From: Pseudomonas oryzae
GTDB taxonomy: Bacteria; Pseudomonadota; Gammaproteobacteria; Pseudomonadales; Pseudomonadaceae
NCBI RefSeq assembly: GCF_900104805.1
Contig: NZ_LT629751.1
Coordinates: forward strand, 3,329,001 to 3,393,000
Length of the DNA: 64,000 nt
Reading direction: 5' to 3'
Numbering within the stretch: the stretch's first letter is position 1; each line of letters opens with the position of its first letter. Shown here in pieces: positions 1 to 64,000 of this stretch. The translations under genes were made by a program, and so were the position numbers. The notes beneath the pieces are model-generated. The model worked only from the letters and a program-made list of their open reading frames with translations. It did no database searches and was not told where the DNA came from.

Positions 1-220
1 GCTTGCTGTCGTAGAGCACCTTGTCGATGCCCGGCGCGTTGCGCAGGAAGCGCTGCTTGCGCTCCATGACGTAGGCGTACAGCGCCTTGTCGCTCTGCAC
101 CGCGTGGCGTTCGGGGTAGCGTTGGGCCAGGTACTCGCCGAGACGGCCGGCGTCGATCAGCCGGTGCACCTGCTCCTGCAGGTGGGACGGGTAGGCGGCG
201 AGGTACTTGAGCGCGGTCAT
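1..220 (-). CDS. YgjP-like metal-dependent hydrolase (DUF45/M48), 3' end outside window
   Basis: The reverse complement from the ATG at 220 stays open to the window edge (73 codons), so the stop codon and most of the protein are missing. The visible part begins MTALKYLAAYPSHLQEQVHR and continues through QSDKALYAYVMERKQRFLRNAP. This resembles the N-terminus of the small (about 165 aa) YgjP-like metallopeptidases of Pseudomonas as I remember them. In that family the zinc-binding HExxH motif lies further downstream, outside this window, so the catalytic residues cannot be checked. Family assignment is by recognition of the N-terminus only. Confidence 0.6.
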   Translation of the reverse strand, partial: MTALKYLAAYPSHLQEQVHRLIDAGRLGEYLAQRYPERHAVQSDKALYAYVMERKQRFLRNAPGIDKVLYDSK

Positions 221-256
221 CGGCGGGGCCAGCGATGGGGATACGAGGCCGCCATT

Positions 257-706
257 CTAACCGCCCTGCCGCTCCGCCGGCTCGCCGCCGGGAAGCCGGC
301 GCGCGAGCAGGAAGTGCTGGCCGGCCAGCAGCGCGGCGGCGTTCACCGCGGTCATGAACACGCCGATACCGCGCAGCCCGGGCCCCTCGGTGAGGTCGAG
401 CAGGCACAGCAGGAGCAGCCAGCCGGTGCCCAGCGCCTGCCCCCAGTACCAGCGGCGGAACAGCGCCTCGCGGCGGCTCATCACCAGCAGGAAGCACAGC
501 AGCGGGGCGAGGAAGATGCTCACCACCAGCAGGTGGTGGAATTCGGCGCGCAGCGTACCGCTGTGCAGCAGGCTGATCAGGCAGAACAGCATGAACGCGG
601 CATACAGCCAGTTGACCAGGCGGTAGATGCCGAGGCCCGGCAGCGTGCCGGCCGGCGGCGCGGGCGGTTTGGCGCCCGGCGGGGCGTAGGGGTTGAACTC
701 GTCCAT
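257..706 (-). CDS. Small four-helix inner-membrane protein of unknown function
   Basis: A 149-aa protein starting MDEFNPYAPPGAKPPAPPAG. After a short proline-rich cytoplasmic tail come four hydrophobic segments, at about residues 26-48, 57-78, 90-108 and 115-137. This is the usual look of small Pseudomonas membrane proteins that begin with an NPYAPP motif. No enzymatic motif is visible. The reading frame stays open far upstream (to 1009), but the upstream translation is arginine/proline-rich and non-membrane, so the ATG at 706 is the better start. It lies just upstream of the YgjP-like gene on the same strand, 36 bases away, so the two may be co-transcribed. Confidence 0.6.
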   Translation of the reverse strand: MDEFNPYAPPGAKPPAPPAGTLPGLGIYRLVNWLYAAFMLFCLISLLHSGTLRAEFHHLLVVSIFLAPLLCFLLVMSRREALFRRWYWGQALGTGWLLLLCLLDLTEGPGLRGIGVFMTAVNAAALLAGQHFLLARRLPGGEPAERQGG

Positions 707-1001
707 GAGCGCGCTCTCGGGGAAAACTCCGTCGCCGACTATAGCGCAGCCACCGGCCAGCGCGGGCGCATGCCGGGGCCGCGTCGATCCGCCGGCCCGG
801 CGGTTCTTCGCCGGACTCTCCGGCCGCGACCGCCTGTCCCACAGCGACGCCGCCACCTTCCGTGCTACCTTTGGCAACCGCTCGGCACGCCCGCGGGAGC
901 GCCGATCCGGGCTCCGGGCCTGCCGCGCCCAGTCCCCAGGCAGCCTTTCCGCTCCAGCGCCGCACGCCGGCGAGTCACCGTTTGTGCACAGAGTCTCGAG
1001 C

Positions 1002-1820
1002 ATGAGCAAAGATCATCAACCGCGCTGGACCTCCGGCCGGGTCAGGGATGGCATCGAGGAAATCCACATCCGCAAGTGGAACTATTTCATCGACTACATC
1101 CAGGAAACATTCTCGCCCGGCTGCGGCTGGGTGCATCGCGGCCATCGCAAGGACTACTACCGGCTCGAGTCGACCATCGACCGCAAGATCCTCGACAAGT
1201 CGAAGACCGAGCAGCTGCGCAGCGCGCAGCTCGACCGCTTCAAGATGGCGATCCGCGGCAAGCGCGGCGCCAACCCGCCGCAGTACGACGAGCCGCTGGA
1301 ATGGTGGGCGCTCGGCCAGCACTTCGAGCTGCTCACCCCGCTGCTCGACTGGACCCACTCGCCCTACACCGCGGCGTTCTTCGCCTTCGCTCGCACCGGC
1401 GAGGACGACACGCGCAAGCGCATCGTCATCTCGCTGAACAAGAACGAGGTGGAGCACTCGGCCCTGGCGAGCACGGTGCGCTTCTACACGCCGAACTCCG
1501 ACGAGAACGCCCGGGTGCTCGGCCAGAACGGCCTGTTCTCGTTCTGTGAGTCGGGCGAGGAGCTGGAGTCGCTGATCGCCCACGAGTTCGCCGGGGCCAA
1601 GCGCGCCATCCTCAAGAAGATCTACCTGCCCAACACCGAGCGCATCGACGTGCTGCGCGGCCTGGAGCAGATGAACATCAACCACCTGACGCTGTTCCCC
1701 GACCTCAGCGGCGCCAGCAACTACGCCAACATGCAGTTCGAGCTGTACTCCAACCAGGCGCCGGCCAGGCCGGAACCAGTGCCGCGCCCAGCCAGCGAGC
1801 TGGTCGAAGCCGAGGACTGA
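1002..1820 (+). CDS. FRG-domain protein
   Basis: A 272-aa protein of the FRG family. The name-giving (F/H)RG motif is seen in GWVHRGHRKDYYRLESTID at about residues 44-62. The second family hallmark, a LLDWT...P..AAFFAF block, is seen as LLDWTHSPYTAAFFAFAR at about residues 113-130. No signal peptide or membrane segment is present, so a cytosolic protein is expected. The molecular function of FRG domains is poorly known; they occur alone or fused to other domains, often in accessory regions. The longer open frame beginning at 693 is arginine/proline-rich and not convincing, so I start at MSKDHQPRWTS. The gene stands alone and ends at a strong hairpin shared with fba. The 295 bases upstream (707-1001) hold nothing I recognise. 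Confidence 0.75.
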   Translation: MSKDHQPRWTSGRVRDGIEEIHIRKWNYFIDYIQETFSPGCGWVHRGHRKDYYRLESTIDRKILDKSKTEQLRSAQLDRFKMAIRGKRGANPPQYDEPLEWWALGQHFELLTPLLDWTHSPYTAAFFAFARTGEDDTRKRIVISLNKNEVEHSALASTVRFYTPNSDENARVLGQNGLFSFCESGEELESLIAHEFAGAKRAILKKIYLPNTERIDVLRGLEQMNINHLTLFPDLSGASNYANMQFELYSNQAPARPEPVPRPASELVEAED

Positions 1821-1832
1821 GCCCCGTACAGC

Positions 1833-1859
1833 ACAAGGCCCGCACGGGGCGGGCCTTGT
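1833..1859. terminator. Bidirectional hairpin between the FRG gene and fba
   Basis: A 9-bp perfect inverted repeat (ACAAGGCCC at 1833-1841, GGGCCTTGT at 1851-1859) lies 12 bases after the FRG-gene stop and 27 bases before the fba stop on the other strand. There is no long T-run on either side, so efficiency is uncertain. The convergent arrangement fits a shared terminator. Confidence 0.6.
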
Positions 1860-1886
1860 GGGACTGCGAGCAGCGAACGCGCCGGA

Positions 1887-2951
1887 TCAGTTGACCTTGG
1901 CGGCCAGCTCGCCCTTGGCGTAGCGCTGGTACATGCCTTCCAGGGAGATCGGCTTGATCTTCGAGGCGTTGCCGGCGGTGCCGAAGGCCTCGTAGCGGGC
2001 GATGCAGATGTCGCGCATGGCTTCGATGGTCTTGGCGAAGAACTTGCGCGGGTCGAACTCGCTGGGGTGCTCAGCCATCATCCGACGCATGGCGCCGGTG
2101 GAGGCCAGGCGCAGGTCGGTGTCGATGTTGACCTTGCGCACGCCGTGCTTGATACCCTCGACGATCTCCTCGACCGGCACGCCGTAGGTTTCCTTGATGT
2201 CGCCACCGTACTGGTTGATGATCGCCAGCCACTCCTGCGGCACCGAGGAGGAACCGTGCATCACCAGGTGGGTGTTGGGGATGCGCTTGTGGATTTCCTT
2301 GATGCGGTCGATGGCCAGCACGTCGCCGGTCGGCGGCTTGGTGAACTTGTAGGCGCCGTGGCTGGTGCCGATGGCGATGGCCAGGGCGTCGACCTGGGTG
2401 GCCTTGACGAAGGCCGCGGCTTCTTCCGGATCGGTGAGCATCTGGCTGTGGTCGAGGGTGCCCTCGGCGCCGACGCCGTCCTCTTCACCGGCCTGGCCGG
2501 TTTCCAGGCTGCCCAGGCAGCCCAGCTCGCCTTCCACCGACACGCCGCAGGCGTGGGCCATGGCCACGGTCTGCTGGGTGACGCGCACGTTGTAGTCGTA
2601 GTCGGCCGGGGTCTTGCCGTCGGCCATCAGCGAGCCGTCCATCATCACCGAGCTGAAGCCCAGCTGGATCGAGCGCTGGCAGACGTCCGGGCTGGTTCCG
2701 TGGTCCTGGTGCATGCACACCGGGATGTGCGGGAATTCCTCGATGGCGGCGAGGATCAGGTGGCGCAGGAACGGCGCGCCGGCGTACTTGCGGGCGCCGG
2801 CGGAGGCCTGGACGATCACCGGGGAATCGGTCTTGTCGGCCGCTTCCATGATGGCGCGCATCTGCTCGAGGTTGTTGACGTTGAAGGCCGGCACGCCGTA
2901 GCCGAATTCGGCGGCGTGGTCCAGCATCTGGCGCATGCTGATAAGTGCCAT
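1887..2951 (-). CDS. fba: Class II fructose-1,6-bisphosphate aldolase
   Basis: A 354-aa zinc aldolase interconverting fructose-1,6-bisphosphate with dihydroxyacetone phosphate and glyceraldehyde-3-phosphate. The start [20 protein letters not shown], the HQDHG zinc-ligand motif near residue 82, the glycine-rich phosphate-binding stretch [10 protein letters not shown] and the length all fit the Calvin-cycle-type (CbbA) subgroup that serves as the normal Fba in Pseudomonas. In these bacteria, which lack phosphofructokinase, the enzyme works mainly in the gluconeogenic direction. It is the last gene of the minus-strand run tktA-epd-pgk-fba, separated from pgk by a 172-base spacer filled with a palindromic repeat. 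The frame is open further upstream to 3272, but that part has no family similarity. Confidence 0.96.
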
Positions 2952-3034
2952 CTGTGTAGCTCCCAGTAAGGGTCGTTTGATCGGTGCCCAGCCTGCCGCA
3001 GGGGCAGGTCGGGCGCAATATGCTTGCGGTCGGC

Positions 3035-3113
3035 GTAGGGTGGACAACGCGCGCAGTGCTTGTCCACCAATCGGCGCCCACGGTGGACAAGGCTGCGCTG
3101 TTGTCCACCCTAC
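3035..3113. repeat. Intergenic palindrome doublet (GTGGACAA type), pgk-fba spacer
   Basis: The outer arms are GTAGGGTGGACAAC (3035-3048) and GTTGTCCACCCTAC (3100-3113). Inner arms TTGTCCACC (3060-3068) and GGTGGACAA (3082-3090) make two back-to-back hairpins that together can also fold as one long hairpin. The same design recurs at 5377, 11082, 28536, 34827 and 37809 with different arm bases. It resembles a REP/BIME-like intergenic element. Its position in mRNA between pgk and fba suggests an effect on transcript ends or stability. Confidence 0.75.
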
Positions 3114-3123
3114 GGTCATGGCC

Positions 3124-4287
3124 TCAGGCCTTGGCGCGCTCTTCCAGCACCGCCACGGCCGGCAGGACCTTGCCCTCGACGAACTCGAGGAAGGCGCCGC
3201 CACCGGTGGAAATGTAGGAGATCTGCTCGGCCACGCCGTACTTGTCGATGGCCGCCAGGGTGTCGCCACCACCGGCGATGGAGAAGGCGTCGCTGGCGGC
3301 GATGGCCTGGGCCAGCGCCCGGGTGCCGTTGCCGAACTGGTCGAACTCGAACACGCCGACCGGGCCGTTCCACAGGATGGTCTGCGAGGCCTTGAGCATC
3401 TCGGCGAACATCGCGGCGGTCTGCGGGCCGATGTCGAGGATCATGTCGTCGTCGGCGACCTCATTGATGCCCTTGACGGTAGCGGAGGCCGACTCGGCGA
3501 ATTCCTTGGCGACCACCACGTCGACCGGCAGCGGCACGGCGACCTTGGCGGCGATGGCCTTGGCGGTATCCAGCAGGTCGGCTTCGCACAGCGACTTGCC
3601 GACCTTGTAGCCGGCGGCGGCGAGGAAGGTGTTGGCGATGCCGCCGCCGACGATCAGTTGGTCGCAGATCTCGGCCAGCGAGTTCAGCACGTCGAGCTTG
3701 GTGGACACCTTGGAGCCGGCGACGATGGCGACCATCGGCCGCGCCGGCTTGTCGAGGGCCTTGCCCAGGGCTTCCAGCTCAGCGGCCAGCAGCGGGCCGG
3801 CCGCGGCGACCTTGGCGAACTTGGCCACGCCGTGGGTCGAACCCTCGGCACGGTGGGCGGTGCCGAAGGCGTCCATGACGAACACGTCGCACAGCGCGGC
3901 GTACTGCTGCGCCAGCTCGTCGCTGTTCTTCTTCTCGCCCTTGTTGAAGCGCACGTTCTCGAACAGCACGACCTGGCCCGGCTGCACGTCGACGCCGCCC
4001 AGGTAGTCCCGGACCAGCGGCACGTCGCGGCCGAGGGCCTTGGACAGGTAGTCGGCGACCGGCTGCAGGCTGTTCTCGGCGGAGAACTCGCCCTCGGTCG
4101 GGCGGCCCAGGTGCGAGCAGACCATCACCGCCGCGCCCTTCTCCAGCGCCAGCTTGATGGTCGGCAGGGAGGCCAGGATGCGCGCGTCGCTCTTCACCAC
4201 GCCGTCCTTCACCGGGACGTTGAGGTCTTCGCGGATCAGCACGCGCTTACCGGCGAGGTCGAGGTCGGTCATCTTCAAAACGGTCAT
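3124..4287 (-). CDS. pgk: Phosphoglycerate kinase
   Basis: A 387-aa enzyme that transfers a phosphate between 1,3-bisphosphoglycerate and ADP. The N-terminal signature [16 protein letters not shown] (residues about 14-29), the [10 protein letters not shown] segment and the C-terminal nucleotide-binding GGGDTLAA motif are all present, and the length is typical. The start [16 protein letters not shown] is used as in other pseudomonads; MTDLDL five codons later is an alternative. The stop of epd lies 12 bases upstream on the same strand, so epd and pgk are almost certainly one transcript. Confidence 0.97.
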
Positions 4288-4299
4288 GGGCTCAGTCCT

Positions 4300-5352
4300 T
4301 TACATGGGCTGTGGGCGATGGGCGACGCGCAGGAAGTGTTCCGCCACGTCGAGCATGCGGTTGGCAAAGCCCCACTCGTTGTCGAACCAGGCCAGCAGGT
4401 TGACCAGCCGCGGGCCGGAAACCAGGGTCTGGCTGCCATCGACGATGGCCGAGTGGGGGTCGTGATTGAAGTCGCAGCTGGCGTGGGGCAGCTCGGTGTA
4501 GGCCACCAGGCCCTGCAGCGGGCCGCTGGCGGCGGCCTCGCGCAGCACGCGGTTGATCTCGGCCGCGCTGGTGTCGCGGCGGGTCTGCAGGGTGATGTCC
4601 AGGCAGGAGACGTTGACCGTCGGCACGCGGATCGCCTTGGCCTTGACCCGTCCGGACAATTCGGGGAGCAGGCGCTCGATGCCACGGGCGAGGCCGGTGG
4701 ACACCGGGATCACCGACTGGAACGCCGAGCGGGTGCGGCGCAGGTCCTCGTGGTGGTAGGCGTCGATCACCGGCTGGTCGTTCATCGCCGAGTGGATGGT
4801 GGTGATCGCCACGTAGTCGAGGCCGATCGCCTCGTCGAGCAACTTGAGCAGCGGCACGCTGCAGTTGGTGGTGCACGAGGCGTTGGACAGCAGCTTCTCG
4901 GCGCCGCTCAGGCTGGCCTGGTTGACGCCGTAGACGACGGTGGCGTCGACGTCGGCTTCGCTGGCCATCGGCTGGGAGAACAGCACGCGCGGCGCGCCGG
5001 CAGCGAGGAAACGCTCGCCATCGGCGCGGCTGTGGTAGACGCCGGAGCACTCCAGCACCAGATCGACGCCCAGCGCCGCCCAGTCGATGGCCTCGGGCGT
5101 CGCCTGGCGCAGCACCTTCACGCAGTCGCCGTTGATGTGCAGGCAGTCGCCGGCGACCTTCACCTCGCCGGGGAAGCGGCCGTGGGTGGAGTCGAAGCGG
5201 GTCAGGTACTCGATGCTGGCCTGGTCGGCCAGATCGTTGAGCGCGACTATCTCCAGGGCGGCATCCGCGCCGCGCTCGTAGAGGGCGCGCAGCACGCAGC
5301 GGCCGATGCGGCCGTAGCCGTTGAGGGCGACTTTGTAGGGACGGTTGGGCAT
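4300..5352 (-). CDS. epd: D-erythrose-4-phosphate dehydrogenase (GapA-like)
   Basis: A 350-aa NAD-dependent dehydrogenase. It starts MPNRPYKVALNGYGRIGRCV, with the Rossmann GYGRIGR motif, and has the catalytic cysteine in SNASCTTNC at about residue 160. The family oxidises erythrose-4-phosphate to erythronate-4-phosphate for pyridoxal phosphate synthesis. The position between transketolase (which makes erythrose-4-phosphate) and pgk is the conserved Pseudomonas and E. coli arrangement and favours epd over gapA. Some activity on glyceraldehyde-3-phosphate is possible in this family. The spacer to tktA carries two palindromic repeats. Confidence 0.92.
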   Translation of the reverse strand: MPNRPYKVALNGYGRIGRCVLRALYERGADAALEIVALNDLADQASIEYLTRFDSTHGRFPGEVKVAGDCLHINGDCVKVLRQATPEAIDWAALGVDLVLECSGVYHSRADGERFLAAGAPRVLFSQPMASEADVDATVVYGVNQASLSGAEKLLSNASCTTNCSVPLLKLLDEAIGLDYVAITTIHSAMNDQPVIDAYHHEDLRRTRSAFQSVIPVSTGLARGIERLLPELSGRVKAKAIRVPTVNVSCLDITLQTRRDTSAAEINRVLREAAASGPLQGLVAYTELPHASCDFNHDPHSAIVDGSQTLVSGPRLVNLLAWFDNEWGFANRMLDVAEHFLRVAHRPQPM

Positions 5353-5376
5353 GGCTGCTCTGCTTGTGGTGCCGGT

Positions 5377-5454
5377 GGTGGAAAACCGCTGCGCGGGTTT
5401 TCCACCCTACGGAAGGATCAGACCCTGCAGGGTGGATGGCCGCAGCCATCCACC
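5377..5454. repeat. Two intergenic palindromes (GTGGAAAAC and GTGGATGGC types), tktA-epd spacer
   Basis: The first hairpin has arms GGTGGAAAAC (about 5377-5386) and GTTTTCCACCCTAC (5397-5410) around a CGCTGCGCGG-like loop. The second has arms GGTGGATGGC (5431-5440) and GCCATCCACC (5445-5454). Both belong to the recurrent family described at 3035. In each copy the two arms match although the arm sequence differs between copies. Confidence 0.7.
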
Positions 5455-5464
5455 TCGCGCGGCA

Positions 5465-7465
5465 TCAGGCGTCCAGCAGCTCGGCAGCGGTTTCCAGGAT
5501 GTTGTCGAGGGTGAAGCCGAACTCCTCGAACAGCTGGCCGGCCGGCGCGGATTCGCCGAAGGTGGTCATGCCGATGATGCGGCCTTCCAGGCCGACGTAC
5601 TTGTACCAGAAGTCGGCATGCGCGGCCTCGATGGCGATGCGCGCGCCGACCTGCACCGGCAGCACGGCCTGCTTGTAGGCGGCGTCCTGCTGGTCGAACA
5701 CGGTGGTCGACGGCATCGACACCACGCGCACCTGGCGGCCTTGCGCGGTCAGCGCATCAAAGGCCTGCACGGCCAGACCGACTTCAGAACCGGTGGCGAT
5801 CAGGATCAGTTCCGGCTCGCCGGCGCAGTCCTTGAGCACGTAGCCACCGCGGGCGATGTCGGCGATCTGCTGCTCGCTGCGCGGCTGGTGCGGCAGGTTC
5901 TGGCGGCTGAACACCAGCGCGGACGGGCCGTCCTGGCGCTCGATGGCGTACTTCCAGGCCACCGCGGACTCCACCGCGTCGGCCGGGCGCCAGCAGTCGA
6001 GGTTCGGCGTGCCGCGCAGGCTGGCCAGCTGCTCGATCGGCTGGTGGGTCGGGCCGTCCTCGCCCAGACCGATGGAGTCGTGGGTGAACACGTGCAGCAC
6101 GCGCTGCTTCATCAGCGCCGACATGCGCACGGCGTTGCGCGCGTATTCCATGAAGATCAGGAAGGTGGCGCCGTAGGGAATGAAGCCGCCGTGCAGGGCG
6201 ACGCCGTTCATGATCGCCGCCATGCCGAACTCGCGCACGCCGTAGTGCACGTAGTTGCCGCCGGCGTCGTCGTGGGCCAGGCCCTTGCAGCCCTTCCACA
6301 GGGTCAGGTTGGAACCGGCGAGGTCGGCCGAGCCGCCGAGGAACTCGGGCAGCAGCGGGCCGAAGGCGTTGAGGGTGTTCTGGCTGGCCTTGCGGCTGGC
6401 GATGGTCTCGCCCTTGGCGGCGACCTCGGCGACGTAGGCGGCGGCCTTGGCGCTGAAGTCGGCGGGCAGCTCGCCGGCCAGGCGGCGCTGGAACTCGGCG
6501 GCCAGCTCGGGGAACTCGGCGGCGTAGGCGGCAAACTTGTCGTTCCAGGCGGCCTCGCGGGCGGTGCCGGCTTCCTTGGCGTCCCACTCGGCGTAGATGT
6601 CCGCCGGGATCTCGAACGGGCCGTGGTTCCAGCCGAGCTGGGCGCGGGTGGCGGCGATCTCGTCGGCCCCCAGCGGCGCACCGTGGCACTCTTCCTTGCC
6701 GGCCTTGTTCGGCGAACCGAAGCCGATCACGGTCTTGCAGCAGATCAGGGTCGGGCGCGCGGTTTCGCCACGCGCGGTCTCGATGGCCTGCTTGATCTCC
6801 TCGGCGTCGTGGCCGTCGACGTTGCGGATCACCTGCCAGCCGTAGGCCTCGAAGCGCGCCGGGGTGTCGTCGGTGAACCAGCCCTCGACCTCGCCGTCGA
6901 TGGAGATGCCGTTGTCGTCGTAGAAGGCGACCAGCTTGCCCAGGCCCAGGGTGCCGGCCAGCGAGCAGACTTCGTGGCTGATGCCTTCCATCATGCAGCC
7001 GTCGCCGAGGAACACGTAGGTGTGGTGATCGACGATGTCGTGGCCCGGACGGTTGAACTGCGCGGCCAGCACCTTCTCGGCGAGGGCGAAGCCGACGGCG
7101 TTGGCGATGCCCTGGCCGAGCGGGCCGGTGGTGGTCTCCACGCCCGGGGTGTAGCCGTATTCCGGGTGGCCCGGGGTGCGGCTGTGCAGCTGGCGGAACT
7201 GCTTGAGGTCGTCGATGCCGAGGTCGTAGCCGGAGAGGTGCAGCAGCGAGTAGATCAGCATCGAGCCGTGGCCGTTGGACAGCACGAAGCGGTCGCGGTC
7301 GGCCCACTGCGGGTTCTGCGGGTTGTGCTTGAGGTAGTCGCGCCACAGCACTTCGGCGATGTCCGCCATGCCCATGGGTGCGCCGGGATGGCCGCTGTTG
7401 GCTTTCTGCACGGCATCCATGCTGAGGGCACGAATGGCATTGGCTCGGTCACGACGGCTGGGCAT
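5465..7465 (-). CDS. tktA: Transketolase
   Basis: A 666-aa thiamine-diphosphate enzyme of the non-oxidative pentose phosphate pathway. The N-terminus [20 protein letters not shown], the [12 protein letters not shown] segment (about residues 24-35), the TPP-binding [12 protein letters not shown] motif (about 155-166) and the [16 protein letters not shown] block in the pyrimidine-binding domain are all present, and the length is typical. The open frame continues upstream to 8614, but the region beyond 7465 is antisense to the SahR-like gene, so the ATG at 7465 is the start. It heads the tktA-epd-pgk-fba run and is divergent from the SahR-metK pair. Confidence 0.97.
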
Positions 7466-7594
7466 CGCTGGTCTCCTGCAGGGGGGCTTGACGAAAAAAG
7501 GCCGCCATTTTCGCCCACAGGCGGGGGAACGGGCAATCACAGATGGTCGATCCGGGCGAATCGGCCTGCCGTCCGGACTGTGATCAAGCGCCAA

Positions 7595-7612
7595 TATCAA
7601 AACTTTTTGATA
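7595..7612. promoter_or_regulatory. Perfect AT-rich palindrome, probable SahR operator
   Basis: TATCAAAA (7595-7602) and TTTTGATA (7605-7612) form a perfect 8+8 bp inverted repeat with a 2-bp centre. It lies 46 bases before the ATG of the ArsR-type regulator and 130 bases upstream of the divergent tktA. Such an AT-rich palindrome stands out in this GC-rich DNA. ArsR-family proteins bind inverted repeats of this kind, usually at their own promoter. Assignment to SahR is inference from position. Confidence 0.6.
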
Positions 7613-7657
7613 CAGGCATTGCGCCACCGGATCGCGCCGACTAGACTTCGCCGCCTT

Positions 7658-8638
7658 ATGAGCATCCAGCCTGCCCTCCGCCACGACCCGAGCGAGCACC
7701 TGGCCGCCCTGTGCAAGGCTGCCGGCGACCCGCTGCGCCTGCGTGTGCTGCGCGTGCTGGCCAGCGACTCGTTCGGCGTACTGGAGCTGGCGCAGATCTT
7801 CGCCATGCGCCAGTCGGGCATCAGCCATCATCTCAAGGTGCTGGCCCAGGCCGGGCTGGTGGCCACCCGCCGCGAGGGCACCGCGATCTTCTATCGCCGC
7901 GCCCTGGCGAGCGGCGGCGAGACCGGCAGCACGCTGCACGCGGCGCTGCTCGAGGAGGTGGACACGCTGGAGCTGCCGGGCGAGGTGCAGGCGCGCATCG
8001 CCGAGGTACAGGCGCAGCGCGCCGCTGCGGCGCACGACTTCTTCGCCCGTACCGTGGAGAAGTTCCGCGCCCAGCAGGACCTGATCGCCGGCCTGCCGCA
8101 GTACCGCGACAGCCTGCTGGCCCTGCTCGACGCCCTGCACTTCCCGGCCAGCGCCACCGCGCTGGAGGTCGGCCCCGGCGACGGCGCCTTCCTGCCCGAG
8201 CTGGCGCGGCGCTTCGCCGCCGTCACCGCGCTGGACAGCAGCCCGGCGATGCTCGAACTGGCGCGCCAGCGCTGCCAGGCCGAAGGACTGGCCAACGTCG
8301 AACTGAAACTGGCCGATGCGCTGCACGACGAACAGGCGCCGGCCGACTGCGTGGTGCTGAACATGGTGCTGCACCACTTCGCCGAGCCGGCCGTGGCGAT
8401 GCGCCAGCTGGCGCGGCTGGTCCGCCCCGGCGGCAGCCTGCTGCTGACCGAGCTGTGCAGCCATGCCCAGGGCTGGGCGCGCGAGGCGTGCGGCGATCTG
8501 TGGCTGGGTTTCGATCAGGACGAACTGGCCCGCTGGGCCGAACAGGCGGGACTGGAGAGCGGCGAAAGCTTGTATCTGGGCCTGCGCAACGGTTTCCAGA
8601 TCCAGGTACGGCACTTCGCCCGCCCGGATCAGAATTGA
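7658..8638 (+). CDS. sahR: ArsR-family regulator with methyltransferase-like domain, SahR-like
   Basis: A 326-aa protein with two parts. Residues about 10-95 form an ArsR winged helix ([19 protein letters not shown], then [19 protein letters not shown] as recognition helix). Residues about 150-320 form a SAM-binding methyltransferase-like fold with motif [16 protein letters not shown]. SahR proteins of this architecture are reported to sense S-adenosylhomocysteine and repress SAM-cycle genes, including metK; the methylase-like domain acts as the sensor. The next gene is metK, 62 bases downstream on the same strand, which supports the call. A perfect palindrome at 7595-7612 is the likely autoregulatory site. 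It could instead be a true methyltransferase. Confidence 0.8.
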
Positions 8639-8700
8639 CTACAGCTGTATGACACGGCCGCGAGGCCGACTCACCCACCGGTAATAACAGGAACCGATAG

Positions 8701-9891
8701 ATGAGCGAATATTCCATTTTCACCTCCGAGTCCGTGTCCGAAGGCCATCCGGACAAGATCGCCGACCAGATCTCCGATGCGGTGCTCGACGCCATCATTA
8801 CCCAGGACAAGCACGCCCGCGTGGCCTGCGAGACCCTGGTGAAGACCGGCGTGGCCATCGTCGCCGGCGAGATCACCACCAGCGCCTGGGTCGACCTCGA
8901 GCAGATCGTCCGCGACGTGATCTGCGACATCGGCTACACCAGCTCCGACGTCGGCTTCGACGGCGCCACCTGCGGCGTGCTGAACATCATCGGCAAGCAG
9001 TCGGTGGACATCAACCAAGGCGTCGACCGCGCCAAGCCGGAAGACCAGGGCGCCGGCGACCAGGGCCTGATGTTCGGCTACGCCAGCAACGAGACCGACG
9101 TGCTGATGCCGGCACCGATCTGCTTCTCCCACCGTCTGGTCGAGCGCCAGGCCGAAGCGCGCAAGAGCGGCCTGCTGCCGTGGCTGCGCCCGGACGCCAA
9201 GAGCCAGGTCACCTGCCGCTACGAGAACGGCAAGGTGGTCGGCATCGACGCGGTGGTGCTGTCCACCCAGCACAACCCGGAGATCAGCCAGGCCGACCTG
9301 CAGGAAGCGGTGATGGAGCTGATCATCAAGCACACCCTGCCGGCCGAACTGCTGCACAAGGACACCCAGTTCCACATCAACCCGACCGGCAAGTTCGTCA
9401 TCGGCGGCCCGGTGGGCGACTGCGGCCTGACCGGCCGCAAGATCATCGTCGACTCCTACGGCGGCATGGCCCGCCACGGCGGCGGCGCCTTCTCCGGCAA
9501 GGACCCGTCCAAGGTCGACCGCTCGGCCGCCTACGCCGGCCGCTACGTGGCCAAGAACATCGTCGCCGCCGGCCTCGCCGAGCGCTGCGAGATCCAGGTG
9601 TCCTACGCCATCGGCGTGGCCCTGCCGACCTCCATCTCGGTCAACACCTTCGGCACCGGCAAGATCAGCGACGAGCGCATCGTCCAGCTGGTCCGCGAGC
9701 ACTTCGACCTGCGTCCGTACGCGATCACCAAGATGCTCGACCTGCTGCACCCGATGTACCGCCCGACCGCGGCCTACGGACACTTCGGCCGCAACCCGTT
9801 CGAGATGACCGTGGGCGACGATACCTTCACCGCCTTCACCTGGGAGCGTACCGACAAGGCTGAGGCGCTGCGCGCCGCCGCCGGCCTGTAA
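8701..9891 (+). CDS. metK: S-adenosylmethionine synthetase
   Basis: A 396-aa enzyme that makes SAM from methionine and ATP. It starts [20 protein letters not shown], with the signature GHPDK. The [12 protein letters not shown] motif (about residues 116-127) and the phosphate-binding [16 protein letters not shown] loop (about 260-275) are intact. An AGGAA ribosome-binding site precedes the ATG. It follows the SahR-like gene closely and is probably co-transcribed, or read from its own promoter in the 62-base gap. A rho-independent terminator follows. Confidence 0.98.
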
Positions 9892-9910
9892 GCCCCGCCG
9901 CAGTAGCGAA

Positions 9911-9946
9911 AGCCCCGCCGGCTCCAGAGCCGCGCGGGGCTTTTTT
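9911..9946 (+). terminator. Rho-independent terminator of metK
   Basis: The GC-rich inverted repeat AGCCCCGC ... GCGGGGCT with an extra inner GGCTC/GAGCC pairing is followed by six T residues. It begins about 20 bases after the metK stop. Confidence 0.85.
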
Positions 9947-9948
9947 CA

Positions 9949-10326
9949 TCACGGCGTATCGCCTCCGTGGGGCCCACGGATCCGTTCCCGGCGCCTGGCG
10001 ACCTCGGCCTCGTGGTCCGCGCTTTCCTCGGCATTGCCCGCTTCGGGCAGATGGCCGGGGGCGACCATCCAGGTTTCCAGCTCGTGGGCGTCCACCTCTC
10101 TGACGCCGTGCACGGCACGGGCCAGCTCGACGGCCTGCTCGCACAGGCGGTGGGTTTCGACCTGGCCGCTGAGCGCCACCACCCCGGCGTGCGTCCGCAC
10201 ATGGATATGCTGACCGCGGGTCGGCCTGGCCATCTCCAGGGCGGATTTCACCTTGGTGGTGAGCCAGAGATCGTGAACCGCAATCCCCAGGTCGTGCGAG
10301 TACTGATTGAAGGAGTGCATTTTCAT
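9949..10326 (-). CDS. BON-domain protein
   Basis: A 125-aa protein starting MKMHSFNQYSHDLGIAVHDL. A BON domain covers about residues 17-85 (LTTKVKSALEMA ... GQHIHVRTHAGVVALSGQVETH), followed by a charged, low-complexity tail. BON domains are found in OsmY-like and other proteins that bind membranes or cell-envelope components. No signal peptide is evident, so location is uncertain. A good Shine-Dalgarno (TGGAGG) precedes the ATG at 10326; the upstream extension is rich in Cys and Arg and unlikely to be translated. It is convergent with metK. Confidence 0.7.
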   Translation of the reverse strand: MKMHSFNQYSHDLGIAVHDLWLTTKVKSALEMARPTRGQHIHVRTHAGVVALSGQVETHRLCEQAVELARAVHGVREVDAHELETWMVAPGHLPEAGNAEESADHEAEVARRRERIRGPHGGDTP

Positions 10327-10547
10327 GGCGAGTACCTCCACAGGTACGTTCAGCCCCGCCCGGCAGCAACGGCAGCAGACTCGCCCCGCCGCCCTGCAGG
10401 CGTCGGCATCCATTCACTATACTCCCGCCGGAAACGCTGACAGCGCAGCGCCAGCCGCCAACCGATGACCGGCAGCGCGATTGCGCTGGCTGCCGCGACG
10501 CAGGATCATTGGCTACCCGTTGTCAGCGCACCTGGACCTTTCCGGAC

Positions 10548-11000
10548 ATGCATCCCGACTGTCAGTACCTGCAAGACCTCCTCCACCGCGACATTCCGCT
10601 GACCCGCGCCATGCAGCTGCGCGTGGCCGGCTACGAGAACCACGAGCTTCGCCTGGCCATGCCGCTGGCGCCGAACAGCAACCACACCGGCAGCATGTTC
10701 GGCGGCAGCCTGTACAGCATCAGCGTGCTGGCCGGCTGGGGCTGGCTGACCCTGCGCCTGCGCGAGGCCGGCATCGACGACGGTCACATCGTGATCAAGG
10801 GCGGACAGATCGACTACCCGCTGCCGGTGGTCGAGGAGGCCGTGGCGATCTGCGCGGCGCCTGCCGAGGAAGACTGGAAGAAGTTCGAGACCCTGTACCG
10901 CCGCCGCGGCCGCGCGCGCCTGTACCTGGACATCCGCATCCCCGCGCCGAGCGGCGAAACGGCGGTGCATCTGCATGGGGAGTATGTGCTGCACAAGTGA
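10548..11000 (+). CDS. YiiD_C-type hot-dog thioesterase-domain protein
   Basis: A 150-aa protein of the putative thioesterase family (YiiD C-terminal type). The core reads PLAPNSNHTGSMFGGSLYS (about residues 40-58), the hot-dog helix region of this family, followed by a VIKGGQIDYPLPV strand. The substrate is unknown, probably an acyl-CoA or acyl-carrier thioester. The start MHPDCQYLQDLL is chosen because the thirteen upstream codons of the open frame do not look conserved. A 9-bp perfect hairpin (10986-11009) spans the stop codon. Confidence 0.7.
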   Translation: MHPDCQYLQDLLHRDIPLTRAMQLRVAGYENHELRLAMPLAPNSNHTGSMFGGSLYSISVLAGWGWLTLRLREAGIDDGHIVIKGGQIDYPLPVVEEAVAICAAPAEEDWKKFETLYRRRGRARLYLDIRIPAPSGETAVHLHGEYVLHK

Positions 11001-11009
11001 GTGCAGCAC
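10986..11009 (+). other. Hairpin spanning a stop codon
   Basis: GTGCTGCAC (10986-10994) and GTGCAGCAC (11001-11009) form a perfect 9-bp stem with the loop AAGTGA that contains the thioesterase stop codon. There is no T-run after it. It may mark the transcript 3' end or be chance. Confidence 0.4.
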
Positions 11010-11081
11010 GCAGGGTGGATGGTCACCCCGTAGCAAACCCGCGCAGCGGATTTCCACCAGTACCCGCGCCGTGGCCTGACC

Positions 11082-11115
11082 GGTGGACAATCGCCGCGCG
11101 AGTTGTCCACCCTAC
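11082..11115. repeat. Intergenic palindrome (GTGGACAA type), thioesterase-cysQ spacer
   Basis: Arms GGTGGACAA (11082-11090) and TTGTCCACCCTAC (11103-11115) enclose a CGCCGCGCGA loop. A degenerate copy (GGGTGGATGG ... TTTCCACC) sits just before it at about 11013-11057. This belongs to the family described at 3035. Confidence 0.7.
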
Positions 11116-11135
11116 AAGTCATCGGAGCGCCTGCC

Positions 11136-11954
11136 TCAATCCAGCGCCAGGGCCAGCTGCAGCAGCTCCTCGCGCCACTCGGCGGCCTGCGGCAGGGCGA
11201 GGAAGTGCGGGTTGAGGTAGTCCTCGCGCGCCGGGTAGGCCAGCGGCCGCCCGCGCAGGTCGAGCACCTCGCCGCCGGCGCCTTCCAGCACGCCCTGCGC
11301 CGCCGCGGTGTCCCACTGCGAGGTGGGCGCCAGGCGCGGATAGCAGTCGGCGCTGCCCTCGGCGAGCATGCAGAATTTCAGCGAGCTGCCGACACTGGCC
11401 AGCGCCAGGTCGCCGAAGCGCGCACCCAGGCCGGCGAGCAGGCGCTCCTGGGCCGGGCTGGAGTGACGCCGGCTGGCCACCACGGTGAAGGCTTCGGCCG
11501 GAGCGATGCGCACGCTGATCGGCTGCTCGCCCTGCGCATCCAGGCGCCAGGCGCCGAGGCCCGCGCCGCCGTAGAAGCACTGCCCGCGTGCCGGCACGCC
11601 GACCACGCCGAACACCACCCGACCGGCCTCGATCAGCGCCACATTGACGGTGAACTCCGCACTGCCGGCGATGAATTCCTTGGTGCCGTCCAGCGGATCG
11701 ACCAGCCACCAGCGCGACCAGTGCCGGCGCACGCCATGTTCGATCGCGCAGTCCTCCTCGGACAGCAGGTGCACATCGGGCGCCAGCGCCGCCAGGCCGT
11801 CGGCCAGCAGGCGGTGGGCGGCCAGGTCGGCGGCGGTAACTGGCGAAGCGTCGGCCTTCAGCTCGATGGCCACCTCGACGCGCCAGAACGGCAGGGTCGC
11901 GGCACCGGCGCGCTGCACCAGCTCGACCACCGCGGGCAGCAGCGGATGGCTCAC
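11136..11954 (-). CDS. cysQ: 3'(2'),5'-bisphosphate nucleotidase
   Basis: A 272-aa inositol monophosphatase-superfamily protein. It removes the 3'-phosphate of PAP, a by-product of sulfate assimilation. The metal-binding motifs LLSEED (about residue 67) and WLVDPLDGTKEF (about 83-94) and the later SQWDTAAAQGVLEGAGG block identify it. The start is GTG (VSHPLLPAVVELV) and overlaps the nudE stop by 4 bases (GTGA), so the two genes are translationally coupled. nudE-cysQ pairs are usual in Pseudomonas; both products clean up toxic nucleotides. Confidence 0.93.
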   Translation of the reverse strand: MSHPLLPAVVELVQRAGAATLPFWRVEVAIELKADASPVTAADLAAHRLLADGLAALAPDVHLLSEEDCAIEHGVRRHWSRWWLVDPLDGTKEFIAGSAEFTVNVALIEAGRVVFGVVGVPARGQCFYGGAGLGAWRLDAQGEQPISVRIAPAEAFTVVASRRHSSPAQERLLAGLGARFGDLALASVGSSLKFCMLAEGSADCYPRLAPTSQWDTAAAQGVLEGAGGEVLDLRGRPLAYPAREDYLNPHFLALPQAAEWREELLQLALALD

Positions 11955-12517
11955 GGTTGATATTCCCCACGCTGGGTCAGCAGGTCGCGCACCAGGTACA
12001 GCGCGGCCAGCGCGCGGCCTTCGCTGAAGTGCTCGGAAACCGCCAGACGCGAGATGTCGCGCAGATTGAGGCGCGAGACGCGGATCTCCTCCGGCTCGTC
12101 GCCGGGCAAGCGCTCGGGGTACAGATCGCGGGCCAGCACCACCTGGATGCACTGGCTCATGTAGCCGGGCGACAGCGACAGCCCGGTGATGTGCTCGAGC
12201 TGGCGGGCGCCGAAGCCGGCCTCCTCCTTCAGCTCGCGATTGGCCGCCGCCAGCACGTCCTCGCCCGGCTCGATCAGGCCCTTGGGCAGCGACACCTCGT
12301 AGGCGTCGGTGCCGGCGCAGTATTCCTCGATCAGCAGCACGTTCTCGGCATCCTCCAGCGCCACCACCATCACCGCGCCGTAACCCAGGCCGCGGCTGAG
12401 CAGCCGCTCGTAGGTGCGCTCGACACCGTTGGCGAAACGCAGCTGCAGCTCCTCGACGGTGAACAGGCGGCTCTTGGCCACGATGGCACGGGCTAGGACA
12501 TCGGGTTTCTGGCGCAT
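11951..12517 (-). CDS. nudE: ADP compounds hydrolase NudE
   Basis: A 188-aa Nudix hydrolase. The Nudix box is complete in GLIEPGEDVLAAANRELKEE followed by AGF, at about residues 79-101. NudE enzymes cleave ADP-ribose, NADH and diadenosine compounds to AMP. The start MRQKPDVLARAIVAKSRLF is the family start; the frame remains open upstream, antisense to yrfG, and is not used. It overlaps cysQ by 4 bases. yrfG lies divergently 99 bases away. Confidence 0.92.
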   Translation of the reverse strand: MRQKPDVLARAIVAKSRLFTVEELQLRFANGVERTYERLLSRGLGYGAVMVVALEDAENVLLIEEYCAGTDAYEVSLPKGLIEPGEDVLAAANRELKEEAGFGARQLEHITGLSLSPGYMSQCIQVVLARDLYPERLPGDEPEEIRVSRLNLRDISRLAVSEHFSEGRALAALYLVRDLLTQRGEYQP

Positions 12518-12616
12518 ATGCTGGACTCCTTGGCGAGCCGACACGTTACCATAACCCGCCCTCTTTCGACCCCTGGCGCCGCCGCCCGGCGGACCATCCA
12601 CGCGAAGCGCGATACC

Positions 12617-13303
12617 ATGCCCCAGCTGCCCTGGACCCAGATCGACACCGTCCTGCTCGACATGGACGGCACCCTGCTCGACCTGCACTTCGACAACCAC
12701 TTCTGGCTGCACCACCTGCCGCAGCGCTACGCGGACAAGCACGGCACCACGCTCGACGCCGCGCTGGCCGAACTGCTGCCGCTGTTCCAGCGCCATGCCG
12801 GCCAACTGACCTGGTACTGCCTGGACTTCTGGAGCCGCGAACTGGACCTGCCGGTGCGCGCGCTGAAGGAGGAGATCGCCCACCTGATCGCCCTGCGCCC
12901 GGACGCCGACCGCTTCCTCGCCGCCCTGCGCGCCGCCGGCAAGCGCGTGGCGCTGATCACCAACGCCCACCGCGACTCGCTATCGCTCAAGCTCGAACGG
13001 GTCGAGCTGGCGCCCTGGTTCGACCGCCTGATCAGCTCCCACGACTACGGCTTCCCCAAGGAGGACCAGCAGTTCTGGTTCGCCCTGCAGCAGGACTTCG
13101 GCTTCGCGCCGGCACGCAGCCTGTTCATCGACGACAGCCTGCCGATCCTGCGCAGCGCCCGCCAGTACGGCATCGCCCACCTGCTCGGCATCCGCCAGCC
13201 GGACAGCCGGGGACCGCTGAAGGACACCGAGGAATTCGCCGCGGTGGATGGCTACCGGGAGCTGCTCGATGGCTTGCACGCGGCGACTGCAACCCAGGTC
13301 TGA
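12617..13303 (+). CDS. yrfG: GMP/IMP nucleotidase YrfG
   Basis: A 228-aa HAD-superfamily hydrolase. HAD motif I is DMDGTLLDLHFDN (about residues 14-26), motif II is ITNAHRDS, and motifs III/IV include KEDQQFWFAL and FIDDS. YrfG dephosphorylates GMP and IMP in E. coli. The start MPQLPWTQIDTVLL fits the family; the earlier part of the open frame overlaps the nudE promoter region. It is adjacent and divergent to nudE, as in other gammaproteobacteria where nudE, yrfG and hslRO stay close. Confidence 0.88.
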   Translation: MPQLPWTQIDTVLLDMDGTLLDLHFDNHFWLHHLPQRYADKHGTTLDAALAELLPLFQRHAGQLTWYCLDFWSRELDLPVRALKEEIAHLIALRPDADRFLAALRAAGKRVALITNAHRDSLSLKLERVELAPWFDRLISSHDYGFPKEDQQFWFALQQDFGFAPARSLFIDDSLPILRSARQYGIAHLLGIRQPDSRGPLKDTEEFAAVDGYRELLDGLHAATATQV

Positions 13304-13448
13304 CGCCAGATTGCGGCCAAGGTTCCACAAATTCCGCGAATTTCAGGAAAAACGTGCGTCACGGTGCCGATCGTCGGCTGAATGCTTGCCAAGCACCCAG
13401 CCGCTGAGCAAGATCGGCGCCACCAACCTGCAAGGATGAACGCACGCT

Positions 13449-13919
13449 ATGAAATACGCTCCCCTGCTCCTGCTCTCCCTGTCCCTGGCCGGCGGCAGCG
13501 CCTGGGCCGCTGACGGCGATGGCCGCGCCGCCGTCGGTGGCGCCCTCGGCGGGGTATTGGGCTCGGTGGTCGGCCAGACCGTCGGCGGCAGTACCGGCGC
13601 AGCCATCGGCGCCGGCCTCGGCGGCGCGGCCGGTGGCGCGGTCGGCGCCAAGCGCGGCAACAAGACCGAAGCGGCCATCGGCGGCGGCCTCGGCGCGGCC
13701 GGCGGCAACGTCGTCGGCAACAAGATCGGCGGCAGCACCGGTGGCCTGATCGGCGCAGCGGTGGGCGGCGGCGCCGGCGGTGCGCTGGGCAACAACATGG
13801 GCGACGCCAGCGAGGCGGAGCGGCGGCGCGACAGCTACCACGACGGTTACCGCGACGGCCGCCGGCACAAGCACTGGCGCAAGCACAGACACCACCGTCA
13901 CGATCGCTGGGACGACTGA
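13449..13919 (+). CDS. Secreted glycine-zipper protein, copy 1 (His/Arg-rich tail)
   Basis: A 156-aa protein with a signal peptide (MKYAPLLLLSLSLAGGSAWA, cleaved before ADGDG) and a long glycine-zipper region, about residues 27-118. The zipper has many GxxxG repeats such as VGGALGGVLGSVVGQTVGG. The C-terminal tail is very basic and rich in histidine (RRHKHWRKHRHHRHDRW). Glycine zippers insert into or line membranes, and envelope lipoprotein-like proteins of this type are common, but no lipobox cysteine is present here. The function is unknown. It is a tandem duplicate of the next gene, including part of the upstream region. Confidence 0.75.
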   Translation: MKYAPLLLLSLSLAGGSAWAADGDGRAAVGGALGGVLGSVVGQTVGGSTGAAIGAGLGGAAGGAVGAKRGNKTEAAIGGGLGAAGGNVVGNKIGGSTGGLIGAAVGGGAGGALGNNMGDASEAERRRDSYHDGYRDGRRHKHWRKHRHHRHDRWDD

Positions 13920-14106
13920 GACCTCCCGGCAGCAGACCGGCACCGACCAAGAGCGATGTGACTGCCGCGCAGGCGAAAAGGTTCCCAAAACTGCGCGAAA
14001 GACGGTAAAAAAGCGCAACAAGTCACCGATCGTCGCTTGAGGACTTGCCAAAAGATGCCGACCTGCACAGGATCGGCGCCATCATCCCTCTCGAGTGATA
14101 GCTCAG

Positions 14107-14613
14107 ATGAAATACTCCCCCCTGATCCTGTTGTCCCTGACCCTGGCCGGCAGCAGCGCCTGGGCGGCCGACGGCGATGGCCGTGCCGCCGTCGGCGGCG
14201 CACTCGGCGGAGTACTCGGTTCCGTGGTCGGCCAGACCGTCGGCGGCAGCACCGGCGCGACCATCGGTGCCGGCGTGGGCGGCGCGGCCGGTAGTGCGGT
14301 CGGCGCCGAGCGCGGCAACAAGACCGAAGCGGCCATTGGCGGCGGCCTCGGCGCGGCGGGTGGCCAAGCGGTCGGCAACGCCGTCGGCGGCACCACCGGT
14401 GGCCTGATCGGCGCGGCCGTGGGCGGCGGCGCCGGCGGCGCGCTGGGCAACAACATGGGCGACGCCAGCCGCGACGATCGTCGCGACGGCAGTTACCGTG
14501 ACGGTTACCGCGACGGGCGCCGCACCAGCTATCGTCGCGATTACGACGACGGATACCATCCCCACCGCGGCGGCTTCTGCCCCCCGGGTCAGGCCAAGAA
14601 GGGTAACTGCTGA
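14107..14613 (+). CDS. Secreted glycine-zipper protein, copy 2 (Cys-containing tail)
   Basis: A 168-aa paralogue of the preceding protein, nearly identical over the signal peptide and zipper (AADGDGRAAVGGALGGVLGS ... GGGAGGALGNNMGDAS). The tail diverges into a DRRDGSYRDGYRDGRR region ending with two cysteines (GFCPPGQAKKGNC). The ATG at 14107 aligns with the start of copy 1; the open frame begins four codons earlier. The 5' flanks of both genes share blocks such as ACCGATCGTCG and GATCGGCGCCA, so the promoter region was duplicated too. A strong terminator follows. Confidence 0.75.
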   Translation: MKYSPLILLSLTLAGSSAWAADGDGRAAVGGALGGVLGSVVGQTVGGSTGATIGAGVGGAAGSAVGAERGNKTEAAIGGGLGAAGGQAVGNAVGGTTGGLIGAAVGGGAGGALGNNMGDASRDDRRDGSYRDGYRDGRRTSYRRDYDDGYHPHRGGFCPPGQAKKGNC

Positions 14614-14633
14614 GCCCTGCCCAGCAGATCAGC

Positions 14634-14658
14634 AACGGGCGCCCCAGGGCGCCCGTTT
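14634..14658 (+). terminator. Terminator of the glycine-zipper pair
   Basis: A 10-bp perfect stem (AACGGGCGCC at 14634-14643, GGCGCCCGTT at 14648-14657) with a short loop is followed by a modest T-rich stretch (TTTGCATTT). It lies 21 bases after the stop codon of copy 2. Confidence 0.75.
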
Positions 14659-14772
14659 GCATTTCCGGGCGCAGCGCAGCCTGCCGCCCCACCGAAGGCG
14701 AGCAAGGAGGCTGGAAAAGCCTCGGCCGCTTGGTGACACTAGGGGTCTATTCCTTGCCGAGCGCCCCGCCCC

Positions 14773-15438
14773 ATGAGCGAACCGACCGCCACCCCCTCAC
14801 CCTTCGCCGACGCCCCGCTGTCCGCCGTCGAGATCCGCGCCCTCGGCTGCCTGATCGAGAAGCAGGCGACCACGCCGGAAACCTACCCGCTGACCCTCAA
14901 CGCCTTGCAGCTGGCCTGCAACCAGAAGACCAGCCGCGAGCCGCTGATGAACCTGCAGCCCGGCGAGACCGGTCAGGCCCTGCGCCATCTGGAGCAGCGC
15001 GGTCTGGTCCGCCTGGTGATGGGCAGCCGCGCCGACCGCTGGGAGCAGCGCGCCGACAAGCAGCTGGAGCTGGTGCACGCCCAGCTGATCCTGCTTGCCC
15101 TGCTGATGCTGCGCGGCCCGCAGACCCTCGGCGAGCTGCTGGCGCGCAGCAACCGCCTGCACGCCTTCGACGACACCGAGGAAATCCGCCACCACCTCGA
15201 GCGCCTGGCGACGCGCGGCCTGGTGCGCCAGCTGGCGCGTCAGAGCGGCCAGCGCGAGGAACGCTACGCCCACCAGCTGGGCGACCCGGCCGATCAGGAA
15301 GCCCTGCTCGCCGCCCGCCCTGCGGAGACGGCCGCCCCCGCCGCCCAGCAGGCCCAGGAGGAGCGCATCGCCGCCCTCGAGGCGCGCCTGGCCGAGCTGG
15401 AGGCGCGCCTAGCGCGCCTGGAGGGTGCCGGCGAGTGA
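14773..15438 (+). CDS. yceH: YceH family protein (DUF480)
   Basis: A 221-aa member of the YceH/DUF480 family. The characteristic block [20 protein letters not shown] is at about residues 16-35, followed by two winged-helix-like domains ([40 protein letters not shown]). The C-terminus is a leucine-heptad coiled coil ([20 protein letters not shown]), suggesting oligomerisation. The biological role is not established. It is a single gene, convergent with pckA, and shares a bidirectional terminator with it. Confidence 0.88.
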
Positions 15439-15508
15439 CCGCACGGCGACAGCCCCGGCGGTAGAACATCGCTGCGCGCCTCTTCTGCCCGAGCAGCCGC
15501 CAGAAACG

Positions 15509-15534
15509 AAAAAGCCGCCCGAAGGCGGCTTTTT
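15509..15534. terminator. Bidirectional terminator between yceH and pckA
   Basis: GAAAAAGCCGCC and GGCGGCTTTTTC form a perfect 12-bp stem around a CGAA loop. The A/T runs in the stem give a U-tract on both strands. A degenerate copy of the intergenic repeat family (about 15461-15489) lies just upstream. Confidence 0.9.
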
Positions 15535-15553
15535 CATGCGGGTTCGCCAGCGA

Positions 15554-17098
<1,545 letters not shown>

Positions 17099-17220
17099 GT
17101 GGTCCCCGTCGGCCTGCGGCCGAGTCCTCCAAACGATTTGTAGCGCGCCTGGCGGCTAGCTACAGCGAAAAAATTGCGCGCGATTATGCCAGATCAATCG
17201 CGTTCTTGGGTAAAAAACAA

Positions 17221-18108
17221 TCAGTGCCGGGTCGGCGACGGCGCAGCGCTGCCACCACCGGCGAACAGCTGGGCGATGTCGGCGGCATCGAATTCGTAGC
17301 GATGGTTGCAGAACTGGCAGTCGATCTGCACCGCGCCGCCCTGCTCCTCGACCAGCCGGGCGGCGTCTTCCGCGCCCAGGCTGACCAGCGCCGTCGCCGA
17401 GCGCTCGCGCGAGCAGCTGCAGCCGAAGCGCAGCGGCTCCTCGTCGAACACGCGCACTTCTTCCTGGTGATAGAGGCGGTGCAGCAGGGTCAGGTTGTCG
17501 AGGCCGAGCAGCTCCTCGGCGGTCAGGGTGTCGGCCAGGGTGACCAGGTGCTCCCAGCTCGTCTCGCGCGCCTCGGCGTCGCGCTGGCGGTCGGCGGGCA
17601 GCTGCTGCAGCAGCAGGCCGCGGGCGCGGCGGCCGTCGGCATTCAGCCAGAAGCGGGTGGGCAGTTGCTGGGACATGGCGAAGTAGCCGGACAGGCAGGC
17701 GGCCAGGGTGTCGCCGTCGAGGCTGACGATGCCCTGGTAGCGCTTGCCGACCTTGGGATCCATGGTGATCGCCAGCACGCCCTCTGGCATCAGCTCACGC
17801 AGGCTGCCGGCCGCGCCCAGTGCCGCGGCGTCGTAGCGGGCGATGCCGCGGATCTCGCGCTCGCTGGAGCACTCGACCATCAGCAGCGGCACCGGGCCGG
17901 AGGAGCGCGCCTGCAGCACCAGCAGTCCGTCGTACTTGAGGGTGTCACTGAGCAGGGTCACGGCGGCGAGCATCTCGCCGAGCAACTGGGCGACCGCCTC
18001 GGGGTAGGCGTGCTTGGCCAGCACCTCGGCGTAGCTCTGGTCGAGCTCGACCAGTTCGCCGCGCACATCGGTGTCTTCGAAGAGGAAACGTTGGGAAAAA
18101 TCGGACAT
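17221..18108 (-). CDS. hslO: Redox-regulated chaperone Hsp33
   Basis: A 295-aa holdase chaperone, activated by oxidation in the cytosol. The C-terminal zinc/redox switch is complete: CSCS (about residues 228-231) and CQFC (about 261-264). The N-terminus [20 protein letters not shown] is that of the family, so I start at 18108 and not at the upstream in-frame start at 18153. It follows hslR on the same strand with a 105-base gap, the conserved heat-shock pair. Confidence 0.95.
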
Positions 18109-18213
18109 GCCAGACCCGCAGAGCTCGTTTTTGAACGCCGATTTTAGGCGCAAACCCCGGGCCTGACCAAGGGTCGCCTGTCTATCGGCTCTGCGGGTGT
18201 TGTCTATCGATGC

Positions 18214-18603
18214 TCAGTGCTCGTCCCAGAAGTGGTGGATCTGCCGGCGCTGCTTCTTGGTCGGCCGCCCTTCGCTCTGCACGCCGAGCGCCCCGGCCTT
18301 GCGCAGCGCGGCGGCCGCCTCGCGGCGGGCGACGCTGTCGGCCGTCTCCTCGTAGAGCAGCGCCGCCTCCGGCGCGCCACGGCGTACCATGGACAACGCG
18401 CGGACGATCACCGTGCGCTCGTCGAAGCCGCAGCGGATGGTCAGTTCGTCGCCGAGCTTCGGCTCCTTGGCCGGCTTGCAGCGCTCGCCGCGGCAATGCA
18501 CCTTGCCGCCCTCGATGGCCGCCTTGGCCAGGGCGCGGGTCTTGAAGAAACGCGCCGCCCACAGCCACTTGTCCAGGCGCGGCTTGTCGTCCTGTTCGCT
18601 CAT
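18214..18603 (-). CDS. hslR: Ribosome-associated heat-shock protein Hsp15 (S4 domain)
   Basis: A 129-aa RNA-binding protein. The S4 domain occupies about residues 8-70 (RLDKWLWAARFFKTRALAKA). Hsp15 binds stalled 50S subunits that carry nascent-chain tRNA and recycles them. The C-terminal part is basic (RPTKKQRRQIHHFW). The start at MSEQDDKPRLD is supported by family length; the upstream frame to 18696 overlaps the divergent promoter region. It is probably the first gene of hslR-hslO, divergent from the diguanylate cyclase gene. Confidence 0.92.
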   Translation of the reverse strand: MSEQDDKPRLDKWLWAARFFKTRALAKAAIEGGKVHCRGERCKPAKEPKLGDELTIRCGFDERTVIVRALSMVRRGAPEAALLYEETADSVARREAAAALRKAGALGVQSEGRPTKKQRRQIHHFWDEH

Positions 18604-18747
18604 GTTCTCTCTCGTGTCACAGCTGGCAACCACTCGCCCGATGTTAACCCCGTCACGAAACATGACAGGCGCGCCGGGCGCTGGCCATAATGACACGACG
18701 AAGAGGCGCAGCGACCACGTCGTGGCCTGACAGGGAGGAGTTCGACC

Positions 18748-20199
18748 ATGGCCGAGCGCCGCAGAGCCCGTGGAACATCCGCCACCCCGCGGGGCTGGCT
18801 GCGGCCGGCCCTCCTCCTGCTGCTCATCTGGCTATCCACGCCGAGCGAGGCGCAGCCGGTCGTGCTCACCGCCTCGGAGCAGGCCTACCTACAGGCCCAC
18901 CCGAGCATCCCGCTGTGCGTCGACCCCGACTGGTGGCCCTTCGAGCAGATCGACCCGAGCGGCCGCCACATCGGCATGGCCGCCGACCTGATCGCCCTGA
19001 CGACCCTGCGCAGCGGCGCCAACCTCGTGCTGCACCCCACGCGCAACTGGGAGGCGAGCCTGGCCGCCTCGCAGGCCGGCGAGTGCCTGGCGCTGAGCTT
19101 CCTCAACAGCACCCCGGAACGCGAGCGCTGGCTGATCTTCACGGCACCGCTGCTCAGCGACCCGAACGTGATCATCACCCGCGAGGAGCATCCGTTCGTC
19201 TCCGACATCGGCGCCCTGCACGGCAGCACCATCGCCCTGCCGCGCGGCACCGCGATGGCCGAACGCATCGCCCGCGACTTCCCCAACCTGACCATCATCC
19301 CCACCGAGTCGGAGCGCGAGGCCCTTGCCCTGGTCAGCGAACGCAAGGCGGACATGACCCTGCGCTCGCTGATCGTCGCCGCCGCCACCATCAAGCACGA
19401 GGGCTGGTTCAACCTGAAGATCTCCGGACAGATCCCCGGCTACGAGAACCATCTGCGCATGGGAGTGCTCCGCTCGGAGACCACCCTGCGCGACATCCTC
19501 GACAAGGGCATCGCCACCCTCAGCGCCCAGGAGCGCCGGCAGATCGTCGACCGTCACGTCAACATGACGGTGGTGACCGAGGTGGTCACCGACTACACCC
19601 TGGCCATCTGGCTCGGCGTCGTGCTGGCGGCCATCCTGGCCACCAGCCTGCTGTGGATGACCCGCCTGCGCAAGCTCAACGACCAGTTCCGGCGCCTGGC
19701 CGAAACCGACCAGCTCACCGGCCTGCCCAACCGCAATGCCCTCGATGCGTCATTTGCCCTGGATATCCTCAGGGCACAGCGCTACGGCCGGCCGCTGTCG
19801 GTGATCCTGCTCGACATCGACCTGTTCAAGACGGTCAACGACGAGCTCGGCCACCTGATGGGCGACAAGGTGCTGGTCGATTTCGCCCGCCTGCTCAGGG
19901 GCGGCCTGCGCAGCGTCGATACCGTGTGCCGCTGGGGCGGCGAGGAGTTCCTGCTGATCTGCCACGAGACGCCCCTCGAGCAGGCCGCCCAACTGGCCGA
20001 GCGCCTCCTCCAGCAGGTCCGCGAGCACCGCTTCCCCTGCCAGCGGGCGCTGACCGCCAGCGCCGGGGTGGCCACGGCCATACCGGGCGACACGGTGGCG
20101 CGCTTGGTGCAGCGCGCCGACGAGGCGCTGTACGCCGCCAAGCACAGTGGCCGCGACCGGGTTCGCCTGCAACTTGCCGCGCTGGCGGATGTCGACTGA
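18748..20199 (+). CDS. Diguanylate cyclase with periplasmic solute-binding sensor domain
   Basis: A 483-aa inner-membrane protein. It has an N-terminal signal/anchor (LRPALLLLLIWLSTPSEA), then a bacterial solute-binding-3 sensor domain in the periplasm (about residues 40-270, with PLCVDPDWWPFEQID near the start). A transmembrane helix follows at about 283-303, then a cytosolic GGDEF domain (about 320-475). The active site is GGEEF (about 397-401). An inhibitory RxxD site (RSVD) lies five residues before it, so c-di-GMP synthesis with product inhibition is expected. The ligand is unknown, perhaps an amino acid. rimB-rimK follow 64 bases later on the same strand, which is notable because RimK is reported to be c-di-GMP responsive. 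Confidence 0.88.
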   Translation: MAERRRARGTSATPRGWLRPALLLLLIWLSTPSEAQPVVLTASEQAYLQAHPSIPLCVDPDWWPFEQIDPSGRHIGMAADLIALTTLRSGANLVLHPTRNWEASLAASQAGECLALSFLNSTPERERWLIFTAPLLSDPNVIITREEHPFVSDIGALHGSTIALPRGTAMAERIARDFPNLTIIPTESEREALALVSERKADMTLRSLIVAAATIKHEGWFNLKISGQIPGYENHLRMGVLRSETTLRDILDKGIATLSAQERRQIVDRHVNMTVVTEVVTDYTLAIWLGVVLAAILATSLLWMTRLRKLNDQFRRLAETDQLTGLPNRNALDASFALDILRAQRYGRPLSVILLDIDLFKTVNDELGHLMGDKVLVDFARLLRGGLRSVDTVCRWGGEEFLLICHETPLEQAAQLAERLLQQVREHRFPCQRALTASAGVATAIPGDTVARLVQRADEALYAAKHSGRDRVRLQLAALADVD

Positions 20200-20263
20200 G
20201 ACCGCCGACAGTATCATCGCGATCAGGCGCCCCCGCGGCGCAACAGACCGGAGCCGAACTGCC

Positions 20264-20740
20264 GTGAAGACCTTCGACCATCTGGCCGTGATCGGCCTGC
20301 GCGAGTGGATCGCCCTGCCCGACCTGGGCCTGGCCGGCCTGCGCGCCAAGATCGACACCGGCGCCGCCACCTCGACCCTGCATGCCAGCGACATCGTGCC
20401 CTTCGAGCGCGACGGCCAGCCCTGGGTGCGCTTCACCGCCCACCTCGGCAGCCTGGTGCAGCGCCAGCACCGCCAGCGCGAGGCGCCGCTGGTGAGCATG
20501 AAGACCATCCGCAGCTCCACCGGGCATACCCAGACACGCTACGTGGTTCGCACCAACTTGGTGCTCGGCGACCGCCAATGGCCTGTAGAATTCACCCTGA
20601 CCTGCCGCAAGACCATGCGCTACCGCGTGCTGCTCGGCGCCAAGGCGCTGGTCAGCGGCCAGCTGGTGGTCAATCCCGCACTAACCTATGTCCAGGGCAA
20701 GCCGCTGCTGCTGGCGCCCACCATCCCCTCAGGTGTCTGA
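20264..20740 (+). CDS. rimB: Retropepsin-like protease-family protein of the rim operon (RimB-like)
   Basis: A 158-aa protein of the putative ATP-dependent zinc protease family (PF05618). The retropepsin-like active-site motif [15 protein letters not shown] (about residues 28-42) is intact. In pseudomonads RimB works with RimK in controlling glutamylation of ribosomal protein S6. I start at the GTG at 20264 ([15 protein letters not shown]), preceded by GGAG; the open frame extends upstream into the cyclase gene without similarity. The stop overlaps the rimK start in TGATG, so translation is coupled. Confidence 0.82.
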
Positions 20741-21645
20741 TGAAAATCGCTGTGCTGTCGCGCAACCCCAAGCTGTACTCCACCCGCCGCCTGGTCGAGG
20801 CGGGCCGGCAGCGTGGGCACGAGATGGAGGTCATCGACACCCTGCGCGCCTACATGAACATCGCCAGCCACAAGCCGCAGATCCACTACCGTGGCCGCGC
20901 CCTGGAGGGCTTCGACGCGGTGATTCCGCGCATCGGCGCCTCGGTGACCTTCTATGGCTGCGCGGTGCTGCGCCAGTTCGAGATGATGGGCGTGTTCCCG
21001 CTCAACGAGTCGGTGGCGATCAGCCGCTCTCGCGACAAGCTGCGCGCCCTGCAGCTGCTGTCGCGCAAGGGCATCGGCCTGCCGGTGACCGGCTTCGCCC
21101 ACTCGCCGGACGACATTCCCGACCTGATCGACATGGTCGGTGGCGCGCCGCTGGTGATCAAGGTGCTGGAAGGCACCCAGGGCATCGGCGTGGTGCTGTG
21201 CGAGACGCACAAGGCCGCCGAATCGGTGATCGAGGCGTTCCTCGGCCTCAAGCAGCACATCATGGTCCAGGAATACATCGACGAGGCCGGCGGCGCCGAC
21301 ATCCGCTGCTTCGTGGTCGGCAACAAGGTTATCGCAGCGATGAAGCGCCAGGCCGCGCCCGGCGAGTTCCGCTCCAACCTGCACCGCGGCGGCACCGCCA
21401 GCCTGATCAAGATCACCCCGGAGGAGCGCATGACCGCGATCCGCGCCGCCAAGGTCATGGGCCTCGGCGTCGCCGGGGTCGACATCCTGCGCTCCAACCA
21501 CGGCCCGCTGGTGATGGAGGTCAACTCATCGCCCGGCCTGGAAGGCATCGAGACCACCACCGGTCAGGACGTGGCGAGCATGATCATCCAGCACATCGAG
21601 GAGCACGCCCGGCCTGGGCAGACGCGGACCAAGGGGCGGGGGTGA
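20740..21645 (+). CDS. rimK: Ribosomal protein S6 glutamate ligase
   Basis: A 301-aa ATP-grasp ligase that adds glutamate residues to the C-terminus of ribosomal protein S6. It starts [23 protein letters not shown]-grasp features include [17 protein letters not shown] (about residues 137-153), the [17 protein letters not shown] segment and the metal-binding [13 protein letters not shown] block (about 256-268). It is coupled to rimB by overlapping stop and start. RimK of P. fluorescens is reported to bind c-di-GMP, which makes the upstream cyclase relevant. Confidence 0.95.
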
Positions 21646-21670
21646 GCCGCACCGCGCCGCCTGGGCCAGC

Positions 21671-21706
21671 GTAGGGTGGGTTAGGCCACAGGCCGTAACC
21701 CACCAA
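21671..21706. repeat. Intergenic palindrome (GTGGGTTA type), rimK-envZ spacer
   Basis: Arms GTGGGTTA and TAACCCAC (within 21676-21703) with inner GGCC/GGCC blocks follow a GTAGG prefix. The arms and prefix resemble the recurrent family at 3035, with yet another matched arm sequence. It sits between the convergent rimK and envZ and may act as a terminator. Confidence 0.6.
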
Positions 21707-21773
21707 CCGGCAGCTAGGCCGGCTCTGGCGATGCCTGACGGCATCGAAGTCGGTTTACCCCGCTACGCGCCCC

Positions 21774-23087
21774 CTAGACCGCATCGCGCGGCAACAGCAA
21801 ACCGATCGGCAGACACACCCGCGCCTCCACCCCGCCGCCGGCGCGGTTGCGCAGCTCGACGCTGCCGCCGTGCTGGGCGGCGATGCGCTTGACGATGGCC
21901 AGGCCCAGGCCGGTGCCCTTGCTGCTGCGCGCGCGGTCGCCGCGGATGAACGGGTTGAAGATGCTCTCCAGTTCGGCCGGATCGATGCCCGGGCCGCGGT
22001 CCAGCACGCTGAGCACCACGTAGGGCGCCGCGGCGCTGCCGGACAGGCTGGAGGTGACCTCCACCGCGCTGCCGCCGTGGCGCAGGGCGTTCTCCATCAG
22101 GTTGGCGAGCAGGCGCTTGATCGATACCCGGCGCAGCGGCATGGCCGGCAGCGGCTCCAGGCACAGGCGCACCTGCTCCTCGTTCTGGTTGAGCGGCGCG
22201 GCCACCTCGCGGATCAGCTCGTTGAGGTCGAGCGCCTCCAGCGGCTCGTCGCGGCCATCGCGGATGAAGGCGAGGAACTGGTCGAGGATGGCGTCCATAT
22301 CCTCGATGTCGCGGATCATGTCCTCGGTCAGCTCGTTGTCAGCCGGCAGCAGCTCCAGCGACAGGCGCAGGCGGGTCAGCGGCGTGCGCAGGTCGTGGGA
22401 CACCCCGGCGAGCATCAGCTCGCGCTCGCGGGCGGCCTGCTCGACGTCCTCGGACATCTGGTTGAAGGCGCGATACAGCTCGGTCATCTCGCTCGGCGTG
22501 TCGCTCACCGGCAGGCGCACGCTGCGGCCGCGGCCGATCTGCCGGGCGGCGAACACCAGGCGCTTGAGCGGCAGGCTGAGCTGGCGCACCAGGATCCAGG
22601 CCGCCGCGGTGGACAACAGGCCGATGGCGAGGAACCAGCCGAGCACGCTCCAGATGCGCTGGATCTTCAGCGGATAGGGATACAGCGGCACCTCGACCCA
22701 GTCCGGGCCGAGCTTGGGCGCCAGCACCCACAGACGCGGCAAGCGCGCCGCGCGCATGCGCAGCTCGGCGTCGTCCCCGAGCTCCTGGCGCATCTGCGAC
22801 TCCAATACCTCGGTGTAAGGCCAGTGGTACTCGCCGGCCGGCACCTCGTCGGCCTTCAGCTGGCGCAGCCCGGCGGCGGCGGCGACCGCCTCGCGCGAAG
22901 CCGGGTCGGCCGCCCAGTAGGCGCGCAGGGTCAGCGCGGTGCCGTGGCTGTACTGGCGGTCGACCAGCATGTCCTCGTTCATCAGCAGGTAGACCAGGGT
23001 CAGCGCCTTGGAGAACAGCACGACGATCAGCACCAGCCAGAGGATGCGGGCGAACACGCTCTGCGGAAACCAGACCGGGGTTCTCAC
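21774..23087 (-). CDS. envZ: Sensor histidine kinase EnvZ/AmgS
   Basis: A 437-aa inner-membrane kinase. Transmembrane helices lie at about residues 13-36 and 152-172 and flank a periplasmic domain. A HAMP linker follows, then the dimerisation domain with the phosphorylated histidine in LAGVSHDLRTPLTR (about residue 230) and the ATPase domain (DRGPGIDP, GTGLGLAIVKRI). In P. aeruginosa the orthologous AmgRS pair responds to membrane stress and aminoglycosides. The start codon is GTG and overlaps the ompR stop (GTGA), so it is coupled to the regulator gene. Confidence 0.93.
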   Translation of the reverse strand: MRTPVWFPQSVFARILWLVLIVVLFSKALTLVYLLMNEDMLVDRQYSHGTALTLRAYWAADPASREAVAAAAGLRQLKADEVPAGEYHWPYTEVLESQMRQELGDDAELRMRAARLPRLWVLAPKLGPDWVEVPLYPYPLKIQRIWSVLGWFLAIGLLSTAAAWILVRQLSLPLKRLVFAARQIGRGRSVRLPVSDTPSEMTELYRAFNQMSEDVEQAARERELMLAGVSHDLRTPLTRLRLSLELLPADNELTEDMIRDIEDMDAILDQFLAFIRDGRDEPLEALDLNELIREVAAPLNQNEEQVRLCLEPLPAMPLRRVSIKRLLANLMENALRHGGSAVEVTSSLSGSAAAPYVVLSVLDRGPGIDPAELESIFNPFIRGDRARSSKGTGLGLAIVKRIAAQHGGSVELRNRAGGGVEARVCLPIGLLLPRDAV

Positions 23088-23827
23088 TTGCGCGCGCTAC
23101 CGTCCGGCACGAACACGTAGCCGACACCCCACACCGTCTGGATGTAGCGCGGCTTGGACGGATCGGGCTCGATCAGCCGGCGCAGACGCGAGATCTGCAC
23201 GTCGATCGAGCGCTCCAGCGCGTCCCACTCGCGGCCGCGCGCCAGGCTCATCAGCTTGTCGCGGGTCAGCGGCTCGCGGGCGTGCTGGACCAGCGCCTTG
23301 AGCACGGCGAACTCGCCGGTGGTGAGCATGTGCACCTCGCCACCGCGCTTGAGTTCGCGGGTACCGAGGTTCAGCTCGTAGTCGCCGAAGGTCACCGTCT
23401 CCTCCTCGACGCCCGGCGCCCCGGGCACCAGCGGCGTCTGACGGCGTAGCACGGCGCGGATGCGCGCCAAGAGCTCGCGCGGATTGAACGGCTTGGCCAG
23501 GTAGTCGTCGGCGCCCTGCTCGAGGCCCTGGATGCGGCTGGCCTCGTCGCCCTTGGCGGTGAGCATGATGATCGGGATGTGGTTGTCCTGCGCGCGCAGG
23601 CGATGGCAGGCGGACAGGCCGTCCTCGCCGGGCAGCATCAGGTCGAGCACCACTAGGCTGAACAGCTCGCGGCTCAGCAGGCGGTCCATCTGCTCGACGT
23701 TCTCCACCGTCTTGACGCGGTAGCCCTGCTCGTCGAGAAAGCGCTCGAGCAGGCGGCGCAGACGCACGTCGTCGTCGACGATGAGAATTTTTTCGCCTTC
23801 CGGCTGGCTGCTGGCGGTAGTGTTCAT
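23084..23827 (-). CDS. ompR: Response regulator OmpR/AmgR
   Basis: A 247-aa response regulator. The receiver domain has the acidic pocket ILIVDDD (about residues 14-20), the phosphorylated Asp62 in LDLMLPGEDG, and Lys in AKPFNPREL. A winged-helix OmpR-type DNA-binding domain occupies about residues 145-240. The start MNTTASSQPEGEKILIV fits the family length; the open frame upstream is not conserved. ompR and envZ form a two-gene operon, with tex divergent. Confidence 0.95.
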   Translation of the reverse strand: MNTTASSQPEGEKILIVDDDVRLRRLLERFLDEQGYRVKTVENVEQMDRLLSRELFSLVVLDLMLPGEDGLSACHRLRAQDNHIPIIMLTAKGDEASRIQGLEQGADDYLAKPFNPRELLARIRAVLRRQTPLVPGAPGVEEETVTFGDYELNLGTRELKRGGEVHMLTTGEFAVLKALVQHAREPLTRDKLMSLARGREWDALERSIDVQISRLRRLIEPDPSKPRYIQTVWGVGYVFVPDGSARK

Positions 23828-24000
23828 CGGGAGTCCTCGAGAATATGCGGCGATTATGACGCAGGCCTCACGGCCGTTCGCAGGGCCATTGTTAGCAGAT
23901 TTTTCCCCCGCCGCGCGCCTCGCCATGTCCGGGTGGCTGAGTATAATCCGGCGCTTTCCGCCCCCCGAGGGCACCTTCCCCCGCAGTCGCAGGAAGTCAT

Positions 24001-26328
<2,328 letters not shown>

Positions 26329-26329
26329 G

Positions 26330-26713
26330 ATGACCGACGTCCGCGAAGTGACCACCAGCGCCTTCAGCCACCTGCTCGGCTGCGAGCCCGTGCGCATCGA
26401 CGGCGGCGCAGCCGAGGTGCGCCTGCCGCTGAAATCCGAGCTGCGCAACCGCGCCGGCAAGCTGCACGGCGGAGCGATCTTCAGCCTGGTCGACATCGCC
26501 ATGGGCCTGGCCTGCTCCAGCGCCCACGGCTTCGAGCGCAAGAGCGTCACCGTCGAGTGCAAGATCAACTACATGCGCGCCATCGACGATGGCGAGGTGC
26601 TGTGCGCAGCGAAGGTGATCCACCACGGCAGCCGCACCCTGGTGGTGGACGCCGAGGTGCGCCAGGGCGAGGCGCTGGTCGCCCGCGCCCAGGGCACCTT
26701 CATGCTGGTCTAA
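26330..26713 (+). CDS. PaaI-type hot-dog thioesterase
   Basis: A 127-aa single hot-dog-domain protein. The family motif is clear in RAGKLHGGAIFSLVDIAMGL (about residues 40-59), with catalytic-region LHGGA and the following Asp. The substrate is unknown; relatives hydrolyse aromatic or short acyl-CoAs. The ATG lies one base after the tex stop, so the two are probably co-transcribed, as in P. aeruginosa. The 240 bases that follow, before gshA, show no gene or clear signal. Confidence 0.85.
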   Translation: MTDVREVTTSAFSHLLGCEPVRIDGGAAEVRLPLKSELRNRAGKLHGGAIFSLVDIAMGLACSSAHGFERKSVTVECKINYMRAIDDGEVLCAAKVIHHGSRTLVVDAEVRQGEALVARAQGTFMLV

Positions 26714-26953
26714 CCTGATCGGCAGGGACCGGCAACGACGGCGGGGCTGGCGCTGCCGGCCCTGCCCGAAGCGGGGGACACGGCCCGCGCACGGCGCTGT
26801 CGCCGGCCGACAAGCAGCCGTCGCTCCCTGCCATGGTCCACCGGCACGCGGGGGGAAAATCGCTGCCGAGCCTCCATCCGCCAGCGCCCGGCCCTTGAGA
26901 CCGGCGCCCTGCGCCCCCATAGTGCGCAGACTCTGCGAAAAGGAACCTGACTT

Positions 26954-28531
26954 TTGAGCGACCTACTTTCCCGCCGCCTGGCCCTGCTCGCGCACGCCGA
27001 CCAGCGCGACCTGCTGCGCCACTGCCGACACGGGCTGGAGAAGGAAAGCCTGCGCGTCGACCCCGCCGGCCACCTGGCCCTGACTCCGCACGCGCCGGTG
27101 CTGGGCTCGGCGCTGACCCACGCGCAGATCACCACCGACTACTCCGAGGCGCTGCTGGAGTTCATCACCGACGCCTGGGAGGATCCGGCGCGCACCCTCG
27201 ACGAGCTGGACGCCATCCACCGCTTCACCTACGCCAAGCTCGGCGACGAGCAGCTGTGGACCCACTCGATGCCGTGCCAGCTGCCGGACGAGGCGACCAT
27301 CCCGATCGCCGAATACGGCAGCAGCCACATCGGCCGGCTCAAGCACGTCTACCGCAAGGGGCTGGCGGTGCGCTACGGCAAGGCCATGCAATGCATCGCC
27401 GGCATCCACTACAACTTCTCGCTGCCCGAGGCGCTGTGGCCGCTGCTGCAGGCGGCCGAGGACGACGGCCGGCCGGCGCAGGAGTGGCAGTCGGCGCGCT
27501 ACATCGCGCTGATCCGCAACTTCCGCCGCTACAGCTGGCTGCTGATGTACCTGTTCGGCGCCTCACCGGCGGTGTGCGCCAGCTTCCTCAAGGACCGCGA
27601 GCACAACCTGGAAACGCTCAGCGAGGGCACCCTGTACCTGCCGTGGGCGACCAGCCTGCGGATGAGCGATCTGGGCTACCAGAACAACGCCCAGGCCAGC
27701 CTGCGCCCCTGCTACAACGACCTCGACAGCTACCTGGCCAGCCTGCGCCAGGCGGTATCCACTCCCTACCCGCCCTACGAAGCCATCGGCACCCGGCAGG
27801 ACGGCGAGTGGCAGCAGCTCAACACCAACGTGCTGCAGATCGAGAACGAGTACTACTCGACCATCCGCCCCAAGCGCGTGGCCAACTCCGGCGAGCGGCC
27901 GATCCAGGCGCTCGGCGCGCGCGGCGTGCAGTACGTCGAGGTGCGCTGCCTGGACATCGACCCGTTCCTGCCGCTGGGCATCGACCTGCCCGCCGCACGC
28001 TTCCTCGACGCCTTCCTGCTCTACTGCGCGCTGGAAGACAGCCCGGCGATGCCCGGTGACGAGTGCCGCGAGTGCTCGGCCAACTTCGCCCTGACCGTCA
28101 AGGAAGGCCGCCGGCCGGGCCTGCAGCTGAGCCGCAACGGCCAGCCGCACGAGCTGAAGGCCTGGGGCCTGGAGCTGCTCGAACGCATCGCGTCCTGCGC
28201 CGCGCTGCTCGACGCCGCCCACGGCGACGACCTGCACCAGCAGGCGCTGGCCAGCCAGCGCGCCAAGCTCGAGGACGCCCGCCTGACGCCGTCGGCACGG
28301 GTGCTGCAGAGCCTGCGCGAGGACCGGCTGAGCTTCCACGCCTTCGCCCTGCGCCAGTCCGAGCGCCACGCCGCCTGGTTCCGCGGCCGGCCGCTGGATG
28401 CCGCGCAACTGACCGCCTTCGAGCAGTCGGCGCGCGACTCGCTCACCGCCCAGGCCGAGCTGGAGGCCAGCCAGCAGGGCAGCTTCGACGAGTTCGTCGA
28501 GCGCTACATGGCGGCGATCGAGCCGGCGTGA
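26954..28531 (+). CDS. gshA: Glutamate-cysteine ligase
   Basis: A 525-aa enzyme for the first step of glutathione synthesis. Typical proteobacterial GshA stretches are present: [13 protein letters not shown] (about residues 23-35), [12 protein letters not shown], and the substrate-binding [16 protein letters not shown] region (about 328-343). The start codon is TTG (reading [19 protein letters not shown]), preceded by AAAGGAAC; no later ATG gives a full-length protein, and rare start codons are known for gshA in other bacteria. It probably has its own promoter in the 240-base gap upstream. Confidence 0.95.
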
Positions 28532-28535
28532 GCCG

Positions 28536-28623
28536 GTAGGGTGGACAACTCGCGCCAGCGATTGTCCACCGCCAGTGGCGCGGAAGATCGGTAGAAGATC
28601 GCTGCGCGAGTCTTCTACCCTAC
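28536..28623. repeat. Two intergenic palindromes (GTGGACAA and GTAGAAGA types), gshA-argA spacer
   Basis: The first hairpin has arms GTGGACAA and TTGTCCAC (28536-28570). The second has arms GGTAGAAGATC and GAGTCTTCTACCCTAC (about 28590-28623) around CGCTGCGCGA. They lie between the convergent genes gshA and argA, where they may terminate transcription from both sides. They are family members of the element at 3035. Confidence 0.7.
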
Positions 28624-28637
28624 CCCTCCCTCAGCCG

Positions 28638-29936
28638 TCACAGCGGCTTCTCGAACACCTTCGACTGGCGCTGGAAGTTGTACAGCGAGGCGCGCGCCGG
28701 CGGCAGCCGCTCGACGCTGCTGGCCTTGAAGCCGCGCTCCTGGAACCAGTGCGCGGTGCGCGTGGTGAGCACGAACAGGGTCTTCAGGCCCTGGGCGCGG
28801 GCGCGCTGCTCGATGCGCTCGAGCAGCTGATCGCCGCGACCGCCCTGGCGGTACTCGGGGTGCACGGCCAGACAGGCCAGCTCGCCCCAGTCGGAATCCG
28901 GCACCGGATAGAGCGCCGCGCAGGCGATGATCAGGCCGTCGCGCTCGACGATGCTGAACTGGCCGATCTCGCGCTCCAGTACCTCGCGCGAGCGGCGCAC
29001 TAGGATGCCCTGCTCCTCCAGCGGGCGGATCAGCTCGAGCAGGCCGCCGACGTCGTCGATGCCGGCCTCGCGCAGCTGCTCGAACTGCTCCTGGGCCACC
29101 AGGGTGCCGGCGCCGTCGCGGGTGAACAGCTCGTTGAGCAGCGCGCCGTCCTCGGCGTAGCTGACGATGTGGCTGCGCCGCACGCCGCCGCGGCAGGCCT
29201 GGGCGGCGGCGTCGAGCAGCTCGCCCTGGTAGTCGCTGCCCAGGCGCGCCAGGTGCGCCGGCACCTGCTGCGGGCGCAGCTCGCGGACCAGCGCGCCGTG
29301 TTCGTCGAGCAGGCCGCGCTCGGCGCCGAACAGGATCAGCTTCTCGGCCTGCAGGTCGATGGCCGCGCTCATCGCCACGTCCTCGCAGGCCAGGTTGAAG
29401 ATCTCCCCGGTCGGCGAGTAGCCGAGTGACGACAGCAGGACGATGCGCCGCTCGTCGAGCAGGCGCTCGATGCCCTTGCGGTCGATACGCCGCACCAGAC
29501 CTGTGTGCTGGTAGTCGACGCCGTCGACCACGCCGATCGGCCGCGCGGTGACCAGGTTGCCGCCGGCCACGCGCAGCCGTGCGCCCTGCATCGGCGAAGC
29601 GGCCATGTCCATCGACAGGCGTGCCTCGATGCCCAGGCGCAGGCCGCCGACCGCCTCGACCACGCACTCCAGGGTCGGCCCGTCGGTGACCCGCAGGTTG
29701 CGGTGGTAGCGCGGGGTCAGGCCGCGCGCGGCCAGGCGCGCCTCGATCTGCGGGCGCGAGCCATGCACCAGCACCAGGCGCACGCCGAGGCTGTGCAGCA
29801 GCACCAGGTCGTGGACGATGTTGCCGAAGTTGGGATGTTCGACGCCCTCGCCCGGCAGCATGACCACGAAGGTGCGCTCGCGATGGGCGTTGATGTAGGG
29901 GGTGGCGTGGCGGAGCCAGTTGACGTAGTCGTGCAT
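28638..29936 (-). CDS. argA: N-acetylglutamate synthase
   Basis: A 432-aa two-domain enzyme for the first step of arginine synthesis. The N-terminal amino-acid-kinase-like domain (about residues 20-280, VLVHGSRPQIEARL) normally serves in arginine feedback. The C-terminal GNAT acetyltransferase domain (about 290-430) has the acetyl-CoA loop in VHPEYRQGGRGDQLLERI. The start MHDYVNWLRHATPYIN agrees with Pseudomonas ArgA; sixteen more open codons upstream lie in the repeat-rich spacer. argE follows upstream on the same strand but is separated by a REP-containing gap. Confidence 0.95.
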   Translation of the reverse strand: MHDYVNWLRHATPYINAHRERTFVVMLPGEGVEHPNFGNIVHDLVLLHSLGVRLVLVHGSRPQIEARLAARGLTPRYHRNLRVTDGPTLECVVEAVGGLRLGIEARLSMDMAASPMQGARLRVAGGNLVTARPIGVVDGVDYQHTGLVRRIDRKGIERLLDERRIVLLSSLGYSPTGEIFNLACEDVAMSAAIDLQAEKLILFGAERGLLDEHGALVRELRPQQVPAHLARLGSDYQGELLDAAAQACRGGVRRSHIVSYAEDGALLNELFTRDGAGTLVAQEQFEQLREAGIDDVGGLLELIRPLEEQGILVRRSREVLEREIGQFSIVERDGLIIACAALYPVPDSDWGELACLAVHPEYRQGGRGDQLLERIEQRARAQGLKTLFVLTTRTAHWFQERGFKASSVERLPPARASLYNFQRQSKVFEKPL

Positions 29937-30017
29937 GAAGAACCTGCCTGTAGGGGCTGTTCGCGCCCCGGGGTACGCGGCCACCCCGGGGTGTGACCGC
30001 GCTCGTGTCTACGGTTG

Positions 30018-30085
30018 GTAGGAGCCAGCTAGCTAGCGATCCGTGCACCTGCACGAACCATAATCGCGAGCAAGCTCGCTCCTAC
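30018..30085. repeat. Pair of inverted Pseudomonas REP sequences
   Basis: A left copy (GTAGGAGCCAGCTAGCTAGC, from 30018, somewhat degenerate) and a right copy in opposite orientation (30063-30085, GCGAGCAAGCTCGCTCCTAC) enclose a small CGTGCACCTGCACG palindrome. The right copy matches the common Pseudomonas REP GTAGGAGCGAGCTTGCTCGC. The pair is a BIME/REPIN-like unit between argE and argA. Confidence 0.85.
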
Positions 30086-31239
30086 GGGGTCGGTTGGGCG
30101 TCGAGGCAATAGTGCCCGATCAGCCCGCGCAGCAGCTCGACGGTCGGCGCGATGCGCGAAAGATCGAGGTATTCGTCCGGCTGGTGGGCGCAGGCGATGT
30201 CGCCGGGGCCGAGGACGATGGTCTGGCAGCCGAGCTGCTGCAGGTAGGGCGCCTCGGTGCCGAAGGCCACCGCCTCGGCGGCATGCCCGGTGAGACGCTC
30301 GGCGACGCGCACCAGCTCGCTGTCCGCCGCCTGCTCGAACGGCGGTACGCCGGGGAAGATCGGCCCGTAGTCGATGCGCACGCCGCGCTGCTCGGCCAGC
30401 GGCTGCAGCCTGGCGCGGATCGCCGCGCGCAGCTGCTCGGGGTCCATGCCCGGCAGCGGGCGCAGGTCGAACTCCAGGGCGCACTGGCCGCAGATGCGGT
30501 TGGGGTTGTCGCCGCCGTGGATGCAGCCGAGGTTGAGGGTCGGCTGCGGCACGTTGAACAGCGGGTTGTTGAACTCCTGCTGCCACTGGCCGCGCAGCGC
30601 CAGCAGTGCGCCGATCGCCGCGTGCATGGCCTCCAGCGCGCTGCGCCCGAGGCGCGGGTCGGAGGAGTGGCCGCTCTGCCCCTGGATGTCGATGCGCTCC
30701 ATCATCACCCCCTTGTGCAGGCGGATCGGCCTGAGGCCGGTCGGCTCGCCGATCACCGCGGCGCGGCCCAGCGGACGGCCGGCCTCGGCCAGCGCGCGGG
30801 CACCGCTCATCGAGCTTTCCTCGTCGCAGGTGGCGAGGATCAGCAGCGGCTGGCGAAACGGCTGGTCGAGCAGCGGCCTGACCGCCTCGATGATCAGCGG
30901 GAAGAAGCCCTTCATGTCGCACACGCCGAGGCCGTACCAGCGGTCGTCGGCCTCGCGCAGGGCCAGCGGGTCGCTCTGCCACAGCGCGGCGTCGAAGGGC
31001 ACGGTGTCGCTGTGCCCGGCCAGCACCAGACCGCCGGGACCCGCGCCGTAGCTGGCCAGCAGGTTGGCCTTGCCGGGGGCGATGTCCTGGATCTCGCAGG
31101 CGAAACCGAGGTCGCCCAGCCAGGCGGCCAGACGCTCGATCAGCGGGCGGTTGGGCAGGTCGAGGCTCGGCTGGGTGCAGCTCACCGACGGCAGGGCGAT
31201 CAGCTCGGCGAACTGTTGCTTGAGGCTGGGAAGGGGCAT
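30082..31239 (-). CDS. argE: Acetylornithine deacetylase
   Basis: A 385-aa M20-family metallopeptidase-like enzyme that makes ornithine from N-acetylornithine. Metal-binding motifs are seen in LAGHSDTVPFD (about residues 70-80), GVCDMKGFF (about 105-113), and CDEESSMSG (about 138-146). The HKGVMMERIDIQGQSGHSS region is the dimerisation-domain start. Its last codons overlap the right REP copy, so the repeat provides the 3' end of the coding sequence. It shares pathway and strand with argA. Confidence 0.92.
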   Translation of the reverse strand: MPLPSLKQQFAELIALPSVSCTQPSLDLPNRPLIERLAAWLGDLGFACEIQDIAPGKANLLASYGAGPGGLVLAGHSDTVPFDAALWQSDPLALREADDRWYGLGVCDMKGFFPLIIEAVRPLLDQPFRQPLLILATCDEESSMSGARALAEAGRPLGRAAVIGEPTGLRPIRLHKGVMMERIDIQGQSGHSSDPRLGRSALEAMHAAIGALLALRGQWQQEFNNPLFNVPQPTLNLGCIHGGDNPNRICGQCALEFDLRPLPGMDPEQLRAAIRARLQPLAEQRGVRIDYGPIFPGVPPFEQAADSELVRVAERLTGHAAEAVAFGTEAPYLQQLGCQTIVLGPGDIACAHQPDEYLDLSRIAPTVELLRGLIGHYCLDAQPTP

Positions 31240-31333
31240 GCAGGCACTCCGGGAGATATGCCTTGCATGATAGGTCGCCAGGGCGGCGGGGGAAACCGCC
31301 CGCGCCCGCACGAAGCGGGCGCGGCGGTACGGG

Positions 31334-32599
31334 TCAGGCGAAGATCGCCTTGAGGATCTCGAAGAACACGATGGCCAGGATGGCGCCGGCCGGCAGGGTG
31401 ATGATCCAGGACATGAAGATCTTGCCGATCACGCCGAGGTTCAGCGCACCGATGCCGCGCGCCATGCCGATGCCGAGCACCGCGCCGACCAGGGTGTGGG
31501 TGGTGGACACCGGCAGGCCGATGGCCGAGGCGCCGACCACGGTGGAGGCGGTGGCCAGTTCGGCGGCGAAGCCGCGGCTGGGGGTCAGCTCGGTGATTTC
31601 CTTGCCGATGGTGGCGATCACCTTATAGCCGTAGGTGGCCAGGCCGACCACGATGCCGATGGCGCCGAGCAGCAGCACCCAGCCCGGCACGGCCGACTTG
31701 GCGGCGATGTCCGCGGCGCCGCCGGACTGGATCACACCGACGATGCCGGCCAGCGGGCCGACCGCGTTGGCCACGTCGTTGGCGCCGTGGGCGAAGGCCA
31801 TCGAGCAGGCGGTGAACACCATCAGCACGGCGAACACCTTCTCCACGCTGGCGTAGTGGAAGCCCTTGTCCGCCTCGGTGTCCACCTGGATACGGCTGAG
31901 GATGGCCATGCCGAGCAGCATCACCAGCACGCCGACGCCCAGCGCCAGCAGGATGCCCTGGTTGCCGGACAGGTGCAGGCCGACGTGCTTGAGGCCCTTG
32001 GTCACGGTCATCAGGGCGACCATGAAGCCGGTGACGAACATGTACAGCGGCACGAAGCGCTTGGCGTTGCGGAACGGCTCGTCGGTGTCGATGATCAGCT
32101 TCTGCACGCTCATGAACAGGCCGAAGGCAACCAGGCCGGAGAGGAACGGGGTGACCACCCAGCTGGCGACGATCGGGCCGATGGCGCCCCACTGCACCGC
32201 GTCCATGGACACGCCGACCGCGGCGAAGCCGATCACCGCACCGATGATCGAGTGGGTGGTCGATACCGGCCAACCCTTGGCGGTGGCCACCATCAGCCAG
32301 GTGCCGGCCGCCAGCAGCGCCGACATCATGCCCAGCACCATCAGGTCGGGGGTGATCACTGTCGCGTCGACGATGCCGTTCTTGATGGTCTCGGTCACCT
32401 CGCCGCCAGCCAGGTAGGCGCCGCAGAATTCGAAGACCATGGCGATCAGGATCGCCTGCTTGATGGTCAGCGCACGCGAGCCGACCGAGGTGCCCATGGC
32501 GTTAGCCACGTCGTTGGCGCCGACGCCCCAGGCCATGAAGAAACCGAAGGCGCAGGCGAGCACCAGGAGTACGAAGCCGTAATCCGCAATAAGGGACAT
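31334..32599 (-). CDS. pitA: Low-affinity inorganic phosphate transporter (Pit family)
   Basis: A 421-aa inner-membrane protein with about ten hydrophobic helices. Both Pit/PHO-4 repeats carry the signature: GANDVANAMGTSVGSRAL (about residues 27-44) and GANDVANAVGPLAGI in the second half. Conserved PVSTTHSIIG and PVSTTHTLVGA motifs are present. Pit carriers move metal-phosphate complexes with protons. A DUF47 (PhoU-like) gene lies 39 bases upstream on the same strand, the usual Pit partner. Confidence 0.95.
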   Translation of the reverse strand: MSLIADYGFVLLVLACAFGFFMAWGVGANDVANAMGTSVGSRALTIKQAILIAMVFEFCGAYLAGGEVTETIKNGIVDATVITPDLMVLGMMSALLAAGTWLMVATAKGWPVSTTHSIIGAVIGFAAVGVSMDAVQWGAIGPIVASWVVTPFLSGLVAFGLFMSVQKLIIDTDEPFRNAKRFVPLYMFVTGFMVALMTVTKGLKHVGLHLSGNQGILLALGVGVLVMLLGMAILSRIQVDTEADKGFHYASVEKVFAVLMVFTACSMAFAHGANDVANAVGPLAGIVGVIQSGGAADIAAKSAVPGWVLLLGAIGIVVGLATYGYKVIATIGKEITELTPSRGFAAELATASTVVGASAIGLPVSTTHTLVGAVLGIGMARGIGALNLGVIGKIFMSWIITLPAGAILAIVFFEILKAIFA

Positions 32600-32638
32600 A
32601 GAAGAGTTCTCGTAGATTCCAGACAGAACGCCGGCGCA

Positions 32639-33316
32639 TCAGCGCGCCAGCAGTTGCTCCAGACGGTTGCCGACACGCTCGGCGCGGTCGGCCACATCAC
32701 CGATCCACTCGATGATCTGGTAGAGGAACATCACGTCGACCGGCGGCAGATCCTTCTCCAGCTTGAACAGGCCACGACGCACTTCGATCTGCAGACGATC
32801 GGTGTCACGCTCGATGACCTCGATCTCCTCGACCATGTTTTCCACCAGGGTCGCCTCGCGGCCGGCGAAACCGGTCTCGAGCAGTTCGTCCAGCTCGTTC
32901 ATCGCCTTCAGCGCCTGGGCGCTGGCGTCGACGGTGCGCTGCACGTAGGCCAGCATCAGCGGCTGCAGGGCCTGCGGGATGGTCATCTGGCGACCCAGCA
33001 TCAGGCCGGCGATGTCCTTGGCACGGTTGGCCACTTTGTCCTGTACACTGAGCAGCTCCAGCAGATCCGAGCGCGGCACCGGCAGGAACAGGCTTTTCGG
33101 CAGGTGGATGCGTACGCTCTTCTTGAGCTTGTCGGCTTCCTGCTCCAGACGCGACATCTCCTGTTGAATCTGCTCCACCCGCGGCCAGTCCTCGGCGATG
33201 ACGGCCTGGAAGAAGGGCAGGAGATTCGCCGCACATTCATGTGCCTTGGTAATGTGCTGTTGCATCGGCCCGATGGGAGAACGTCCGAACAGGCTGACGA
33301 AGGGATTGATCGGCAT
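32639..33316 (-). CDS. TIGR00153/DUF47 family PhoU-like protein
   Basis: A 225-aa all-helical protein of the DUF47 (PF01865) family, related to PhoU. It starts MPINPFVSLFGRSPIGPMQQ and has metal-site-like acidic residues in EQEADKLKKSV (about 53-63) and EEIEVIERDTDRLQ (about 163-176). Such proteins are thought to adjust the linked Pit transporter. Pit and DUF47 are likely one operon, DUF47 first. The divergent CYTH-CHAD gene starts 115 bases away. Confidence 0.9.
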   Translation of the reverse strand: MPINPFVSLFGRSPIGPMQQHITKAHECAANLLPFFQAVIAEDWPRVEQIQQEMSRLEQEADKLKKSVRIHLPKSLFLPVPRSDLLELLSVQDKVANRAKDIAGLMLGRQMTIPQALQPLMLAYVQRTVDASAQALKAMNELDELLETGFAGREATLVENMVEEIEVIERDTDRLQIEVRRGLFKLEKDLPPVDVMFLYQIIEWIGDVADRAERVGNRLEQLLAR

Positions 33317-33431
33317 GGGGTAAAACCCTGTTGAAAAGGACCTCGATTATAAGTCCGCCCCCGCACACCCCGCCAGCACGCCGTCATGGCACCGTAATAC
33401 ACGCATGTTAGGGGCAGAGGCCCCCGCCCTC

Positions 33432-34793
33432 ATGGTCAAAGAAACCGAAATCAAGCTGCGCGCCAGCCGCGCCACCCTCGCCGCGCTGCGCGACCATCCG
33501 CTGCTGAAGAAGCGCAACAAGAGCGGCTGGCAGCACGGCGAGCTGTTCAACCAGTACTTCGACACCCCCGCGCGCGACCTCGCCCGCGCCCGCGTCGCCC
33601 TGCGCCTGCGCCGCGACGGCGAACAGTACATCCAGACCCTGAAAAGCCGGGGCCAGAGCGTCGCCGGACTGTCCGAACGCAACGAGTGGGATTGGTATCT
33701 CGACCAGGCCGAACTCGACCTGGGCAAGCTGAGCGACGACTGCTGGCCGGCCGAACTGGCGGGGCTGGACAAGGCCGGCCTGCAGCCGATCTTCACCACC
33801 GACTTCGCCCGCGACAAGGCCGAGATCGCCTGGGGCCGCGGCAAAGCCAAGGTGGTGATCGAGGCCGCGCTGGACCTCGGCAAGGTGCTTGCCGCCGGTC
33901 GGGAAGAGGAAATCTGCGAGCTGGAGCTGGAGCTGCGTGAGGGCGAGCCGGCGGCCCTGCTCGAGCTGGCCTGCGAGCTGGCCGCCGAGCTGCCGCTGAT
34001 GCCCTGCGACATCAGCAAGGCCGAGCGCGGCTACCGCCTGTTCGATCCGGCCTGCTACAGCGTCAGCCTGCCGGAGCCGCAGCTGAACGCCGCACAGCCG
34101 CTCGACGACGCCTTCGCCGCCCTCGCCTGGCAACTGCTCGGCAACAGCCAGCGGCTGGCCGAGCAGTACCGCTTCAACGGCCACTGGAAGCTGCTCGAGC
34201 AGTGGCTGCAGCAGCTCATCGACCTGCGCGCCCTGCTCGGCAGCCTCGGTCAGGCCGCGCCGCGCGCCAGCTCGCGCGAACTGCGCGAAGGGCTGGACGG
34301 CCTGCTCGGCGACTGGCGCCCGCGCCTGCAGGCCGGCCAGCACGACGATGCCGCCCGCCAGGCCGCGCCGGCACAGTTCGCCGCAGAACTGACGCAGACC
34401 CGCTGGGGCCGCTTCTCGCTCAACGCCTCGCGCTGGCTGCTGAGCCGCGCCTGGACCGCGCAACGCAACGAGCGCGGCCAGCGTGCCGGGCAGGCGCCCA
34501 TCGGCCGCTGGCTGGCCCGCCTGCTCAACGAGGAGATCGCCGCCCTGCCGCTGGAGCGCTACCAGAACCAGCCCTATGACCTGCCCGAGCAGCTGCCGCG
34601 CCTGGAGCGCATGTGCGCCTGGCTGCGCCTGGCCCGCGGCGTGCTGGACATCCCCGAGGCCGACCGCCTGTACGGCGAGCTGCACAAGCTGGTCGAACTG
34701 GCCCGCCAGCCGGCCGACGAGGACACCCTGCAGGCGCGCGCCGCGCAGGTGCAGACCGTGTGGATGCTCAAGGGCTGGAAGGCGCTGAAGTAA
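33432..34793 (+). CDS. ygiF: CYTH-CHAD inorganic triphosphatase
   Basis: A 453-aa protein. The N-terminal CYTH domain has the diagnostic ExExK motif at residues 4-8 (VKETEIKLR) and the basic strand ARVALRLRRDG. The C-terminal CHAD domain (about 220-450) is helical and basic. CYTH triphosphatases such as YgiF split inorganic triphosphate; CHAD domains bind polyphosphate. It neighbours the phosphate transporter operon, which fits a phosphate-metabolism role. I start at MVKETEIKL because ExExK must sit at the very N-terminus. The symbol is by analogy with E. coli. Confidence 0.85.
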   Translation: MVKETEIKLRASRATLAALRDHPLLKKRNKSGWQHGELFNQYFDTPARDLARARVALRLRRDGEQYIQTLKSRGQSVAGLSERNEWDWYLDQAELDLGKLSDDCWPAELAGLDKAGLQPIFTTDFARDKAEIAWGRGKAKVVIEAALDLGKVLAAGREEEICELELELREGEPAALLELACELAAELPLMPCDISKAERGYRLFDPACYSVSLPEPQLNAAQPLDDAFAALAWQLLGNSQRLAEQYRFNGHWKLLEQWLQQLIDLRALLGSLGQAAPRASSRELREGLDGLLGDWRPRLQAGQHDDAARQAAPAQFAAELTQTRWGRFSLNASRWLLSRAWTAQRNERGQRAGQAPIGRWLARLLNEEIAALPLERYQNQPYDLPEQLPRLERMCAWLRLARGVLDIPEADRLYGELHKLVELARQPADEDTLQARAAQVQTVWMLKGWKALK

Positions 34794-34826
34794 GCCCGCG
34801 ACACCCGTAGGGGGGATGGCCACCCC

Positions 34827-34905
34827 GTGGAAAACTCGCGCAGCGATTTTCCACCGTGACCATGCCCCCGACGGTAGGAAATGCCTTCGGCAGTTTCCCA
34901 CCTAC
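34827..34905. repeat. Two intergenic palindromes (GTGGAAAA and GTAGGAAA types)
   Basis: The first hairpin has arms GTGGAAAA and TTTTCCAC (34827-34854) around TCGCGCAGCGA. The second, at 34874-34905, has arms GTAGGAAATGCC and GGCAGTTTCCCACCTAC with a TTCG loop. Both lie between the co-directional CYTH-CHAD gene and the ATPase gene and belong to the family at 3035. Confidence 0.7.
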
Positions 34906-35003
34906 GGCAGGTCGACCACCCGAAACATGACCCACCCCGGCGACAGTCCGGACATTTCCCGGCATGCTGGCCCCTTGCTCCAGCCGCTCGCCCGAGGAAG
35001 CCG

Positions 35004-36788
35004 ATGACCGCCATGACCACGCCCGCCCAGGACCGCTGGCTCGATCTCAACGACCTGCTGCGCGAACTGATCGCGCAGGGGCGCATCGACCAGGCGGTCG
35101 CCGAGCAGTGCCTGGCGATCCGCCGCAGCAGCCTGGACAGCCAGCAGCACCCGCTGGAGTTCCTCGCCGCCCAGCAGGTCGACGACCGCGCCCATCCCGG
35201 CCGCAAGCTCGACCTGGAGGGCTTGACCCAGTGGCTGGCCGAATACGCCGGCCAGCCCTACCTGCGCATCGACCCGCTGAAGATCGACGTCGCCGCGGTA
35301 ACCCCGCTGATGTCGCACGCCTTCGCCCAACGCCACAAGATCCTCGCCGTGGCGGTGGACGCCGAGAGCGTGACCATCGCCAGCGCCCAGCCGCTGGTCG
35401 GCAGCTGGGAGGCCAATCTCACCCACGTGCTCAAGCGGCCGATCCGCCGCGTGGTGGCCAATCCGGCGGACATCCAGCGCTTCACCCAGGAGTTCTACCG
35501 CATCGCCCGCTCGGTCAGCGGCGCCAGTGCCAGCGAGCAGAAGATCAGCGGGGTCGGCAACTTCGAGCAGTTGCTCAGCCTCGGCGCGGTGGACGGCGAG
35601 CCGGACGCCAACGACGCGCACATCGTCACCATCGTCGACTGGCTTTTCCAGTACGCCTTCCAGCAGCGCGCCAGCGACATCCACATCGAACCGCGCCGCG
35701 AGCAGGGCACGGTGCGCTTTCGCATCGACGGCGTGCTGCACAACGTCTACCAGTTCCCGGCGCAGGTGGTGATGGCCATCGTCAGCCGGCTGAAGACCCT
35801 CGGCCGGATGAACGTCGCCGAGAAGCGCAAGCCGCAGGACGGCCGGATCAAGACCAAGGCGCCGGACGGCGGCGAGGTCGAGCTGCGCCTGTCGACCCTG
35901 CCCACCGCCTTCGGCGAGAAGCTGGTGATGCGCATCTTCGACCCCGAGGTGCTGCTCAAGGGCTTCGACAAGCTGGGCTTCTCCGCCGACGACCTCAGGC
36001 GCTGGCAGGGCATGACCGGCCAGCCCAACGGCATCATCCTGGTCACCGGCCCCACCGGCTCGGGCAAGACCACCACCCTGTACACCACCCTCAAGCAGCT
36101 GGCCACGCCGGAGGTGAACGTCTGCACCATCGAGGACCCGATCGAGATGATCGAGCCGGCGTTCAACCAGATGCAGGTGCAGCCCAACATCGACCTGACC
36201 TTCGCCAGCGGCGTTCGCGCGCTGATGCGCCAGGACCCGGACATCATCATGGTCGGCGAGATCCGCGACCTGGAGACCGCCGAGATGGCCATCCAGGCGG
36301 CGCTGACCGGCCACCTGGTGCTGTCCACCCTGCACACCAACGACGCGCCCAGCGCGATCAGCCGCCTGCTCGAACTGGGCGTGCCGCACTACCTGCTCAA
36401 GGCCACCATCCTCGGCGTGATGGCCCAGCGCCTGGTACGCACCCTGTGTCCGCACTGCAAGGCGCCGCACACGATCGACGCCAGCGACTGGCAGGAGCTG
36501 ACCCGACCGTGGAGCGCCGCGCTGCCCAGCGGCACGATGCGCGCGGTGGGCTGCAACGAGTGCCGCGACACCGGCTACCGTGGCCGCGCCGGGGTCTACG
36601 AGATCATGCTGATGAGCGACGGCCTGCGCCAGCTGATCCACGCCGACACCGACCTTACCGCGCTGCGCCGCCAGGCGTTCAAGGAGGGCATGCGCAGCCT
36701 GCGCCTGTCCGGCGCGCAGAAGGTCGCCAGCGGAATGACTACAGTGGAAGAGATCCTGCGGGTCACCCCGCAGAGCGAGCAACGCTGA
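35004..36788 (+). CDS. GspE/PilB-family secretion ATPase
   Basis: A 594-aa cytosolic ATPase of the type II secretion/type IV pilus assembly class. An N-terminal MshEN/T2SE-N-like domain covers about residues 50-160. The motor has Walker [16 protein letters not shown] (about 346-360), the Asp box and Walker B ([16 protein letters not shown]), a His box (STLHTNDA), and a zinc-binding pair CPHC ... CNEC. It is complete, yet no secretin, inner-membrane platform or pseudopilin gene lies beside it. An equivalent gene occupies this place in P. aeruginosa, so it is probably an old chromosomal resident with an unknown partner system. The start at 35004 ([12 protein letters not shown]) is used; MTTPAQ three codons later is possible. 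Confidence 0.85.
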
Positions 36789-36825
36789 ACAACATCCCTC
36801 AACGCAAGGAAAGGAAAGCACGCAG

Positions 36826-37749
36826 ATGGATATCGGAATCGTCATGCTGCTGTTCGTCGCCCTGGCCGTGGCCATCGTGTTCATGGGCTTCAAGGTGGTG
36901 CCGCAGGGCAGCGAGTGGACGGTGGAGCGCTTCGGCCGCTACACCAATACCCTCAAGCCCGGCCTCAACATCATCGTCCCGGTGATGGACACCATCGGCC
37001 ACAAGATCAACATGATGGAGCGGGTGCTCGACGTGCCGCCGCAGGAGGCGATCAGCGCCGACAACGCCATGGTGCAGATCGACGCGGTGTGCTTCTTCCA
37101 GGTGGTCAACGCGGCGCAGGCGGCCTACGAGGTCAGCGAACTGGAGTACGCCATCCGCAACCTGGTGATGACCAACATCCGCACCGTGCTCGGCTCGATG
37201 GAGCTCGACCAGATGCTCAGCCAGCGCGACGCGATCAACGAGCGCCTGCTGCGCACCGTCGACGAGGCCACCGCGCCCTGGGGCGTCAAGGTCACCCGCA
37301 TCGAGATCAAGGACATCAGCCCGCCGGCCGACCTGGTCGAGGCGATGTCCAGCCAGATGCGCGCCGAGCGCCTGAAGCGCGCCCAGGTGCTGGAGGCCGA
37401 GGGCAAGCGCCAGGCGGAGATCCTCACCGCCGAGGGCGAGAAGCAGGCGGCGATCCTGCGCGCCGAGGGCGAGCGCCAGGCCGCCTTCCTCGAGGCCGAA
37501 GCGCGCGAGCGCGCCGCCGCGGCGGAAGCCGAGGCGACCCGCGTGGTGTCCGAGGCGATCGCCGCCGGCAACGTGCAGGCGATCAACTACTTCGTCGCAC
37601 AGAAGTACGTCGACGCCCTCGGCAAACTGGCCGCGGCGAACAACAGCAAGGTGGTGCTGATGCCGCTGGAGGCCAGCCAGGTGATCGGCGCGGTCGGCGG
37701 TGTCGGCGAGCTGGTGAAGGCGACCTTCGGCGACAAGGGCAAGGCGTGA
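36826..37749 (+). CDS. SPFH/stomatin-like membrane protein (QmcA-like)
   Basis: A 307-aa protein with one N-terminal membrane helix (about residues 4-22), then an SPFH/Band-7 domain (about 25-190; [20 protein letters not shown]). An alanine/glutamate-rich coiled coil follows (about 185-250, with repeats of [10 protein letters not shown] type). The family forms large membrane cages and is often linked to an NfeD protease-partner gene. No NfeD gene is found next to it here. It follows the secretion-ATPase gene by 37 bases and an AGGAAAGG ribosome-binding site, so the two may be co-transcribed. Confidence 0.88.
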
Positions 37750-37808
37750 GGTCGCCCGCCTGAGCTTGGCGCGCCGCCTGGTGCGGCGCGGCGGGTGGAT
37801 GGCCACGC

Positions 37809-37842
37809 GGTGGGAAATCGCCACGCGAGTTTCCCACCCTAC
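37809..37842. repeat. Intergenic palindrome (GTGGGAAA type), SPFH-GlcG spacer
   Basis: Arms GGTGGGAAAT and GTTTCCCACCCTAC surround a CGCCACGCGA loop. It lies between the convergent SPFH gene and the GlcG-like gene and ends five bases before the latter's stop codon. Family member of the element at 3035. Confidence 0.7.
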
Positions 37843-37846
37843 GAAA

Positions 37847-38278
37847 TTACTGAGCGAGCGCCTCGAGAATCGCGCGCACGCCGGCCTCGGCGCACTGCTC
37901 GTCCTGCGCCGCGGTGGCGCCGGACACGCCGATGGCGCCGACCGTGGCGCCGTCCACCTTGACCGGCACGCCGCCGCCGAACATGGCCAGACGCGGGCGC
38001 TGCAGCAGGCCGTCGCGCACGCTGGGCGGCATGCTGGCCAGGCGCTCTTCCCAGGCGCTGGTGGCCAGGCCGAAGCCGGTGGCGGTCCAGGCCTTGTCAT
38101 GGGCGATGTCGCGGCTCGGCGCCGGCGCGCCGTCCATGTGCGCCAGGTTGATCAGCTGGCCGCCGGCGTCGACGATCGAGGCGCTGATGCGCACGCCCAG
38201 GCGGCGCGCCTCGGCGAGCACGGCGGGCATGGCGATGAGGGCCAGCTCGAGGGACAGGGACGGTTGGTTGCGCAGCAT
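37847..38278 (-). CDS. GlcG/HbpS-like heme-binding family protein
   Basis: A 143-aa protein of the GlcG/HbpS family (DUF336, PF03928). The family core is seen in GVRISASIVDAGGQLINLAH (about residues 28-47) and FGGGVPVKVDGATVGAIGVSG (about 99-119). No signal peptide is present, so it should be cytosolic. It sits 77 bases after hpaR as the last gene of the homoprotocatechuate operon. A catabolic role is suggested only by position; members of the family occur in several aromatic and glycolate clusters. Confidence 0.75.
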   Translation of the reverse strand: MLRNQPSLSLELALIAMPAVLAEARRLGVRISASIVDAGGQLINLAHMDGAPAPSRDIAHDKAWTATGFGLATSAWEERLASMPPSVRDGLLQRPRLAMFGGGVPVKVDGATVGAIGVSGATAAQDEQCAEAGVRAILEALAQ

Positions 38279-38355
38279 CGGGGGACCTCACGGGAAGTTG
38301 TTGTTATCGGGGCGGCGAACGAACCCCGCAGCGGGCGCCACGGGGCGGGGCTGGC

Positions 38356-38820
38356 TCAGGCGCTCTTGCGCGGCGACGGCGCGCCGGGGCTGATCTTGCC
38401 CAGTTCCTGGAGCAGGCGCATCAGGGTCTGGAAGTTCTCCGGACCGAACTGACGCTGGATTTCCTTGTACTGGCGGGCCATCTCGCCGCTCATCTCCTCG
38501 AACAGCTCGGCGCCCTTGGGAGTGAGACTGACGCACAGGCGGCGCTGGTCGTTGGCCGGCTTCCAGCGGCGCACCAGACCGTCGCGCTCCAGGCGCACCA
38601 GCACGCCGGTCATGCTCGGGCGCAGGATGCAGGCCATCTCCGCCAGCTGGTGGCTTTCCAGCTCGCCGTGCGGGTACTGGCTGAGGATGCGGATCACCCG
38701 CCACTGCTGTTCGGTGAGATCGTGCTGGTTGAGCAGCGGGCGGAAGAAGCTCATCGCCGCTTCGCGCGCCTGCAGCAGCGCCAGGGTGAGGGACGGGTCT
38801 TGCTTGTGGGTGGACGCCAT
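38356..38820 (-). CDS. hpaR: MarR-family repressor of homoprotocatechuate degradation
   Basis: A 154-aa MarR-family winged-helix protein. The DNA-binding part is LTEQQWRVIRILSQYPHGE (about residues 35-53) with recognition helix LRPSMTGVLVRLERDGLVRR. HpaR in E. coli represses the hpaG operon and is released by pathway substrates. The gene is near the 3' end of the very operon it should control, which gives autoregulation. Palindromes of the TTAACATGTTAA type at 46603, 46623, 49026, 49211 and 49493 are the likely targets. I start at MASTHKQDPSLTLALL; the upstream frame to 38922 lies in the gabD-hpaR spacer. Confidence 0.9.
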   Translation of the reverse strand: MASTHKQDPSLTLALLQAREAAMSFFRPLLNQHDLTEQQWRVIRILSQYPHGELESHQLAEMACILRPSMTGVLVRLERDGLVRRWKPANDQRRLCVSLTPKGAELFEEMSGEMARQYKEIQRQFGPENFQTLMRLLQELGKISPGAPSPRKSA

Positions 38821-38845
38821 GATGATCCTGCCAAAAACGACATAA

Positions 38846-38869
38846 CGCCGCCCCCGTGAGGGAGCGGCG
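38846..38869 (-). terminator. Possible attenuating hairpin between gabD and hpaR
   Basis: CGCCGCCCCC and a pairing GGGAGCGGCG (one mismatch) form a stem around a GTGA loop in the 80-base gap after the gabD stop. On the minus strand a T-run (GTTTTTGG) occurs about 10 bases later, too far for a classical terminator. It may lower hpaR expression relative to the enzymes. Confidence 0.35.
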
Positions 38870-38900
38870 CCATGTTTTACCACAGATGAACGACGGCCTT

Positions 38901-40355
38901 TCAGCCACCGATCCCCAGACACATGTATTTCAGCTCAAGGTAGTCGTCGATGCCGTACTTGGAGCCCTCGCGGCCGGTGCCGGACTCCTTGATGCCGCCG
39001 AACGGGGCGATCTCGGTGGAGATGATGCCCTCGTTGACGCCGACCATGCCGTACTCCAGCGCCTCGCCGACCCGCCAGGCGCGGCCCAGGTCGCGGGTGT
39101 ACAGGTAGGAGGCCAGGCCGAACTCGGTGTCGTTGGCCATGGCGATGGCTTCGGCCTCGGTCTGGAAGCGGAAGATCGGCGCCAGCGGGCCGAAGGTCTC
39201 GTCGCGCGCCACCAGCATCGCCGGGGTGACGTCGCCGAGCACGGTCGGCTCGAAGAAGCTGCCGCCCAGGGCGTGCGGCTTGCCGCCGGCGAGCACCTTG
39301 GCGCCCTTGGCCACCGCGTCGTCGATGTGCTCCTGGACCTTGAGCACCGCCTTGGCGTTGATCAGCGGGCCCTGCTGGGCGCCGTCCTCGTGGGCCGGGG
39401 CGACCTTGAGCGCATTGACCGCGGCGACCAGGCGCTTGGCGAACTCGTCGTAGACGCCGTCCTGCACCAGGATGCGGTTGGTGCACACGCAGGTCTGGCC
39501 GCTGTTGCGGTACTTGGAGGCCATGGCGCCGGCCACCGCGGCGTCGAGATCGGCGTCGTCGAAGACGATGAACGGGGCGTTGCCGCCCAGCTCCATGCTG
39601 ACCTTCTTCATGGTGTCTGCGCACTGCGCCATCAGCATCTTGCCGATGCCGGTGGAGCCGGTGAACGACAGCTTGCGCACGCTCGGGTTGCGGGTCAGCT
39701 CGCCGCCGATGGCGCGGGCGTTGCCGGTGACCACGTTGACCACCCCGGCCGGGATGCCGGCACGGCTTGCCAGTTCGGCCAGGGCCAGGGCCGACAGCGG
39801 GGTTTCCGAAGCCGGCTTGATGACGATGGTGCAGCCGGCGGCCAGTGCCGGGCCGGCCTTGCGGGTGATCATCGCGTTGGGGAAGTTCCACGGGGTGATC
39901 GCGGCGACCACGCCGATCGGCTGCTTGATCACCACCAGGCGGCGGCCCTGCTTGTCGTGCGGGATCACGTCGCCGTAGACGCGCTTGGCTTCCTCGGCGA
40001 ACCACTCGATGAAGCTGGCGCCGTAGGCAATCTCGCCGCGGCTCTCGGCCAGCGGCTTGCCCTGCTCCCAGCTGAGCAGGCGGGCCAGGTCTTCCTGGTT
40101 AGCCATCATCAGCTCGAACCACTTGCGCAGCAGCGCCGAGCGCTCCTTGGCGGTCTTCTCGCGCCAGGCCGGCAGGGCGGCCTCGGCGGCGGCGATGGCG
40201 CGCTCGGTTTCCGCGGCGCCCACGGAGGCGACGCTGCAGATGGGCGACAGGTCGGCCGGGTTGGTCACCGCGAAGGTGGCGCCGTCGTCGGCGTCGACCC
40301 ACTCCCCGCCGATGAAGGCCTGGGTGCGCAGCAGGGTGCTATCGGTCAGTTGCAT
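38901..40355 (-). CDS. gabD: NAD(P)-dependent succinate-semialdehyde dehydrogenase
   Basis: A 484-aa aldehyde dehydrogenase. Catalytic Glu is in MELGGNAPF and catalytic Cys in NSGQTCVCTNR (about residue 288), the exact context of GabD-type enzymes. It oxidises succinic semialdehyde to succinate. In this operon it directly follows hpaI, whose aldolase releases succinic semialdehyde and pyruvate, so it feeds the ring carbon into the TCA cycle. The start MQLTDSTLLRTQAFIGGEWV is typical. It is distinct from hpaE, the other dehydrogenase of the cluster. Confidence 0.92.
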   Translation of the reverse strand: MQLTDSTLLRTQAFIGGEWVDADDGATFAVTNPADLSPICSVASVGAAETERAIAAAEAALPAWREKTAKERSALLRKWFELMMANQEDLARLLSWEQGKPLAESRGEIAYGASFIEWFAEEAKRVYGDVIPHDKQGRRLVVIKQPIGVVAAITPWNFPNAMITRKAGPALAAGCTIVIKPASETPLSALALAELASRAGIPAGVVNVVTGNARAIGGELTRNPSVRKLSFTGSTGIGKMLMAQCADTMKKVSMELGGNAPFIVFDDADLDAAVAGAMASKYRNSGQTCVCTNRILVQDGVYDEFAKRLVAAVNALKVAPAHEDGAQQGPLINAKAVLKVQEHIDDAVAKGAKVLAGGKPHALGGSFFEPTVLGDVTPAMLVARDETFGPLAPIFRFQTEAEAIAMANDTEFGLASYLYTRDLGRAWRVGEALEYGMVGVNEGIISTEIAPFGGIKESGTGREGSKYGIDDYLELKYMCLGIGG

Positions 40356-40376
40356 GGCGAATCTCTCGAAAGGAAG

Positions 40377-41180
40377 TCAGTAGACGCTGCTGCCGGGCGC
40401 GGCCACGGCGGGCGCGCTGCCCTTGAAGCTGGCGGCGAGGTTCTTCAGCGAACGCATCAGCAGGCTGGTGTCGACGCCCACGGCGACGAACGAACAGCCC
40501 AGTTCCAGGTAGCGGCGGGCCAGCTTCTCGTCGGCACTGAGGATGCCGGCGGCCTTGCCGGCGGCGCGGATGCGCGCGATGGCGTCCTCGATGGCGGCCT
40601 GCACCTCCGGGTGGCCCGGGTTGCCGCGGTGGCCCATGGCCGCCGACAGGTCGGCCGGGCCGATGAACACGCCGTCGACGCCCTCGACCGCGGCGATGGC
40701 GTCGAGGTTCTCCAGGCCCTTGAGGCTCTCCACCTGAACCAGCAGGCACATCTGCGCGTCGGCCTCGGCCAGGTAGGTGGGGATGTTGTTCCAGCGCGAG
40801 GCGCGCGCCAGGGCGGCGCCGACGCCACGGATGCCCTTGGGCGGGTAGTGCATGGCGCGCACCAGCTCCTCGGCCTGCTCGGCGCGCTCGACCATCGGCA
40901 CCAGCAGGGTCTGCGCGCCGATGTCGAGCAGCTGCTTGATCAGCACCGCATCGCCGACCGGCGGACGGACGATCGGGTGGCTCGGGTAGGCCGCCACCGC
41001 CTGCAGCTGGCCGAGCAGCGCGCGCAGGTCGTTGGGCGCGTGCTCGGCGTCGAGCAGCAGCCAGTCGAAACCGGCGTTGGCCGCCAGCTCGGCGCAGTAC
41101 GGGTCGGCCAGGCCGACCCACAGGCCGATCTGCTGTTCGGCGCTCAGGCGCTGCTTGAAGGTGTTGACGGGCATCTGCAT
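40377..41180 (-). CDS. hpaI: 4-hydroxy-2-oxoheptanedioate aldolase
   Basis: A 267-aa class II (metal-dependent) HpcH/HpaI aldolase. Family motifs include [11 protein letters not shown] (about residues 39-49), [16 protein letters not shown] (metal-binding Glu, about 146-161) and [14 protein letters not shown] (about 168-181, metal-binding Asp). It splits 4-hydroxy-2-oxoheptanedioate to pyruvate and succinic semialdehyde. The length equals the E. coli enzyme. hpaH ends 10 bases upstream and gabD starts 21 bases downstream. Confidence 0.95.
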
Positions 41181-41190
41181 GGCGGTTTCC

Positions 41191-41994
41191 TCAGACGAAG
41201 CGGCAGGAGATGGAGCCCAGCATGTCATAGTCGACGTGGAAGGTATCGCCGGCCTTGGCCGCCACCGGACGGGTGAACGAGCCACCGAGGATGATCTGTC
41301 CCGGCTCCAGACTCACGCCGTAGGGGGCCAGCTTGTTGGCCAGCCAGGCCACGCCCTTGGCCGGGTGGTTGAGCACCGCGGCGGACACCCCGGACTCCTC
41401 GATCACGCCGTTGCGGTAGAGGATCGCCGGCACGCGGCGCAGGTCGACGTCGTGCGGACGGATGGCGCGGCCGCCGAGGACGATGCCGGCGTTGGCGGCG
41501 TTGTCGGAGATGGTGTCGAACACCTTGCGGGTGATGCCGGTTTCCGGGTCGACGTTGTGGATGCGCGCGTCGATGATCTCCAGCGCCGGGATCACGTACT
41601 CGGTGGCATCCAGCACGTCGAAGATGGTGCAGTTCGGGCCACTCAGCGGCTTGCCGAGGATGAACGCCAGCTCGACCTCGACGCGCGGCACGATGAAGCG
41701 GCTCATCGGGATGTCCGAGCCTTCCTCGAACTGCATGTCGTCGAGCAGCACGCCGTGGTCCGGCTCGGTGATGTTGGAGGAGACCTGCATGGCGCGCGAG
41801 GTCAGGCCGATCTTGTGGCCGATCATCTTGCGGCCGCCGGCGATCTTCTTCTCGACCCAGGCGCGCTGGATGGCGTAGGCGTCGGCGATGGTCATGTCCG
41901 GGTTCTCCAGGGAGAACTGGCGGATCTGCTCGCCGGTGCGCTCGGCGGTGTCGAGGCGCTCGGCGGCTTGCTGGATCAGTTGGGCGTCAAACAT
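41191..41994 (-). CDS. hpaH: 2-oxo-hept-4-ene-1,7-dioate hydratase
   Basis: A 267-aa hydratase of the fumarylacetoacetate-hydrolase-related 4-oxalocrotonate decarboxylase/hydratase family. Typical segments are [15 protein letters not shown] (about residues 56-70), [15 protein letters not shown] (about 100-114, metal-binding Glu) and SISCRF at the C-terminus. It adds water to 2-oxohept-4-ene-1,7-dioate, giving the substrate of HpaI. The ATG at 41994 gives the family length; the open frame upstream runs antisense-like through hpaF. Confidence 0.94.
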
Positions 41995-42026
41995 GAAGAC
42001 CTCGGAACTCTCGATTCTTGGAGCTT

Positions 42027-42434
42027 TCAATTCTTGGTGAACAGCGGGTGCAGGCTGCTGTGCTTGGCGTCGTAGACCTGCGCCGTGCTCTCGTCGATCT
42101 GCAGGGTCACGCCGATCGGGCGCTGCGCCAGCAGGCCGTCGAGGCGCGCGCGCAGCACCGCCAGCAGGCTGTCGCCGACCTGCTGGTGCACCGCCGCACT
42201 GCGGCCGGCACCCATGCGCAGGTTGGCGTAGAAGAAGCCGTACTCGCCCTGGCCATCGGCGATCGCCGCGTGCGCCGCCGGGTAGGCCAGCACGCGGGTG
42301 CCGCCGGTGGGGAACACCTGGCGGCCGTTCTCGTCGCGCTGGGTCAGCATGCAGTCGGCCAGCTCGCGGCACAGGCCTTTGATGTCGACGTCGCGCTCGA
42401 TGTCGGGGCTGTAGTAGAGGACCAGATGGGGCAT
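42027..42434 (-). CDS. hpaF: 5-carboxymethyl-2-hydroxymuconate delta-isomerase
   Basis: A 135-aa tautomerase-superfamily enzyme. The second residue is proline ([13 protein letters not shown]), which becomes the catalytic N-terminal Pro1 after methionine removal. The C-terminal part ([18 protein letters not shown]) matches CHMI-type isomerases. It isomerises 5-carboxymethyl-2-hydroxymuconate for decarboxylation by HpaG. It lies 10 bases downstream of hpaD. Confidence 0.92.
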
Positions 42435-42444
42435 GGCGCGCTCC

Positions 42445-43365
42445 TTACAGGCGGCTGGCGGCGATGAAGTCCGGATTGGAGGCCTGCGCCGCCGGGATGG
42501 TCGAGCCGTCCTGCGGGGTGACCGGGAACACTGCGTTGATCTGGCCGGTGCCGGAGGAGCCGAAGTACGGGGTCAGCACCTCGGCCTTGCCGTCGTACTT
42601 GGTCCAGCCGAGGGCGCCGAGCAGCATCGCGGTGTCGTGCATGAAGCCTTCGCCGTGGCCCTTGACCGCGTACTCCGGCAGCATGGTGCAGAAGGTGTCC
42701 CAGTCGCCCTCTTCCCACATCTTCACCACGCGATGGTCGAGGGTCTCGAGGAACGGGCTCCACACCTTGGTGGCGAAGTCCGGTGCCGTGCCGTTCTGGG
42801 CGAAGCGATGCGACAGCGAGCCGCTGGCGAGGAAGGCCACGGTGCCGTCGTAGTGCTCCTCGACCGCCTTGCGCATGGCCCAGCCCAGGCGCGCGCTGTC
42901 GGCCAGGTAGTGGGAGGTGCACAGCGCCGACACCGAGATCACCTTGAAGCGCTGGTCGGCGTTCATGTAGCGCATCGGCACCAGGGTGCCGTACTCCGGG
43001 CCGAGAGTGGTGGCGTCGTGGGCCATGGTCTCCACGCCCAGACGGTTGGCCTCCTCGGCCAGCAGGCGGCCCAGCTCCGGGTTGCCGGGGAACTCGTACT
43101 CCATGTTGCTGATGAAGTGCGGCAGCTCGTTGCTGGTGTACACGCCCTTGAAGTGCGGCGCGCAGTTGATGTGGTAGTTGGCGTTGACCAGCCAGTGGGT
43201 ATCGAACACCACGATGGTGTCGACGTTCAGCTCGCGGCAGCGGCGGGCGATCTCGATGTGGCCGTCGATGGCCGCCTGGCGGAAGCCGTGGCGCGGACCG
43301 GGCAGCTCGGACAGGTACATGGAGGGAACGTGGGTGATCTTGGCGGCCAGAGCGAGTTTGCCCAT
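42445..43365 (-). CDS. hpaD: 3,4-dihydroxyphenylacetate 2,3-dioxygenase
   Basis: A 306-aa ring-cleaving extradiol dioxygenase of the LigB superfamily. It begins MGKLALAAKITHVPSMYLSE, with the iron-ligand histidine in THVPSMY, and has a further conserved region FDTHWLVNANYHI (about residues 53-65) and the HDATTLGPEYGTLVPM segment. It opens the homoprotocatechuate ring by meta cleavage to 5-carboxymethyl-2-hydroxymuconate semialdehyde, the substrate of HpaE. The ATG at 43365 has an AAGGAG ribosome-binding site; the upstream extension to 43401 is not used. The spacer before it carries two hairpins. Confidence 0.95.
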   Translation of the reverse strand: MGKLALAAKITHVPSMYLSELPGPRHGFRQAAIDGHIEIARRCRELNVDTIVVFDTHWLVNANYHINCAPHFKGVYTSNELPHFISNMEYEFPGNPELGRLLAEEANRLGVETMAHDATTLGPEYGTLVPMRYMNADQRFKVISVSALCTSHYLADSARLGWAMRKAVEEHYDGTVAFLASGSLSHRFAQNGTAPDFATKVWSPFLETLDHRVVKMWEEGDWDTFCTMLPEYAVKGHGEGFMHDTAMLLGALGWTKYDGKAEVLTPYFGSSGTGQINAVFPVTPQDGSTIPAAQASNPDFIAASRL

Positions 43366-43433
43366 GACGATTCTCCTTGCGGCCTTATGCGCGCGGCGCA
43401 CGCGGCGATGATTCGGGTTGTGCAGGGCCGAAA

Positions 43434-43492
43434 ACGGGCAGTCCCCCGAGGGGAGCTGCCCGTTCCGACGCGGGCGACCGTCGGACGGTCGC
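43434..43492 (-). other. Two consecutive hairpins in the hpaE-hpaD spacer
   Basis: The first hairpin (43434-43463) pairs ACGGGCAG with CTGCCCGT and, inside, CCCC with GGGG. On the minus strand it is followed by TTTTC, so it may act as a partial terminator. The second (43474-43492) is a perfect 8-bp stem, GCGACCGT with ACGGTCGC, around CGG. They fill the 139-base gap between hpaE and hpaD, the only long gap in the front part of the operon. Confidence 0.5.
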
Positions 43493-43504
43493 TAGTGGCC
43501 TGCC

Positions 43505-44965
<1,461 letters not shown>

Positions 44966-44975
44966 TGTTCTACCC

Positions 44976-45755
44976 TCACTGCGCTGCTGCGGCGTTCTTG
45001 GCAGCGAAGAAATCGGCTTCGCTGACGATGGTGTTGACGAGGCGACCGACGCCCTCCACTTCCACGACCACTTCGTCGCCCGGGACCACGTCGGCCAGGC
45101 CTTCCGGAGTGCCGGTGGCGATCATGTCGCCCGGCTGCAGGGTCATGAACGCGGACAGGTATTCGATCAGGAAGGGGATGTCGAAGATCATGTCCGCGGT
45201 GGTGCCTTCCTGGCGCAGCTCGCCGTTGATCCAGGTGCGCAGCTTGAGGTTCTGCGGATCGGCGATCTGGCTGCGGTCGATGATGTACGGGCCGACCGGG
45301 GTGGTGCAGTCGCGGTTCTTCACCCGCAGGTTCGGCCGGTAGTAGTTCTCCAGGTAATCGCGGATGGCGTAGTCGTTGCACACGGTGTAGCCGGCGACGT
45401 ACTCCAGTGCGTCCTCGCGCTTGACGTTGCGCGCGGTCTTGCCGATCACCGCCACCAGCTCGCACTCGTAGTGCATGTAGGCGACGTTGTCCGGGCGCCA
45501 GGTGATCTGGCGGTGGCCGGTGTAGGTGTTCGGCGCCTTGATGAACACCAGCGGCTCGGTCGGCGCCTTGAACGCCAGCTCGGCGGCGTGGTCGGCGTAG
45601 TTCAGACCGAGGGCGAACATGCTGCCGGTGGCCGGCGGCAGCCACTCGACCTGGTCCTCGGCCAGCAGGGTGCCATCGACCAGACGGACGGCGTTGTTGT
45701 CCTCGACGGACACGTTGTGGACTTCGCCCTGGTAACGGATGCGTGCGTGTTTCAT
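44976..45755 (-). CDS. hpaG: HPA-degradation isomerase/decarboxylase, C-terminal-type subunit
   Basis: A 259-aa fumarylacetoacetate-hydrolase-fold protein corresponding to the C-terminal half of E. coli HpaG. Metal-site residues are in YMHYECELVAVIG (about residues 93-105), and the active-site region is GTPEGLADVVPGDEVVVEV (about 212-230). Together with the next gene it provides decarboxylation of 5-oxopent-3-ene-1,2,5-tricarboxylate and isomerisation of the product. In E. coli both halves are one protein; here they are two genes separated by 10 bases. Confidence 0.93.
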   Translation of the reverse strand: MKHARIRYQGEVHNVSVEDNNAVRLVDGTLLAEDQVEWLPPATGSMFALGLNYADHAAELAFKAPTEPLVFIKAPNTYTGHRQITWRPDNVAYMHYECELVAVIGKTARNVKREDALEYVAGYTVCNDYAIRDYLENYYRPNLRVKNRDCTTPVGPYIIDRSQIADPQNLKLRTWINGELRQEGTTADMIFDIPFLIEYLSAFMTLQPGDMIATGTPEGLADVVPGDEVVVEVEGVGRLVNTIVSEADFFAAKNAAAAQ

Positions 45756-45765
45756 GTCCGGCTCC

Positions 45766-46515
45766 TTATTCCGCGACCACGGTGTTGCTGAGGCGGCCTA
45801 CGCCTTCGATTTCGACTTCGACCAGGTCGCCGACCTTGAGGTCGACGCGGCCTTCCGGCACGCCGGTGATGATCAGGTCACCCGGCTCGAAGGTCATGAA
45901 CTGGCTGAGGAAGCTGATCAGCTCGGGGATCGAACGCACGAAGTTGGCGGTGCTGTTCTGCTGGCGGACTTCGCCGTTGACCAGCAGCCTGATCTCCAGG
46001 GCGTGCGGATCTTTGATGTCGGCGGCGTCGACCACCACCGGGCCGACCGGGCAGAAGGTATCGCGGCACTTGGCCTTGACCGCCGGGCGGTAGAAGCTGA
46101 CTTCCGGCAGGGTGACCTCGTTGACCGCGGTGTAGCCGCCGACGTAGTCCATGGCCTCGGCCTCGGAGACGCGGCTGGCGCGCTTGCCGATCACCACGCC
46201 CAGCGCAGGTCCCGCCTGGATGCTGTCGACGCCGGCCGGGAAGACGATGCTGCCTGCATGACCGACCACGGTGTTCGGGGTCTTGATGTACAGCACCGGG
46301 GTCTTCGGCGGGGTCTTGTACGGATCCTGGTTGAACTCGGCCAGCTTGCTGTCGAGCAGGCCCTGATAGTTCAGCGCGATGCCGAACACGGTACCGCTGA
46401 ACGGGGCTTTCCAGGCGTCAGGCTTGACGGCCTGGCCGTTCACGAGCGGCTGACCGTTGTCGTCAACCGTCGCCTCGAGGACCTTACCGTCCACTTCAAT
46501 CATCGCTCGGCGCAT
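45766..46515 (-). CDS. hpaG: HPA-degradation isomerase/decarboxylase, N-terminal-type subunit
   Basis: A 249-aa fumarylacetoacetate-hydrolase-fold paralogue of the preceding protein, corresponding to the N-terminal half of E. coli HpaG. Family segments include VFGIALNYQGLLDS, QAGPALGVVIGKRASRV (about 120-136) and GDLIITGVPEGRVDLKVGD (about 217-235). It is the first gene of the hpa operon. The start is chosen at the ATG at 46515 (MRRAMIEVDGKV) because GGAGAAAG sits 6 bases upstream; a GTG five codons earlier is the alternative. The promoter with overlapping palindromes lies about 100 bases upstream. Confidence 0.9.
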   Translation of the reverse strand: MRRAMIEVDGKVLEATVDDNGQPLVNGQAVKPDAWKAPFSGTVFGIALNYQGLLDSKLAEFNQDPYKTPPKTPVLYIKTPNTVVGHAGSIVFPAGVDSIQAGPALGVVIGKRASRVSEAEAMDYVGGYTAVNEVTLPEVSFYRPAVKAKCRDTFCPVGPVVVDAADIKDPHALEIRLLVNGEVRQQNSTANFVRSIPELISFLSQFMTFEPGDLIITGVPEGRVDLKVGDLVEVEIEGVGRLSNTVVAE

Positions 46516-46600
46516 GCCAGCTTTCTCCACAGACCAGTTGAGGGATCCGCCCGCGAGCGGGATCCGGTGCTTACCGTGACCGTGCCGTCGCTTGACGGCC

Positions 46601-46644
46601 GATTAACATGTGAACTTTATAATTAACATGTTAATCATGGTCAA
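46601..46644 (-). promoter_or_regulatory. hpaG operon promoter with two overlapping HpaR-type operators
   Basis: On the minus strand, a -35 box TTGACC (46639-46644), a 17-base spacer and a -10 box TATAAA (46616-46621) form a good sigma-70 promoter. The spacer contains the perfect 14-bp palindrome ATTAACATGTTAAT (46622-46635). A second, slightly imperfect copy TTAACATGTGAA (46603-46614) covers the expected start site near 46609. The two centres are exactly 20 bp apart, so both face the same side of the helix. Repression by a MarR-type dimer at both sites is the natural reading. Confidence 0.85.
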
Positions 46645-46715
46645 GTCCCCGATCGTCGCTCTGCCGCACGGGGTATCATGCAGACAGGCGCAGACAGCCT
46701 GGGGAGCCCGAAAAA

Positions 46716-47624
46716 ATGCGGGATAACGAGCCGATTCCGAACATCAACATCGGCCAGGTCTACGACCAAAGATATGTCCACGAGGACGTCCACTACGAGG
46801 CGCTGGGCAAGCTGGCCGACTTCTTCGGCCGCAACATGCCGGTGCATCGCCACGACCGCTTCTTCCAGGTCCACTACGTGACCAGCGGCGCGGCGCGGGT
46901 GTACTTGGACGACCGCCAGTACAGCGAGAACGCTCCGCTGTTCTTCCTCACCCCGCCGACCATCCCGCACGCCTTCGTCACGCTACCGGACAGTGAAGGC
47001 CATGTACTGACCGTGCGCCAGCAGCTGGTCTGGCCACTGCTCGAGGCGCACCTCAACCAGGGCGGCGAGCCGCGCCTGGTGTCGCCGACCTGCGTGGCGC
47101 TCAACACGCTGGACGCCAGCTACGCCGGCGAGATCGAGCGCCTCAACCGCCTGTTCGAGATGCTCGCCGCCGAGTTCGCCGCCCATCTGCCGGGCCGCGA
47201 GGCCAGCCTGCAGGCGTTGACCCAGCTGATCTTCATCACCCTGCTGCGTCTGGCCGCCGAGCCGGTGAAGAACCAGCACGTGCGCCACGACAACCTGCAG
47301 ATCTTCCACCGCTTCAACGCGCTGATCGAGGACCACTACCGCGAGCACTGGCCGCTGTCGCGCTACGCCGAGGCGATGGGCGTCACCGAGGCGCGCCTCA
47401 ACGACATCTGCCGGCGCATCGCCGACCTGCCGTCCAAGCGCCTGGTCCATGAGCGCCTGATGCAGGAGGCGCGGCGCCTGCTGCTGTTCACCGCCGGCTC
47501 GGTCAACGAGATCGGCTACCAGCTCGGCTTCAAGGACCCGGCCTACTTCACCCGCTTCTTCAGCCGCGAGGCCGGCATGACCCCCAGCGAGTACCGCAGC
47601 CGCGAGGGCGAGCGCTCCGAGTGA
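46716..47624 (+). CDS. hpaA: AraC-family activator of 4-hydroxyphenylacetate catabolism (HpaA-like)
   Basis: A 302-aa regulator. The N-terminal cupin-like sensing domain includes RNMPVHRHDRFFQVHYVTSG (about residues 37-56). The C-terminal double helix-turn-helix includes LSRYAEAMGVTEARLNDIC (about 209-227) and VNEIGYQLGFKDPAYFTRFF (about 258-277). HpaA of E. coli responds to 4-hydroxyphenylacetate and activates the hydroxylase genes hpaBC; those genes are not in this window. Here hpaA is divergent from hpaG, with the operator region between them. A GGGGAG ribosome-binding site precedes the ATG. Confidence 0.9.
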   Translation: MRDNEPIPNINIGQVYDQRYVHEDVHYEALGKLADFFGRNMPVHRHDRFFQVHYVTSGAARVYLDDRQYSENAPLFFLTPPTIPHAFVTLPDSEGHVLTVRQQLVWPLLEAHLNQGGEPRLVSPTCVALNTLDASYAGEIERLNRLFEMLAAEFAAHLPGREASLQALTQLIFITLLRLAAEPVKNQHVRHDNLQIFHRFNALIEDHYREHWPLSRYAEAMGVTEARLNDICRRIADLPSKRLVHERLMQEARRLLLFTAGSVNEIGYQLGFKDPAYFTRFFSREAGMTPSEYRSREGERSE

Positions 47625-47636
47625 GGCGCCACAAAT

Positions 47637-47669
47637 GCAAAGGCCCGCCGGTGAGGGCGGGCCTTTGCA
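47637..47669. terminator. Bidirectional terminator between hpaA and the porin gene
   Basis: GCAAAGGCCCGCC (47637-47649) pairs with GGCGGGCCTTTGC (47657-47669) over 13 bp. It lies 12 bases after the hpaA stop and 16 bases after the porin stop (other strand), so it can end both transcripts. Confidence 0.85.
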
Positions 47670-47685
47670 GACTGCCGGGTGCTGG

Positions 47686-48930
47686 TTAGAGCAGCGGCAG
47701 GGTGTAGCTGATGATCACGCGGTTTTCGTCGACGTCGCGAGCAACGCGCGACTCGGCGCGGTAGGTCAAGTTGCGCAGGTGGAAGCGCAGCCCCTTCAGA
47801 GTGCCACCCTGCAGGGTGTACACCAGATCGGAGTCGCGTTCCCACTCCTTGCCGTCGTCGTAGGTCTTGGCCGCATTCTCGATGTTCGAGCCGCTGACGT
47901 AACGGGTCATGAAGGTCAGACCCGGAATGCCCAGCGAGGCGAAGTCATAGTCGTAGCGGGCCTGCCAGACATCCTCTTCCTGACGGGTGAAGGTCCAGAA
48001 GGTGGACAGGTTCTGGCTGTACGGGTCGCCACCGTTCATGAACGGGAACACGCCGTCGCCGGACAGGCTCTGGTAGCCCAGACCGAACTTGTGGGCACCG
48101 ACGCCCAGGGTGAACATGCCCTGGTACATGTCGTTGTCGAACTTGCCGGCCTTCTTGTCGCCATCGTCGCTGGTGTTGAAATAGCGCAGGTCGGTGGTCA
48201 GGCTCAGACCCTCGCCCAGCGGCAGCTTGTGCATCAGCCCGCCGAAGTGCTGCGCGTAGATGTCTTCCAGCTCGCCGTAGTAGTAGCTGGCGGTCAGTTG
48301 CGGATTGAAGGCGTAGGAACCACCCAGCAGATCGAAGTGAGCGCTCTCCGCGGCACCGAAACCTACCGACTGGCGATCGGAGGAGTCACGCAGGCTGACG
48401 TCTTCCAGACGGCCGGCATGCACGGTCAGGCCGGAGACTTCCTGGGAAGTCAGCAGACCGCCGGTGAAGGAGCTCGGCAGCAGGCGGGTGTTGTTGTAAG
48501 ACACGACCGGCAGGGTCGGCAGCAGGGTGCCCATGTGCAGGGTCGACTTGGAGATGCGCGCCTTGGCGGTCAGCCCCAGCTGGCTGTATTCGTCAACCGG
48601 GCTGCCGTCGGTTTCCAGCGGCAGCATGTTGCCGGCGGTGCGGCCGGGACCGGAGTCCAGCTTGACGCCCAGCAGGGCCAGCGCGTCGACGCCAACACCA
48701 ACGGTGCCTTCGGTGTAACCGGATTCGAACTTGCCGATGAAGCCCTGAGCCCAGGTCTCACCGTAGTTGGCACCGGTTCCCTCACGGAAATCACGGTTGA
48801 AGTACATGTTGCGCAGCTCGAGGGTAGCCTTGCTGTCCTCGACGAGAGCGGCCTGAGCAACGGAAGGAAGAGCAATACTTGCTGCAACGATGCTCAAAGC
48901 CAGCTTCGAGCGCTGAGAGATCCTGATCAT
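47686..48930 (-). CDS. OprD-family outer-membrane porin
   Basis: A 414-aa beta-barrel protein with a signal peptide (MIRISQRSKLALSIVAASIA ... SVAQA, cleaved about residue 27). OprD-family features include the N-terminal FVEDSKATLELRNMYFNRDF-like strand (here beginning LVEDSKAT, about residue 29). Typical closing segments are DVWQARYDYDFASLGIPGLT and a C-terminal aromatic-poor strand ending in Leu. OprD/OpdK-type channels are substrate-specific, mostly for amino acids or aromatic and other carboxylates. With an HpaR-type palindrome about 100 bases upstream and pathway genes on both sides, 4-hydroxyphenylacetate or homoprotocatechuate is the likely substrate. Confidence 0.88.
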   Translation of the reverse strand: MIRISQRSKLALSIVAASIALPSVAQAALVEDSKATLELRNMYFNRDFREGTGANYGETWAQGFIGKFESGYTEGTVGVGVDALALLGVKLDSGPGRTAGNMLPLETDGSPVDEYSQLGLTAKARISKSTLHMGTLLPTLPVVSYNNTRLLPSSFTGGLLTSQEVSGLTVHAGRLEDVSLRDSSDRQSVGFGAAESAHFDLLGGSYAFNPQLTASYYYGELEDIYAQHFGGLMHKLPLGEGLSLTTDLRYFNTSDDGDKKAGKFDNDMYQGMFTLGVGAHKFGLGYQSLSGDGVFPFMNGGDPYSQNLSTFWTFTRQEEDVWQARYDYDFASLGIPGLTFMTRYVSGSNIENAAKTYDDGKEWERDSDLVYTLQGGTLKGLRFHLRNLTYRAESRVARDVDENRVIISYTLPLL

Positions 48931-49025
48931 TCTTTTTATGTCTCCAGGGGACTTTTTATGATCGATCGAATAAAACCCGGCATCCGGCAGCGGTATGACG
49001 GGCAGGAGCGCCTTTTACCATCCGA

Positions 49026-49037
49026 TTAAGATGTTAA
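49026..49037. promoter_or_regulatory. HpaR-type palindrome in front of the porin gene
   Basis: TTAAGATGTTAA, flanked by GA on the left, is the hpaG operator core with one central change. It lies 96 bases before the porin ATG and overlaps a possible -35 box on the minus strand. Confidence 0.65.
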
Positions 49038-49210
49038 CAACCCTAGGATCGGCGGCAACGGCTTCGGCAACTCCCGGATCGACCTCGTCAAAAAATCGTA
49101 AAAACGCCGCGAGGTCAAGCCTGCCGACCTTTTTTCGCCACGCCAACCGGTCAGCCCCCCTCCTTTAGGATGACTTGACTCTACCCGTGCGCTGGCCGAG
49201 CATGACTGAG

Positions 49211-49222
49211 TTAACTTGTTAA
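49211..49222. promoter_or_regulatory. HpaR-type palindrome in the middle of the divergent region
   Basis: TTAACTTGTTAA within AGTTAACTTGTTAACG. The flanking bases extend the palindrome to GTTAAC ... GTTAAC. It lies about 185 bp from each of the two neighbouring sites, or slightly more on the TRAP side, so looping is conceivable. Confidence 0.65.
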
Positions 49223-49492
49223 CGAAATCCTCCTGCCGCCTGCACGTCTTAGCCCGAGCGCATTCGCCCGGCGTCAGCGCGACGATCCATCCGCAGGAGC
49301 GCCAAGATGAACCCGCCACCAACAATTCCTACCAAAGGCGCGGTCCAGCCTCTCCAGCTACGCTGGATCAGGCACGACGACTGCGGGCCTCGCCTCCCGC
49401 AGCAGGCTTCATCTGCGACCCAAAGTCGAGCGCACAACCGAGACCGCAGAAGTCCGACGGACCGCCTGCAGAAACTTGATGCAATCGCTCGA

Positions 49493-49504
49493 TTAACATG
49501 TTAC
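49493..49504. promoter_or_regulatory. HpaR-type palindrome in front of the TRAP operon
   Basis: TTAACATGTTAC within CGATTAACATGTTACT. It matches the hpaG operator in 11 of 12 core positions. It ends 32 bases before the dctP ATG, where it would overlap a promoter or the start of transcription. Confidence 0.7.
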
Positions 49505-49536
49505 TAATTTGGGTACAACAAAAACGGGAGACCCCC

Positions 49537-50559
49537 ATGCGTACCTTGAACCTCGTTGCCCTCGCTGTATCCCTCGGTGTCGCCGGCGTTGCCCAGGCGG
49601 CCGATAGCTACACCCTCAAGGTGGCTCACTTCCTGCCGTCCACCTCCAACGCCCAGGTCAACATCATCGAGCCTTGGTGCGAACAGCTGCGCCAGGAGTC
49701 CAACGACCGCATCAAGTGCCAGCTGTATCCGTCCATGCAGCTGGGCGGCACCCCCGCCAAGCTGGCCGACATGGCGCGCAACGGCGTGGCCGACATCGTC
49801 TGGACCGCTCCGGCCTACTCCGCCGGCAAGTTCCCGCGCGTCGAGGCGCTGGAGCTGCCGTTCATGCTGCCCTACGGCGGCAAGGCCGGTAACGACATCA
49901 TCTGGAAGTTCTACGAGCAGTACGCCAAGGACGACTTCAAGGGCTACAAGGTGCTCTCCGTGTTCGGCGACGGCGGCATGGACCTGCACACCCGCGGCAA
50001 GCAGGTGAAGACCCTTGCCGACCTGTCCGGCCTGAAGCTGCGCGCCTCCAGCCGTACTGCCGCCAAGACCATCGAAGCCCTCGGCGCCACCCCGGTGAGC
50101 ATGCCGCCGGCGCAGATGACCGAAGCCATCTCCAAGGGCGTGGTCGACGGTGCCCTGGCCTCCTGGGAAGTGGTCCCGGCCACCAAGCTGAACGAGGTCA
50201 CCCAGTACCACAGCGCCACCCCGGCCGGTCAGCCGGCGTTCGGCTACACCGTGCTGACCATGCTGATGAACCAGCAGAAGTTCAACAGCATGCCGAAGGA
50301 CCTGCAGGAAATCATCGATCGCAACAGCGGCCAGGCACTCAACGACCGCTTCGCCACCGCCTGGGACAAGGCGATGGACAGCGCGCGCAGCGCCACCCCG
50401 GCCGACGGCCTGGTGGCCATCGACGAGGCCGCCTACAAGGGCATGCAGGATGCCGCTGCCGGCGTCGCCGACGCCTGGATCAAGGAGACCAGCGAGAAGG
50501 GAATCGACGGCAAGGCGCTGGTTGAAGGCGCCCGCAATCTGTCCTCCGCTACCCGGTAA
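49537..50559 (+). CDS. dctP: TRAP transporter solute-binding protein
   Basis: A 340-aa periplasmic binding protein of the DctP family. It has a signal peptide (MRTLNLVALAVSLGVAGVAQA, cleaved about residue 22), then YTLKVAHFLPSTS. The usual carboxylate-binding arginine lies in LSGLKLRASSRTAAK (about residues 160-174). It captures an organic acid and hands it to DctQM. I start at the ATG at 49537 with a GGGAG ribosome-binding site; the frame opens earlier inside the palindrome at 49498. Context suggests 4-hydroxyphenylacetate or homoprotocatechuate as ligand. Confidence 0.92.
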   Translation: MRTLNLVALAVSLGVAGVAQAADSYTLKVAHFLPSTSNAQVNIIEPWCEQLRQESNDRIKCQLYPSMQLGGTPAKLADMARNGVADIVWTAPAYSAGKFPRVEALELPFMLPYGGKAGNDIIWKFYEQYAKDDFKGYKVLSVFGDGGMDLHTRGKQVKTLADLSGLKLRASSRTAAKTIEALGATPVSMPPAQMTEAISKGVVDGALASWEVVPATKLNEVTQYHSATPAGQPAFGYTVLTMLMNQQKFNSMPKDLQEIIDRNSGQALNDRFATAWDKAMDSARSATPADGLVAIDEAAYKGMQDAAAGVADAWIKETSEKGIDGKALVEGARNLSSATR

Positions 50560-50565
50560 TCCGTC

Positions 50566-51093
50566 ATGCAAGAGTCGCTCTCCTTCGAGAGCGGCCTGAC
50601 CGTGGAACACGGCGCCTGCCGCCGTGTCCTGCACCACGTCGCCCAGGGCTTCGCCCTGGCCGGCGGGGTGGTCATGCTGCTGCTCATCAACATGTCCCTG
50701 ATCTCCATCATCGGTCGCAAACTGTTCGCCACGCCGATCCGCGGCGATATCGAACTGATGGAGATCGGCGCATCGATCGCCATCGCCGCCTTCCTGCCGC
50801 TGTGCGAGCTGCGCGGTACGCACATCAAGGTCGATGCCTTCACCATGAAGCTGTCTTCGGGTGCCCTGCGCGTGCTCGACGGCTTCGCCCATCTGCTGTG
50901 TCTGCTCGCCGCGCTGCTGCTGGCCTGGCGCACCAGCCTGCAGATGCTCGACAACATGGAGTACGGCGACGTCTCCACCCTGCTGTCGATCCCGATGTGG
51001 ATCCCGCTGATGTGCATCGTGCCCAGCCTGATCCTGCTGGCGCTGTGTTCGCTGGCCCGTATCACCGACATGATCCGTGGAGGTCGCGCATGA
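50566..51093 (+). CDS. dctQ: TRAP transporter small membrane subunit
   Basis: A 175-aa DctQ-type protein with four membrane helices (about residues 26-48, 62-82, 102-121, 143-164). The family core is GRKLFATPIRGDIELMEIGA and CELRGTHIKVDAFT. It pairs with DctM to form the sodium-driven permease. It starts 6 bases after the dctP stop and overlaps the dctM start by 4 bases (ATGA). Confidence 0.9.
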   Translation: MQESLSFESGLTVEHGACRRVLHHVAQGFALAGGVVMLLLINMSLISIIGRKLFATPIRGDIELMEIGASIAIAAFLPLCELRGTHIKVDAFTMKLSSGALRVLDGFAHLLCLLAALLLAWRTSLQMLDNMEYGDVSTLLSIPMWIPLMCIVPSLILLALCSLARITDMIRGGRA

Positions 51094-52412
51094 GCGGTCT
51101 TTCGCTCGGCCTGATTGCCCTGGCCATCACCCTGACCCTGCTGGCGCTGCGCGTGCACATCGGCATCACCATGCTGATCGGCGGCGCGGCCTGCTTCTGG
51201 GCGGTCAACGACGGCGACCTGTCCTCGCTGCTGTTCACCCTCAACAACCTGGCCTACTCGCGGCTGTCCAACTACGACCTGGCGGTGATCCCGCTGTTCG
51301 TGCTGATGGGCCAGTTCGCCACCCACGGCGGCCTGTCACGCGCCATCTTCCGCTGTGCCGCCGCCTTCATCGGCCACTGGAAGGGTGGCCTGGGCATGTC
51401 GGCGATCGGCGCCTGCGCCGGCTTCGGCGCCATCTGCGGCTCCTCGCTGGCCACTGCGGCGACCATGAGCCACGTCGCCCTGCCCGAGCTGCGCCGCTAC
51501 AACTATTCCGGCCGCCTGGCCACCGCCACCGTGGCCTGCGGCGGCACCCTGGGCATCCTCATCCCGCCGTCGGTGCCGCTGATCATCTACGCGGTGCTGA
51601 CCCAGGAGTCGATCGCCAAGCTGTTCGTCGCCGCCGTCATCCCCGGCATCATCGCGGTGATCGGCTACATGGTCGTGCTGCGCATCATGGTCGCCCGCGA
51701 AGGCGGTCACGACCACGAACTGCAGAAGGCCAGCGCCGGCGAGCGGCTGAAGGCCTTCGTCAACGTGCTGCCGGTGGTCGGCGTGTTCCTCGTGGTGATC
51801 GTCGGCATCTACGGTGGCTGGGCCAACCCCACCGAGGCCGCCTCGATCGGCGCCGCGGCCTGCGGCATTCTCGCCGTGCTCCAGGGCGGCATGCGCTGGC
51901 AGGGCATCCGCACCAGCCTGCTCGGCACCGCCGAGACCACCGCGATGATCTTCCTCGTGCTGCTCGGCGCCGATCTGCTCAACTCCGGCCTGGCGCTGAC
52001 GCAGATGCCCAACGAGCTGGCCGAGTGGGTGAAGAACAGCGGTCTGGCGCCGATGCTGGTGCTGTTCGCCATCCTCGTGCTGTACCTGCTGCTCGGCTGC
52101 GTGATGGACTCGCTGGCGATGATCCTGCTGACCATCCCGATCTTCTATCCGGTGATCATGGGCCTGGACTTCTTCGGTCTGGACGCCAGCGAGAAGTCGA
52201 TCTGGTTCGGCATCCTCGCCCTGATGGTGGTGGAGATCGGCCTGGTGACGCCGCCACTGGGGATGAACCTGTTCATCGTCCAGCGCGCCGCCGGCAACGT
52301 ACCGCTGACCGAAACCGCCAAGGGCGTGATTCCGTTCCTCACCTCGGACATCCTGCGCATCATCCTGCTGGCGCTGTTCCCCGCAGTCACCCTGTGCCTG
52401 CTGCAGCTGTAA
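51090..52412 (+). CDS. dctM: TRAP transporter large permease subunit
   Basis: A 440-aa DctM-family permease with about twelve membrane segments. Typical motifs are VIPLFVLMGQFATHGGLSR (about residues 64-82), GFGAICGSSLATAATM (about 108-123) and GGTLGILIPPSVPLIIYAVL (about 147-166). It completes the dctPQM operon by a 4-base overlap with dctQ. A terminator follows directly. Confidence 0.94.
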   Translation: MSGLSLGLIALAITLTLLALRVHIGITMLIGGAACFWAVNDGDLSSLLFTLNNLAYSRLSNYDLAVIPLFVLMGQFATHGGLSRAIFRCAAAFIGHWKGGLGMSAIGACAGFGAICGSSLATAATMSHVALPELRRYNYSGRLATATVACGGTLGILIPPSVPLIIYAVLTQESIAKLFVAAVIPGIIAVIGYMVVLRIMVAREGGHDHELQKASAGERLKAFVNVLPVVGVFLVVIVGIYGGWANPTEAASIGAAACGILAVLQGGMRWQGIRTSLLGTAETTAMIFLVLLGADLLNSGLALTQMPNELAEWVKNSGLAPMLVLFAILVLYLLLGCVMDSLAMILLTIPIFYPVIMGLDFFGLDASEKSIWFGILALMVVEIGLVTPPLGMNLFIVQRAAGNVPLTETAKGVIPFLTSDILRIILLALFPAVTLCLLQL

Positions 52413-52418
52413 CGCTCT

Positions 52419-52446
52419 GGGCCGCCTGCGGGCGGCCCTGTTTTTC
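52419..52446 (+). terminator. Terminator of the TRAP operon
   Basis: GGGCCGCC pairs with GGGCGGCCC around a TGC loop and is followed by TGTTTTTC. It begins 7 bases after the dctM stop. Confidence 0.85.
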
Positions 52447-52472
52447 TCCCCCCGGCTTTCCATGGTAAGTGC

Positions 52473-53681
52473 ATGTCCGCCGTCGCCAACCCCCAACGCC
52501 TGATCGTCCTGCTCGCCGCGCTGGTGGCCTTCGGCCCGCTGTCGATCGACATGTACCTGCCCAGCCTGCCGCTGATCGCCAGCGACCTCGCTGCCCCGCA
52601 GGCGCAGATCCAGCTGACCATCAGCGTGTTCCTCGCCGGCCTGTGCGCCGGCATGCTGTTCTATGGCCCGCTGTCCGACCGCTTCGGCCGGCGCCGGCTG
52701 CTGCTCGGCGGCATCGCCCTGTACATGCTGGCCAGCGTCGGCTGCATTCTCGCCGCCAAGGCCGAGCACCTGGTGTTCTGGCGCATCCTGCAAGCCCTCG
52801 GCGGCGCCGCCGCCTCGGTGCTGGCGCGGGCCATCGTCCGCGACCTGTTCCCGCTCAAGGACGCCGCGCGCGTGCTGTCGCTGATGCATCTGGTGACCAT
52901 GGTCGCCACCCTGATCGCCCCGCTGGTCGGCGGCTACCTGATCCTCATCGCCGGCTGGCGGGCGATCTTCGCCGTACTGCTGGCCTTCGCCGGCCTGTGC
53001 CTGCTGCTGGTGGCCTGGAAGATTCCCGAGACCCACCCGGCCGACAAGCGCGGCGCCTCGATCGCGGCCGCCTTCCGCGCCTATGGACACATCGCCCTGC
53101 AGCCCCAGGCGCTCGGCTACATCCTGTGCATGGGCCTGTCGTTCGGCGGCATGTTCGCCTTCATCACCGCCTCGCCGTTCGTCTACATCGAGTATTTCGG
53201 CATCAGCCCGCAGCACTACGCCTGGCTGTTCGCCCTCAACGTCGCCGGCATCATGGTCATGACCCTGCTCAATGCCCGCCTGGTCGGCCGTATCGGCCCG
53301 CAGCGCATGCTCACCTTCGGCGCCGCTGTCGCCGCACTGTCCAGCCTGGCCCTGGCGGTGCTGGGCTCGAGCGGCATCGGCGGCCTGCCCGCCATTGTCG
53401 TCTGCCTGGTGCTGTTCGTCAGCGTCACCGGCCTGCTCGGCGCCAACTGCGTGGCCAGCCTGCTGGCGCGCTTCCCCAGGCAGGCCGGCGCCGCCGCCGG
53501 CCTCGCCGTGGCCCTGCAGTTCGGCCTCGGCACCGCCTGCAGCGCGCTGGTCGGTGCCCTGCACGACGGCAGTCCGCTGCCGATGAGCCTGGTGGTCGGC
53601 GCTGCCGGCCTCGGCAGTCTGCTGGCACTGCTGCTGACCCGCATTCCGGAGCGCCCGGCTCCGGCCACTCCGGCCGCCTGA
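52473..53681 (+). CDS. Bcr/CflA-family drug efflux transporter
   Basis: A 402-aa major-facilitator protein with twelve predicted membrane helices. The Bcr/CflA signature LSIDMYLPSLPLIASDL lies at about residues 23-39, and the MFS loop motif GPLSDRFGRRRLLLGG at about 68-83. The family exports drugs such as bicyclomycin or chloramphenicol, or cysteine/sulfonamides. It lies behind the TRAP terminator, so it is probably expressed separately. No regulator gene is adjacent. Confidence 0.88.
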   Translation: MSAVANPQRLIVLLAALVAFGPLSIDMYLPSLPLIASDLAAPQAQIQLTISVFLAGLCAGMLFYGPLSDRFGRRRLLLGGIALYMLASVGCILAAKAEHLVFWRILQALGGAAASVLARAIVRDLFPLKDAARVLSLMHLVTMVATLIAPLVGGYLILIAGWRAIFAVLLAFAGLCLLLVAWKIPETHPADKRGASIAAAFRAYGHIALQPQALGYILCMGLSFGGMFAFITASPFVYIEYFGISPQHYAWLFALNVAGIMVMTLLNARLVGRIGPQRMLTFGAAVAALSSLALAVLGSSGIGGLPAIVVCLVLFVSVTGLLGANCVASLLARFPRQAGAAAGLAVALQFGLGTACSALVGALHDGSPLPMSLVVGAAGLGSLLALLLTRIPERPAPATPAA

Positions 53682-53752
53682 CGACGGCCGGAGGCTTCAC
53701 CGGGGCGCCCGACGCCCCAGCAATCCCACAATAACTACAAGAGAGAAACCCC

Positions 53753-54721
53753 ATGTCCTTGCTCAAGAAGCTTCTGCCCTGCCGCCGCACCCTGCTGGCG
53801 GTCGCCACCAGTCTGGCCCTGTCAGGCAATGCCGCATGGGCCGCCGTCGGCGAACAGCCTAACGTGCGCCTGCTGCTGCTCGGCACCAAGGGCGGCCCGT
53901 CGCTGCTGCAGACCAAGAGCCTGCCGCAGTCCACCGTGCTGCTGGTGAACAACGACGCCTACCTGCTCGACGCCGGCTACGGCGCCAGCCTGCGCCTGGT
54001 CGAGGCCGGCATCCCGCTGCGCAACATCAAGGGTATCTTCATCACCCACCTGCACAGCGACCACGTGCTCGACTACCCGTCGGTGCTGATGAACGGCTGG
54101 GCGAGCGGCCTGAAGACGCCGATCAAGGTGTTCGGCCCGCAGGGCATCCAGGAAATGACCGACCACGCCTGGAAGACCTTCGACGTCGATATCCAGCTGC
54201 GCATCGTCGACGAGGGCAAGCCCGACCCGCGCCCGCTGGTCACCACCCAGACCATCCGCGAAGGCCTGGTCTATCAGGACCAGAACATGAAGGTCAGCGC
54301 CGTGTCGGTGCCGCATCCGCCGTTCGACAAGGGCCAGGCCTTCGCCTTCCGCTTCGAGGTCGGCGGCAAGAGCATCGTGCTCTCCGGCGACACCAACTAC
54401 TCCGCCGACCTGGCCAGGTTCGCCAGGGACGCCGACGTGTTCATCAGCGAGGTGGTGCACGTCGAGGGCGTGCAGCGCCTGTCCGAGCGCATCGGCAACG
54501 GCTCCAAGCTGGCCGAAGCGATCATCTCCCACCACGTCACCGCCGAGGACGTCGGCCGCATGGCCAGCGACGCCAAGGTCGGCAAGGTGGTGCTCAGCCA
54601 CTTCGTTCCCGCCGACGACCCCAGCCTGACCGCCGAGCACTGGCGCAGCGCCGTGGCCAAGACCTATTCCGGCGAGATCGTGGTCGGCCACGACGGCATG
54701 GAAATCCCGCTGCAGGACTGA
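53753..54721 (+). CDS. Exported metallo-beta-lactamase-fold hydrolase
   Basis: A 322-aa protein with a signal peptide (CRRTLLAVATSLALSGNAAWA, about residues 10-30). The zinc motif HLHSDH is at about residues 101-106. A second motif SGDTNYSADL (about 207-216) and a terminal histidine in SHHVTAED/SHFVPADD complete the site. It resembles tRNase Z- or arylsulfatase-like MBL proteins, but export to the periplasm points to another substrate. It follows the efflux gene by 71 bases. The substrate is unknown; a ring or sulfate ester linked to the catabolic island is only a guess. Confidence 0.8.
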   Translation: MSLLKKLLPCRRTLLAVATSLALSGNAAWAAVGEQPNVRLLLLGTKGGPSLLQTKSLPQSTVLLVNNDAYLLDAGYGASLRLVEAGIPLRNIKGIFITHLHSDHVLDYPSVLMNGWASGLKTPIKVFGPQGIQEMTDHAWKTFDVDIQLRIVDEGKPDPRPLVTTQTIREGLVYQDQNMKVSAVSVPHPPFDKGQAFAFRFEVGGKSIVLSGDTNYSADLARFARDADVFISEVVHVEGVQRLSERIGNGSKLAEAIISHHVTAEDVGRMASDAKVGKVVLSHFVPADDPSLTAEHWRSAVAKTYSGEIVVGHDGMEIPLQD

Positions 54722-54742
54722 CCGCAGACCGGACCCGAAACC

Positions 54743-54758
54743 TGGCACGCGATCTGCA
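54743..54758 (+). promoter_or_regulatory. Sigma-54-type promoter
   Basis: TGGCACG-N4-CTGCA matches the -24/-12 consensus TGGCACG-N4-TTGCA with one mismatch and exact spacing of the GG and GC dinucleotides. The expected start site is near 54768. No protein-coding gene follows on this strand. Confidence 0.55.
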
Positions 54759-54767
54759 TTAGATTAA

Positions 54768-54858
54768 GCGTCCAGTTTCGGGGACCACGGTATAGGCAGG
54801 CCGGGGAATCCCCTTTTTATGCCAGAGCCCCGGATCGCGCAGCGGTCCGGGGCTTTTT
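54768..54858 (+). ncRNA. Putative short sigma-54-dependent small RNA
   Basis: A roughly 90-base region lies between the sigma-54-like promoter and a strong terminator, with no open frame or ribosome-binding site. It contains a small GGGG-AAT-CCCC hairpin followed by five T (54803-54818) and then the main terminator hairpin. I recognise no known Pseudomonas small RNA family; the A-rich motifs of Crc-sequestering RNAs are absent. An alternative is that the hairpins merely terminate the preceding gene and the promoter match is chance. Confidence 0.4.
54826..54858 (+). terminator. Rho-independent terminator
   Basis: AGCCCCGGA (54826-54834) pairs with TCCGGGGCT (54846-54854) and is followed by a T-run (CTTTTTC). 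It may end the hydrolase transcript, the putative small RNA, or both. Confidence 0.85.
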
Positions 54859-54931
54859 CATGCCCGCGCCCCATGCGCCTGCCTGTCGGATTGGCGCCAA
54901 CCGGACATCCCCGAGCGGCCCTGAGGATCGC

Positions 54932-57580
54932 TCAGCGATAGATTTCCCGACGGAAGATCAACGGCGCGCTGCCGCGGTAGATGCCGAAGGTCGCCAGGCC
55001 GCGCGCGGCCTCACGGGCTCCGTCGCCATTCCAGTCGTAGAGCAGCCACGGCAGCAGCGGAGAAGCCCCTTCGAGTCCGCCCAGGCCGACGCCGACGCTG
55101 CCCTCCTTGCCCGGCGCCGGCAGACGCACCATGCCCTGCCCGGCCAGCGGAGCGCTGACCGTCGGCCCGATGATATCCGCCGGCTGCAGGCTGCCGGCGA
55201 CCGCTTGCAGTGCAGGACTGCCCAGCCATGGTGCAGAACAGCTGTCGCCGCTCTCGCTGCGGAAGCCGTTCAGCCCCCCGCCCAGCGCCTGCCAGCTTTC
55301 CAGCCAGAACGGCACGTCCAGCCCCTGCAACTCCGAACCGAAGGCGTTGCCGAAGCGCAGGCGGCCGAGGCGTACCTCGCTGCCGCCGAAATCGAACGCG
55401 AAGTCGCTGCAGCCGCCGCTGGCATGGCAGACGCCGTCAGCGTCGGTGAGCTGGGTCGCGGCCAGACGCAGGCGGGCGATGGCGGAGCCGGCGACGCCGA
55501 ACGGCAGGTCGTCGGCCTGTGGCTGCGCCGCCGCCGTCCACAGCAGGCGGTCGTCGGCCCAGCGGAACTGCCGGGCACCGTCGCCGGCCAGATCGCTGGC
55601 CAGCGCCGTGCCCTGTGCACTGCCGGAAGTCTGCAGCCGGCCGGCGACATCCAGGCCGGCGCGGCCGGTGATCGACAGGTAGTCCTGGCGCTGCGGCGCG
55701 GCCAGGCGCCAGAACTCGCCACGGTCGTAGTTGCGGGTCACCCCGCCCTGGCGGTTGTAGCCGGTCACGGTGAGCAGCGGCCCCTGACCGCCGACGAAGC
55801 CGATCGGCTGCTGCTGGTAACTGAACGCACCGCAGGCCTTGTCGAGCTGGGCGCTGGCGCTGGCCCCCAGCCAGGCCGGGGTGAAACGACCGACCAGGCC
55901 GCTCTCGCCACCGTCCACCGTGTAGCCGAAGTAGCCGCCGCTCGGCGGCGTGGCCGTGATGCGGAAGATGCCCACCTCGCGCTGACTGGGATTGAGCGTG
56001 GTCTGGCTGCCGAGGGCATGGCTGTAGCTGGTCAGCGACAGGCTGCCGCTGTCGCCGCCAGCAGGGGCGACCAGGGCGCTGGCCAGGGCGATGCCGCTGA
56101 GGCGGAAGTTCGGCGTGCTCGGGTTGTCGGCCAGCGCCGCCGCGCTGCGCGCCTCGCCATCGGCCTGCCAGGCCACCGCGCGGATACGCAGCGGGAAACT
56201 GTCGCCGGCGGCGCGCAGCACCGTGCAGCCGGCCACGCTGGCGGCGCTGCAACTGGCGTCGGTGGCCAGGTGCAGGCCATAGGGGCGACTGACGAAGGGA
56301 TCGGCGCCACTCATCACCAGTCCTGCGTCACCGTAGGTCGCGCTGCCCAAGTAGCTCGCGTCCAGCTGCAGTTGCCCGGCGTCGGCGTAGCTCAGGCTGG
56401 CGCTGGCCTGACCGCTGGCGTTGAAACTCAGGGACAGGGTTGTCGGGCTGGCCGAGGTGGTGGAAATCGCAGTGCCGCCGACCACCACCGCCTGGTTGCC
56501 CAACTGGGCGGTAGCATCCGGATCAAGGTAGCTACTCCACAACTGCACCGGACGGATGACGTTGGCGAAAGCCGGTACGCAGGATGCGCTGTTGTCGCTC
56601 TTGCGCACAGCCGTCACGGTCAGCGTGTCAGGTCGCCGGGCGAGCAGATCAGGGGCCTGCACCAGCAGACCGGCGTCGGAGAAGGTCAGGTTGCAGTTGT
56701 TCGAAGCCGCGCCGCCGTCGATGCGGCACTGGGTGGCATTGGCGGGCGCCGGGTTGGCTCCACTGACATCCAGCGTCACGGTCTGCGCAGTGCGCAAGGC
56801 AACAGCGGTGGTGGTACTACCGGTGAAGCTGACTGGACTACCGCCTGGAGTGACACTCAGGCTGCTGCTACCCGCAGTGTAGGACGAGCTGCAGCTGGCA
56901 TCGGGACAGGCGATCACCGTGACCGCATGCGGCTGGCAGGTCAGCGCCTGACTGGCGAAGGACAACTGGTAATGGTGCAGGCTGCCATCGCTGCATAGCC
57001 CCGGCAGATCGAAAGCGGCGGCAGCCCCCGAGTCGTAAGTAACCTTGGCCTTGCTGTCCAACGTGACTGTGCCCTTGGCCGTGATCGCACCGTAGACTTC
57101 AGCCTGCGGCTGGGCATCGACATTCCCCGTGGCGTAGATCAGCGCGTTGATGGTGTTCTGTGTACCAATGGTCAGGTTACCGCGGACGATGATCACCAGA
57201 TCCTGCGGCCGGCCACCGGAGTCTCTGGCCACCGAATAGGGGTTGATCGTCGATTGCGGTTGCAGCGTCAGATCGCCATCGAAGAACAGCCAAGTGGTTG
57301 CTCCGGCCTTCACCGTGATGGCACTCCAAGTGCCTAAGGTTCCTGACTTGTAGTACCAGTCGTTCGACGTCGCGTAATGCACACTCGAGCCGGAGAAGGT
57401 CGAGTAGTCGCTCGCACTCAGGCCAGCGAAGATCGCATCTACAGATGCTGAAAGATCAACACCACTGGAGGTGGTGTTGGCTGGAAACACCTGAGAACAG
57501 GCTGCCGCCCGAGTCAGCGGGCTGGCCAAAAGCCCAACGGCGAAGAGCAAGGCTATCAGTACGTCTCGCAAGCCTCCCAT
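54932..57580 (-). CDS. mshQ: MSHA biogenesis protein MshQ-like, large secreted protein
   Basis: An 882-aa exported protein. It has a signal peptide (VLIALLFAVGLLASPLTRAA, about residues 7-26), then an N-terminal region with parallel-beta-like repeats (DLVIIVRGNLTIGTQNTINA, about 126-145). The C-terminal half is the DUF6701-type domain seen in MshQ (segments such as GEFWRLAAPQRQDYLSI and FGIYRGSAPLIFRREIYR at the very end). Cysteines are frequent in the middle part. As the last gene of the structural half of MSHA clusters, it may act as a pilus-tip or surface adhesin; this is inference. The ATG at 57580 has GGGGAGG upstream; a GTG two codons earlier overlaps the mshP stop. Confidence 0.82.
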   Translation of the reverse strand: MGGLRDVLIALLFAVGLLASPLTRAAACSQVFPANTTSSGVDLSASVDAIFAGLSASDYSTFSGSSVHYATSNDWYYKSGTLGTWSAITVKAGATTWLFFDGDLTLQPQSTINPYSVARDSGGRPQDLVIIVRGNLTIGTQNTINALIYATGNVDAQPQAEVYGAITAKGTVTLDSKAKVTYDSGAAAAFDLPGLCSDGSLHHYQLSFASQALTCQPHAVTVIACPDASCSSSYTAGSSSLSVTPGGSPVSFTGSTTTAVALRTAQTVTLDVSGANPAPANATQCRIDGGAASNNCNLTFSDAGLLVQAPDLLARRPDTLTVTAVRKSDNSASCVPAFANVIRPVQLWSSYLDPDATAQLGNQAVVVGGTAISTTSASPTTLSLSFNASGQASASLSYADAGQLQLDASYLGSATYGDAGLVMSGADPFVSRPYGLHLATDASCSAASVAGCTVLRAAGDSFPLRIRAVAWQADGEARSAAALADNPSTPNFRLSGIALASALVAPAGGDSGSLSLTSYSHALGSQTTLNPSQREVGIFRITATPPSGGYFGYTVDGGESGLVGRFTPAWLGASASAQLDKACGAFSYQQQPIGFVGGQGPLLTVTGYNRQGGVTRNYDRGEFWRLAAPQRQDYLSITGRAGLDVAGRLQTSGSAQGTALASDLAGDGARQFRWADDRLLWTAAAQPQADDLPFGVAGSAIARLRLAATQLTDADGVCHASGGCSDFAFDFGGSEVRLGRLRFGNAFGSELQGLDVPFWLESWQALGGGLNGFRSESGDSCSAPWLGSPALQAVAGSLQPADIIGPTVSAPLAGQGMVRLPAPGKEGSVGVGLGGLEGASPLLPWLLYDWNGDGAREAARGLATFGIYRGSAPLIFRREIYR

Positions 57581-57582
57581 GC

Positions 57583-57981
57583 TCACCTCCCCACCGTCGC
57601 CGTCAGCCGCCGCCAGGCGTAGTCGCCCCGACTACCGGGAGCACCGTTGCTCGCGCTGGCCTCGAGGCGAAACAGGCTGAACGCCGCGCCCGTCTCGTCC
57701 GTGTAGTCGCGCCGGCTGCAGGTGAGCGACACGCCGAAGTCGGCGAGATTGCCGCCGGCCATGCTCACGCTGCCGCTGGCACAGGCACCGGTGGCCCGCA
57801 CCCGGTTGATCCCCCACTCCAGCGCGGCGCGCGCGGCCTGGTAGGCACGCGCCTGCTGCAGGGCGAGATCGGCGTCGGCGCTCTGGTTGACCGCCATACG
57901 GCCCATGGTGACCACCACCAGGGCGATCACCACCATCAGGAAGACCGCCGCCACCAGGGCGAAACCGCGTTCATGGCGCAT
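57583..57981 (-). CDS. mshP: MSHA minor pilin-like protein MshP
   Basis: A 132-aa protein with a prepilin-like leader (MRHERG, cleavage before FALVAAVFLMVVIALVVV). The usual Glu5 is replaced by Ala, as in other PilX/GspK-type minor pilins that sit at a pilus tip. Two cysteines (ACASG and LTCSR) may form a disulfide. The start overlaps the 3' end of mshO by 11 bases. Confidence 0.8.
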   Translation of the reverse strand: MRHERGFALVAAVFLMVVIALVVVTMGRMAVNQSADADLALQQARAYQAARAALEWGINRVRATGACASGSVSMAGGNLADFGVSLTCSRRDYTDETGAAFSLFRLEASASNGAPGSRGDYAWRRLTATVGR

Positions 57982-58849
57982 TGTCGATATGGACCTGCTC
58001 AGTGAGTTCGACGCTCTCGCCCCCCAGGCTGAGGCGCAGGCGCAGACTGGCCAGCCCGGCGCGGCTGCCGATGCCGCGGCGGTATGCGAAGCCGCAGGCG
58101 GCCACGTCGCCGGCGACGGCCGCACTGTTCGCGCCGGACGGGATGCTCGCCGGCAGCGTGGCCAGCAACTGGCTGTATTCGTAGCGGCGCAGTTCGCCGC
58201 CGACGCAGCGGTAGCCGACCACCTTGTCGGCCAGATAGACCCGCCGCTGCGGCGAAGCGTAGGCGAAGCGGAAGTCGCCGGGCGTGCTCACCTGCAACAG
58301 GCTCTCGCCGGCCGGCGCGCCGCTCAGCGCCGTGAAGGATGTACCGCTCGGCGTGACCACGCCGGGATTGGCGTAGGCCCACAGGTTGCTGCCTGCCAGC
58401 GGCACGCCAGCGGACTCGGCGCCGACGTTGTACAGCACCAGCCAGCGCGCACCGCTCGGGTCGAGGCCCGACTCGAGCAGCTGGAAGGCATCGCAGCGCT
58501 GGCCGGTCGCGGTGCAGGTGGCGGCGGTGCCGCTGGCGAAGGCCAGCGCGTCGCTGCCGCTGCGATTGGGCCGGTAGCGACCGGCGCCGTGGATATTGAG
58601 CAGCTCCAGGGCCTGGCCGTCGGCACTCACCCGCAGCGAGTTGGGCACCGCCAGGCGGATGTCGCGCTGCATGCGGCTGAGCGCCAGCGCGCCGCGGTCG
58701 ACCAGTTCGGCGCGGCGACTCTGGTCGACGAAGCTGGTCAGCGGATGCGACAGCACACTGCCGATCATCACCGCGACCACCGCGCTGAGGGCGATCACCA
58801 GCACCAGCTCGACCAGGGTAAAACCGTACAGACGCCGGCGTTCAGTCAT
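57971..58849 (-). CDS. mshO: MSHA minor pilin-like protein MshO
   Basis: A 292-aa minor pilin. The prepilin leader MTERRRLYG precedes FTLVELVLVIALSAVVAVMI, with Glu5 present. A PulJ/PilW-like body follows. Cysteine pairs occur in the body (AATCTATGQRCD and YRCVGG). It overlaps mshD by 8 bases, so translation is coupled. Confidence 0.85.
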   Translation of the reverse strand: MTERRRLYGFTLVELVLVIALSAVVAVMIGSVLSHPLTSFVDQSRRAELVDRGALALSRMQRDIRLAVPNSLRVSADGQALELLNIHGAGRYRPNRSGSDALAFASGTAATCTATGQRCDAFQLLESGLDPSGARWLVLYNVGAESAGVPLAGSNLWAYANPGVVTPSGTSFTALSGAPAGESLLQVSTPGDFRFAYASPQRRVYLADKVVGYRCVGGELRRYEYSQLLATLPASIPSGANSAAVAGDVAACGFAYRRGIGSRAGLASLRLRLSLGGESVELTEQVHIDNAP

Positions 58850-59306
58850 GGCGCACCCGATAGCCGCCCAGGCGCAGCTCCTGGTTCGCCGGATCGCGGA
58901 CGCTGACCTGCACGTAGAGCACATCGCTCGCCGCCAGACCGTTCCACGCGGTCGGCGTCACGCTGACGCTGACCCGGTAGCCGCCGAGACCGGCCAGCGC
59001 CTCGCCGTAGGCGTTGCGTGCGCCGTTGTCGACCAGCCCGGCGTAGTCGCAGACGTTGTCGTAATTATGGCGCTGCGCCTGCGCCGCCGGGCACTGGGTC
59101 GCCGTGGCCGGATCGAGGAAATCCTGCAGCAGCACCTCCTCCAGATAGGCCTCGGCCAGCGCGAGACTCTGCTGGCGCAGCAGCGGGTCGGCCGAGCGAC
59201 CGCCGATGCTCGCCATCGCGCCGTACAGCGCCGCGGCGGCGATGCCGACGATGACGATGGCGATCACCAGTTCGACCAGGGTGACCCCGCGCTGGCGCCT
59301 GATCAT
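58842..59306 (-). CDS. mshD: MSHA minor pilin-like protein MshD
   Basis: A 154-aa minor pilin. The leader MIRRQRG precedes VTLVELVIAIVIVGIAAAAL, with Glu5 intact. A C-terminal domain with VSVSVTPTAWNGL and VQVSVRDP strands follows. It overlaps the mshC stop by 4 bases. The type fits PilV/GspI-like pilins. Confidence 0.85.
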   Translation of the reverse strand: MIRRQRGVTLVELVIAIVIVGIAAAALYGAMASIGGRSADPLLRQQSLALAEAYLEEVLLQDFLDPATATQCPAAQAQRHNYDNVCDYAGLVDNGARNAYGEALAGLGGYRVSVSVTPTAWNGLAASDVLYVQVSVRDPANQELRLGGYRVRHD

Positions 59307-59752
59307 CGCACCAGCCCCGTGCCGGCCTCGACGCGCAGGACATGGCCGCCGAGGCTGGCGCTGACCGCCGTATCGGCACGGCCGAGCGAGTCGAAGATCA
59401 CGCTGAAACCGCCTGCCGGAGTCAGACCGATCCCGGCCGGCGCGCTGCCGATGTAGGGCGTCTGGCCGCTGGCCGGATCGATGACCGCGGCGGTGAAATC
59501 GCTGGTGCTGCTGTCGCAATCGGCATCGCGCAGCAAGCGGTAGCCGCTGGCATCGAGGCTGAAGCGGATGCGGCAACCCCCGGCGAGCGCCAGCTTCTGC
59601 GCATGGCGCAATGCCGCGCGGGCGCCCTCGGCATAGAGGCGGTCGTCGAACACCTGGCGCTCGAAAAAGCGCGGCCCCACCACGGCGGCGAGGATGCCGA
59701 TGATCACAATCACCAGGATCAGCTCGACGAGGGTGAAGCCGCGGGAATGCAT
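59303..59752 (-). CDS. mshC: MSHA minor pilin-like protein MshC
   Basis: A 149-aa minor pilin of the GspH/FimT type. The leader MHSRG precedes FTLVELILVIVIIGILAAVV, with Glu5. A disulfide-capable pair is GGCRI and DADCDSS. I start at MHSRGF, five codons inside the open frame, because leaders are short. It overlaps mshD by 4 bases and follows the preceding pilin gene by 4 bases. Confidence 0.85.
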   Translation of the reverse strand: MHSRGFTLVELILVIVIIGILAAVVGPRFFERQVFDDRLYAEGARAALRHAQKLALAGGCRIRFSLDASGYRLLRDADCDSSTSDFTAAVIDPASGQTPYIGSAPAGIGLTPAGGFSVIFDSLGRADTAVSASLGGHVLRVEAGTGLVR

Positions 59753-59756
59753 GGAG

Positions 59757-60218
59757 TCAGCAGCCACCGGTCTGGATGACGATGGCGGGAGACACGCTAC
59801 CCGTCGTGTTGGCCTGGGTGTAACGCACGTAGCAGTTGGCCGCGGAGGTCATGCCGGCGGGGCGAACGGTTACCGAACTGGCGGTCCCGGCGATGGCGAA
59901 GTTGTTGCCGTCGATACCGGCTGCATCGGTGATATCGCCCAGTCCGGCCAAGGTGACGTGGGCCTGGGGATAGCCGCCGACCAAGATCACGGTGCTTCCC
60001 TCCATGTCCAGATAACCGTCTACCCCCCCCTTGGCCAGCCATGCCGCATGCGACGTGGCCGAAGCCGAGCGGATGGACGCCGCAGCCCCCTGCACGCTGG
60101 CGATGCGCGCATCCCGGCCAAGGTCGGCGAAACGCGGCAGGGCGAAGGCGGAGAGGGTGGCGAGCATCACGATTACCAGAATGAGTTCGATCAGGGTGAA
60201 ACCACGTTGGCGGTGCAT
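59757..60218 (-). CDS. MSHA-type pilin (third pilin of the cluster)
   Basis: A 153-aa type IV pilin-like protein. The leader MHRQRG precedes FTLIELILVIVMLATLSAFA, with Glu5 conserved. It resembles its two upstream neighbours in the N-terminal third (ALPRFADLGRDARIASVQG, as in [19 protein letters not shown]), and the body diverges. Two cysteines near the C-terminus (ANCYVRY and TGGC) may form the D-region disulfide. Vibrio clusters have only mshB and mshA before mshC, so this is an extra copy. It is separated from the middle pilin by 206 bases with a strong hairpin. Confidence 0.82.
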   Translation of the reverse strand: MHRQRGFTLIELILVIVMLATLSAFALPRFADLGRDARIASVQGAAASIRSASATSHAAWLAKGGVDGYLDMEGSTVILVGGYPQAHVTLAGLGDITDAAGIDGNNFAIAGTASSVTVRPAGMTSAANCYVRYTQANTTGSVSPAIVIQTGGC

Positions 60219-60378
60219 GGGGACTGTCCTTGTCCGGGCAGAGCGGCCAGCTCCGAGCCGGCACTGAAGTTCATTTGCATCACTTGCTCCAAGATGCACA
60301 TGTTGCCGGAGCTTACTGGGATGGTAGAGCCAGCGGTAAAGAGAGCACTCAGCTCTCCCAAAATCTGGGGCATTCGAA

Positions 60379-60412
60379 GATCCGTGCCCACGCGAAAACG
60401 TGGGCACGGATC
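60379..60412 (-). terminator. 14-bp perfect hairpin after the middle pilin gene
   Basis: GATCCGTGCCCACG (60379-60392) pairs perfectly with CGTGGGCACGGATC (60399-60412) around a 6-base loop. It begins 12 bases after the stop codon of the pilin gene at 60425. On the minus strand there is only a poor T-tract after it (TTCG), so partial termination or mRNA 3'-end protection is more likely than full termination. Confidence 0.7.
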
Positions 60413-60424
60413 AGCCTTAGAAAA

Positions 60425-60877
60425 TTAGTTGCAATTGGCAGAAGTAAGAGCCGTTGAAGTGATGGTCGGCACCGTATCAGCAGCAGCCATCTTATAGCTG
60501 AAAGTGCAGGAAGCTTTGCCAACGGCCTGAACTATATAAGTGTCAGCAGTAGTTGTGTCGATAGTGTAATCGCCGGATACAACTCCTGAAGCAGCACCTA
60601 TACCAGCTGCGGTCGGTGCAGGATACAGACCAACCATATCCACATCGCCCCCCTCGAGGGTCACATCCGCGTTGGCCGCATTGTTCCTAGCCAATGCGGC
60701 AGAGTGAGCGATGGCAGCGGCCGATTTGACCGAGGCCAACGCACCCTGCATGGACGCTAAGCGCGCATCACCGCCCAGGTTGGCAAACCGCGGCAGCGCA
60801 AACGCAGCCAGAATGCCCAACACCACAATGACCATGATCAGTTCGATCAAAGTGAAACCACTTTGCTGTTGCTTCAT
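60425..60877 (-). CDS. mshA: MSHA major pilin candidate MshA (atypical base composition)
   Basis: A 150-aa pilin. The leader MKQQQSG precedes [20 protein letters not shown], with Glu5. The C-terminal disulfide pair is KASCTFSY and SANCN. The coding sequence is noticeably richer in A/T than its neighbours (for example about 48% GC over bases 60541-60600, in a window of roughly two-thirds GC). A hairpin directly after the stop and the longest gaps of the operon on its 3' side suggest independent or elevated expression, as expected of the major subunit. Which of the three pilins is the major one is inference. Confidence 0.82.
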
Positions 60878-60924
60878 GATTAAGCCCTTAAAAGGTTGAT
60901 TACTTGAGTTAGAGACAGAAAAAA

Positions 60925-61413
60925 TCAGTTGGCATCGACGGTCACGACGCCAGTAGCGGTGTCGTACTGAATGCTGCGGGTGCTGCCGCCATCCAGGCTG
61001 TAGCCGTAGGTGCAGGTCGTGGTGCCGGTGGCGACATAGTCAGCGGTACCGCTGGTAGCCACGACAGACGGCGCCGAGCCCTGCAGCACGCCCTTCCAGA
61101 TCTCCACACAGGCAGCCGCATCGCCGCTGGTGGAGGTGCCGATCGGCCAGCCACCGGCGCTCACGTCCACAGTACCGTCGCCAAAGCCAGTCACGTTGGT
61201 GTTGCCGGTGGTTCCCTTGGCCTTGTTCAGCTCCCACTGCGAATGAACCAACGCCACCCCGGCTGCCAGCGCACCACCGGTACCCTTGACGGCAGCGGTA
61301 TGCGCATCCTCGGTGGCATCCATGAAACGCGGCAGCGCCACCGCGGCGAGTACGCCGAGGATCACGATCACCACCACCAGTTCGATCAGGGTGAAACCCT
61401 TCTGTTTCTGCAT
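60925..61413 (-). CDS. mshB: MSHA-type pilin MshB-like (first pilin of the cluster)
   Basis: A 162-aa pilin. The leader MQKQKG precedes [20 protein letters not shown], with Glu5. The body begins [20 protein letters not shown] and has cysteines at AACVEIW and TTTCTYGY. It occupies the mshB position of Vibrio clusters. I choose the ATG at 61413, six bases after a GGAG; in-frame ATGs at 61419 and 61425 (MEMEMQKQ) are possible and would only lengthen the leader. The mshF-like gene ends 32 bases upstream. Confidence 0.83.
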
Positions 61414-61445
61414 TTCCATCTCCATCTGCCCTTCTGCGGGCCTGC

Positions 61446-61952
61446 TCATCGGTCCGTTACCGCCCGCAGTTCCACGGCAGTCATCTGCCGCGCATCCTGT
61501 GCGGTGCCCATCGGTTGTTGCGGAAGAGCCACCAGCTGCCAGACCAGCACCCCCTCCTCCCCGCCATTGCGCCAGCCACTGAAGCGGGCGCGGTACAGCA
61601 CCCGGGCCTGCTGCGGCAGGAAGTACCAGCAGCCCCGGTGCGGCAGCTGGCCCTCGGCCAGCTCACCGCAGTAGTTGCCCTGCTGCCCACGCAGCAGGGC
61701 AAACGGGTTGCGCCGGGCCCAGTCCGCATCCAGCGGCTGGTCCCGGGCCATATGCTCGGCGGCCAGGGCGTTGAGGCTGTGCGCCAGATTCGCCACCGTC
61801 GCCCGTACCCCTTGTTCCTCGCTGGTAACGGCCATCTGCCAGAACGCGACCAGCGTCACGCTGCCGAGCATCAGCGCCAGCGTCCTCACCGCCGCCAGAC
61901 GCAGCGGCGCGGTCAGCAGCCAGCGCGCATGGCGGGCCGGCAGCGGCCGCAC
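61446..61952 (-). CDS. MshF-like membrane protein
   Basis: A 168-aa protein with one N-terminal membrane helix (VRTLALMLGSVTLVAFWQMA, about residues 21-40) and a soluble remainder with two cysteines (GNYCGELAEG, GCWYFLP). The start is a GTG that overlaps the mshG stop (TAGTG). Position between mshG and the first pilin matches mshF of Vibrio clusters, but sequence similarity cannot be judged by eye. Translational coupling to mshG suggests a partner in the inner-membrane platform. Confidence 0.65.
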   Translation of the reverse strand: MRPLPARHARWLLTAPLRLAAVRTLALMLGSVTLVAFWQMAVTSEEQGVRATVANLAHSLNALAAEHMARDQPLDADWARRNPFALLRGQQGNYCGELAEGQLPHRGCWYFLPQQARVLYRARFSGWRNGGEEGVLVWQLVALPQQPMGTAQDARQMTAVELRAVTDR

Positions 61953-63193
61953 TACTTGAGCCCCTTGGCGGCGCTCGACAGTTCCCACATCGGCAGGAAC
62001 ACCCCGAGCGCGAGGATCAGCACCATCGCGCCCATGGCGACGATGAGGATCGGCTCGATGGCGTCGGCCAGCCGCTTGAGGTCGTAGTCGACCTCCTGCT
62101 CGTAGAAGTCGGCGACCTCGACGAACAGGTCGTCCAGCGCGCCGGTCTCCTCGCCCACCGCCATCATCTGCAGCACCAGCGGGGTGAACAGGCCGCTGGC
62201 CGCCGCACCGCGGGTCAGCGCTTCGCCGCGCTCGACACCCTCGCGCATGGCGGTGATCGCCTGGCCGATGTGCCGGTTGCCCACCGTGTGGCTGTTGATC
62301 GACAGGGTCTGCAGCAGCGGCAGGCCGGCGCGGTACATCATCGCGAAGGTGCGGGTGAAGCGCGCCAGGGCGATGCGCTCGAAGATGCCGCCGACGATCG
62401 GCAGCCTGAGCTTCCAGCGATCCCAGACCAGCGCACCGGCCGCGGTGGCGATCCAGCGGCGGAAGGCGACCAGACCGCCAGCAAGCGCGATGCCCATCAG
62501 CCACCACCAGGCCTGCATGAATCCGGAAAAACCGATCAGCACGCGGGTCGGCCAGGGCAGTTCGGCGTGGAACTGGGCGAACACCTTGGCGAACGCCGGG
62601 ATCACCAGAAGGTTGATCACCGCCAGCGCCACGCCCATGGCGATCAGCACGAACAGCGGGTAGCGGGTGGCCTGCTTGATGCGCTTGCGCGTCTCGCGCT
62701 CCATCTCCAGGTAGCCGGCCAGCTGGCGGAAGGCCTGGTCAAGCTGACCGGTGTTCTCGCCGACGCTGATCATGCTGACGAACAGCGGGTTGAACACCCG
62801 CGGATGGTTGCCGAGCGCCATGGCCATCGCCGTGCCGGCTTCGAGGTCGCTGCGCAGGGTCTGCAGCACCTCGCGGAAATAGGGATTGCGGGTCGAGTCG
62901 GCGAGGCCGCCGATCGCGCTGATGATCGGCACGCCGGCCTTGCTCAGGCTGTGCATCTGCCGGCTGAAGATGATCAGCTCCTCCAACTCGACACGCTCGC
63001 GGCCGAGCAGTTTCTTCAGCTGACGCCAGGCATCGCCGGCGCCGGCGGCCTGCTCGGCCATGGCGTCGATGCTCAGCGGGTCGATGCGCTCGGCCAGCAG
63101 CACGCCGGCGAGCGCCTCGGCACTCGCCGCCTGGCGGGTGCCGCTCACCTTGCGGCCCTGGGCATCGCGCCCGCTGAAGCGGAAGCTCGCCAT
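61952..63193 (-). CDS. mshG: MSHA inner-membrane platform protein MshG
   Basis: A 413-aa GspF/PilC-family protein. It has two T2SF domains, each followed by membrane helices: the first around residues 70-195 (FSRQMHSLSKAGVPIISAIG), the second around 275-400 (FTRTFAMMYRAGLPLLQTL). Three main hydrophobic segments are seen at about 175-197, 222-245 and 379-400. It anchors the assembly ATPase MshE to the growing pilus. The start codon overlaps the mshE stop by one base (TGATG). Confidence 0.93.
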   Translation of the reverse strand: MASFRFSGRDAQGRKVSGTRQAASAEALAGVLLAERIDPLSIDAMAEQAAGAGDAWRQLKKLLGRERVELEELIIFSRQMHSLSKAGVPIISAIGGLADSTRNPYFREVLQTLRSDLEAGTAMAMALGNHPRVFNPLFVSMISVGENTGQLDQAFRQLAGYLEMERETRKRIKQATRYPLFVLIAMGVALAVINLLVIPAFAKVFAQFHAELPWPTRVLIGFSGFMQAWWWLMGIALAGGLVAFRRWIATAAGALVWDRWKLRLPIVGGIFERIALARFTRTFAMMYRAGLPLLQTLSINSHTVGNRHIGQAITAMREGVERGEALTRGAAASGLFTPLVLQMMAVGEETGALDDLFVEVADFYEQEVDYDLKRLADAIEPILIVAMGAMVLILALGVFLPMWELSSAAKGLK

Positions 63194-64000
63194 CAGGCCA
63201 CCCGCTCGTCACTGAGGCTGGCGCTGACCCTGAGCACTTCCTCGACGCTGGTCAGCCCGGCCAGGGCGAAGTCCAGCGCGGCGGCGGCCAGCGGCCGGTA
63301 GGCGGGCTGCGCCCGGGCGGCGTCGATGAACGCCTGCGGGTCGTTGCGGCGCAGCGCGGCGGCCAGCGGCGCGTCGATCTCCAGCAGCTCGTAGACGCCG
63401 ATGCGCCCGAGGTAGCCGGTGTTGTGACACTGGTGGCAGCCGCGGCCGTGGACGAAGCGGCGACCGCCCAGCGCAGCGCCATGGATCGCCTCCAGCCAGC
63501 GCAGTTCGCGCTCGTCCGGGGTCTGCTCGCTGCGGCAGTGCTCGCAGACCCGCCGCACCAGGCGCTGGGCGACCACGGCGTTGAGCGCGTTGGCCACCAG
63601 GAACGGCTCGGCGCCCATGTCGACCAGGCGCAGCGGCGAGGTCAGCGCATCGTTGGTGTGCAGGGTGGACAGCACCAGGTGACCGGTCATCGCCGCGCGC
63701 AGGGCGATCTCGGCGGTCTCTTGGTCGCGGATCTCGCCGACCAGCACGATATCCGGGTCCTGGCGCAGGGCGGCGCGCAGCACGCGGGCGAAGGTCAGCT
63801 CGATCTTCGGGTTGACCTGCACCTGGTTGATCCGCGGCAGGCGGTACTCCACCGGATCCTCGACGGTGATGATCTTCTTCTCCGGGCTGTTCAGCTCGGC
63901 CAGGCCACCGTACAGGGTGGTGGTCTTGCCCGAGCCGGTGGGGCCGGTGACCAGCACCAGGCCGTGCGGGCGCTGCAGCAGCACGCGCAGGCGCGCCAGC
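63193..64000 (-). CDS. mshE: MSHA assembly ATPase MshE, 5' part outside window
   Basis: The C-terminal about 269 residues of a GspE/PilB-type ATPase, cut by the right edge. Visible are the Walker [17 protein letters not shown], an Asp-box region VEDPVEYRL, Walker [18 protein letters not shown], the His box STLHTNDA and the zinc motif CEHC ... CHQC. MshE powers MSHA pilus extension. Its N-terminal domain, which in Vibrio binds c-di-GMP, would lie beyond the window. It is coupled to mshG. Confidence 0.93.

Follow-up and report, generated by a model that had tools for sequence, protein, structure and literature searches.

Five copies of a palindrome found in the 64,000-nucleotide stretch of Pseudomonas oryzae DNA analysed here (hereafter the window) are very probably operators of the MarR-family repressor HpaR (38356-38820), through which, to judge from sequence comparison, uptake and catabolism would be silenced together and derepressed together, with the hydroxylase region and feaR as further predicted targets. 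As the HpaR palindrome is conserved in many Pseudomonas relatives at the hpa genes, at the porin gene and at the importer genes, uptake and breakdown are probably both governed by a single repressor. The preliminary description of this DNA had placed an outer-membrane porin, a TRAP transporter and the hpa operon in one HpaR regulon, a grouping that is strongly supported here by conservation, by the footprinted motif, by co-occurrence with hpaR and by paralogue controls, but that turns out to be too small. It is the size of the regulon that is new and not the mechanism, since HpaR, its palindrome and the repression of hpa genes are already known; among the matches listed in a literature search (open-licence papers, title and start of abstract) none dealt with HpaR control of a porin or a TRAP transporter. 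For this species, we infer binding, repression, inducer and substrate from comparison.

Gene content of the window

The hpaR gene (38356-38820, minus strand; start placed at the ATG before ASTHKQDPSLTLALL) scores 177.9 bits against TIGR02337 (cut-off 121.2), encodes a protein that, across 131 residues, is 55% identical to an HpaR of E. coli, and is linked to the hpa ring-cleavage genes by reading frames, profiles and gene order in relatives. The reading frames on the same strand at 40377-46530 are those that we take, from the pathway and the gene order, to be hpaI, hpaH, hpaF, hpaD, hpaE, hpaG2 and hpaG1 (in the case of hpaE also from an annotated E. coli hpaE with 76.6% DNA identity). Between hpaI and hpaR sits a gene for a gabD-type NADP succinate-semialdehyde dehydrogenase (38901-40355, minus strand; NF008415 829.4 bits, cut-off 828), which, being inside the hpa operon, would share the regulation of the pathway supplying its substrate. 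This arrangement bears on a question raised in the available text of PMC12718150, namely by what means GabD is expressed in step with the 4-HPA operon.

On the other side of hpaG1 lie hpaA, encoding an AraC-family regulator (46716-47624, plus strand; TIGR02297 430.2 bits, cut-off 274.65), and an OprD-family porin gene (47686-48930, minus strand; PF03573 501.2 bits, gathering score 25), followed on the plus strand by dctP (49537-50559; PF03480), which encodes a TarP-like TRAP solute-binding protein whose nearest structures are aromatic-acid TRAP proteins, by dctQ (50566-51093; PF04290) and by dctM (51090-52412; PF06808, with TIGR00786 over its cut-off). An MFS transporter gene of the Bcr/CflA group (52473-53681, plus strand, by profile match) likely belongs to the TRAP operon, and the order dctPQM-bcr recurs in other loci (e.g. 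L032, L034, L040 and L043-L049). The minus strand of the window also encodes, at 57583-60407, a series of proteins whose N-termini look by eye like those of prepilins (e.g. GFTLVELVLVI); this is probably a gene cluster for a type IV pilus or for pseudopilins.

Position and rarity of the palindromes

Direct sequence matching confirmed that three cores stand where they had been described, all of them within the 606-bp intergenic region (48931-49536) that separates the divergent OprD porin gene and TRAP operon: a porin-proximal predicted operator TTAAGATGTTAA (49026-49037), a middle one TTAACTTGTTAA (49211-49222) and a dctP-proximal one TTAACATGTTAC (49493-49504). They match the two reference cores of the hpaG1-hpaA intergenic region, TTAACATGTGAA at 46603 and TTAACATGTTAA at 46623, and the spacings between them (185 bp from the first to the middle, 282 bp from the middle to the third) agree with the earlier estimate of about 185 to 280 bp. 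In the aligned regions of the same genus the dctP-proximal operator is identical in 7/7 and the middle one is present in 7/7 (as TTAACTTATTAA in L027), and the porin-proximal one is degenerate in L031 and L032.

Beyond these five, the window holds no place within one mismatch of TTAACATGTTAA, so that, at this threshold, the assertion that such cores occur nowhere else in it is upheld. One further TTAA-N4-TTAA, at 60880 (TTAAGCCCTTAA), was rejected on account of its misfit core (5.5 bits, as compared to at least 19.4 for the five). Within two mismatches of TTAANNTGTTAA the window yields 16 strand matches (palindromes being counted on both strands) against 1.27 expected, the largest number in 100 shuffles being 5, and none of 5000 dinucleotide shuffles of the 606-bp intergenic region gave a core with at most one mismatch. 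Furthermore, a matrix derived solely from the hpaG1 promoters of 12 genomes (24 sites, among them the pair of the window and no porin/TRAP site) placed 46623, 49026, 46603, 49211 and 49493, in this order, at ranks 1 to 5 of the window with 26.5 to 19.4 bits; the porin/TRAP sites thus rank second, fourth and fifth, and the sixth place follows 9 bits lower, at 10.3 bits.

Promoter architecture at hpaG1

By alignment, the hpaG1 promoter reads TTGACC-N17-TATAAA on the minus strand (-35 at 46639-46644, -10 at 46616-46621). The exact predicted operator O1 (TTAACATGTTAA, 46623-46634) falls inside the 17-bp promoter spacer, and O2 (TTAACATGTGAA, 46603-46614, one mismatch) begins one base downstream of the -10 element. 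This overlap of operators and promoter is kept in the compared rows, which comprise 30 hpaG1 promoters (that of the window and 29 from other loci; of the 36 loci matching hpaG1, the 7 at 30-41% identity were left out), several of the loci standing for the same species: TTGAC is found in 27/30 rows and TTGAT in 3/30, TATAAA or TATAAC in 28/30, and the O1-O2 distance amounts to 20 bp in 25 promoters and to 21 bp in 5. A sigma-70 consensus scan, which demands T at position 6 of the -10 element, listed no promoter at hpaG1, and it gave none in the porin-dctP region of the window either. Within the window, operator-promoter overlap is seen (by alignment) only at hpaG1; of 13 loci examined in other genera, 11 have TTGACA 15-16 bp ahead of the dctP-proximal operator, and L041 and L043 do not.

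Conservation of the porin-dctP region

The search with the DctP protein returned 53 loci from named genomes, 22 of which had a divergent OprD-type porin gene directly upstream and a measurable gap (L039 was excluded, its porin and dctP matches being separated by 33 bp, which left no measurable gap). All 22 gaps contain at least one core at no more than two mismatches. Counted over 23 porin-dctP regions (window included), there are 40 cores, as compared to a mean of 0.57 and a maximum of 3 in 300 shuffles, and 43 TTAA-N4-TTAA, as compared to a shuffle mean of 0.39 and a maximum of 4. In the window and its close relatives the gap measures about 600 bp and carries two or three sites; in other genera it measures 290-381 bp, and 16 of 17 counted regions carried two TTAA-N4-TTAA. 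In an alignment of 7 same-genus regions the palindromes belong to the best-conserved blocks. Reading frames that might reveal an overlooked small gene from the middle site to dctP were listed for the 7 regions as well, and by eye none is kept in all of them.

Paralogues provided a control. Among 119 family genomes DctP had 36 matches, and the 30 best of them were analysed; upstream sites (a core with at most two mismatches or a TTAA-N4-TTAA, within 700 bp upstream) accompany 22/22 matches with 67-100% identity and 0/8 of those with 59-62%.

Genome-wide distribution

The motif is rare in the 4.64-Mb source genome, the preliminary description having named its frequent occurrence elsewhere as evidence against a shared regulon: only 7 places lie within one mismatch of TTAACATGTTAA (none for the reversed-pattern control), namely the five window cores, one at the hpaB/luxR/MFS genes and one ahead of feaR. 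When two mismatches are allowed the number rises to 21, against 10 for the reversed control, and only close matches are therefore specific. The sixth place (G000:C1:3263452) is flanked by an MFS gene and a LuxR-type gene (by eye), after which comes hpaB, with hpaC behind it in the opposite orientation; HpaC passes its NCBIfam cut-off and HpaB stays slightly below (854.7, cut-off 885.2). The LuxR-type gene (L016:6162-6911, by eye, no NCBIfam match at 1e-20) is situated directly upstream of hpaB, and its intergenic region contains a predicted HpaR site. The seventh place (3285626) is upstream of feaR (346.6 bits, cut-off 199), whose neighbours are genes for an amino-acid permease and an FAD oxidoreductase. 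FeaR is a regulator of the amine oxidation that feeds 4-hydroxyphenylacetate.

The places that appear in the source genome only at two mismatches number 14. One of them, upstream of hpaC at 3267216 (TGAACCTGTTAA), is a weaker site that was met again in four stretches from the same genus (L136, L146, L149 and L150). Five places with TTAACAAGTTGA / TCAACTTGTTAA were rejected: they belong to a repeat, whose three compared copies share 98.9-99.7% identity across some 1.6 kb or more, and we take the sequence for an rRNA leader (boxA) and not for an HpaR site. The two places with TTAACCTGTCAA lie 80 bp from two of these. We regard the place at 1828211 (L013:1501-1512; TTAACTTATTAA, 18.9 bits), upstream of an EamA-like transporter gene (by eye), as a weak candidate for an additional HpaR target. 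The place at 1710171 (TTAAAGTGTTAA, 15.7 bits) overlaps reading frames, and the others are at 838004, 947633, 2706162 and 4486507.

Distribution across the family

Eight genomes of the same genus contain 56 places with at most one mismatch (reversed control 4), of which 54 could be assigned (from annotated stretches and from hpaA and dctP positions) to hpaG1 (16), porin/dctP (21), the hpaBC/MFS region (8), feaR (6) and a second dctP or a metallo-hydrolase gene (3), both of the remaining ones being in G001. Such palindromes were seen upstream of the second DctP copy (88% identity) at L138:2002 and L151:2905 and, at L144:2446, upstream of a gene for a metallo-hydrolase like that of the window at 53753-54721.

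In the 119 family genomes, HpaR is present in 28, a perfect palindrome in 20 and both in 18 (Fisher p 2e-12, with relatedness ignored); as the genomes are related and the sample sets overlap, these counts are not independent. In the 18 genomes with both, all 23 perfect places are at hpaG1, at feaR or in the hpaB region of the source genome (the hpaG1 assignment in six same-genus genomes was made from the adjoining hpaA). On the other hand, 10/28 HpaR genomes have no perfect palindrome. Two of these ten, which have an HpaR-profile match and no HpaA (G012 and G086), show no palindrome in 19.5 kb around the HpaR-profile gene, which suggests that some HpaR-profile proteins may do something else; the only hpa query matches near that gene are a partial hpaI-like one (G012) and a weak hpaC-like one (G086). 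The two genomes with a palindrome and without HpaR (G034 and G068) have 37% and 44% GC at the respective places and no query-protein relative there, and we thus take their perfect palindromes for chance occurrences.

Identity of the regulator

The palindrome equals the published HpaR operator TTAA-N4-TTAA (exactly at 46623, with one mismatch at 46603). According to the available text of PMC7180172, DNase I footprinting at the hpaG1 promoter of Y. pseudotuberculosis placed HpaR on TTAA-XXXX-TTAA, a palindrome said there to be similar to that of E. coli W. Our system shares with those of E. coli W and Y. pseudotuberculosis, as portrayed in that text, the MarR family of the regulator, the palindrome and the presence of two sites at the hpaG1 promoter, and it differs in the placing of these sites (20 bp apart here, at -189 and -8 in Yersinia) and in the reach of the regulon, which there comprises the hpa-meta operon (and T6SS4 in Yersinia), whereas here the OprD porin, the TRAP operon, feaR and hpaB/MFS are predicted members as well. 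The same source text reports that in Y. pseudotuberculosis HpaR acts on another promoter as an activator, by way of a different site that is imperfect, so that a site by itself does not give the sign of regulation. Within a 13-kb hpa region of E. coli we found TTAACATATTAA between hpaR and hpaG and one more TTAA-N4-TTAA inside tsr, and none upstream of hpaB.

That the palindromes are instead bound by the AraC-type activator HpaA seems very improbable to us. The adjacency of hpaA to the hpaG1 sites would suit such a reading, as would the occurrence of HpaA in 29 of the 119 family genomes; 26 of these also have HpaR, and co-occurrence alone hence hardly separates the two regulators. What does separate them is that HpaR was footprinted on the palindrome in Y. 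pseudotuberculosis, in which no HpaA homologue was identified (PMC7180172, available text), and that the upstream region of E. coli hpaBC, named in the same text as HpaA-controlled, lacks the palindrome. Moreover, two of the three genomes with HpaA and without HpaR (G018, G034 and G046) are devoid of a perfect palindrome, and the two perfect palindromes of G034 (37% GC there) are hundreds of kb away from hpaA. Quite improbable, too, is control of the porin and TRAP genes by another regulator (a second MarR or a GntR protein), the likeness of their sites to the hpa operators being convergent: the sites track close relatives of dctP and are absent in 8/8 paralogues, a matrix made from hpaG1 sites alone finds them, and hpaA and hpaR are the only regulators among the scanned window genes around the pair. 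This possibility draws on the further MarR-type proteins of the genome (three TIGR02337 matches, two of them below the cut-off) and on the scope of the neighbour search, which covered relatives of window proteins and a few proteins from two extra loci, and to which unrelated regulators are invisible. As for chance matches in an AT-rich intergenic patch, low-GC genomes (G034 and G068) do yield them, but we consider this explanation negligible in view of the 0/5000 shuffles and of the conservation of the sites across genera.

Under the favoured reading, in which HpaR is the protein that reads the sites, the arrangement of the three porin-TRAP operators calls for comment, since the middle one had been suggested to support looping. 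Three operators lie within 480 bp, and the first and middle sites keep a rather constant distance (183-188 bp in those 5 same-genus regions that have both), which would suit a middle site acting through a DNA loop that joins the porin-proximal and the dctP-proximal operator. From the middle to the third site, on the other hand, the 7 same-genus regions (window included) measure 270, 271, 278, 280, 282, 283 and 316 bp, with no steady helical phase, and the porin-proximal site is degenerate in 2/7. In other genera, moreover, the rows inspected place one of the two sites toward each gene, which suits separate promoters. Looping therefore appears unlikely, and separate operators for separate promoters fit better than a fixed loop.

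The TRAP transporter and its likely cargo

The structural model of DctP (mean pLDDT 90.2, built with 33 sequences) was compared to known structures, and the best 12 rows superpose over almost the whole protein (Z 39-45, rmsd 1.4-2.2, 26-38% identity); their entries are titled as aromatic-acid specific or as complexes with caffeate, coumarate, ferulate, cinnamate or 4-hydroxyphenylacetate, although in row 8 the ligand is incomplete in the title and row 11 is an open form with no ligand named. The window DctP thus has its fold in common with TarP-type TRAP proteins (PDB 5i7i, 5i5p, 7nrr and 7nqg); 7nqg, the sole listed entry named with 4-hydroxyphenylacetate, is more distant from it (26% identity). 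The nearest structures favour reading the dctPQM of the preliminary description as an aromatic-acid (TarP-like) TRAP transporter. A shared fold does not fix the ligand, but taken in conjunction with the operators it points to 4-hydroxyphenylacetate, or something closely related, as what is likely carried. A likely substrate class is thereby proposed for the porin and the TRAP transporter, for both of which family membership had been the only clue. The E. coli 4-hydroxyphenylacetate permease HpaX is likewise encoded by an uptake gene placed with the hpa genes, with the difference that HpaX is a single permease inside the hpa cluster, whereas here the porin and TRAP genes form a separate divergent pair with predicted operators of its own.

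Proposed regulation

We propose that, when no substrate is present, dimeric HpaR would occupy the hpaG1 promoter (one operator in the -35/-10 spacer and one just after the -10 element) and thus silence the hpa ring-cleavage operon, including hpaR itself at the 3' end of the operon, and that HpaR bound to the three porin-TRAP operators would silence uptake across the outer and the inner membrane. Accumulation of 4-hydroxyphenylacetate or of a pathway compound would then release HpaR, and uptake and catabolism would be derepressed together. In the available text of PMC12718150, HpaR is released by pathway intermediates, and in that of PMC3053370 its inducers are 4-HPA or homoprotocatechuate. Through the two further operators, the hydroxylase region (hpaB, the LuxR-type gene and the MFS gene) and feaR may come under HpaR too. 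The broader reading, in which HpaR acts as a master switch of the whole aromatic route (the feaR feeder, the hydroxylase, the porin, the TarP-like importer and ring cleavage), appears to us reasonably probable; in some species it includes the second DctP copy, and the arrangement is conserved over several Pseudomonadaceae genera. The outcome is a concrete regulon prediction with named targets, which also suggests a link between the catabolism of 4-hydroxyphenylacetate on the one side and uptake and a feeder pathway (FeaR) on the other.

Further occurrences of the palindrome were encountered outside these loci. At L167:4647 and L168:4784 a TTAACTTGTTAA core lies between hpaA and a directly following Bcr/CflA-type MFS gene, which suggests that this MFS gene is in the regulon. 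The same kind of palindrome precedes TRAP genes in a Lautropia genome and in two Azospirillum genomes. Perfect palindromes lie near the TRAP genes of the latter two (L062:11921 and L062:14130; L065:11890 and L065:14132), with no HpaR match found at 1e-10 in these two Azospirillum stretches; in L062 both palindromes come just after TTGACT, as in the Pseudomonas hpaG1 promoter.
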